Shown here piece by piece: positions 1 through 35,760 of a stretch of 35,760 nucleotides of DNA. Source of the stretch: an uncultured Verrucomicrobiota bacterium (lineage in GTDB: Bacteria; Verrucomicrobiota; Kiritimatiellia; RFP12; UBA3636). The notes beneath the pieces were generated by a model that saw only the letters and a list, made by a program, of their open reading frames with translations, had not been told where the DNA came from and made no database searches. Position numbers and translations under genes: made by a program. How positions within the stretch are numbered: position 1 is the first letter of the stretch; each line of letters starts with the position of its first letter. The stretch lies in assembly GCA_949285835.1 (NCBI GenBank), contig CASEAR010000052.1, positions 1 to 35,760 of the forward strand, given 5' to 3'.

Positions 1-46
1 AGGATTTCCGAGAAAGTTCGATTAGCCATGGTTTTCATACCCTTTC

Positions 47-205
47 ATGATACAGAGAAATCCCTGGTTCGGTGTCCTTGAATTTGACCAATGGGGTTTT
101 CCCTATTTTTGGTACGGTGTCCATAACTATGAACAACTGCGTAAATTCCCCCGCAGATTTTGCATATTGCATCCATCCGGTAAAAGCGATAATATGGAGA
201 AATGA
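47..205 (+). CDS. Possible small aromatic-rich protein (52 aa) overlapping the VOC gene
   Basis: An open frame begins at an ATG at 47 and ends at TGA 203-205, so its stop overlaps the ATG (202-204) of the next gene in an ATGA arrangement, as in translationally coupled genes. The product is unusually rich in Trp, Tyr and Phe around residues 7-25 and has basic residues after them. No Shine-Dalgarno sequence is obvious, and an in-frame stop lies at 23-25. I recognise no family. It may be a real small gene, the decayed end of a longer gene reaching in from the left, or chance. Confidence 0.25.
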   Translation: MIQRNPWFGVLEFDQWGFPYFWYGVHNYEQLRKFPRRFCILHPSGKSDNMEK

Positions 206-606
206 ATACTAATATATTTGCATCCGGGATACATCACGTCGCCCTTATCGCCGACGACTTCGAAAGAGCTATCAAGTTTTACGAAAAACTTGGCCTTACA
301 AAATATGCTCTCTGGGGAGAAGGCAAAGGCAGAATCCAGCTGATGGGCGTGGGGAATGACTCATTCATAGAAATTTTTGCCAGCGGAAATGGTGAGGATC
401 GCCCTGAAGGCAGGTTCGCCCACCTTGCCATATGTGTTGACGACGTCGAGTCCGCTTACAAGGCGGCTATCGCGGCCGGCGCAGAGAAAAGATCAGAACC
501 GCAGGTCGTAAAAGTCAACTCAAGTCCTACGCCAATGACCATACAATGCGGATTCGTAACCGGACCGGAAGGTGAAGTCATTGAATTCTTCAAACAAATA
601 AGCTGA
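202..606 (+). CDS. VOC-superfamily (glyoxalase/dioxygenase fold) protein
   Basis: This 134-residue protein has the single-module length of the vicinal oxygen chelate superfamily and two beta-alpha-beta-beta-beta repeats. The usual metal-ligand positions are visible: His in the opening strand (IHHVALIADD, residues 10-19), His at the start of the second repeat (HLAICVDD) and Glu in the final strand (GEVIEFF). Family members include glyoxalase I, methylmalonyl-CoA epimerase and extradiol dioxygenases. The sequence does not decide the substrate, although the length and the FYEKLGL segment resemble lactoylglutathione-lyase-like proteins. The predicted product is cytosolic with no signal peptide. 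The ATG at 202 has a purine-rich GGAGA very close upstream, which is an unusually short spacing. A strong terminator follows, and the next gene (GH42) converges on it. Confidence 0.8.
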   Translation: MNTNIFASGIHHVALIADDFERAIKFYEKLGLTKYALWGEGKGRIQLMGVGNDSFIEIFASGNGEDRPEGRFAHLAICVDDVESAYKAAIAAGAEKRSEPQVVKVNSSPTPMTIQCGFVTGPEGEVIEFFKQIS

Positions 607-653
607 GCTCGTACAAAGAAATCACAAGACTGAAACAAAAGCTGATTACACGG

Positions 654-690
654 CAGGGAGCAACTTTTATTTGCTCCCTGTTTGTGTTTA
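654..690 (+). terminator. Intrinsic terminator after the VOC gene
   Basis: A perfect 10-bp stem (CAGGGAGCAA at 654-663 and TTGCTCCCTG at 671-680) encloses a 7-nt loop and is followed by the T-rich tract TTTGTGTTT. It lies 48 nt after the VOC stop. The opposite strand has no T tract, so it should act on plus-strand transcripts only. Confidence 0.8.
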
Positions 691-791
691 CACCGGCAGG
701 ATAGAATTGCTGCAGCACAGGAAAAGCCAGATTCTGAAGCAAGAGGTATCTGACATAAACAGCCAGTTTCGAAGTTGTCTCCAAGTACTCG

Positions 792-2807
792 CTATAAATC
801 GCATCGGAATATGCAAACCCCATCCGGAGGCACTTCTCCGGAATTTTCTCCAACAACAACTCTCCCCGAATCCAGAATTCCGGAAACATCCACCACGTCA
901 TCGCTGTTGTTTATGACAAATGTTGTGACGGCGCCGTTTCCTCGGCGCCTCATTATCTCGACATTGGACGGCAAATCAAAGTGAGTTAGCTCAACGCCGG
1001 AAATCGTGGACAAATGCTCCGCAAGCGCTCCGGAAAGATATGTACCTGCGTAAAACACCGTACCCGCTCCAAACTTGCGCATTGTAACCGCACACCTTCC
1101 GGCGTAAGGACGTTCTGTCCAAATGCCAACCGCTCTTGTCCCAGGATCTGGTTCAAGCTCTTCAAACCAGTGAAACGCAGGAAAAACGCTTCCGCCGACG
1201 CTGAACGAATACGTTTTGGGGACGTCCATATAGACTTTGCCGTAATCGTAAACGGAAACACCAGCCAATTCTCTGAGAACCCCGGGAAAAGATTCAGAGG
1301 TGACGCTGTTCTGAACTGTCTTTGTTCCGCATCTGGCGCCTATTATAAGGACACCGCCCTCTGACACCCATTTCTTCATGTTCTCAACCCACTCCCCGGA
1401 TACGTATTCCCAATGCGGGAGAATATAAAGCTTCAAGCCGCTCAAGTCGTCCGCCGGATGCGCGCACCCCACGAAATAGTGACGGCTGTAGAAGTAATTG
1501 TGAACTTCAGACGCCACCGAGTATATGTCCGGCATTCCCAGCGAATACGTCTCGTGTATCTGATCCGCAATATAATCCCCGCACCCGACCGCGACCTCAT
1601 TTTCGGGGATAGAGCCAAGAACAAACGACGAAAAATTCTTTATTTCCTTCCCTATGGAAGCCATTTCCTGATACCGCCTCCTCGGAATGTTATCGTGGTC
1701 AATGATTCCACGCCAGTATTCCTCCGCCCCAAATCTGCACGTCCGCCAACGGAAATACATGATTCCGTCTGCACCGTGACCCACGGCCCGATATGTATTT
1801 TTGCGAATGTCTCCCGGCACAACCAGCGAATTGAAATAGTTTGTCTGTCCGCCAGCTCCTGCCTGCATCTCCGGGACGATAAAACAGCCGGCCATCGCTC
1901 TTACGTTATCATACGAAAAAGCCGCCACGCCCGGCCTTTTGTCCGTGTCGGCGCAGAAGTGCGGATAACTGTCAAATCCCAGCACGTCAAGCTCTGCAGA
2001 AAAATCCCCCCTGTAATCCACACCGCGCATTATCCCATTATGGAATATTATCCAGCCGGGATTAACGGAACGCAGAATTTTGATCTGCTCATGCTGAAAT
2101 CTTGTCACAGTCCAGGCAGAGAAAAGCCTGTAATCGAGCATTGCTCCCGGGTTATGATGCGTTGGCGCAAAATGCTTGGGAATAAGTACTTGATCAAAGT
2201 CGCTCAGTGTTTGCGACCAAAACGAATTGCCCCACGCCTTATTCAACTGCTCAATCGTCTTATATTTCAACCGCAGATATTTGCGGAATTCTTTCGTGCA
2301 GCTGTCGCAATGACACCATTGGAAATGACAATTCAATTCATTGTCTGTTTGAAAACCGGCAATGTTCGGATTATCTGCAAAATGTTCCGCAACCGCCTTT
2401 GTTATCCTGCGTGAGTACTCTATGAATACGGGAGATGCCGTACACGCATGCTGGCGCGAACCGTGCTGCATCACCCCGCCATCCTCCCCCACTCTCAAAA
2501 TCTCCGGATGCTTCTCCGAAAGCCACCGCGGAGGAGCTGCCGTAGGCGTACAGAAAAAAGTCTTTATTCCGGCAGCCCCGAGACGGTCTACCTGATCGTC
2601 AAAAAAAGAAAAGTCAAAGACCCCTTCCGACGGTTCCATCATGTCCCACGCAAATTCCCCCATGCGCACGACGTTAACACCCGCATTCTTCATTAATTCA
2701 GGATCTTTTTCACGCTCTTTCTCTGACCAATGCTCCGGGTAATATGGAACACCGAAAAAGAATTCTTTCATACCGGAAGGATTCAACCTTGACAGACTGC
2801 GACTCAT
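792..2807 (-). CDS. GH42 beta-galactosidase
   Basis: This 671-residue protein has the typical length and layout of a GH42 beta-galactosidase, which hydrolyses terminal beta-D-galactosides in oligosaccharides. The N-terminal (beta/alpha)8 barrel opens with FFFGVPYYPEHW. The acid/base Glu lies in GFQTDNEL (E157), immediately followed by the Cys cluster CHCDSC, which with an upstream Cys forms the family's zinc site. The nucleophile Glu lies in IVPEMQAG (E313). A trimerisation/beta-galactosidase middle domain and a small C-terminal beta domain follow. There is no signal peptide, so it should act in the cytoplasm on imported oligosaccharide. An in-frame GTG GTG lies at 2816-2811, but AGGTGGTG sits about 4 nt before the ATG at 2807, so I chose that ATG. 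It is transcribed alone and converges with the VOC gene. Confidence 0.9.
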   Translation of the reverse strand: MSRSLSRLNPSGMKEFFFGVPYYPEHWSEKEREKDPELMKNAGVNVVRMGEFAWDMMEPSEGVFDFSFFDDQVDRLGAAGIKTFFCTPTAAPPRWLSEKHPEILRVGEDGGVMQHGSRQHACTASPVFIEYSRRITKAVAEHFADNPNIAGFQTDNELNCHFQWCHCDSCTKEFRKYLRLKYKTIEQLNKAWGNSFWSQTLSDFDQVLIPKHFAPTHHNPGAMLDYRLFSAWTVTRFQHEQIKILRSVNPGWIIFHNGIMRGVDYRGDFSAELDVLGFDSYPHFCADTDKRPGVAAFSYDNVRAMAGCFIVPEMQAGAGGQTNYFNSLVVPGDIRKNTYRAVGHGADGIMYFRWRTCRFGAEEYWRGIIDHDNIPRRRYQEMASIGKEIKNFSSFVLGSIPENEVAVGCGDYIADQIHETYSLGMPDIYSVASEVHNYFYSRHYFVGCAHPADDLSGLKLYILPHWEYVSGEWVENMKKWVSEGGVLIIGARCGTKTVQNSVTSESFPGVLRELAGVSVYDYGKVYMDVPKTYSFSVGGSVFPAFHWFEELEPDPGTRAVGIWTERPYAGRCAVTMRKFGAGTVFYAGTYLSGALAEHLSTISGVELTHFDLPSNVEIMRRRGNGAVTTFVINNSDDVVDVSGILDSGRVVVGENSGEVPPDGVCIFRCDL

Positions 2808-2902
2808 TTTCACCACCTGACTTCCCCTGCAACTTTAACCAGACCGAATCAAAACCATATACACCGCAGAGTACCGGCAAATACAGCCAAACATCTGCGC
2901 TT

Positions 2903-2932
2903 ATTCTAGCATTCGTGAAATTGTTTAATCAA
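2903..2932 (-). promoter_or_regulatory. Candidate promoter for the GH42 gene
   Basis: Read on the minus strand, TTGATT (2932-2927) and TAGAAT (2908-2903) are separated by 18 nt, a fair match to -35/-10 consensus boxes. The implied transcript leader is about 90 nt. A perfect TTGACA also occurs just upstream (2947-2942) but has no well-spaced -10. Confidence 0.35.
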
Positions 2933-4451
2933 CTCCCGTAATGTCAAACTTTAATCCCAAAGGAGCCGCACTGACAAATACTTCTCCCACGCATCTCGTT
3001 GCGGACTTCATTCCGTGTTGCTCCTGAAATATGGGAACAGTGCCCCTTTCTGCAATGCGACAAGTCGGCACTTCAAGACTTGAACATTGTCAAATCCGGT
3101 ACCGGCACTCGATATTTCCTCGCTAAGCATGTAAAACTCAAGCTGCTGTAATTTTTAAACATCAACAAACTTCATGATTTTTAAGAAATATGACTGCATA
3201 AAACCGCAAGAAACCTAGTTCATCCGTTTCAATATCCATATATACCCTCTGGGTGCAAGCGTTTTCCATATCTTCACAGCTTCCCTCTTCATGAACTGCT
3301 GATGCAATCGTTGAAAACGCAAACTCATGTACTGAACAACGACAGAAAACTCGGAGTATTTCCGGGAATTCGACCTGTGAACCCCGCCCGGAACCATCTT
3401 GTTTTCGGAATAGAACCTGAAGCGTGCAGTGTTACAAACGACATCGTCTATTATATTCAACTGCCTGTAAAGTGACAAACCAATATAAAACAGCACATAG
3501 TAAATTGCTTAAAGTCTGCTATTGTGCTTTTACTGCTTTTTGTATGTTATACGAATCTGCCCAACTTATTTCAATACAGCACATTTTTAGACATGTCGTC
3601 ATATCATTTTTAAAATTAATAAGTTACGTCTTTAGAGAGAAAACACAATACAAACATCAACCGCACCAGTCCCAAGCAGGAATAATTTATCCAGCACGTT
3701 GTCGCCAATGTATTATTATTTGCGCGTCCATTAAAATAAGTCATTTATATTACCATAGAAGCCGAATACTTGGAAAACCGGCACAAAAATAACGAAACCG
3801 TTCTCAAAGTCTATCCAAGGAAGAATCCTACCTTACCACATACGCAGCTGGATACACAATGAAACTGTCGTAAAAGTGGATCACCGCAATGCTGTTTTCC
3901 TGATGCGGGAACGTTTGACGCACTACAATAAAAAACGCAAAGGAAATGGTCGGTAATTAACGAGGATCAGCTGCGATGGCTCATATATCAGGCGCACAAC
4001 TCTCACATTTCCAGCGCATAACACATCTTTACGATTTTCATACAGCCAGCAGCATTTAACCCAGAAAAGCCTCGAAGTCGCGATACCGTGAAAGCTGGAC
4101 AGGCTGCGCGCTTGCGTCAAATTCGTACATGGGGAATACCACACATGTCATGCATGTAAAAGACGATAACCACCGTATTGCAGACTGGACTTTATCCGAA
4201 TTACGGGCGCAGGTCGGGCAAGAATGTAACGAGAGTGCGGACCACCATGTAAAATTCAGGTTAAATCAAACGGCAGCGTACGCACAGGACCGAGCAGCAA
4301 CGATATTTATGCGCTCGACACAAATCTGCCGTCGCATGAATTAAAAACGCCATTGGGAGGAGATGCCGGCACATGTCGCCGAATGACGCGCCGGTGTAGT
4401 CTGGTGCGATAAAAATACAAGCGTGACAGCTTCGATGCCATAGCTTAAAGC
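2933..4451. other. About 1.5-kb region without a convincing gene
   Basis: No frame here shows a recognisable family, and open frames are short. Coding-like pieces occur. One is a 40-codon minus-strand frame at 3130-3008 with reasonable composition. Another is a minus-strand frame at 3496-3215. The third is a pair of plus-strand segments near 3850-4010 that lie in two different frames, separated by a stop around 3957. The second of these (EDQLRWLIYQAHNSH) has the feel of a helix-turn-helix or transposase-like segment, but this is weak. The composition is more AT-rich than the flanking genes. I read it as decayed gene remnants plus regulatory DNA. I saw no tRNA, rRNA or CRISPR structure. Confidence 0.4.
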
Positions 4452-4480
4452 TTGATACCCCCGCCGTTGTATGATTAAAT
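4452..4480 (+). promoter_or_regulatory. Candidate promoter for the pgi cluster
   Basis: TTGATA (4452-4457) and TTAAAT (4475-4480) are separated by exactly 17 nt. The start site would fall near 4487, giving a leader of about 77 nt that holds a small hairpin. The same -10 variant with the same spacing occurs upstream of the PA14 gene and, with one change, upstream of the GH20 gene. Confidence 0.45.
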
Positions 4481-4495
4481 AGTGCTGTGTTTGCC

Positions 4496-4514
4496 GTACC
4501 GCTTTCGCCGGTAC
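4496..4514 (+). repeat. Inverted repeat in the pgi leader
   Basis: GTACCG and CGGTAC form a 6-bp perfect stem with a 7-nt loop, inside the predicted 5' leader of pgi and about 50 nt before its ATG. It could be an operator or a leader hairpin. No T tract follows, so it is not a terminator. Confidence 0.35.
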
Positions 4515-4563
4515 TGTGCGTTAGTTTCAGCATCGAAAAAACAGTAGGAAACGGGGATCTCAG

Positions 4564-6186
4564 ATGTTTCAGGATTTTAGTGAATGGAAAACCGTCACGG
4601 ACGGAGTCAAATCGTTTGAAAAACTTTCATTGCGGAAACTTTTCAAAAATGATCCTGACAGAGCCAGAGACATGACTGTAAAGGGCGCAGGACTCACTCT
4701 GGACTATTCCAAGAATCTGGTAACGCGCGAAATGATGAACGCGATGTTCGACATCGCAAGAAAATGCGGGCTTAAGGACGCAATTTCCGCGATGTTTTCC
4801 GGAGAACACATAAATGTTACGGAAGACCGCGCCGTTCTGCATACGGCGCTGCGCAACAGATCAGGAAAACCCGTGTTCACAGACGGTAAAGACGTCATGC
4901 CGGACGTTCTCAGCGTCCTCGACTCTATGGCGGGATTTGCGAGGAAAATTCGTTCCGGAGAATGGGTCGGATACACAGGAAAAGCGATAAGAAACATTGT
5001 GAACATAGGCATCGGCGGCTCCGATCTGGGACCGGCCATGGCTACATATGCGCTGAAACATTATTCACAGAGGAACTTGAGATTCGAATTTGTCTCAAAC
5101 ATAGACGCCACACATTTTGCCGAATCGGTGTTCGGCATGGATCCTGCTGAAACGCTCTTCATTGTCGCATCCAAGACGTTCACTACCCTGGAAACTATGA
5201 CAAATGCGCATACAGCACGTAAATGGCTTCTTGAAACCCTCAAAGATGAGGCCGCTGTGGCGCGCCATTTCGTTGCCGTCTCCACCAACGCTGAAAAAGT
5301 GTCGGAATTCGGCATTGACACGGCAAATATGTTCGGTTTCTGGAATTGGGTCGGCGGCAGGTACTCTCTCCCGTCTGCAATCGGCCTCCCTCTGATGATA
5401 TCAATCGGGCCGGAACATTTCTGCGAAATGCTGGAAGGCTATTACGCCATGGACAGACATTTCGCAGAAACCGAGTTTGAACAAAATCTGCCGGTAATCC
5501 TCGCCCTCATCGGAATTGTGTACAACAATGCATTTGGCGCACAGACATATGCTGTGCTTCCTTACGACCAGTATCTTGCTCGTTTCCCTGCGTATCTTCA
5601 GCAGCTTGACATGGAGAGCAACGGGAAAAGCGCAGACAAAAATGGGAATAAGGTCTATTGCCAGACGGGTCCGATCGTCTGGGGCGAACCCGGAACAAAC
5701 GGCCAGCACGCATTTTACCAGTTGATACATCAGGGGACGAAACTGATACCCGCTGATTTTATAGGCTTCTGCCGTACACATAATCCAATTGGACGCCATC
5801 ACGACAGCCTTATGGCAAACTTTTTTGCCCAGACGGAAGCGCTTGCATTTGGGAAAACCAGAGAAGAGGTTATTGCGGACGGAACTCCGGAAGCTCTCGT
5901 CCCGCACAAAGTATTCGAAGGAAATCGTCCGACGAATACAATCATGGCCGACGAACTTACGCCCAGAACGTTCGGTGCGCTTGTCGCAATGTATGAGCAC
6001 AAAGTGTTCACTCAAGGCGTTATCTGGAACATTTTCTCTTTCGACCAGTGGGGTGTACAGCTCGGAAAAGTGCTTGCCGCTAAAATAGTTCCGGAGCTTG
6101 AATCTGAAGAAAAACCTGAGCTGAAGCACGACAGTTCAACAAACGCGCTGATAACGGCTTATAGAAAAGCCAACGGCAGAAAATAA
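4564..6186 (+). CDS. pgi: Glucose-6-phosphate isomerase
   Basis: This 540-residue cytosolic enzyme interconverts glucose 6-phosphate and fructose 6-phosphate in glycolysis and gluconeogenesis. It has the length of the long bacterial/eukaryotic Pgi type. The phosphate-binding loop IGIGGSDLG is at residues 148-156. The first family signature is in [14 protein letters not shown], and the second runs through [12 protein letters not shown]. The catalytic Glu (E351 in DMESNGK), His (H382 in TNGQHAF) and Lys (K502 in VQLGK) are all present. The start is supported by GGGGA six nt before the ATG. It is the first gene of a tight plus-strand cluster, and only 18 nt separate it from the glycosyltransferase. 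No truncation or missing key residue is seen. Confidence 0.97.
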
Positions 6187-6204
6187 AACAGGAGACGGCC
6201 CTGT

Positions 6205-7200
6205 ATGTCACAGAACGAAGAAAAGATTGACGTCAGCGTAGCCTCTGCCGTTTACAACGAGGAGGAGAGCATTCCAGAGTTGTGCCGAACCCTCCACGAG
6301 GTGCTTTCCAAGCTCGGCAAGACCTATGAGATCGTACTTGTCGATGACGGCAGCACCGATGCCTCGTGGTCTGTGATGTGCAAACAACGCGAGCTTTACC
6401 CGCATATAAAGCTCATCAAATTCCGTCGCAATTTCGGACAGACTGCCGCCATGAGCGCCGGTATAAACGAAAGCTCGGGATCTGTCGTGGTTACCATGGA
6501 CGCGGATCTTCAGAACGATCCGCATGACATACCTGCTCTTTTGGAAAAACTCGATGAGGGCTATGACGTCGTGAGCGGATGGAGAAAAGACAGACACGAC
6601 ACGTTCATAAACAGAAAACTTCCGTCTATGATCGCCAACCGGCTTATCGGAGGCTTGACAGGTGTGAAGCTCCATGATTACGGGTGCTCACTCAAAGCCT
6701 ACCGGCGGGACGTTATCTCACAGGTACATCTTTACGGAGAGATGCACAGATTTATACCCGCTCTCGCGCATTGGGTTGGAGGCATCGTGACCGAAATTCC
6801 TGTAACCCACCATGCCAGAAAGTATGGAAAATCAAAATACGGTATCTCTCGTACTATAAGGGTGGTGTTGGACCTGCTCACAGTAAAATTTCTGCTCACA
6901 TACAGCACAAGACCTATTCAGGTTTTCGGCAAGATAGGCATATACTTCGGGATCGCCGCGTTTTTCATGCTTGTATTGGTGCTGATCGAGGCCATGCTTG
7001 CTGCATTCGGCGCAATATCGAGCCCGTGGTGGGGACAGGCACTCTTGATAAAACGTCCGTTTTGGATTGTTACCCCGTTAATGTTCATGGGGTTCTCTCT
7101 GCAGTTTATAGTGCTTGGTCTGTTGGCCGAACTTGCTACACGTACATATCACGAATCGCAGAACAAAAAGATATATTCTATAAAGGAAGTCCTTTCGTAA
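6205..7200 (+). CDS. GtrB/ArnC-like polyprenyl-phosphate glycosyltransferase
   Basis: This 331-residue GT2-family enzyme resembles DPM1/GtrB/ArnC proteins, which transfer a sugar from a nucleotide donor to undecaprenyl phosphate at the inner face of the membrane. The GT-A domain covers roughly residues 8-230. It includes LVDDGSTDASW near the donor site, the metal-binding DxD in MDADLQNDP (D99, D101) and the acceptor-region motif GWRKDR. Two C-terminal membrane helices follow (about 237-265 and 285-315), typical of the GtrB subgroup. The gene is preceded by AGGAGA. It sits between pgi and ptsP in the same direction, so a role in envelope glycan precursor supply is likely. The sugar cannot be told from the sequence. 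Confidence 0.88.
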   Translation: MSQNEEKIDVSVASAVYNEEESIPELCRTLHEVLSKLGKTYEIVLVDDGSTDASWSVMCKQRELYPHIKLIKFRRNFGQTAAMSAGINESSGSVVVTMDADLQNDPHDIPALLEKLDEGYDVVSGWRKDRHDTFINRKLPSMIANRLIGGLTGVKLHDYGCSLKAYRRDVISQVHLYGEMHRFIPALAHWVGGIVTEIPVTHHARKYGKSKYGISRTIRVVLDLLTVKFLLTYSTRPIQVFGKIGIYFGIAAFFMLVLVLIEAMLAAFGAISSPWWGQALLIKRPFWIVTPLMFMGFSLQFIVLGLLAELATRTYHESQNKKIYSIKEVLS

Positions 7201-7253
7201 AAAGGCCGCTCTGACGTCCTGACGGAAGCTGCCCCCAAAAACAACAGCAGAAC

Positions 7254-9584
7254 ATGACAGAAGAAAATACAATCGGAGCAAAGTCAAACTACACAAGGGC
7301 CGTTGCCGGCGGCGATGCCGCCGTGCTCCTTGCCCAGAGTAAAGGCTCTCGGGAGTTTTTAAAACGAGCTTTGGAACTTTTTGCAGAAAAGTACCAAAGC
7401 GACAAATGCATGTTCTTCCTGTACAATGACACCACCCGGCAGCTTTCTCTCAAGGTGTCAATCGGGTATCCGATGAGCGACCAGGCTACGATCGTAATGA
7501 AGCTGGGCGAAGGACTCGCAGGACGCGCCTTGGCGGAACGCCGGACAATATACACCGAAATGGCGTCCACAATGCGGGGGTACCTTGCCCACCATAACTT
7601 CCCGGATGATGGGTACCAGACTTTTCTTGGCATTCCACTTCTGCGCGGTAAGGATCGCGTAGGCGTGATCGTCCTGCGGCGGCCAACCGGTACTCCATTT
7701 CTGGCCGAAGAGATCAGTTCTGCAAAACAAAAGGCGGCCGATCTTGCGTCCGCCATACAGAATGCCGGTGCGCTGCTTTCTCTGGAATCCGCCCGCGATG
7801 ATGCCGAAATCGCAAAGAAGCCGTTCGTAGTAAATGAAGAACTCGCACTGCGCGGAATTGCGGTGTCAAACGGGTGGGGAATCGGCAGTGCCCATATCTT
7901 CTACAGGAACCCGTCAGCCAGAGTTGTTGATGGTAAGCTTCCCGCCGATCACGGCCAGAAAGCCGTGCGCAGCATTGATGAAGCCGTTGGAATCGTCGAA
8001 AAAAACATTAGTGAACAGACAGAATCATTGAGCGAAAGGCTGCCTGAAGCCGCATCGCTCCTGTTCGAGTCTGCCATGATGATCCTCAACGACGAAAATT
8101 TCATAGGCAAGATAAAAGATCTTGTGAACAACGGATCCGATCCTGTCGATGCGATATCCGCAGTCAGCGGAGAAGTCATTAAACTGCTGGAAGAGAGCAC
8201 TAATGATTACTTTAAAGAGAAAGCCCTTGACGTAGAAGATCTTGCAGAAAATTTAATTTCTGCTATCACTGAGAATTCTCCCGATCAGGCCTGTCTGAAA
8301 AATCCGCATATTGTAATCGCAGAGAAACTTTTGCCGTCGGATGTGCTGCGGATTGCACAGGGAAGCGTCAAAGGGATTGTACTTGTGGCGGGAGGCGTTA
8401 CCGCGCACATCTCGCTGCTTGTAAGGTCCATGCGTATTCCGATGATGATTGTCTCGGACAGACGTCTGCTGCGCATACCGGAAACGCAAACCGTAATACT
8501 TGACTGCGCAAATGAGTTTATCTTTGTAAATCCGACTCAGGAAAGGCTGAACTCTTTTGAGATGCGAAGAGCCGCACAGGCAAAAGACAGGATTTCTGCG
8601 TTGGTACAGCCCTCTGAGGCAAGAACTTTCGACGGGGTACGTATCCACTTGCAGGCAAATATAAACCTCATTGCCGATACAATATCGGCGAAAGAGGTCT
8701 TTGCCGAAGGCGTTGGCCTTTACCGTACGGAGTTCCCGTTCCTGATGCGGCAGAATCTTCCCAGTGAAACTGAACAAAAGCATATCTATTCGCGAATGCT
8801 CTCAGAAATGAAGGGCAAGCATGTTACGTTTCGTACGCTTGATGCCGGCGGAGACAAGATCATACCCTATCTTTTCAAGACAAAAGAGGAAAATCCCGCG
8901 CTGGGGCTCCGTTCAATGCGGCTCACGCTTCGTTTTCCATACATTTTGGATCAGCAGCTCAGGGCAATACTGAGGGCCGTACAGGAAAACGAACATGAAG
9001 ATGTCTCTATCATGTTTCCGATGATTTCATCTGTCGAGGAACTGAAGATGGCGATCGAGCGGTTCAATGAATCGGTAAACGCCATACATGCGGAAATGGG
9101 GGACAGAGATCTCATAATCCCGAATATCGGCACAATGATAGAAATTCCAGCGGCTGTCGCCATACTTGATGAACTGGCGCAGTATGTTGACTTTTTTTCA
9201 ATCGGAACAAACGACTTTATACAGTATACGCTGGCTGTTGACAGAACGAATGACAACGTGAATTCCTACTATATCCCACACCATCCGGCAATTCTGAAAT
9301 CATTGAAACTTATATCAGACGCCGCCATACGAAACAGTATTCAGGTGTCAGTATGCGGAGAAATGGCAAGAGACCCAAGATACATGCCGTTTTTCATCGG
9401 AATTGGTATACGCTCATTCAGTCTGGAGCCGGCACAAATCCCGAATGCACGCGATTTGACTTCCCGGTTTACTGTCGACAAATGTCGACAATATGCTGAA
9501 GACCTGCTCTCCGCACACCTGATATCGGACATTGAGTCGATAATGGATGAATTCACGGAAATGTCTTTCTCTGTAAAAAACTGA
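7254..9584 (+). CDS. ptsP: PEP-protein phosphotransferase with N-terminal GAF domain (EI-Ntr type)
   Basis: This 776-residue protein has the PtsP (enzyme I-Ntr) layout. A GAF sensory domain covers about residues 10-165, followed by the EI N-terminal HPr-binding part (about 195-330). The phosphohistidine domain has GGVTAHISLLVRS, with H385 the expected phosphorylated His. A PEP-binding barrel follows with GVGLYRTEFPF, GGDKIIPY, SIGTNDFIQY and the active-site Cys in VSVCGEMARD. It transfers phosphate from PEP to an HPr/NPr-type carrier, usually for regulation rather than sugar uptake. No HPr or EIIA gene is in the window, so its partners lie elsewhere. No Shine-Dalgarno sequence is seen directly before the ATG, and the 53-nt gap from the glycosyltransferase is the largest in the cluster. 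The usual sugar-PTS EI lacks the GAF domain. Confidence 0.92.
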   Translation: MTEENTIGAKSNYTRAVAGGDAAVLLAQSKGSREFLKRALELFAEKYQSDKCMFFLYNDTTRQLSLKVSIGYPMSDQATIVMKLGEGLAGRALAERRTIYTEMASTMRGYLAHHNFPDDGYQTFLGIPLLRGKDRVGVIVLRRPTGTPFLAEEISSAKQKAADLASAIQNAGALLSLESARDDAEIAKKPFVVNEELALRGIAVSNGWGIGSAHIFYRNPSARVVDGKLPADHGQKAVRSIDEAVGIVEKNISEQTESLSERLPEAASLLFESAMMILNDENFIGKIKDLVNNGSDPVDAISAVSGEVIKLLEESTNDYFKEKALDVEDLAENLISAITENSPDQACLKNPHIVIAEKLLPSDVLRIAQGSVKGIVLVAGGVTAHISLLVRSMRIPMMIVSDRRLLRIPETQTVILDCANEFIFVNPTQERLNSFEMRRAAQAKDRISALVQPSEARTFDGVRIHLQANINLIADTISAKEVFAEGVGLYRTEFPFLMRQNLPSETEQKHIYSRMLSEMKGKHVTFRTLDAGGDKIIPYLFKTKEENPALGLRSMRLTLRFPYILDQQLRAILRAVQENEHEDVSIMFPMISSVEELKMAIERFNESVNAIHAEMGDRDLIIPNIGTMIEIPAAVAILDELAQYVDFFSIGTNDFIQYTLAVDRTNDNVNSYYIPHHPAILKSLKLISDAAIRNSIQVSVCGEMARDPRYMPFFIGIGIRSFSLEPAQIPNARDLTSRFTVDKCRQYAEDLLSAHLISDIESIMDEFTEMSFSVKN

Positions 9585-9606
9585 ACGGCAAAAATGGAAA
9601 TACACA

Positions 9607-10845
9607 ATGCTCCCCTTTCCGCTGTTCCTCACATTTAAGCATCTGCGGCCCAAACGCAGCATTTCGTCCATAATTCCTTTCATCACCATCGCGGGAATAT
9701 CCCTTGGGGTATCCATCCTCATGGTCGTGCTTGCTGTAATGACGGGATTCGGAGATGTATGGAGAGAGAAAATACTCAGTTTCAAACCCCATCTGACCGT
9801 ATATTCCAGAACAGGCATAATACCTGATCCGGATGCGCTCTCAGAGCGTATCCGCAGCGAGCCGGACGTCGTATCCGTCGCACAGACGATTTCTTCCCCT
9901 GTTATGCTCCGCAGCGAGTATTCCACGGAACCAGTTGTCGCCATACTCATAGGAATTGACAAAAAAGGAACCGACAACTACCCGGGGATCCGTGATTCAA
10001 TATTTGCCGGCAGCTTCAACGTCGAAGAGGATAATGCCGTGGCCGGAGCAAACATGGCGATGCGCCTGGATCCAAAGCTGGGAGATACCTTCCTGTGCTA
10101 CTCCCCTTTAAGCCTTAAATCTGCCGATCAGCTGTATTTCCCGGAGGAACTTAGACTTTCCGGCATATTCAGACTGGGGATGAGAGACATAGATGATGGC
10201 GTCATTTTTACTTCACTCGGAATGGCAAGGGATGTCACGGGACTTGAACGCGGGTGTCAAACTATTCAGATTCAGGTTTGCCAGCCGGACAATCTCGCCT
10301 CCGTGGCAAATTTGGCGAACACACTTACACAGAAGCTCGGATCTCCGTATTACGTGAACACATGGCACGATGAAGATAAGGTCTTGTTTGATGCGCTTGC
10401 CACCGAAAAAACCATGATGATGATACTGCTTGCGTTTATCGCCGTCGTAGCCGCATTTTGTGTCACTAACACCCTTATAATCATTACCGTAAGCAGAACT
10501 GCGGAAATAGGTCTTCTGAAGGCTCTTGGCTTCTCGCCGGCGCGCATTATGCTGGCGTTTATCCTGAATGGTCAGATACAATGTCTGAGCGGAATCTTTC
10601 TGGGATTGGCATTGGGATGGCTGATACTCTGCAACCTCCCCGGTATTGTCGAATTCCTTGCCGATCATGGACACGATTTATTCCCCGAATCCATCTATGG
10701 GCTTGCAGAAATCCCGTACAGAATAATCCCTTCCGACGTGGTTACCATATCTATCCTCGTCTTCATATTCTGCTTGCTGGCAAGCCTTATACCATCGTGG
10801 AGAGCAGCATCGCTCGATCCGATAAAAGCAATCAATCAGGAGTGA
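9607..10845 (+). CDS. lolC: LolC/LolE-type lipoprotein-releasing ABC permease
   Basis: This 412-residue inner-membrane protein has the MacB/LolC/LolE topology. One N-terminal membrane helix (about 18-45) is followed by a periplasmic domain of about 220 residues (roughly 45-265). Three helices then form the FtsX domain (about 272-300, 318-345, 372-400). The opening FLTFKHLRPKR segment and the conserved ISLGVSILMVVLAVMTGF are typical of the Lol branch. With LolD it extracts outer-membrane lipoproteins from the inner membrane to LolA. The ATPase gene starts 3 nt after its stop. Only one permease gene is present here, so it may form a homodimer (LolF-like) or a partner may lie elsewhere. The assignment to LolC rather than LolE is arbitrary. 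Confidence 0.88.
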   Translation: MLPFPLFLTFKHLRPKRSISSIIPFITIAGISLGVSILMVVLAVMTGFGDVWREKILSFKPHLTVYSRTGIIPDPDALSERIRSEPDVVSVAQTISSPVMLRSEYSTEPVVAILIGIDKKGTDNYPGIRDSIFAGSFNVEEDNAVAGANMAMRLDPKLGDTFLCYSPLSLKSADQLYFPEELRLSGIFRLGMRDIDDGVIFTSLGMARDVTGLERGCQTIQIQVCQPDNLASVANLANTLTQKLGSPYYVNTWHDEDKVLFDALATEKTMMMILLAFIAVVAAFCVTNTLIIITVSRTAEIGLLKALGFSPARIMLAFILNGQIQCLSGIFLGLALGWLILCNLPGIVEFLADHGHDLFPESIYGLAEIPYRIIPSDVVTISILVFIFCLLASLIPSWRAASLDPIKAINQE

Positions 10846-10848
10846 CAA

Positions 10849-11565
10849 ATGTGCGATTGCGAATATGTGATTTCAGCAAAAAACATCAGAAAAACGTATA
10901 GTACGCCCTACGGAGCGATTCAGGTGCTCAACGGCGCTTCAATAAATGTGGCCAGAGGGGAACATCTTGCAATCGTGGGCAAAAGCGGTTCCGGTAAAAG
11001 CACAATCCTGCATATACTCGGCGGCCTGGATCGCCCAGAACCGGGGAATGGCGCCGAAGTGAGCATATGCGGGATTGATATTTTAAACTGCAGGGAAAAG
11101 ATACGGACTTGGATTCGAGCCGAAAGAATCGGTTTCGTTTTCCAGTCATATCAGCTTCTCCCGGAAATGAACATACTGGAGAACGTGATGCTTCCATCCA
11201 TGGCAGTTCGCGGAAAGAAAGCCCGCGGCGCTCGTGACCGCGCCATACATCTCCTCGGTCAGGTTGGACTGTCGTACAGACTAAAACACCTCCCCTGCGA
11301 ACTGTCAGGCGGAGAACAGCAGCGCGCGGCCGTTGCCAGATCACTTATGAACGGGCCCGATGTTATATTGGCAGACGAACCAACTGGCAACCTCGACAGC
11401 TCAACCGGGAACGAGATAATAGAGTGCCTCTTTGGCATGGATGCAGACGGGAAAAAACCGGCCGTCGTTATGGTAACCCATTCGGAAATTTCAGCCGCGC
11501 GTTGTGACAGGACATTGAGATTGTGCAACGGTGTCCTCAATAACTGTCAGGCTGACTCTTGGTGA
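10849..11565 (+). CDS. lolD: LolD-type lipoprotein-releasing ABC ATPase
   Basis: This 238-residue ABC ATPase belongs to the LolD/MacB-type subfamily. Walker A is GKSGSGKST (about residues 44-52), the Q-loop region is FVFQSYQLLPEM, the signature is LSGGEQQR, Walker B is VILADEPTGNLD and the switch His is in VMVTHSE. It powers lipoprotein release together with the permease encoded directly upstream, from which it is separated by 3 nt. The following lipoprotein gene, 28 nt downstream, could encode one of its cargoes. No unusual residue was noticed in the nucleotide-binding motifs. Confidence 0.92.
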   Translation: MCDCEYVISAKNIRKTYSTPYGAIQVLNGASINVARGEHLAIVGKSGSGKSTILHILGGLDRPEPGNGAEVSICGIDILNCREKIRTWIRAERIGFVFQSYQLLPEMNILENVMLPSMAVRGKKARGARDRAIHLLGQVGLSYRLKHLPCELSGGEQQRAAVARSLMNGPDVILADEPTGNLDSSTGNEIIECLFGMDADGKKPAVVMVTHSEISAARCDRTLRLCNGVLNNCQADSW

Positions 11566-11593
11566 ACAAAACAGAAAAGGAGGAATCATTAAC

Positions 11594-12073
11594 ATGAAAA
11601 AATATATTTTGTATACCGCTGTCTCCGCGGTTACCGTCATGGTTGCAGCATCGGGATGCGTCACCAATGAGGGCTTCTCCGGCAAAACATACTCCCGGGA
11701 ACAAGTTAAGACCGGAAATACCGTGAAATTTGCGACGATTGTATCAATTGAAGATGCAATAATCGAAGGCACTTCCGGCATTGCCGGTGCCATCGGCGGA
11801 GGCGTGCTTGGCGGCGCTTTGGGCTCTACAATCGGCGGAGGAAGCGGACGCACGGTCGCGACTGCGGCAGGCGCTGCCGGCGGAGCCCTCCTCGGCAAGG
11901 CGGTGGAAGGCGCCGCGACAAGGCGGAGCGCTCTTGAGATAACCGTTAAGTATCAGGATTCCAATCAAATGGAAGCCATTGTTCAGGAGGCAGGATCAGA
12001 CGTATTCCAAGTCGGCCAGAATGTACGCGTGCTTATTGGCAGCGATGGCACCAAACGCGTGCGTCCGCAATAA
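11594..12073 (+). CDS. Glycine-zipper outer-membrane lipoprotein (SlyB/17-kDa antigen-like)
   Basis: This 159-residue protein has a lipoprotein signal peptide: MKK, a hydrophobic stretch, then VAASGC with the lipidated Cys at residue 22. The lipobox is a little loose, with Ala rather than Leu at -3. A glycine-zipper segment (about residues 60-105) has many GxxxG steps such as GGGVLGGALGSTIGGG. A C-terminal beta-rich domain ends in VLIGSDGTKRVRPQ, as in SlyB and the rickettsial 17-kDa antigen. It probably sits in the outer membrane. The start was chosen at 11594 because AGGAGG lies 10 nt upstream; the same frame is open further upstream but that part overlaps lolD. The next gene, murC-murB, follows after 19 nt. 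Confidence 0.87.
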   Translation: MKKYILYTAVSAVTVMVAASGCVTNEGFSGKTYSREQVKTGNTVKFATIVSIEDAIIEGTSGIAGAIGGGVLGGALGSTIGGGSGRTVATAAGAAGGALLGKAVEGAATRRSALEITVKYQDSNQMEAIVQEAGSDVFQVGQNVRVLIGSDGTKRVRPQ

Positions 12074-12092
12074 AAGCTGAATCGATTCTTTA

Positions 12093-14369
12093 ATGTGCCT
12101 TTTGGAAAACCCTCTTTCAGCAAACGGAGAGTCCCGCCATGCCCATTTCATCGGAATCGGTGGCGTCGGCATGGCGGGTTTGGCATGGCTTCTTAAGCAA
12201 TCCGGATGGACTGTTTCAGGCTGTGATTTGACGTTTTCGCCATACTCAAAGCACCTTGAACGGTGCGGCATCAGCGTTGAATACACCCATTCCGCCAAAC
12301 ACATACGAACGCTTAATCCGGAAAGAGACGTTATTATAAAGACGGCTGCGGTTCCGGACACAATGCCAGAAATTGCCGAGGCTGTGAAACTCGGGCTTCG
12401 TGTTGTACGGCGAGGCGAAGCACTGGCCAGAGTATCCGGCCGATTTCGGACTATCGCTGTATGCGGCGCTCATGGCAAAACCACCACAGCTTGTCTAATC
12501 GCATCGGTCATGCGCGACTTGTTCCCGGACCGTACTGCCTGGTGTATCGGCGGAGCGACGCGCAAACTTGGGTTCGTTGCAGGCGGAATTCTCGCAAACA
12601 ACGGTTTTTTAGTTGTTGAAGCAGATGAAAGCGATGGTTCTTTAGCCTGTTATGCGCCATTCATCACTGTAATAACGAATATCGACTCAGATCACGTTGA
12701 CTTCTTTAAAACGTCCGATGCTCTGGACGGCGTGTTCAGGGAAATCGTTTCAAAAACATCAAGCGCTGTTATTTTCAACTTAACGGATAAACGATCATCT
12801 GATGTCGTCAAATCAACCCTCTTTATGAATGGCTGCCGTAAAGCGCCAGTTTCCCCTGTCCCAATCCCAAAACAAACCAGATTACATGCGGAAGATGTAA
12901 TCTTCGATAATCTGAAAATAAACTTCAAAGTCGTTTCTTCTGATTCAAATGCAGCGTATTTGTCCGTAAATACACCAGGAATGCATAATGTTGCAAATTG
13001 TCTTCTGGCTATGACGGCCTGTATGGAGGCTGGTGAATCTGTCAAACTGGATGAATGTGCGCGAGCGCTTCAGGAATCGGCGCAAATGCCGCGCCGGCGA
13101 TTCGAGCAAATACCCGTACCGCTGAACCGCTTCACACTCATCTGCGATTACGCACACCATCCACGCGAAATCAAAGCCTTTGTTTCTGTTGTCGCGCAGC
13201 AGTTGATCGGCAGAAAGATTGCTGTATTTCAGCCTCACCGGTATTCTCGTACAAAAGCGTTTCTTAAAGATTTTGCCGAGTCGTTTCCCGGTGTAGACAC
13301 TATCGTCATTGTTCCTGTATTTCCCGCATCGGAGCAACCAGCCGCAGGCGGGATGTCGTCAGACCTGTATTCGCAATTCAGGGACTTAAGGCCCGAAAAA
13401 TCCCCGCATACGGTTTTGCTTCAGTCTTTGAACGACGCCGTGCGTTTTCTTGAGTTCGAACTGCGTCCGGGCGATACTGTCATGCTTATCGGCGCCGGGG
13501 ATATTGTGGATATTGCCGGAGATGTATCACGCATCGTACCCGACGCCGCGCCTCCCTATGTTCAGACAAGACTGGGGGCATACGGAACACTGGCGCACGT
13601 CCGGCGTATTACTTCTGATCTGGACGAATTCCTTTCCTCCCCTCTCCCGCGTGCCGTCATTGGCGGGGGAACAAATACAATAATTTCACCAACAGGATTT
13701 TCAGGAACCATATTCCGTCCGGGAGCCGCTTATTCATATCTGAAGAAGGGAAGCGATCCGTGCAAATTAACGGTCGGGTGCGCTATGCCTGGGGCTTCTT
13801 TGCTGTCATACTGCCTGGAAAACAACCTTTCCGGGCTTGAGTTCATGGCAGGTATCCCGGGATGTTGCGGAGGATGGCTCGCAATGAATGCCGGAACTCG
13901 CTACGGATCCTTTTGCGACGTCGTGGACTGTGTTCACGCCGTCGACATGTACTCAGGAGAACGACTGGTGCTTTCCCGCAGCGGCCTGAACGCCGCTTAC
14001 AGATCTTGCCCGGGAATAAAAGGTCGGATCGCTCTTGAAATTGACATCACACTGCATTATGCAAGCCGCTCAGAAATTGAATCTAAAATCGAAGAAGCAA
14101 AAAAAAGACGTTTCAATTTTTCCGGACTCCGTACCGCTGGAAGTGTATTCAAAAATCCGCCGGAGGCTCCCGCCGGGAAACTGCTGGAAGAAGCCGGCTG
14201 CAAAAACATGCATGTCGGAGGCGCATGGGTTTGCCCCGAACACGCAAACGTCATCTGCACAGATTCATCTGCCGAAGCCTCCGACGTGATTGCGCTCGTT
14301 GAAAAAATGAAGGCAGCAGTCTCTTCACGCTTTGGTATTGAGCTGCAGCTCGAACTCAACGTACTCTAA
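12093..14369 (+). CDS. murC: MurC-MurB fusion: UDP-MurNAc--L-alanine ligase / UDP-MurNAc dehydrogenase
   Basis: This 758-residue protein carries two consecutive peptidoglycan-precursor enzymes. Residues 17 to about 475 form MurC: the UDP-binding HFIGIGGVGMAGL, the ATP loop GAHGKTTT (K129), VVEADESDGS, NIDSDHVD, DYAHHP and HRYSRTKAF. Residues about 485-758 form MurB: the FAD-binding VIGGGTNTIIS, GLEFMAGIPGCCGG, MNAGTRYG, and GSVFKNP with the expected proton-donor Ser (S684). MurB reduces UDP-GlcNAc-enolpyruvate to UDP-MurNAc and MurC adds L-Ala, so the two halves catalyse consecutive steps in reverse order of the polypeptide. The start ATG has no clear Shine-Dalgarno sequence. It closes the plus-strand cluster and converges with the MATE gene 12 nt downstream. 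Confidence 0.93.
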   Translation: MCLLENPLSANGESRHAHFIGIGGVGMAGLAWLLKQSGWTVSGCDLTFSPYSKHLERCGISVEYTHSAKHIRTLNPERDVIIKTAAVPDTMPEIAEAVKLGLRVVRRGEALARVSGRFRTIAVCGAHGKTTTACLIASVMRDLFPDRTAWCIGGATRKLGFVAGGILANNGFLVVEADESDGSLACYAPFITVITNIDSDHVDFFKTSDALDGVFREIVSKTSSAVIFNLTDKRSSDVVKSTLFMNGCRKAPVSPVPIPKQTRLHAEDVIFDNLKINFKVVSSDSNAAYLSVNTPGMHNVANCLLAMTACMEAGESVKLDECARALQESAQMPRRRFEQIPVPLNRFTLICDYAHHPREIKAFVSVVAQQLIGRKIAVFQPHRYSRTKAFLKDFAESFPGVDTIVIVPVFPASEQPAAGGMSSDLYSQFRDLRPEKSPHTVLLQSLNDAVRFLEFELRPGDTVMLIGAGDIVDIAGDVSRIVPDAAPPYVQTRLGAYGTLAHVRRITSDLDEFLSSPLPRAVIGGGTNTIISPTGFSGTIFRPGAAYSYLKKGSDPCKLTVGCAMPGASLLSYCLENNLSGLEFMAGIPGCCGGWLAMNAGTRYGSFCDVVDCVHAVDMYSGERLVLSRSGLNAAYRSCPGIKGRIALEIDITLHYASRSEIESKIEEAKKRRFNFSGLRTAGSVFKNPPEAPAGKLLEEAGCKNMHVGGAWVCPEHANVICTDSSAEASDVIALVEKMKAAVSSRFGIELQLELNVL

Positions 14370-14381
14370 CAAGGATTTTCC

Positions 14382-15830
14382 TTACCGGGAGACTTTCGGA
14401 ACCGGAACCCCCAAACCGGTAAGTTCTTCCCGCTGAAGGTTCTTCAGATGCCGGTATTCCGCAACCATCATAAATAATCCAAAAAACATGCTGGCGACCT
14501 CCGACACAGGGAAAGCAAAAATAATACCGTTAAGGCCGAAGAAATACGGAAGTGCGATCATAAACGGAAACGCAAAAATTATCTGACGCACAGACGTGAG
14601 GAAAAGCGCCTTACCCGGCTGTCCCGTACCTTGGAAATAGTGCGAAAACAGTATGCATAGACACCCGATAGGCACCAAAAGAAGGTACCGGCGCATCGTG
14701 TAGACGCCAAGTTTAAGAACTTCGCCCTCAGCCCCGAAAAATCCGATGACGTTCTCTGCGAAAACCATGGATACCGCATACGGCAAAAGCACAAAAAGAC
14801 ACGCTATCCCCACGCTGGCCAGGAAGATACGCTGTACACGCGAATATTTCCGCGCCCCGTGATTGTAGCCAATCAGAGGCTGCATGCCCATGGAAATACC
14901 AAGCAGCGGAGTGAGAATAATATGTCGAATCGTCATTACAACGCCGAATGCCGCCATTACCGTATCTACTGAATATCCGCTGTCCCGCGTATAACGATGT
15001 ATCATGTTGTTCTGTACCGTCCATGTTAATGTCGCCACAATATTAAACAGAAACGGCGTCGCCCCATTGTAAAATACATTGCGAATGATTCCCCAGCGCA
15101 ACATCAGGTCTTTTATTCTAAAATCAATGACGCTCCTTCTCTTGAAAAACCACAATACCATAACAACTGAAATAAACTGTGAAAATACAGTTGCCCACGC
15201 CGCCCCGGACATACCCCATCTAAAGTAATGTATAAAACACCAGTCCAATATAATGTTGAGCACCGCACCTGTCGCCTGCGTCAACATGGAATAACCGGAC
15301 GCGCCTTCTGCCCGTATGAGATGGTTGTGTGTCGTCAGCATCGCAAATGGAGTGCCCAGCAGTATAACCCTCATGTACTCCGCCGCACAATTCATCGAAC
15401 TGGAATCAGCGCCGAACACCGTCAAAAGAGGTCTCAAATAAAACTCTCCGAAAAACACAATGATGAAAGAGGCAAGGAGATACAAAGTTATACCCTGAGA
15501 AAACACTTTCCCCGCCTCGTCATAATCGCCACGGCCGAGAGACAGTGAATATACGACGGCACAGCCGCGTCCAATTAAAATTGTGAACGCAAAAATGAGC
15601 GTTGTAAATGGCAGAGCAGCGCTCATCGCAGCAAGCCCCGTCTCACCTATGTATCGTCCAATAAACACCCTGTCCACAAATGAATACAGACTGCTTACGA
15701 CGAGGCCAATCATGGAAGGAAGAGACAACCTCAAAACCAACGGTAGTATTTTGTCAGTACCTAAACGTTCCGTCTCCAGGCGCTGGTTTCGCAAATGAAC
15801 GTCCCTCTCTGCCAATCCCGTAGTATTCAT
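14382..15830 (-). CDS. MATE-family efflux transporter
   Basis: This 482-residue membrane protein has twelve hydrophobic segments in two six-helix halves, as in MATE (multi-antimicrobial extrusion) transporters. These export cationic drugs or metabolites in exchange for Na+ or H+. The opening LRLSLPSMIGLVVSSLYSFV and FIGRYIGETGLAAMSAALPF are characteristic. The second half begins near RHIILTPLLGISMGMQPLIGYN. The frame extends upstream to a GTG run at 15869. The ATG at 15830 is preceded by GGAG at 7 nt and is the better start. The gene stands alone, convergent with murC-murB. The substrate is unknown. Confidence 0.9.
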   Translation of the reverse strand: MNTTGLAERDVHLRNQRLETERLGTDKILPLVLRLSLPSMIGLVVSSLYSFVDRVFIGRYIGETGLAAMSAALPFTTLIFAFTILIGRGCAVVYSLSLGRGDYDEAGKVFSQGITLYLLASFIIVFFGEFYLRPLLTVFGADSSSMNCAAEYMRVILLGTPFAMLTTHNHLIRAEGASGYSMLTQATGAVLNIILDWCFIHYFRWGMSGAAWATVFSQFISVVMVLWFFKRRSVIDFRIKDLMLRWGIIRNVFYNGATPFLFNIVATLTWTVQNNMIHRYTRDSGYSVDTVMAAFGVVMTIRHIILTPLLGISMGMQPLIGYNHGARKYSRVQRIFLASVGIACLFVLLPYAVSMVFAENVIGFFGAEGEVLKLGVYTMRRYLLLVPIGCLCILFSHYFQGTGQPGKALFLTSVRQIIFAFPFMIALPYFFGLNGIIFAFPVSEVASMFFGLFMMVAEYRHLKNLQREELTGLGVPVPKVSR

Positions 15831-15893
15831 CAAAAGTCTCCGCCGCTCCAAACCTGCAGACACCACCACACGCCCGCACGATTTAAAGGGTAA

Positions 15894-15922
15894 ACCCTAC
15901 TACCATGCAACAACTGTGTCAA
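15894..15922 (-). promoter_or_regulatory. Candidate MATE promoter with overlapping palindrome
   Basis: On the minus strand a perfect TTGACA (15922-15917) is followed after 17 nt by TAGGGT (15899-15894), a weak -10. The palindrome AGGGTAAACCCT (15887-15898) overlaps the -10, a placement typical of a repressor site. The leader would be about 55 nt. Confidence 0.4.
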
Positions 15923-16127
15923 GATCAATTCTCAAATGCACGGCATCGTGAAAAGTGCAGAATGCAGCGTCCATACCCAAAGGAAGGATTACAGACATGA
16001 AAAGAAACGCCCAAAAGAGGTGCATCCGCATTGCCGCCATACGGGTAGATCATTCTTAGAAAACAGTAATGTTTCGCTTTCTGCTGAAATGGAGGCTGCA
16101 ACAAGATCCACGCAGAAAGGAAATATC

Positions 16128-17191
16128 ATGGCGCAGTATAGCAAATATTATAATCCCCGGGCACATCTTAAGGTTGAAGACCGCGAACGTCTGGGCAAGG
16201 CATGGAACAACTGGCTCAGGACGAAGCCAGGCAGCATTTCTATTCTGGCTTTTGCAAAGACACACGGCGTCTCGCAGACACTTTGGAGACGCGAGCTGCA
16301 AAGGCGTACCTCAGGGGCAATTTTAACGCCTGACATCCGAAGACGAGGCAAACATGAACGAAGATTAAACTGCATCAAGGCATAACGGCAAAGCGTCGGA
16401 GAGAACACAATGCCGCGCCGAGCAGCAAACAAAAAACCGCGGATCAAGACGTCTCTTTTCGCAGCAGAACAAATTTCCAACCTTATTCTCAATGATAAAA
16501 TGTCTCCTTACAGCGTCTCTATGGTACTCAAAGAAAAGATTAAGAATAAATACGTTTCGTCGCCTCGTACGATTTACAGCCTCATTGATGCGGGCTTTTT
16601 AAGGCAAAACATGGCGGCACGCCATATCATCCCGGGCAGAAAAAGAAACCTCGGATTATACCGCATCCGGCCAAAACCGTGCCCGGGTGGAACAGCATTG
16701 CCGGACGGCCAAAAGAGGCCGACAGCCGGGCATGTCTTGGACATCTGGAAATGGATACCGTCTTTTCTTCGAGCAAGGGCAAGGGCGGAATACTCTGCAC
16801 CTATGACCGCAAATCGCGCAGGTACTGTGTTGAGAAGCTTAATGCTGTATCTCAAGCCGAAGTCATCCGCGCTTTAAAACGCCTTCGCAAACGCGGCGTT
16901 ATCATCAATGCCTTGTCCGTCACAACGAACAACGGATGCGAATTCCTCAATCAGGCAAAGCTTGAGGACACCTTGAAGTGCAAGGTTTACTATACACGTG
17001 CCTACGACTCCAACGAGAAAGGCGGAATTGAGAACAGCAACCGCCTTTTCAGAAGATGGTTCCCAAAAGGAACCAACTTCTCCCGCGTCAGCAGCGAAAA
17101 ACTCAGAAGAGTGGAAAATATCATAAACAACATGCCGAGAAAATCCCTCGGCGGAAAGTGCCCCAGTGCGTATTATTCACTTACAGCCTGA
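16128..17191 (+). pseudogene. Decayed IS30-family transposase
   Basis: Across 1064 nt (about 354 codons, full family length) an IS30-type DDE transposase can be read, but only by changing frame. The N-terminal helix-turn-helix part (from the ATG at 16128, preceded by AAAGGAAA) ends at a stop at 16383-16385. A conserved-looking piece (KRRREHNAA) sits in another frame at about 16391-16417. The next part (RRAANKKPRIKTSL, then SPYSVSMVL) returns to the first frame. From about 16640 the catalytic part lies again in the second frame: GHLEMDTV with the first Asp, TTNNGCEF, and NEKGGIENSNRLFRRWFPKG with the Glu. The second catalytic Asp, expected in T-D-N-G, is Asn (codon 16928-16930). I could not identify terminal inverted repeats, so element ends are not given. 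Confidence 0.8.
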
Positions 17192-17263
17192 ATACCAATA
17201 TCTGTCTCTGAAAAAAATTAGTGGACGTTTCTCTTCCAATTCACCATTTTAACACACCAAGTG

Positions 17264-17276
17264 AGACAATTTGTCT
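17264..17276. promoter_or_regulatory. Palindrome upstream of the sigma-54 promoter
   Basis: AGACAA-T-TTGTCT is a perfect 6-bp-arm palindrome centred at 17270, about 61 nt upstream of the -24 GG. It could be the binding site of an enhancer-binding activator, although such sites are more often 80-200 nt upstream. Confidence 0.35.
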
Positions 17277-17329
17277 GATATATGTGTCAAAATATCTCTA
17301 AGCGCAAAACTTTTTTAGCCGCGACCCGA

Positions 17330-17345
17330 TGGCACGCTCTTTGCT
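17330..17345 (+). promoter_or_regulatory. Sigma-54 (-24/-12) promoter for the hsp20 pair
   Basis: TGGCACGCTCTTTGCT matches the sigma-54 consensus TGGCACG-N4-TTGCW at every fixed position. GG (17331-17332) and GC (17343-17344) are separated by the required 10 nt. Transcription would start near 17356, about 35 nt before the first hsp20 ATG. Such promoters need an AAA+ enhancer-binding activator, and none is encoded in this window. Confidence 0.75.
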
Positions 17346-17390
17346 CACATTGAAAGTGCGCCGGACAACCGGCGGGAAAGGATAAAAGAT

Positions 17391-17780
17391 ATGAACGAGT
17401 CATTTATGTATACGCCATGGAGCCTTATCAATGAGATTATCGGTGGAAGCGACCGCTTTGAAAGGATGTTCAGGGATATTGCCAGAGTTGTCGACGGGAA
17501 ATACCCGCCTGCAAACGTTTACAGTTCCGACAAGGAGATTGTTCTGGATATAGAAATGCCGGGCGTCGACAAGAAAGACGTAAGCATTGATCTGGAGGAA
17601 AGATCCATCACGATCGGCTTCCCGAGCGGAAACGCCGGGAATTCCGGTTCTCGCAAATTCGACCTGCCGTTCGACGTTGACAAGTCGAAAGTAACTGCCG
17701 TCTTCAAAAACGGAGTGCTCAGGATCAGCCTGCCGAAGGCGGAAGCAGTAGGCGCAAAGAGAATCGAAATTTCCGACTAA
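17391..17780 (+). CDS. Small heat-shock protein (Hsp20/alpha-crystallin), first of two
   Basis: This 129-residue ATP-independent chaperone binds unfolding proteins in the cytoplasm. A variable N-terminal arm (about 1-38) precedes the alpha-crystallin domain (about 39-122), with PPANVYSSDKEIVLDIEMPGV and the conserved FKNGVLRISLPK. The C-terminal RIEISD carries the IxI motif that docks on a neighbouring subunit. AAAGGAT lies about 8 nt before the ATG. It is transcribed with a second hsp20 gene 35 nt downstream, apparently from the sigma-54 promoter just upstream. Length and motifs are normal. Confidence 0.93.
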   Translation: MNESFMYTPWSLINEIIGGSDRFERMFRDIARVVDGKYPPANVYSSDKEIVLDIEMPGVDKKDVSIDLEERSITIGFPSGNAGNSGSRKFDLPFDVDKSKVTAVFKNGVLRISLPKAEAVGAKRIEISD

Positions 17781-17815
17781 GATAAAGAACAGACCATCAG
17801 GAAAGGACTTCAGAC

Positions 17816-18172
17816 ATGAAAAACAATGAATTCGAAAACAGCAAACGCGTGGTTATACCGTCCAGCACCATAAATGAAACAAAAGACGGATACGAGATAG
17901 AGTTCCGGATACCGGGATGCGGCAGGGACGATGTCGAAATGAGCGTTGAGAACAGAACTCTCGTCATGAGGGCCGACAATCGTTTCTCCGCTCCGGATGG
18001 ACTTGAATGCGTGCAGAAGGAGTTTGACTACCGCGGCTTCAATGTCTCCGTTGAACTCCCGGAGCACGCTGATGCAGACTCCGTCTCAGGTTCGATATCC
18101 AACGGTGTACTTAAAGTCAAGGTTTCCAAGAAACCCGAAGTTAAGCCGCGCAGGATTGAAATCAACGGATAG
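17816..18172 (+). CDS. Small heat-shock protein (Hsp20/alpha-crystallin), second of two
   Basis: This 118-residue protein has a very short N-terminal arm (about 1-18) and an alpha-crystallin domain with EIEFRIPGCGRDDVEMSVEN. The conserved GSISNGVLKVKVSKK follows, and the C-terminal IxI motif is in RRIEING. It is clearly divergent from its upstream neighbour, so the pair probably forms hetero-oligomers or splits tasks, as IbpA/IbpB do in E. coli. It is preceded by AGGAAAGGA and followed after about 20 nt by a strong terminator that closes the two-gene unit. Confidence 0.93.
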   Translation: MKNNEFENSKRVVIPSSTINETKDGYEIEFRIPGCGRDDVEMSVENRTLVMRADNRFSAPDGLECVQKEFDYRGFNVSVELPEHADADSVSGSISNGVLKVKVSKKPEVKPRRIEING

Positions 18173-18191
18173 CCGATTGGTGCTCAAATGC

Positions 18192-18229
18192 AAAAAAAGG
18201 CGCCGCATAGCCGTGCGGCGCCTTTTTTT
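18192..18229. terminator. Strong bidirectional intrinsic terminator after hsp20 pair
   Basis: Seven A residues, GGCGCCGC (18199-18206), an 8-nt loop, GCGGCGCC (18215-18222) and seven T residues form a textbook terminator that works on both strands. It ends the hsp20 transcript and could also stop minus-strand readthrough from the GH50-like genes. Confidence 0.93.
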
Positions 18230-18525
18230 ATTTCAGCGCGAGCAGCACGCTACTCCGAATATGCGGCGCTTTCGCGAAGTACGCAAAACTCCCGAGTCTT
18301 CAGAACACGCGTTGCGTATTAACACGGCCCTCAGCATTCACACGCTGAAATGCACGAAGCTGAACCTGATACTCAAATGACGTCCTGAAAGACAGGGGGC
18401 ATTCCAATACAAACCGCTGAAATTTCCCCGCACTGTTTATAAATAGCCAGCCGGGCAGACCCCGTTACGCCCGACGGAATTCCACGGCATTCAAAAGACC
18501 TGCGCCCGATGCAAACGGTTCGGCA
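18230..18525. other. Intergenic spacer, no gene seen
   Basis: This 296-nt spacer lies between the hsp20 terminator and the end of the GH50-like gene. It holds no frame with recognisable coding character and no further hairpin with a T tract. Confidence 0.5.
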
Positions 18526-20703
18526 TTACCGCATTTCGTTCACGGGGGCACCGCGCATCCGGTACTCGTACATACCCTCACCCACGAGACGCGAAGCGTT
18601 TATGAGTTCCCCGTACGGCCGGTCCGTACCATCCACAAAACCTATCTGGTAGGCCTCTCCGTCGCCGCGTCCGATCAAAGGCTGATCGCGGTACTGAAAC
18701 CAGTGACACCCGACAATGAGCGGATGACAGAGCGCGCCCTGCACAAACCTTGTGTACGACCGGGCGCGTTCGCTCTGGCTCGTGACAGGACACAACCCCG
18801 CCTTGAACATCCCGCGGTCAAACGTCCCGAAGTGGAATTCACCCACCAATATGGGTTTCTTTGGACCTGAGTCCATGATTTTCGAAGATAAATTGTAGAT
18901 ACTGTTGGCATACGCATTCACGGTGACGACGTCACAATACTTTGCAGCCGCACGCCATAAATGCCCCGGCTGACGAAAGCCCACCAGCCTCGAGCCAAGA
19001 TACAGCTTCCCGGGAGCGAATCCCGAAATGGCGCGTTTGACTTCGCGGAAATAGCATTCCCACCATTCGGTCTCAAACGACACCGCGTCCTCCCTCCAGC
19101 CATTCCCGGATGGACGCTCCGTCATATTTTTCACACCTTCCCAATCCGCAAAATCAGTACCCCAGGACTCGTTCAGCTTCGATACCGTCATGTACTTCTT
19201 TCTGGCACGTTCGATAAACGCACGCTTGGCGGCACACTCATCGTAGGACGCCTTCAGAGCCTTACCTAATGCATTTTTGAAGTCCATCTCATTGTCAAAG
19301 AAAAAACCAATGCACAGCGGATCATTCATGGCGCGTTTTGCCGCGGCGTCATTCATGAACCGATCCCTCATATGCGCAGTAAGCTTTTCGGAGAAGTTCC
19401 TGTCGAAACAATCGTAAAACTTCAGCCCGGGAACGTGCGGGATAGACCGTTCATTTTCGCCCAGAGTCACGACATACGGTTTGCGGGCCGCCGCAATCAA
19501 TTCACGCCCGGACCAATTCCCGATCGTATTTATCCCCCAGGCGTCAAGTCGGTCCTGAACAAAAGAATAGTATTCCTCCAGATAATCGTCCCGGCCGAAT
19601 TTCTTCTTAAGATTCCAATCCGGGAAGGACATCATCCCGGACTCAGGAACCGGCGTCTTGTACCAATCCGGGTGCTTTGTTCCGTCGGACGAATCCGTAT
19701 TGTTGCGTATCACGTCTATGCCGGTCGAGAAAAACAGATGTCCATCCGGGGTCACGAGCCACCATTTGCCGTTAAAAAACTCTGTCCGGAAATTGCCTGC
19801 AGCCCTCAGCTGCGGACCGTCCTTCCATCCGCCATACCTGTCCCAGGTTTCCGGCGGCGGCAGCATCGCTGACTTCTCCTTCGTAAGGTCGCGCGGAAGC
19901 TCTTCGGCTGACTTTACCTTTTCAGGCCAGTCAGAATGAACAAATTGACCGAATTCGTCTATGAACGGACAAAAACTCTCCGGCCTTATCATCCTCTCCG
20001 CCTGAGGTGCGCCTTCAAGCCTGAGATTGGAAATCCGGCAATCCGCCACCCACTTGAACTCATCTTCATACGGCCACTGCACCTGAAGATCTATGGAATT
20101 CACATGATGCGTGTCTATAAGATACGGCTGCGGGACGCCATCCGGGGATGCGTAAATCTCACGATGCGGCAGGAGTATGCGCATTGTTCCCTTTTCTCCG
20201 GGATTCAACCCTATGCCCGTGTTAACCGCACGGTTTTTTGTAAAGTTTGCCAGAGCGTGATCCGCAGATTCAGAATTTGCGCCTCCGCTGGAAATATGCA
20301 TTGTAAGGCGCATCTGCCTGCTGTCGGACAGGTTCTCCACATCGAGCGCCAGAAACCGGCCTCGCGACAAGTCAAAAAACCTGCGCCCCTGCGGCGGTTC
20401 AATACGTACGCCGCAACTCCACTCCGCACTCGGAAGCCGCAGTCTGTACGAATCGTCCGTCTCTTTTGTCAGTTCCGCCCCATACACCGGGACAAGGCTC
20501 CCGGAAGAAAAACCGAAATCGTGACGGCTTTCTTCATACGGAGCACCTTCCCCCTCATCAGGATCAGGCGCGTCCGGAACAGCGAGAACCGCAGGCGCTT
20601 CCGCTGCGCCCGGCTCCGCCTCCAACCGTACGTTCCTCTGAACGTACTCATACGAAAAAAGCCCTGCGGCGCACAAAACAACGGCAAAAAAAAGTATCTT
20701 CAT
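18526..20703 (-). CDS. Exported GH50-like (beta-agarase family) glycoside hydrolase, complete active site
   Basis: This 725-residue protein begins with an N-terminal signal or membrane anchor (about residues 1-20). A beta-sandwich, CBM-like domain follows (about 60-240). A clan GH-A barrel begins around 245 with FIDEFGQFVHSDWPEKV. The acid/base Glu is in FFFDNEMDF (E472) and the nucleophile Glu in ILVGEFHFG (E622), 150 residues apart. The C-terminal CHWFQYRDQPLIGR and EAYQIGFVDGTDRPYGEL segments are typical of GH50 agarases. GH50 enzymes act on beta-1,4 galactoside bonds of agar, but the true substrate here may be another galactan, so I assign the family rather than agarase activity. GGAG lies 7 nt before the ATG. 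It follows its paralogue after 60 nt on the same strand, probably as one transcript. Confidence 0.82.
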   Translation of the reverse strand: MKILFFAVVLCAAGLFSYEYVQRNVRLEAEPGAAEAPAVLAVPDAPDPDEGEGAPYEESRHDFGFSSGSLVPVYGAELTKETDDSYRLRLPSAEWSCGVRIEPPQGRRFFDLSRGRFLALDVENLSDSRQMRLTMHISSGGANSESADHALANFTKNRAVNTGIGLNPGEKGTMRILLPHREIYASPDGVPQPYLIDTHHVNSIDLQVQWPYEDEFKWVADCRISNLRLEGAPQAERMIRPESFCPFIDEFGQFVHSDWPEKVKSAEELPRDLTKEKSAMLPPPETWDRYGGWKDGPQLRAAGNFRTEFFNGKWWLVTPDGHLFFSTGIDVIRNNTDSSDGTKHPDWYKTPVPESGMMSFPDWNLKKKFGRDDYLEEYYSFVQDRLDAWGINTIGNWSGRELIAAARKPYVVTLGENERSIPHVPGLKFYDCFDRNFSEKLTAHMRDRFMNDAAAKRAMNDPLCIGFFFDNEMDFKNALGKALKASYDECAAKRAFIERARKKYMTVSKLNESWGTDFADWEGVKNMTERPSGNGWREDAVSFETEWWECYFREVKRAISGFAPGKLYLGSRLVGFRQPGHLWRAAAKYCDVVTVNAYANSIYNLSSKIMDSGPKKPILVGEFHFGTFDRGMFKAGLCPVTSQSERARSYTRFVQGALCHPLIVGCHWFQYRDQPLIGRGDGEAYQIGFVDGTDRPYGELINASRLVGEGMYEYRMRGAPVNEMR

Positions 20704-20763
20704 TATGACTCTCCGATTTGATGAGGCAGCACGCCGGCGTATATACCCATATTCCGGCCGTTC

Positions 20764-22251
20764 TTACTTTTTACGCTTTTTTACCGAATCGTACAGCCGC
20801 TCTCCGATTTTTCTGGACGCCGCTGTCATTTCCTCATAAGTGCGGTCGCAAACATCCACAAAACCAATCTGAAACGCCTCTCCGTCTTCTCTGCCTACAA
20901 GGGGCTGGTCACGGTATTGGAAATAATGACATCCGACAATGTACGGATTTTTCAAAGCCCCATGGACAAAACGCTTCAGGGATTCGGCCCTCTCCTCCTG
21001 ACTGGAAACCGGACACGGCCCAGCTCCGAACATCCCGCGGTCGAGGCTCCCGAAACTGAAGGCTCCAATCAGAATTGGACGGTCTGAAACACCGGGCGAA
21101 ACCGCGGGCCGGAACCACGTAACGTCCCGCACGTGAACATCCGCAAGAATCACGTCGGCATATTCACAAGCCGCATCCCAAACAAAGCCGGGCTGCTCTG
21201 CCCCGGCAAAAGCTGCGCTGAAATACAGTTTGTCCGGAGCAAGCGCCTTCACCGCCTTTCTCGCAGTTTCAAAATATTTCCGCGCCCAAATCCCGGCAAA
21301 CGATTCAGCATCCGCCGCAAATCCAGCGCCAGGAACCGGCGCGGACACGGAACCCAGAGCCTGCCACGTGGGAATGTGTGTGCCCCAGGATGAATTTAGT
21401 GCCGCCAAATCCCCGTATTTTGCCGCAACGTAACTGAAAAATTCATTTTTCGCGGGAGAAGTCCGCCAATCCTGCGCAAGCATCGCCGAAATCATACTCT
21501 CAAAAGCGATTTCATTGTCCACGGAATATCCGATGCACCACGGATCGCTTATGCCATTCAATATCGCCTCAACGCGTTTCTGTTCCGAAACGCCCGCTAT
21601 GAAGCGGCTCTCAAACTCGGGATGAAACACGTCGTAAATGTGAGTTCCCGGGATCTTCGGAGTCTTGGACGGGGAATCCAGCAGGAGAAGATACGCCTTC
21701 CGCTCCATCAGAGGCAGTCTCCACGCGCCCCATCGCCCGATGGAATTCATGCCCCAGTCGTCCATGCGCTTCAAAATGAAATCGTAGTAATCCGAAAGGT
21801 AGTCGATCTTCCCGAACTTACGCTGAAGGTTCCAGTGTGTAAAACACATCCACCCGTTTCTGGAGGGAGGAACTTCATACCATTCCGGATGCTTATGCCC
21901 GTTGGCCGCGTCCGTATAGTGCCGCAGCACGTCGCATCCATAGGAAAAGAAAAGGCGCCCGTCCGGATCAACAATCCACCAGCGCCCGTCCGTTTTCTCC
22001 ACCCGGAATGACCCGGTCGGCTCCAGCTGCGGACCATCCGCCATGCCGCCGAAACGGTCCCAGGAAGGCGGCGCCGGCCTAATTGTCTTCAGTTCCCGGC
22101 GCAAATCTTCGGCGAATTCGGACTCGTCGAGAACCTTTTCCGGCCAGACTGTGTGAGCGAATTGCCCGAACCGGTCAACAAATGGCATCCGGAATTCGGA
22201 AAACTCGGCTATAGCGACCGGCGTCGGATACTTTGTACTCATACTGTTCAT
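20764..22251 (-). CDS. Cytosolic GH50-like paralogue with nucleophile Glu replaced by Ala
   Basis: This 495-residue paralogue of the downstream GH50-like enzyme lacks both the signal peptide and the N-terminal beta-sandwich. It begins near the barrel with FVDRFGQFAHTVWPEKV. The acid/base Glu is kept in YSVDNEIAF (E247). At the nucleophile position, where the paralogue has VGEFHFG, this protein has IGAFSFG, with Ala at 397 (codon GCC, 21061-21063). The spacing to E247 is again 150 residues. The rest of the fold motifs (CHYFQYRDQPLVGR, EAFQIGFVD) are intact. It is therefore probably not a normal retaining hydrolase; it may be a binding or regulatory pseudoenzyme or use another mechanism. I chose the ATG at 22251; ATG 22242 is possible, and a longer TTG-started frame is unlikely. 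Confidence 0.75.
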   Translation of the reverse strand: MNSMSTKYPTPVAIAEFSEFRMPFVDRFGQFAHTVWPEKVLDESEFAEDLRRELKTIRPAPPSWDRFGGMADGPQLEPTGSFRVEKTDGRWWIVDPDGRLFFSYGCDVLRHYTDAANGHKHPEWYEVPPSRNGWMCFTHWNLQRKFGKIDYLSDYYDFILKRMDDWGMNSIGRWGAWRLPLMERKAYLLLLDSPSKTPKIPGTHIYDVFHPEFESRFIAGVSEQKRVEAILNGISDPWCIGYSVDNEIAFESMISAMLAQDWRTSPAKNEFFSYVAAKYGDLAALNSSWGTHIPTWQALGSVSAPVPGAGFAADAESFAGIWARKYFETARKAVKALAPDKLYFSAAFAGAEQPGFVWDAACEYADVILADVHVRDVTWFRPAVSPGVSDRPILIGAFSFGSLDRGMFGAGPCPVSSQEERAESLKRFVHGALKNPYIVGCHYFQYRDQPLVGREDGEAFQIGFVDVCDRTYEEMTAASRKIGERLYDSVKKRKK

Positions 22252-22369
22252 TTTCAGGAATCCGCGTTTTTCATACCGACAAGCGTACGCCCCTGCATGC
22301 AACACCGGGTGAACAATCAAATTCGCAGACTATCCCGGCGGCCCCTACCGCATCCGATACCACGGAAAC

Positions 22370-22398
22370 CCGCCGCCCGGATTTCAAACGGGCGGCGG
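22370..22398 (-). terminator. GC-rich hairpin after the PA14 gene
   Basis: A perfect 10-bp stem (CCGCCGCCCG at 22370-22379 and CGGGCGGCGG at 22389-22398) with a 9-nt loop lies 13 nt after the stop of the PA14 gene on the minus strand. The following tract is only GTTTCC, so termination may be partial. It would lower expression of the two downstream GH50-like genes relative to the PA14 gene, or protect the upstream mRNA. Confidence 0.5.
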
Positions 22399-22411
22399 AC
22401 TTTCAAAGCGG

Positions 22412-25400
22412 TCAACGGAAGACAAGTACCGTTGGCTTCGGCGGAATCCAGCGATACGCCGCGTTCTGGAGGAAAACCACAGATGCATGCTCCGTACCGT
22501 TGGCGGCGCCGGCGAACCCGACATATATCGTATTGCCCCAGCCTGCGGCTGAAAATGCGTCCTGTTCCACGCCGTTGAAATACGTTCTGATAACACTGCC
22601 CTCCCTGCGTATCATAACGCGCAGCGTCTCTCCGGTGTAGCCGTTAATTCGCTTGCTTGTTGCAAGACTGCCTCCGGATTTGGAACGAACCTGTGAAATC
22701 ACCGAATTGTTTTGAGTGCGGAATACCGTCACAGCACGATCACCGGAATTGGTGGTCGGTCTCACCATCAGCCCCTGACGGAGGTTGGACTGCCAGCCAG
22801 TCGGACGCCCCAGATCTGCCTCAAGTTCAAAGTCCCCGGTAGCTGGACGGAACAAATAATGTCCGTCATCCCCAGAGCCGAATCCGGAATTGCTGCTGGA
22901 ACTTACCAAGACAATATTCATAGAATCGCCCGTGCGAACACTGCTCCCATACGAACCGTTTATTATGGAATTCCCTTTGCGCTGTTCGCCGAACTGCATG
23001 TCCGTCCATTCTCCAAACGATGCATCGGTTCCCGCCTGCACCGTGACAGGGCCGTCCGAAGAAAGCGTCGTCGAAAGAGCAGTAACAGGTATCCGCGAAA
23101 AACTCGCGTCCATGTCGGATCCATTGCACCACGTCAGATCAAACCTGCCGTCGTCCTGATAATAACCTTTGTGGAACAATATCGACAGAGGAACTTTACG
23201 GCCGGCGTCCAGCCATATCCACGAAGAAAGATTCGTCGTGGAGTTTGACGGATTGGAAGATATTTCCTGAAAAAGATTGTGCCCATCAACCGACAGCATG
23301 GTATAATCGCGTTTATCACCGATGCTGCGGAAACGGTACCACGCGGAATATGGCGCAGTGACAAACCCCGAAAGCACCACGTAAAATCCATCAGTCCTGT
23401 ACGAACTGCCGTTCGCCAGTTTCCAGGTTCCGTCTTCCACACAGCTCCATGGGTCAAGCCCCCTGATCTCCGTATGATCTGGAATTTCCGTGGTGGGACC
23501 GGCAACATAACTCGTATAATACGCGGCAAATACGCCTTCGCCATTCTCACTTGGAGCCTTACGGGCCGCACCCGTCACATGGCTCCCGGACAACGACTCC
23601 GGGAAAGACTCATCTCCGAAAATAGTCGACTTCGGCTTCACGACAAAGTATTCGAGCGCACGGTAATCGTCTGTCCCATATGTGTAATTCACCGTCTCAT
23701 CAACAAGAACGTCGTCATCCAGCGAAACGGCGTTTTGCAGCGCGTATTCAAGACCGTTCGTAACCGTCGCCGTGGACGAAATTTCAAAGGAGCGGAATAT
23801 ATCCTGATACGCATCCGTCCAGAGATATCCGTACTCGATACGTTCCGATTCAGCCGCACGATCTCTGGCCGGAGACGCGACCCCGTCAACGGAAACCAGC
23901 GCGTCACGCCCGTTGCTGAGCGGATGTGCCTCAACAGAGAACGAAGCATTCGTCCCGAACTCAACCAGGGAAACTTCGGAAAAGACAGCCTGCCCCAGTC
24001 CAGTACGATTCCCCAGAGCAGACACCAGGCCGACCACCGCTTCGCCTGAAAGCGCCGCCGGAAGCTCTGCTGCCCCGACATAAACCCATGCATCATCAAA
24101 TTCGGACGCCGCCTCCGTCTGGATATACGCATTCAGGAGTGCACCCCTGCGGGAGAGTCGCACGCGTGCAGACGTCGAAATCCCGGTCACAGTATTCGAT
24201 ACCGAGCTTTCACTCCCGGCCGCAGAACGAATCACAAACGACGCGTTTCCTGAAGCATCGAGAACAACGCTTGCCTGCTCACAGTCCCCGGAATATGCAC
24301 TGCCGCGCAGCACAAGCCCGGCGCACCCGGTCCCTATGTCCAATTTTGCAAAGAAATCGAAGTCTCCCGCAGAAACAGGCTGCGAGATAAGCTGCCCTTC
24401 ATCGTATGCCCCTGTCCAGCCGTTTCCGCCGCCGAACATTGCGAAGGAACCATTCGCAAGACTATAAAGCGAGTTCCCGTTGTATGGAGACGAACCCACT
24501 TCAGCATATGTCCACGGATACGGAACAGGCTCATTGGAAACCTTATCCCCGGAAGCACCCAGATAAAATTCCTCGCTGCTTCCCACAAGCCCGTAGTTTA
24601 TCTGGCAGCCCTCGCCCCCAGAGAACTCCTTGTATGTCAAACTCACAGGATAGTTCCGTCCTGCTTCCAGATAGAATGGTGCGGAGAAAATGGACTTGCC
24701 GACGTAGTCCGGCTGATCGACAACAACTTCGCCGTCAATCGAAATGGCGACAGCATCGTCAGCGTTTACTCTGAAAATGTAAAAGCCGGACTGGGCGACA
24801 CGCAAAACGCAGCTTCCCTCGAGCTGGAAGTTATCGAGAGAAGTAAGGCCGGTTCTCGCATTCGACGGATACGTACGGTCTCCCTTCCCACCCTGATCAA
24901 TCGGATTTTTCCATGCGTAATTTGAATAAAAGGAACTGAAGTACGAATAAGAACCGCGAACCTCGCCGTCTTGAACCGTGCGGCAGAGAACTCCGCGGGC
25001 ATACGTTTCGCCATCCGCAGGGTTGCTGTTGGTTTTGTCGACGGAGATTCTGGATCTGAACGACTCTCCGACCTCATACTCCGTGTACTCCGTCCCGGCG
25101 TCTCCAGCCTCCGCTGCAGCCTTTGCCGTAACACGGTACTTGTAAAAAACCCCGGCTGCCGGAGTTTCGTCGACGTATGACAGATGCGACGAAGAAACGG
25201 AAGAAATATTTTCCCACACGCTCTCTCCGTACGCCTTGCGGTAAACGTTGAAGCCTGAGAGCTCCGCGCCGTCCGGAATCGCCGTTTCATCGGTCCATGA
25301 CACCTCTATGGAATTATCTCCGGCAACGGCTTCCACACTCTGCCTCAGAACAACGTTGTAGAAATCCAGATTAACGCTCGCTGACGAATTATTCGGAGTA

Positions 25401-26020
25401 AGGGCAAGCCCGCAGTTCAGCGAGGAAGGAAAGAGGCCTTCCCGGGCCGTATACGAACCAAGCAGATTCCAGACGGTAAAGTTCTCATTTGTGCTCCAGT
25501 ACCCGAAGAATTCATTTCCCCTGCGCACCAGGCGTAAACGCACATTTTCAGCATCGTCGGCAGAAAGATTCAGCAGCACTGATGACGAAACAGAACCGTT
25601 GACGGAAGAACGATAGGAAAGCCGGACGTTGTACGTACGATTTGCCAGCGTTGTTTCCCTGTAGAGGAACACAAACGGAGCACCGGCATAGGTTGATCTT
25701 CTGAACATAACACCCGCCTTCACCCAGTCGCCGACATTCGCATTGTCTCCGACCCTCTCAATCGACGGCACAGTAACGGACATCTCGCAGTCGCCGGCTT
25801 CCGGCGCGTAATAAAAAGCCCCCTTGTCGGTACTATCCCATATGTCCTCCCCGGTGGTAACTATATTGACATTCAGCGTCCCCGTACCAGTAGACGGAGT
25901 AAAAACCGGTGATTCGGAGGATCCGTTATACATAAAGGCCGTACCAGTCCACTGGTCGGCTGCAGCAGCGGAAGAAACCGCCAGCGCGCAGACAATGCCT
26001 GCTATACAAGTTCTATTCAT
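22412..26020 (-). CDS. Large secreted multidomain protein (beta-sandwiches, FN3, two PA14 domains)
   Basis: This 1202-residue protein has a signal peptide (MNRTCIAGIVCALAVSSAAAA, cut before DQW). Domains read in order: a concanavalin-like/DUF1349-like sandwich (about 25-225); an FN3 module (about 230-307, EVSWTDETAIPDGAELSG, NVYRKAYGES); a PA14 domain (about 370-500, YIFRVNADDAVAISIDGE); a second sandwich (about 557-690); a second PA14 (about 840-975, WYRFRSIGDKRDYTMLSVDG); and a third sandwich (about 1010-1195). No catalytic hydrolase domain is evident, so it probably binds glycans at the cell surface or outside. The C-terminus (PKPTVLVFR) has no PEP-CTERM or LPXTG-like anchor. The start at 26020 follows AAAGG at 8 nt; the frame is open further upstream without a better start. 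Confidence 0.8.
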   Translation of the reverse strand: MNRTCIAGIVCALAVSSAAAADQWTGTAFMYNGSSESPVFTPSTGTGTLNVNIVTTGEDIWDSTDKGAFYYAPEAGDCEMSVTVPSIERVGDNANVGDWVKAGVMFRRSTYAGAPFVFLYRETTLANRTYNVRLSYRSSVNGSVSSSVLLNLSADDAENVRLRLVRRGNEFFGYWSTNENFTVWNLLGSYTAREGLFPSSLNCGLALTPNNSSASVNLDFYNVVLRQSVEAVAGDNSIEVSWTDETAIPDGAELSGFNVYRKAYGESVWENISSVSSSHLSYVDETPAAGVFYKYRVTAKAAAEAGDAGTEYTEYEVGESFRSRISVDKTNSNPADGETYARGVLCRTVQDGEVRGSYSYFSSFYSNYAWKNPIDQGGKGDRTYPSNARTGLTSLDNFQLEGSCVLRVAQSGFYIFRVNADDAVAISIDGEVVVDQPDYVGKSIFSAPFYLEAGRNYPVSLTYKEFSGGEGCQINYGLVGSSEEFYLGASGDKVSNEPVPYPWTYAEVGSSPYNGNSLYSLANGSFAMFGGGNGWTGAYDEGQLISQPVSAGDFDFFAKLDIGTGCAGLVLRGSAYSGDCEQASVVLDASGNASFVIRSAAGSESSVSNTVTGISTSARVRLSRRGALLNAYIQTEAASEFDDAWVYVGAAELPAALSGEAVVGLVSALGNRTGLGQAVFSEVSLVEFGTNASFSVEAHPLSNGRDALVSVDGVASPARDRAAESERIEYGYLWTDAYQDIFRSFEISSTATVTNGLEYALQNAVSLDDDVLVDETVNYTYGTDDYRALEYFVVKPKSTIFGDESFPESLSGSHVTGAARKAPSENGEGVFAAYYTSYVAGPTTEIPDHTEIRGLDPWSCVEDGTWKLANGSSYRTDGFYVVLSGFVTAPYSAWYRFRSIGDKRDYTMLSVDGHNLFQEISSNPSNSTTNLSSWIWLDAGRKVPLSILFHKGYYQDDGRFDLTWCNGSDMDASFSRIPVTALSTTLSSDGPVTVQAGTDASFGEWTDMQFGEQRKGNSIINGSYGSSVRTGDSMNIVLVSSSSNSGFGSGDDGHYLFRPATGDFELEADLGRPTGWQSNLRQGLMVRPTTNSGDRAVTVFRTQNNSVISQVRSKSGGSLATSKRINGYTGETLRVMIRREGSVIRTYFNGVEQDAFSAAGWGNTIYVGFAGAANGTEHASVVFLQNAAYRWIPPKPTVLVFR

Positions 26021-26119
26021 CGCCAAACCTTTCTCAGCTTGTTCAGATGTTGTTTCAGTATTTGCAGAATAAGCCGCCCCGACCCGATCTCTCACAGGCC
26101 TTACAAGCAACCTCGCGCC

Positions 26120-26148
26120 ATTTAACACTTTAATGGAACATAAGTCAA
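26120..26148 (-). promoter_or_regulatory. Candidate promoter for the PA14/GH50-like unit
   Basis: On the minus strand TTGACT (26148-26143) and TTAAAT (26125-26120) are 17 nt apart, with an AT-rich UP-element-like stretch just upstream. The leader would be about 93 nt. The boxes nearly equal those before pgi. Confidence 0.5.
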
Positions 26149-26783
26149 GAAAAAATGAATTATTCCGAAATCTCATCTCCGAACAGCGTAATCCGAACAG
26201 AAATTCACGAGATGAACACAAGCAAAAGATCCTTACGGCTGTAACGGCGCAGACGGCTCTGCATTTTTTGAACAGGCGTTCGCCTTAGGCCCGACGTTTG
26301 TTTATTCAAATTGGAGCCGGACAACGCGCTCCGGTTCCCGAAACTTGAAACATGCCATGACGCAAAACACCGAGTCTTCTCCAGGCAGCAGCATTCGCGA
26401 AACAAGTTCCCTCTATGCGGCAACCGTACGTATGTGACATGGCGCGCCGCCCGCACGCTTTCTACATGCCATGCAGCAGGCACACTGCGTACGAGTAACG
26501 ACAGATCAGCCCGGCGCACCACGCTGTCTGAAAAAAAACGGCGTCAGCACACCTTCCGCCGTTAGGCCAGATATTTCAATGCGGCGTGATGTATGCCGCA
26601 CTCTCCGCTTATACGCTTTCCCTTATCTTTCTTTTGTTTGTTTTTACCTGACGGCAATGGTAATGTGCCCCCTTTTTGGTTCCGCCCTCAAACAGGAAAA
26701 ATTGAACAGACCAAATCCTTCTTTTTGCCATTCGCCGGGTGTTCAATTACATCCTATTGATGGCGGCGCAACCTTATTTTATG
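26149..26783. other. Divergent intergenic region, no gene seen
   Basis: The region between the divergent PA14 and GH20 promoters is 635 nt long. Plus-strand frames are open for long stretches (one runs in frame into the GH20 gene from 26471), but no family motif or Shine-Dalgarno sequence supports translation. It may contain shared regulator sites for the two units; none could be defined. Confidence 0.45.
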
Positions 26784-26812
26784 TTGACCTGCATGCAGAC
26801 CGCTTGTTAAAC
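26784..26812 (+). promoter_or_regulatory. Candidate promoter for the GH20-like gene
   Basis: TTGACC (26784-26789) and TTAAAC (26807-26812) are 17 nt apart, again close to the pattern before pgi and the PA14 gene. The leader would be about 117 nt. Confidence 0.4.
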
Positions 26813-26935
26813 TCTGAGATACTGCGCTGGAGCGCATTGTCAGCGGCGGAAGGGATCTGCCATGGTCGATGCGGCGAAAATGAGAAGCGGTGCCGCACCG
26901 TATGTTTTGCGGCTGCAGCTGTGAAGGGAAAAACC

Positions 26936-28405
26936 ATGAATGACAGATTTAAAAAAAATTTGATCGGAAGAATATGCCCGCGGCCGTCTGAAGCGGATTT
27001 CGGCGGCTCCGTTTACCGTTTCCGCGGCACTGCCGCGCTCTCCATATCCACAGAGAAGGAAATCCCCGCAAAGGAACGTAACAGCATCGCCGAAAAAATC
27101 AAAAAAATGTGGCCCCCGGTCATCCCCGATATAACGTTTGAGACGGCCTGCCGGTCCGTGCCGATGCAGCCGGAAAGCTACACCCTTGAGATCTCTCCTT
27201 CTGGCGTCAGCATCACCGCGCCGGATTTCGCATCCGCGACATACGCTTTGCACACCTTACGGCAAATTTGCGAACCTGCAAGAAATTCCGCGACAATTAC
27301 GGAACGTCTTATCCCTTGCGGCGTGATAAAGGACAGACCCGCCATTCCTTTCCGGGCAATCCACTTCTGTGTCTTCCCGGAAACGAACATGGCGAGGCTG
27401 GAATCGCTCGTAAGGCTCGCCGCATTTCATAAATTCAACTGTGTCGTAATCGAACCGTGGGGAACGTTCCCGTTCAGAACGCACCGGGAATTTGCCTGGC
27501 ATGATGCAAAAAAAACAGAAGCTGAATTTCATTCCATTATCCGAATCGCACACGATGCCGGATTAACCGTGGTGCCGCAACTGAACATTTTCGGACATGC
27601 ATCAATGGCCCGACACATATCGCACAAACACGCGGTACTTGATGAACATCCGGAGCTCGCCCCGCTCTACGAGCCAACCGGGTGGTCGTACTGCCTCTCA
27701 AATCCCGCTGTTTCGGAAATACTCGCAGATCTGGTAAATGAAATGGCGGATTTCTTTGAAAATCCACCGTTCTTCCACATAGGGTGCGACGAAGCATATG
27801 ACTCGCACACCTGCATGACCTGCTCTCTGCGTTCCCCGGAAGATCTTGTTGCCGGTCACATTATCCGCTTTCACGACATACTAGCCGGACGCGGGATACG
27901 CACAATGATGTGGCACGATATGCTTATTGACGCACACGACAAACGCTGGACGGGATGCGTTGCATCCGGCTCCGCAGATACCGCCGGAATTTTGAAGCGG
28001 CTGCCTGAGGACATAATCATAATGGACTGGCAGTACTGGCCGATGCCGCCTGATTCAGACACTGCGGACCGGCCCACGTCGTTGTTCTTCAAAGAAAAAG
28101 GATTCGACACCGTAGTTTGTCCCTGGGAAGACACATCAGTGATGGAAAATCTGGCGCAGACCGCTATCAATCACGGATTGTACGGGTTTATGGAAACGAC
28201 ATGGCATACATGTTCCGGGATAAACGTCGAATACATGCTGCGCTGCGCGGCGTCTGCCGCGTGGACAGGCAGGGCCCGCCATGAAAACGACCTCTCCGTA
28301 GCTCTTTCCGCAAACCTTCGTGCAATGCGTCAGGACGCGGGGCACAGTGCTTACACTGACACCGGAACCGCCGACTTCCAGATCCCGCCGCACACGGTGT
28401 CCTGA
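26936..28405 (+). CDS. GH20-like beta-N-acetylhexosaminidase
   Basis: This 489-residue protein has a small alpha/beta GH20b-type N-terminal domain (about 30-125, ending in ATYALHTLRQI) followed by a barrel. The barrel starts with RAIHFCVFPETNMARL and shows the substrate-assisted catalytic pair in FFHIGCDEAYD (D285, E286). Later barrel segments include TMMWHDML and MDWQYWPMP. GH20 enzymes remove terminal beta-linked GlcNAc or GalNAc. No signal peptide is seen at this start, so it should act in the cytoplasm. AAGGG lies 7 nt before the ATG at 26936. The frame is open back to 26471, but that extension has no recognisable domain. It is divergent from the PA14/GH50-like unit. The exact substrate is uncertain. 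Confidence 0.82.
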   Translation: MNDRFKKNLIGRICPRPSEADFGGSVYRFRGTAALSISTEKEIPAKERNSIAEKIKKMWPPVIPDITFETACRSVPMQPESYTLEISPSGVSITAPDFASATYALHTLRQICEPARNSATITERLIPCGVIKDRPAIPFRAIHFCVFPETNMARLESLVRLAAFHKFNCVVIEPWGTFPFRTHREFAWHDAKKTEAEFHSIIRIAHDAGLTVVPQLNIFGHASMARHISHKHAVLDEHPELAPLYEPTGWSYCLSNPAVSEILADLVNEMADFFENPPFFHIGCDEAYDSHTCMTCSLRSPEDLVAGHIIRFHDILAGRGIRTMMWHDMLIDAHDKRWTGCVASGSADTAGILKRLPEDIIIMDWQYWPMPPDSDTADRPTSLFFKEKGFDTVVCPWEDTSVMENLAQTAINHGLYGFMETTWHTCSGINVEYMLRCAASAAWTGRARHENDLSVALSANLRAMRQDAGHSAYTDTGTADFQIPPHTVS

Positions 28406-29272
28406 TTCGTAGGTCAAACCGCTCCACCCGCGGCAGCCTGACGGCATCCGCCCCCGCCCCGCAATCCAGCGAGCCTCCGGCTCAGCTTCGATGTGGGCTG
28501 ACGGAACCGCCGCGGGTGCGGCTGTATGTCCGTTGTCGCCGCATACGTGCATTTCCCACCGAACCGGATTGTCCAGAACGACACACAAACAGCGTACACC
28601 GTATTGCCTCATCCTCCGCGGACAGTCCCAAAAAATGATTTGAACACCCTATATCCGATGAACACACATCCTCGCCTGTCTGACTTTTTTTTCGACACGA
28701 TCCAACGGCGGATGCGCCCCACCCGCGACGAAACCAATCAGTTGGACGCAGAAGAATCTGCAGGTGCAAACGCAAAACCGAACGCCCGCCCGCCGCGTCA
28801 TAACTCCGCTGCACAATCCAGCTCTGCCGCAGTACGCAATGCCTGAAACCTGCCGCTGCAGATTGCTCGCTCATTTACGGCGGAGCGCAATGTCCGTTAT
28901 CAAAACAACAGGATAAAATTTTCACGCCTGAACTGTCCTCCGGCAGGAACCTCAGCAGACGTTCAATCGGCGTTCATGCACAGAAACACAACCGTATATT
29001 TCCCGTCCGGCATCGCGGGTGCCAGAGCGAACAGCAAAACATATCATCAGGCGCATGAGAGAAACGTCATTTCGCCGCAGCCGGATTCCGCCAATGGCGC
29101 CGCTGAACCGGGGACTGGCGGCAAAAGCCTCTCGCAGCCCGTACCGAATCCGGCGCGCAGCGCCATCCGGCGGCAAGTAAGCAACGAAGAGCCGCAACCG
29201 GCGCAACCGTATCGAAGCCCGCACAGCCTGAAAATCAACCGCAGATATGCAGCGTCTGCACGTCTGTGGGCG
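28406..29272. other. About 870-nt GC-rich spacer without a convincing gene
   Basis: The spacer lies between the GH20-like gene and rnfE, which converge. Several frames of 60-130 codons are open on both strands, as expected from GC-rich sequence, but none has a Shine-Dalgarno sequence with a recognisable domain. A 61-codon plus-strand frame from an ATG at 28660 (NTHPRLSDFFFDTIQRRM) is the most protein-like piece and remains doubtful. No tRNA or strong terminator was seen. Confidence 0.45.
28425..28518. repeat. 10-bp inverted repeat with 74-nt spacing
   Basis: CACCCGCGGC (28425-28434) and GCCGCGGGTG (28509-28518) are perfectly complementary and enclose a small GAGCC/GGCTC hairpin. The pair starts 20 nt after the GH20-like stop and could fold in the 3' end of its transcript. 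No T tract follows. Confidence 0.3.
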
Positions 29273-29902
29273 TCAGTCTTTTACACGGCACCCCATCACG
29301 CAGTGACGGCAGTCTATACGGAGCGGTTCCGGTTCCGGCTTGCCCGAACGCTTTGCCAGAAATCTGCCCAAACGGTTCATCCCGGCAAGGAGGCATCCCA
29401 ACACGATAAAGCCGCCTGGAGGCATTGTGGCCATGGGAGCAAATATGCCTATTGACTCCCGCACCAGTGATACGATGAAAAGCGCGAAAGTAAACCCGAG
29501 CCCCATGCCGATCCCGTCACACACGCTGTCCGCTACCGTATTCTTTGAGGCAAAAGCTTCTGCGCGCCCTAAAATAATGCAATTGACGACGATAAGAGGA
29601 ATAAAAATACCCAGTGTTTTGTATAAATCGGGCAGAAACGCCTGCATAAGCATCTGCAGTACCGTGACAAATGCAGCAATTACCACGATATAGCACGGTA
29701 TCCTGACCTGCGAAGGAACAAATTTACGTATCATCGAAATAACGGCGTTGGAACCGACGAGAACCGCAGCCGCCGCCAGACCCATACCGACGCCGCTCGA
29801 AACGGTACTCGTCGTAGCAAGCGTGGGACACATGCCCAAAACAAGTACAAACGTTGGATTTTCCCTGATAATGCCGTTGATTATAATTTTCAGCTTGCGC
29901 AT
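29273..29902 (-). CDS. rnfE: Rnf complex subunit E
   Basis: This 209-residue inner-membrane subunit of the ferredoxin:NAD+ oxidoreductase (Rnf/Rsx) complex has six membrane helices. The family motifs NPTFVLVLGMCPTLA near residue 15 and FIPLIVVNCIILGRAEAFA near 115 are present. RnfA and RnfE are inverted homologues that together hold an iron centre in the membrane through conserved Cys, seen here in GMCPTLA and VNCIILGRAE. The start ATG overlaps the rnfG stop by one base (TAATG) and follows GGAGGGG. The C-terminal tail is Cys-rich (DCRHCVMGC). It is the last gene of the operon. Confidence 0.93.
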   Translation of the reverse strand: MRKLKIIINGIIRENPTFVLVLGMCPTLATTSTVSSGVGMGLAAAAVLVGSNAVISMIRKFVPSQVRIPCYIVVIAAFVTVLQMLMQAFLPDLYKTLGIFIPLIVVNCIILGRAEAFASKNTVADSVCDGIGMGLGFTFALFIVSLVRESIGIFAPMATMPPGGFIVLGCLLAGMNRLGRFLAKRSGKPEPEPLRIDCRHCVMGCRVKD

Positions 29903-30432
29903 TATTTCCCCTCCAGAATATCGGAATATACAGCACATCCCTCCGCAATCGCACCGCAAACCGCCCGTGAGGAAATCGTCGCAGAAGAAATCGGCACAAT
30001 TTCCCCTCCGTCCTTGGTTACTCTCCAATCCGTGGACGCCGCCGGACGGTTTGTAACGTGCGCGACAAACGTGTCCGTTATGTGCGATCCCAGAGTTGGC
30101 GTCTCGGAATGAGACAGGACGCTGTATTTATTGAATCTGCCGTCTTTTGTAAACCCAAGCATCAGGTCTATGCGTCCGGCATAGCCTGAATTGGAAGAAA
30201 TCTCCATGGCATACCCCTTGTCGGACTCCCAGTAAATTCTGCCCGCAAGGTTCGTCTTCGTCACGGGATCCCCGGATCCTTCCGGCATGACATCAAGAAT
30301 CGACGCGCGTTTCTTCGCCTCGTTTGCTATGCGTATAGGTTCCTTGGTAACCATGTACGCCGTCGACACGACGGCTCCGCAAATCACGCACACCGCAGTA
30401 AGCGTCAGCACAAGTTTCGAAAAATCTTTCAT
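29902..30432 (-). CDS. rnfG: Rnf complex subunit G (flavin carrier)
   Basis: This 176-residue protein has one N-terminal membrane helix (about 8-30) and a periplasmic FMN-binding domain. In this family FMN is joined covalently to a Thr in a D-x-x-(S/T)-G-A-T motif by ApbE. Here the corresponding stretch is VPISSATISSRAV. The Thr and following residues match, but the Asp is Val and the Gly is Ser. Other conserved features such as YSVLSHSETPTLGSHI are normal. The protein passes electrons between RnfD and the membrane iron centre. It starts 1 nt after the rnfD stop and overlaps rnfE. Confidence 0.92.
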   Translation of the reverse strand: MKDFSKLVLTLTAVCVICGAVVSTAYMVTKEPIRIANEAKKRASILDVMPEGSGDPVTKTNLAGRIYWESDKGYAMEISSNSGYAGRIDLMLGFTKDGRFNKYSVLSHSETPTLGSHITDTFVAHVTNRPAASTDWRVTKDGGEIVPISSATISSRAVCGAIAEGCAVYSDILEGK

Positions 30433-30433
30433 A

Positions 30434-31519
30434 TCAAACAGCCTTTCCGCGCTTTGGCTCTCCGAAACGATGTACCCTGACCATTTTGTTTATCAGCGGA
30501 GTAAACGCGTTCATTATAAGAATGGCAAAAGAAACACCCTCCGGATACGCGCCGCCGGGAACACACCGAATAATCATCGTCAGAATACCGCACCCTATCG
30601 CAAAAATAACCTGCCCCTGGCGCGTGACGGGATTTGTCACCATGTCCGTAGCCATAAAGCACGCCCCGAGCATGAGCCCTCCGGAAAGGATGTGAAAGTC
30701 CACCGGCATCGCCATATCAGGAACCGCCAGACGCAGACAGAGAGCAAAAACAGCCACGGTACCTATATAAAAAACCGGAATGTGCCATGTAATAACGCGC
30801 CGGTAGAGGAGCCAGAGCGCACCGATAAGGACAGCCAGCACCGAAGTCTCCCCCATACTGCCGTTCCGGTCACCGATAAAGAGCTTCCATCTCATCTGCG
30901 AATCATAAACAAAATCCGGTTTTTCTCCCCGTTTTGCCGCTGTTTTTACCTCGCCGAGAGGTGTGGCCGTCGTCATAACAACGTCGTACCCCGGTTGGGG
31001 AACCTCAGCCGGCGCAGAAATCCCTGCCTCGGGGACCCGCTCAACACGCTTCCAGTCGCTCTCAGTCCACGATGTCATCGTCGCCCCAAATGAAATGAGC
31101 AGGAAAGCGCGCCCGACAAGCGCCGGATTGAACGGATTGAAGCCAAGTCCGCCAAAAATCTGCTTCGCTACGGCAATTGAAACCACTCCCCCCAGAGCCG
31201 CCTGCCAGAAAGGAAGCCCGGAAGGAAGATTAAGCGCCAGCAGAACCCCGGTTACAGCCGCGCTTAGATCCCCAATCGTGTTGTTCCTGTTCATCATCTT
31301 GCGGCATACGTACTCCGTAATCACGGTCGCAGCAGTACAAACGGCAATAAGCGCCAGAGCCCTCAGCCCGAAAAAAACGACCGCAGCAATACACGGCGGA
31401 ATAAGACCCGTCAGCACATCGCGCATGGTGCCGCGGACGCTCGTCCCGCAATGAATATGCGGAGAAGAACTGGTTACAAGCATTGACGGTTCGTTTACCG
31501 CACCCTTTTCGTCGCTCAT
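30434..31519 (-). CDS. rnfD: Rnf complex subunit D
   Basis: This 361-residue integral membrane subunit has about ten helices and is homologous to NqrB. It carries covalent FMN on a periplasmic Thr, probably the Thr in MTTATPLGEV (about residue 184). It is thought to form the ion path of the complex. Conserved segments include GDLSAAVTGVLLALNLP and GGLGFNPFNPALVGRAFL. Two ATG codons overlap the rnfC stop (ATGATGA): 31522 with a very short Shine-Dalgarno spacing, and 31519 with about 6 nt. I chose 31519. The gene is followed by rnfG after 1 nt. Confidence 0.93.
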   Translation of the reverse strand: MSDEKGAVNEPSMLVTSSSPHIHCGTSVRGTMRDVLTGLIPPCIAAVVFFGLRALALIAVCTAATVITEYVCRKMMNRNNTIGDLSAAVTGVLLALNLPSGLPFWQAALGGVVSIAVAKQIFGGLGFNPFNPALVGRAFLLISFGATMTSWTESDWKRVERVPEAGISAPAEVPQPGYDVVMTTATPLGEVKTAAKRGEKPDFVYDSQMRWKLFIGDRNGSMGETSVLAVLIGALWLLYRRVITWHIPVFYIGTVAVFALCLRLAVPDMAMPVDFHILSGGLMLGACFMATDMVTNPVTRQGQVIFAIGCGILTMIIRCVPGGAYPEGVSFAILIMNAFTPLINKMVRVHRFGEPKRGKAV

Positions 31520-32901
31520 CATTTGCTCCCGTGTGTCTGTTCCGTTTTCTTTCTGGAATCTTCTTCAGCCTTTTTTTGCATTCTTCTCAAAGTGAGCACC
31601 CCCTTGGCACGCCTGAAATGCTGCACGAGAGGCCTGTGCGCGGGACATGAGAAGCTGCAGGAGCCGCATTCGAAACAATCCGCGACATGGAGCGCAGCCG
31701 CCCCGTCTATGTCGTCCGCTTCTATCGCGCACGCCATTTCTGAAGGAAGCAGCCGCATAGGACAGACCGAATTGCAGCGCCCGCAGCCTATGCACGGAGA
31801 AGACGAATACTCGAACGTATGCCTTTCGTCCAGGCACAGTATGCCGGACGTGGTCTTCGTCACATAAATGTCCGGTGAAGAAACCGCAAATCCCATCATC
31901 GGGCCGCCGGCCACGATCTTTACAGGAGACACGGAAAACCCTCCTGCGGCTTCTATCAGGTACCGGAACGACATGCCACAACGCGCAATGAAATTGCCCG
32001 GCCGCGCCACCGCTTCGCCCGTCACCGAAACATAACGGCTGTCGAGAGGCTTCCCGTCAAGCACCGCGTCGCAGACCGCGCTCATCGTACCGACGTTCTC
32101 CACTACGCACCCGACATCGGCCGGGAGCCCCCCGGAAGGCACCTCAAACCCCATCGTGGCAAAAATCTGCTGTTTCTCACTGCCGTGAGGATAACGTGCC
32201 TTGAGCACCACCACTTCCACGCCTTCATCGGAGTCAATACGGGAAAAAAGCTCTATCGCATCCGGCTTGTTCGCCTCTATCGCAATGCAAACCTTTTCTG
32301 CCCCGAGAATCTTCCGGAGGATGCGGATGCCTGTCCACACGCGCTCAGTCTTCTCCAGCATCAGTCTGTGATCCGCTGTAAGATACGGCTCGCATTCCGC
32401 GCCGTTGACGACAAGCGTATGTATTTTTTTCCCGGGTGGAGGATTCACCTTGACTCCGGTCGGGAATCCTGCGCCACCCATACCCACGATCCCGGCGGCT
32501 GATATCCTCTCTATGAGCTCAGCCGGCGTACGGCTTTCCCAGTCGGCAAACGGAGCAAGCTCGTTTGAACGTTCATCCTGTCCGTCCGGCTCTATAACGC
32601 AGTGCTGAACGACTCTTCCCGCCGGAGAAGGAAGACTTTCAAACGCCTTCACTGTGCCGGATGTCGGAGAATGCACATTGGCAGATATCACCCCCGCCGC
32701 CGAACCGATAACATCCCCGCGCCTGACATGGTCTCCGACTGAAACAACCGCTTTTGCAGGAGCGCCAAGATGCTGCGACAAAGGTACCTTCAGCAAATCC
32801 GGAAGCGGAAGCTCAACTGCCGCGGAACCGGACGAAAGCTCTTTCTTTTCAGGCGGATGAACCCCGCCCCTGAACGTGTACGGAGCGTCAACTACTCTCA
32901 T
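31519..32901 (-). CDS. rnfC: Rnf complex subunit C (NADH-binding)
   Basis: This 460-residue cytoplasmic-face subunit has an N-terminal barrel-sandwich domain. It is followed by a Rossmann-like NADH/FMN domain with GIVGMGGAGFPTGVK and VNGAECEPYLTADHRLM. Two [4Fe-4S] clusters follow, with CIGCGRCNSVCP near residue 370 and CFECGSCSFSCP near 410. It exchanges electrons with NAD(H). There is no long C-terminal repeat region of the kind seen in E. coli RsxC. The start overlaps the rnfB stop by one base (TAATG), and the stop overlaps rnfD. Confidence 0.95.
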   Translation of the reverse strand: MRVVDAPYTFRGGVHPPEKKELSSGSAAVELPLPDLLKVPLSQHLGAPAKAVVSVGDHVRRGDVIGSAAGVISANVHSPTSGTVKAFESLPSPAGRVVQHCVIEPDGQDERSNELAPFADWESRTPAELIERISAAGIVGMGGAGFPTGVKVNPPPGKKIHTLVVNGAECEPYLTADHRLMLEKTERVWTGIRILRKILGAEKVCIAIEANKPDAIELFSRIDSDEGVEVVVLKARYPHGSEKQQIFATMGFEVPSGGLPADVGCVVENVGTMSAVCDAVLDGKPLDSRYVSVTGEAVARPGNFIARCGMSFRYLIEAAGGFSVSPVKIVAGGPMMGFAVSSPDIYVTKTTSGILCLDERHTFEYSSSPCIGCGRCNSVCPMRLLPSEMACAIEADDIDGAAALHVADCFECGSCSFSCPAHRPLVQHFRRAKGVLTLRRMQKKAEEDSRKKTEQTHGSK

Positions 32902-33719
32902 TATGCCCTCTCCCCTCGATCACTCAAGTCCAAATTTACAAGACACTTAGACGGACATTTGCCGGCAACGGCTTCCGGATTGGCAACCGGCGCCTTGTCG
33001 TACTCTATGCGCGCTATCGCTCCGGACATGGTCATGGACACGCCACCTTCGGCCTTCACGCACAAGCCGCATCCTATGCAGCCTTTCGAACAAACCTTGC
33101 GCACCGCCGCTCCCTTCTCCGGAGATGAGCACAGAACATGTATCCGGTGCGATCTGGGTACCAGCCTTATAAGCCCGCGCGGACATACAGAAACGCATTG
33201 ACCGCACCCGATGCAAAGCGCAGGATCCACCGACGCTATGCCGCCTTCCAGTCTTATCGCATTTTTTGGACATGCCCTGGCGCATGTGCCAAGCCCCAGA
33301 CAGCCGTAAATACACGCCTTCGGACCTCCCGATACGATGTTCGCCGCGCCGCAGTCCGTAATTCCGTTGTAAACGCTCTTCTGCTTCGCGGCGTTATTAT
33401 CACCGCCGCACATCACAACCGCCGCCTTCGGTTCGGACGCCGATCCCGACCTCCCGGTCAGCTTCGACAGCTTATCCACCACTGCCGCGCCCCCCGCCGA
33501 ACACCTGTCCACCGGCGCATCGCCGGTTATTACGGCTTTCGCATAAGACGCACAACCCGCAAAGCCGCATCCTCCGCAGTTCGCCCCCGGCAAAACCGCG
33601 ATTGCCTCTTCAACGCGCGGATCCTCCTTCACCGAAAACCGCCCCGCTATATACGCAAGCAGGACACCGCATACCAACCCTATAAGACCGATAACTACCG
33701 CAGTACCTAAAATACTCAT
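32901..33719 (-). CDS. rnfB: Rnf complex subunit B (ferredoxin-type)
   Basis: This 272-residue protein has an N-terminal membrane helix (about 5-27). An Fe-S domain follows with ligands C48, C51, C56 and C73 (NCGGCGFAGCASYA). The C-terminal half is rich in ferredoxin-type motifs: CLGLGTCARACP, CIGCGQCVSVCP and CSKGCIGCGLC, plus a further CPSKC. It is the entry point for electrons from reduced ferredoxin. It is longer and has more clusters than the roughly 190-residue gammaproteobacterial RsxB, resembling RnfB of anaerobes. It begins 21 nt after rnfA and overlaps rnfC. Confidence 0.95.
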   Translation of the reverse strand: MSILGTAVVIGLIGLVCGVLLAYIAGRFSVKEDPRVEEAIAVLPGANCGGCGFAGCASYAKAVITGDAPVDRCSAGGAAVVDKLSKLTGRSGSASEPKAAVVMCGGDNNAAKQKSVYNGITDCGAANIVSGGPKACIYGCLGLGTCARACPKNAIRLEGGIASVDPALCIGCGQCVSVCPRGLIRLVPRSHRIHVLCSSPEKGAAVRKVCSKGCIGCGLCVKAEGGVSMTMSGAIARIEYDKAPVANPEAVAGKCPSKCLVNLDLSDRGERA

Positions 33720-33740
33720 GAAACACAGCCTCTGATATTA

Positions 33741-34313
33741 TCAAACCAGTCCTGAAAAGCCCATGAAAGCCAACGACAGAAGGCCTGCCGTAACAAGAGC
33801 TATCGCCACTCCCTCAAACGCCTTGGGCGGCTGAGCCCTGTCCAGCCGCTCACGCAATCCCGCAAAAAGCAGCAAAGCCAGCGAAAACCCAAGAGCCCCC
33901 GAAAAACCAAACAGGACCGACTTCACAAATCCGTAGCCTTCCTGCGTGTTCAGCACCGCGACGCCGAGCACCGCGCAGTTTGTCGTTATCAGCGGCAGAT
34001 ATATTCCCAACGCAGCATGAAGCGGCGGCACAAAACGCTTCATCAGGATGTCCAAAAGCTGGACAAAGGCGGCTATCACCAGAATAAAAGCGATCGTCTG
34101 CATGTACTCCAGCCCCGCCGGTACAAGGATAAACCGCTGCACGGACCACGTGACCGCCGATGCCGCCGTCATCACAAATATAACAGCCCCCGACATCCCC
34201 ATGGCCGTCTTGATTTTTTTGGAAACACCCAAAAACGGGCATATCCCCAGAAATCTGGACAAAACGAAATTGTTTACAAACACAGCACCGATTACAAGAA
34301 GGACATATTCCAT
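33741..34313 (-). CDS. rnfA: Rnf complex subunit A
   Basis: This 190-residue membrane subunit has six helices and the family motifs VNNFVLSRFLGICPFLG (residues 13-29) and YLPLITTNCAVLGVA (about 97-111). Each contains one of the Cys residues that help hold the membrane iron centre with RnfE. It opens the operon A-B-C-D-G-E, the same order as in E. coli rsx. AAGGA lies about 9 nt before the ATG. The gene begins 47 nt after the stop of the PAS protein gene, and a possible promoter lies in that gap. Confidence 0.95.
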   Translation of the reverse strand: MEYVLLVIGAVFVNNFVLSRFLGICPFLGVSKKIKTAMGMSGAVIFVMTAASAVTWSVQRFILVPAGLEYMQTIAFILVIAAFVQLLDILMKRFVPPLHAALGIYLPLITTNCAVLGVAVLNTQEGYGFVKSVLFGFSGALGFSLALLLFAGLRERLDRAQPPKAFEGVAIALVTAGLLSLAFMGFSGLV

Positions 34314-34335
34314 AACGATTTATCCTTGACAAACT

Positions 34336-34366
34336 ATTATACGAAAATTCCCATATCCGTTTACAA
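34336..34366 (-). promoter_or_regulatory. Candidate promoter of the rnf operon
   Basis: A perfect TATAAT (34341-34336, minus strand) precedes rnfA. The best -35 is TTGTAA (34366-34361) at a long 19-nt spacing and overlaps the stop of the PAS gene. Transcription would start about 15 nt before the rnfA ATG. This could drive rnf separately from the PAS gene. Confidence 0.4.
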
Positions 34367-35503
34367 AACGTCATTAGACCCGGATTCCTCCGCCGCCACC
34401 GCCGTTGCCGCCGTATCGATTATTTCCCTTATCTCGGAAACAAGAGCCCTGTACCCTTCCCATACTCCCATAGCGTCCTGTACCTTTGAGTTCAATTCAG
34501 AATCAGATGCGACGGTGGAATTTGAGGCTATCCACCTTAAGAACGAAGACATGTCCTCTAAGGAGTTGGCCAATGTTGGCCTGTATTCCTTAATGCGCCC
34601 CAGAGCACCGGAGAGTTCCTTCGCAGCCTTCTCCGTCGATACGACGCGATCCCTGTCCGTAAGATCGATGAATGAAAGTACCGCCCCAACAACCTCACCA
34701 TCCGAATTCCTGTTGCACGCGGCGTTGACCCGAACACGGAAACTTTCGCCGTCATACCGCTTCGCCGTCAGCGTTTCAGCAACGGAATAATGTTCGCCGG
34801 ACAGCGAGTCCATCACGATGTGCCCGTCTCTGGAATTTTCAAAAAGGTCGCCAAGATCCCGCCCCACCAGATCTCCGGCTTCAAAAAAATGCCACAATCT
34901 CGCGGTAGCGGGATTTGCGTACTCAATCCTCGAATTCATGTCTATGACCACTATTGCATCGCTCGCATTTTGCAGGGCGTTGTGCTCCGTACGCAGCATC
35001 TCGTCTGTCTGCCTTCTCAGCGTTATATCTCGAATGAAGAAAACAAGGTGCGGCGTGGAAAGCCGAATCTGGCTGACAGCTATTTCAGCCGGGAACGCCG
35101 AATTGTCCGCTCTGATGCAGTACGCCTGCATCAGAGTGAACCTCTCATGCTGAACGTTTTCGTACAGCGTGCGTATAAGCTCGTCGTCTGACCCTGCAAT
35201 GATTTTGAAAATATCGACCTCTCCGAAACCCTCCGCCGTGTACCCGAACGCGTCAAGCGCCCGCCTGTTCACGTCCCTGATGCGCCCGCGCAGGTCTGTT
35301 ATGACTCCGGCGTCGTAGACGCTCTGAAAAAGTTCGGAGTAACCGCGCAAAACTCCGTCACCGCTGCTCTGCGGAACAGCTTTTTTTTGATGAACAGTTA
35401 CAAACGACGCCTTCGGACACTCCGCCAGCGGTATCTCCGATATGTCTGGAATAAGGTCTATTCTCATCGTGCTCGATTTGTTCATCTGAACTGTCTCCGA
35501 CAT
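34361..35503 (-). CDS. PAS-PAS sensory protein without an output domain
   Basis: This protein has about 380 residues. A short variable N-terminus is followed by PAS 1 (about 50-165, SVYDAGVITDLRGRIRDVNR then ALDAFGYTAEGF) and its PAC segment LVFFIRDITLRR. PAS 2 (about 172-295) has ASDAIVVIDMNSRIEYANPA and VLSFIDLTDRDR. A C-terminal helical region (about 300-380) follows. No His-kinase, GGDEF, EAL, HTH, AAA+ or methyl-accepting domain follows, and no membrane helix is seen. It may sense a ligand or redox state and act by protein contact. It lies directly upstream of rnfA on the same strand. The start is uncertain: ATG 35503 was used; 35485 (GGAG at 9 nt) and 35533 are alternatives. Confidence 0.75.
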   Translation of the reverse strand: MSETVQMNKSSTMRIDLIPDISEIPLAECPKASFVTVHQKKAVPQSSGDGVLRGYSELFQSVYDAGVITDLRGRIRDVNRRALDAFGYTAEGFGEVDIFKIIAGSDDELIRTLYENVQHERFTLMQAYCIRADNSAFPAEIAVSQIRLSTPHLVFFIRDITLRRQTDEMLRTEHNALQNASDAIVVIDMNSRIEYANPATARLWHFFEAGDLVGRDLGDLFENSRDGHIVMDSLSGEHYSVAETLTAKRYDGESFRVRVNAACNRNSDGEVVGAVLSFIDLTDRDRVVSTEKAAKELSGALGRIKEYRPTLANSLEDMSSFLRWIASNSTVASDSELNSKVQDAMGVWEGYRALVSEIREIIDTAATAVAAEESGSNDVL

Positions 35504-35670
35504 CTCGTCCCGCCGCAGGTACACGCACATCATCGCCCTGACGCGGCCGAATAAATTAGACGGGGCATTATACCGTTTGTCGCTCTCATTATCAAGAAAC
35601 AATATCCAAACGAGCGCGCATTGAAAAGTGCAAAATTAAATGACGCACATTCCAAGAGAAGGGAAAAGCG

Positions 35671-35760
35671 ATGCAAGCACGTGAAGGAGGAGCTCCGCCT
35701 ACCGCCCCCCGGGGGGCGGCGCGCCCCTTCCGGAAAGCAAAAGAAAAAATCCGCCGTCTG
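35671..35760 (+). CDS. Start of an unidentified gene, cut by the window end
   Basis: An ATG at 35671, preceded by AAGGG at about 7 nt, opens a frame that continues without a stop for 30 codons to the end of the window. The visible part is rich in Arg, Lys, Ala and Pro, and no domain can be recognised. It would be divergent from the PAS gene. The codons for PTAPRGAAR come from a GC palindrome, so the coding character is not certain. Confidence 0.4.
   Translation, partial: MQAREGGAPPTAPRGAARPFRKAKEKIRRL
35702..35719. repeat. Perfect 18-nt GC palindrome
   Basis: CCGCCCCCC directly followed by GGGGGGCGG forms a loopless 9-bp-arm palindrome about 30 nt into the possible partial gene. It is either coincidental coding sequence, a protein-binding site, or evidence that this stretch is not coding. 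Confidence 0.5.

Follow-up and report, generated by a model that had tools for sequence, protein, structure and literature searches.

A GH50-like barrel of 495 residues encoded in the window (the whole stretch of 35,760 nucleotides analysed here) lacks the catalytic nucleophile of its family, and the same position is without glutamate in the nine orthologues found in related gut Kiritimatiellae. As in a pseudoenzyme, a catalytic residue has been lost in a protein that is conserved and under selection, and the loss is accompanied by replacement of other residues of the sugar pocket. Judging from the sequences, we lean towards a neofunctionalised cytosolic pseudo-GH50, which would bind an oligosaccharide without cleaving it in the manner of GH50 enzymes.

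The gene pair and its catalytic positions

The stop codon of the nucleophile-less gene is separated by 60 bp from the start of an intact paralogue (Table 1). The two proteins align across the barrel with 43–44% identity, and the spacing between E472 and E622 in the 725-residue neighbour is 150 residues, as it is between E247 and A397, in agreement with the preliminary description of this DNA. The A397 codon, read at 21063-21061, is indeed GCC, with two base changes separating it from a Glu codon, and the reported absence of a signal peptide also holds, with none in the upstream in-frame stretch and low N-terminal hydropathy. The neighbour had been called exported; it has a hydrophobic helix at residues 2–24, for which a membrane anchor is as likely as a cleavable signal. 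The predicted model of this intact paralogue is poor ahead of the barrel (residues 1–238 below 50).

Table 1. Coordinates of the gene pair, its catalytic codons and other features of the window.
Feature	Position	Strand	Remarks
GH50-like barrel without nucleophile	20764..22251	-	495 aa, open ORF, without signal peptide
A397 codon GCC	21061..21063	-	Nucleophile position (E695 of Aga50D)
E247 codon GAA	21511..21513	-	Acid/base position (E534 of Aga50D)
Intact GH50 paralogue	18526..20703	-	725 aa; E472 and E622; N-terminal hydrophobic helix
Large PA14-domain protein, signal-like N-terminus	22412..26020	-	Upstream of nucleophile-less gene; inferred start at MNRTCIAGIVCALAVSS
GH42 beta-galactosidase	792-2816	-	No obvious signal peptide
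MurC-MurB fusion ORF	12093-14369	+	Mur ligase domains (MurC-like), MurB C-terminal and FAD-binding domains
GH20-type protein	26471-28405	+	Adjoins the GH50 region
Rnf-type electron transport genes	29273-34313	-	RnfC, RnfD, Rnf-Nqr subunits
PAS-domain protein	34361-35602		12 kb from nucleophile-less gene

The 495-residue protein has sequence homology, the barrel fold and the acid/base Glu in common with GH50, while the strand-7 nucleophile Glu is absent (A397). The strong matches among solved structures are GH50 enzymes only (5z6p, 6xj9, 4bq2 and 4bq4), with E values of ~1e-60 by phmmer and ~1e-90 by profile, and GH50 agarases make up the first 15 Foldseek matches of the AF2 model (mean pLDDT 92.3). 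Pfam provides no model naming this barrel, giving sub-threshold GH42/GH14 matches only. Alignment with the solved GH50 structures, which the preliminary description had proposed as a check, pairs E247 with E534 and A397 with E695 of Aga50D. The corresponding 4bq2 chain positions are E491 and E652, and the constant offset of 43 to Aga50D numbering also recovers N533, F742, R752 and E757, all active-site residues of that enzyme (numbering from PMC11079163). Barrel strand 7 (393–398) of the AF2 model carries A397 at its C-terminal end, and E247 falls just past barrel strand 4 (239–244). Alignment to 4bq2, 5z6p and 6xj9 together with this strand assignment rules out another Glu as nucleophile. On the nucleophile test of the family this GH50 fold has alanine in place of glutamate, and it should be annotated as 'GH50-like, nucleophile absent', not as 'agarase'.

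Orthologues, selection and the sugar pocket

The nine orthologues are 53–63% identical to the 495-residue protein and come from two families of one order; five genomes are in genus g6 and one each in g4 and g2 (one family), and two are in g12 (the other family). Some of these genomes are on record as Kiritimatiellae/Verrucomicrobia MAGs, one of them from roe deer rumen. Across 346 genomes searched in the class, no further orthologue was found at E <= 1e-90; the other strong matches in the class are intact paralogues, and the strong matches inspected in the wider phylum are likewise of the intact type. The ten proteins form one clade with 100/100 support on a long stem, and adding five homologues that represent other families in the phylum leaves the support at 100/100. 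Recurrence of the nucleophile change in homologues had been proposed as a check, and Glu is absent from the position in all ten members (nine Ala, with Thr in G043), whereas the acid/base E247 is kept throughout.

One loss on the clade stem explains why all ten lack the Glu and form a single clade; in our preferred reading the nucleophile would have been lost once, from a duplicated GH50 barrel, in a lineage ancestral to a group of gut Kiritimatiellae. In the G004 orthologue ~180 residues precede the barrel, which matches the N-terminal domain in size, but a signal peptide is not seen. Given a single loss of the nucleophile on the stem, this loss preceded that of the N-terminal domain in the members other than G004.

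A second, independent nucleophile loss is seen in another GH50 protein, encoded in L058 (G584:C189:6719-8131), which reads LIAVFHFG where relatives have LIGEFHFG; the same gene occurs in L053. It is ~44% identical to the window protein with all other active-site residues intact and, represented by one sequence only, may reflect recent decay or an assembly error. Many GH50 paralogues in the orthologue-bearing genomes lack 60–65 residues after the acid/base Glu (residues ~258–323 in the numbering of the 495-residue protein, between strands 4 and 5) and keep both catalytic Glu, as in L045:7078-9120, L045:10782-12650, L042:10822-12639 and their relatives. The gap is present in L049:1387-2706 too. 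The G001 orthologue has the same gap, and of the catalytic Glu it keeps the acid/base only. Large expansions of GH50 are present in G008, G014 and G017, with 16–28 matched stretches per genome versus 4 in the genome of the window.

Pairwise dN/dS, for which synonymous sites are near saturation in distant pairs, is 0.10–0.22 among six clade members, the same range as for the intact paralogues encoded in these gene strings. By codon maximum likelihood, omega is 0.035 for the nucleophile-less clade, while two intact-paralogue sets have values of 0.041 and 0.043. As evidence on selection, the closest pair, G008 and G017 (dS 0.04, omega 0.10), and the fact that the methods agree are more reliable. 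Purifying selection on the clade is as strong as on the intact paralogues by this comparison, which had also been proposed beforehand. The earlier view of a selected function and not decay is upheld by the loss of Glu in all ten proteins, the low dN/dS, and a nucleophile position that structure-aware alignment leaves unmoved.

All other fold motifs had been described as intact, which is correct for the fold; in the active site, however, several of the residues that intact GH50s hold constant have been replaced. The clade differs from intact GH50s in the -1 subsite by N173R, F243S, R347A, N371D, Y373H, E397A and H399T/S/N, with L344F and G345A/S also replaced at strand ends. Among 80 other GH50 homologues from the phylum and relatives, N246, E247, R347, N371 and Y373 are each present in 80/80, and the nucleophile Glu in 79/80. 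Because R347, N371 and Y373 are invariant elsewhere and changed together in the clade, a coordinated rebuilding of the -1 subsite is indicated, not the loss of a lone residue. With the pocket set defined by DSSP strand ends and not by distances, and with p-values that are a guide only given that the sequences are related, the clade-specific replacements cluster at C-terminal barrel-strand ends, the location of the active site in barrels of this kind (Fisher p = 2e-4 versus 18 intact paralogues, 1e-5 versus 21), and variability within the clade is 0.58 bits in the pocket versus ~0.85 bits elsewhere (p = 0.01).

Residues that have become near-invariant in the clade include R173 and H111 (10/10) and H373 and R375 (9/10), with D371 gained in 8/10; the gain of Arg and His may point to an anionic ligand. 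The outer sugar-contacting residues F444, R454 and E458 are kept, E458 in every member, while the Asn preceding the acid/base (N246) is kept in eight of the ten and D245 also varies. No newly gained carboxylate is invariant across the ten members: position 371 has Asn instead of Asp in G004 and G001, and Glu or Asp at position 352 is shared by nine members, with Arg in G004.

Predicted compartment and gene neighbourhood

A hydrophobic N-terminus is absent from all ten clade members, and an upstream in-frame start with a signal peptide was sought and not found; in G008 and G017 a stop codon only 9 nt upstream of the start precludes one. The nucleophile-less protein is predicted to be cytosolic. 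Directly downstream lies an intact-type GH50 gene whose product has a hydrophobic N-terminus, with a 4-nt overlap in G014, G017 and G042 and a gap of 19–66 nt in G011, G043, G004 and G001; in G008 the paralogue is present with its start unresolved, and in G016 there is only a fragment at a contig end. A second intact GH50 gene precedes the nucleophile-less gene in G008, G011, G014, G017, G042 and G043, and a related large protein is encoded upstream of it in the window, G004 and G001, with PA14 domains in the window and G004.

A conserved gene string is present in L041-L046, consisting of a large secreted-type protein (with PKD domains in L045), a GH50, the nucleophile-less GH50 and another GH50; a gene for an FAD-dependent oxidoreductase adjoins the string in L044 and L045. 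Short simple repeats (cctgaaacctga-type and ttccctacc-type) lie in the gap immediately preceding this nucleophile-less gene of G014 and G043, just before 11126 in L041 and just before 10686 in L045, both on the - strand. We recognised neither a transporter nor a regulator next to the nucleophile-less gene, and Pfam shows neither a DNA-binding domain in the 495-residue protein nor a partner regulator among the annotated window ORFs.

Possible roles and known systems

In the pathway that we propose, the GH50 partners encoded alongside, membrane-anchored or exported, would cleave a galactan-like polymer outside the cytoplasm. The resulting oligosaccharide, once imported, would meet the nucleophile-less protein in the cytosol and be bound; this protein may buffer, present or sense the oligosaccharide without hydrolysis. 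The pocket would have kept the acid/base Glu, the preceding Asn and the outer sugar contacts, with the part serving the retaining double displacement swapped for a new conserved set, namely R173, S243, A347, D371, H373, A397 and T/S399 together with H111 and R375. Ligand binding, the absence of hydrolysis and the identity of the ligand are what we infer; import and sensing are guesses, since no transporter or regulator is recognised beside the gene, and the lack of an adjacent regulator weakens the sensor role in particular. Counting against a pure binding role, E247 is kept in all ten members while N246 and D245 vary, as if the chemistry of E247 mattered.

The main alternative, possible though doubtful, is that the protein is instead an enzyme of altered mechanism, with E247 as acid/base and no covalent enzyme nucleophile, acting on an imported and perhaps anionic oligosaccharide. 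It could be inverting with another base (D371, H373 or E458), substrate-assisted, or act by elimination. An exported first enzyme is usually partnered by a cytosolic second one, which counts in favour of such an enzyme, as do the invariance of both E247 and E458 and the new strand-end residues R173, H111, H373, R375 and D371. E247 and E458 are common to intact GH50s, and an enzyme could re-use them. A shared new catalytic base is disfavoured, however, because neither 371 nor 352 is an invariant gained carboxylate. Inversion via D371 across the whole clade is weakened by the Asn in the two earliest branches, G004 and G001. Nor are we aware of a natural clan GH-A hydrolase that functions in the absence of this residue's nucleophilic counterpart, the nucleophile Glu. 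A natural nucleophile-free GH50 barrel whose rebuilt -1 subsite, with more Arg and His, performs a new reaction on imported oligosaccharides via the old acid/base Glu seems rather unlikely.

Improbable, in our estimate, is a structural or regulatory partner in which the fold is kept for protein-protein contact (e.g. in assembly or stability) and the pocket is incidental. The gene is tightly coupled to the intact paralogue, and pseudoenzymes that have been kept frequently act on the active members of their family, for example heparanase 2 (PMC12406646), but the pocket is the better conserved part of the protein within the clade, and the hydrophobic N-terminal helix of the neighbour versus the lack of an export signal here leads us to expect different compartments. 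Judged from the N-termini, the two neighbours are unlikely to work together directly as one complex. Decay or error (an early pseudogene, or a base-calling or binning artefact) has a negligible probability, although the assembly that contains the window is of metagenome type and split into 143 contigs, being ruled out by orthologues in the same state in nine other assemblies, all with open frames, and by dN/dS far below 1.

The GH50 exo-beta-agarases Aga50D (4BQ2-4BQ5), AgWH50C (5Z6P) and PfGH50B (6XJ9) share the barrel with the 495-residue protein (TM-score <=0.86 by query length, 26–29% identity), as well as the acid/base Glu, the preceding Asn and the equivalents of F742, R752 and E757. Unlike them, it has replacements at the nucleophile and at the equivalents of R347, N371, Y373 and H399, and is without the N-terminal domain and signal peptide. 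The family is wider than agarase, including the beta-galactosidase VadG925 of Victivallis vadensis and the beta-1,3-glucanase Fsa16295Glu (PMC11079163). Fsa16295Glu resembles the 495-residue protein in having no annotated N-terminal CBM, but has both catalytic Glu (E192 and E354) and a TAT signal (PMC11079163).

Retained glycosidase pseudoenzymes are described in eukaryotes, namely heparanase 2 (PMC12406646) and beetle pectin-digesting enzymes (PMC6549527), and these are inactive-looking paralogues beside active ones, as here. They belong to other families, whereas the present protein is bacterial, predicted to be intracellular, and gene-coupled to an intact-type paralogue. Among the open-access papers searched, none was found that describes a GH50 protein naturally lacking the nucleophile. 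GH50 annotation is by homology, so nucleophile-less proteins would count as agarases or galactosidases; with ten natural orthologues of this type and their intact neighbours as controls, the fate of a glycosidase after nucleophile loss is directly testable. The engineered galactosidase nucleophile mutants 4UOZ and 4UOQ (E324A) likewise have Ala for Glu, in a barrel of distant relationship; 4UOZ is described as a ligand complex, which counts in favour of a binding role. These laboratory mutants keep the rest of the site unchanged, unlike the 495-residue protein.
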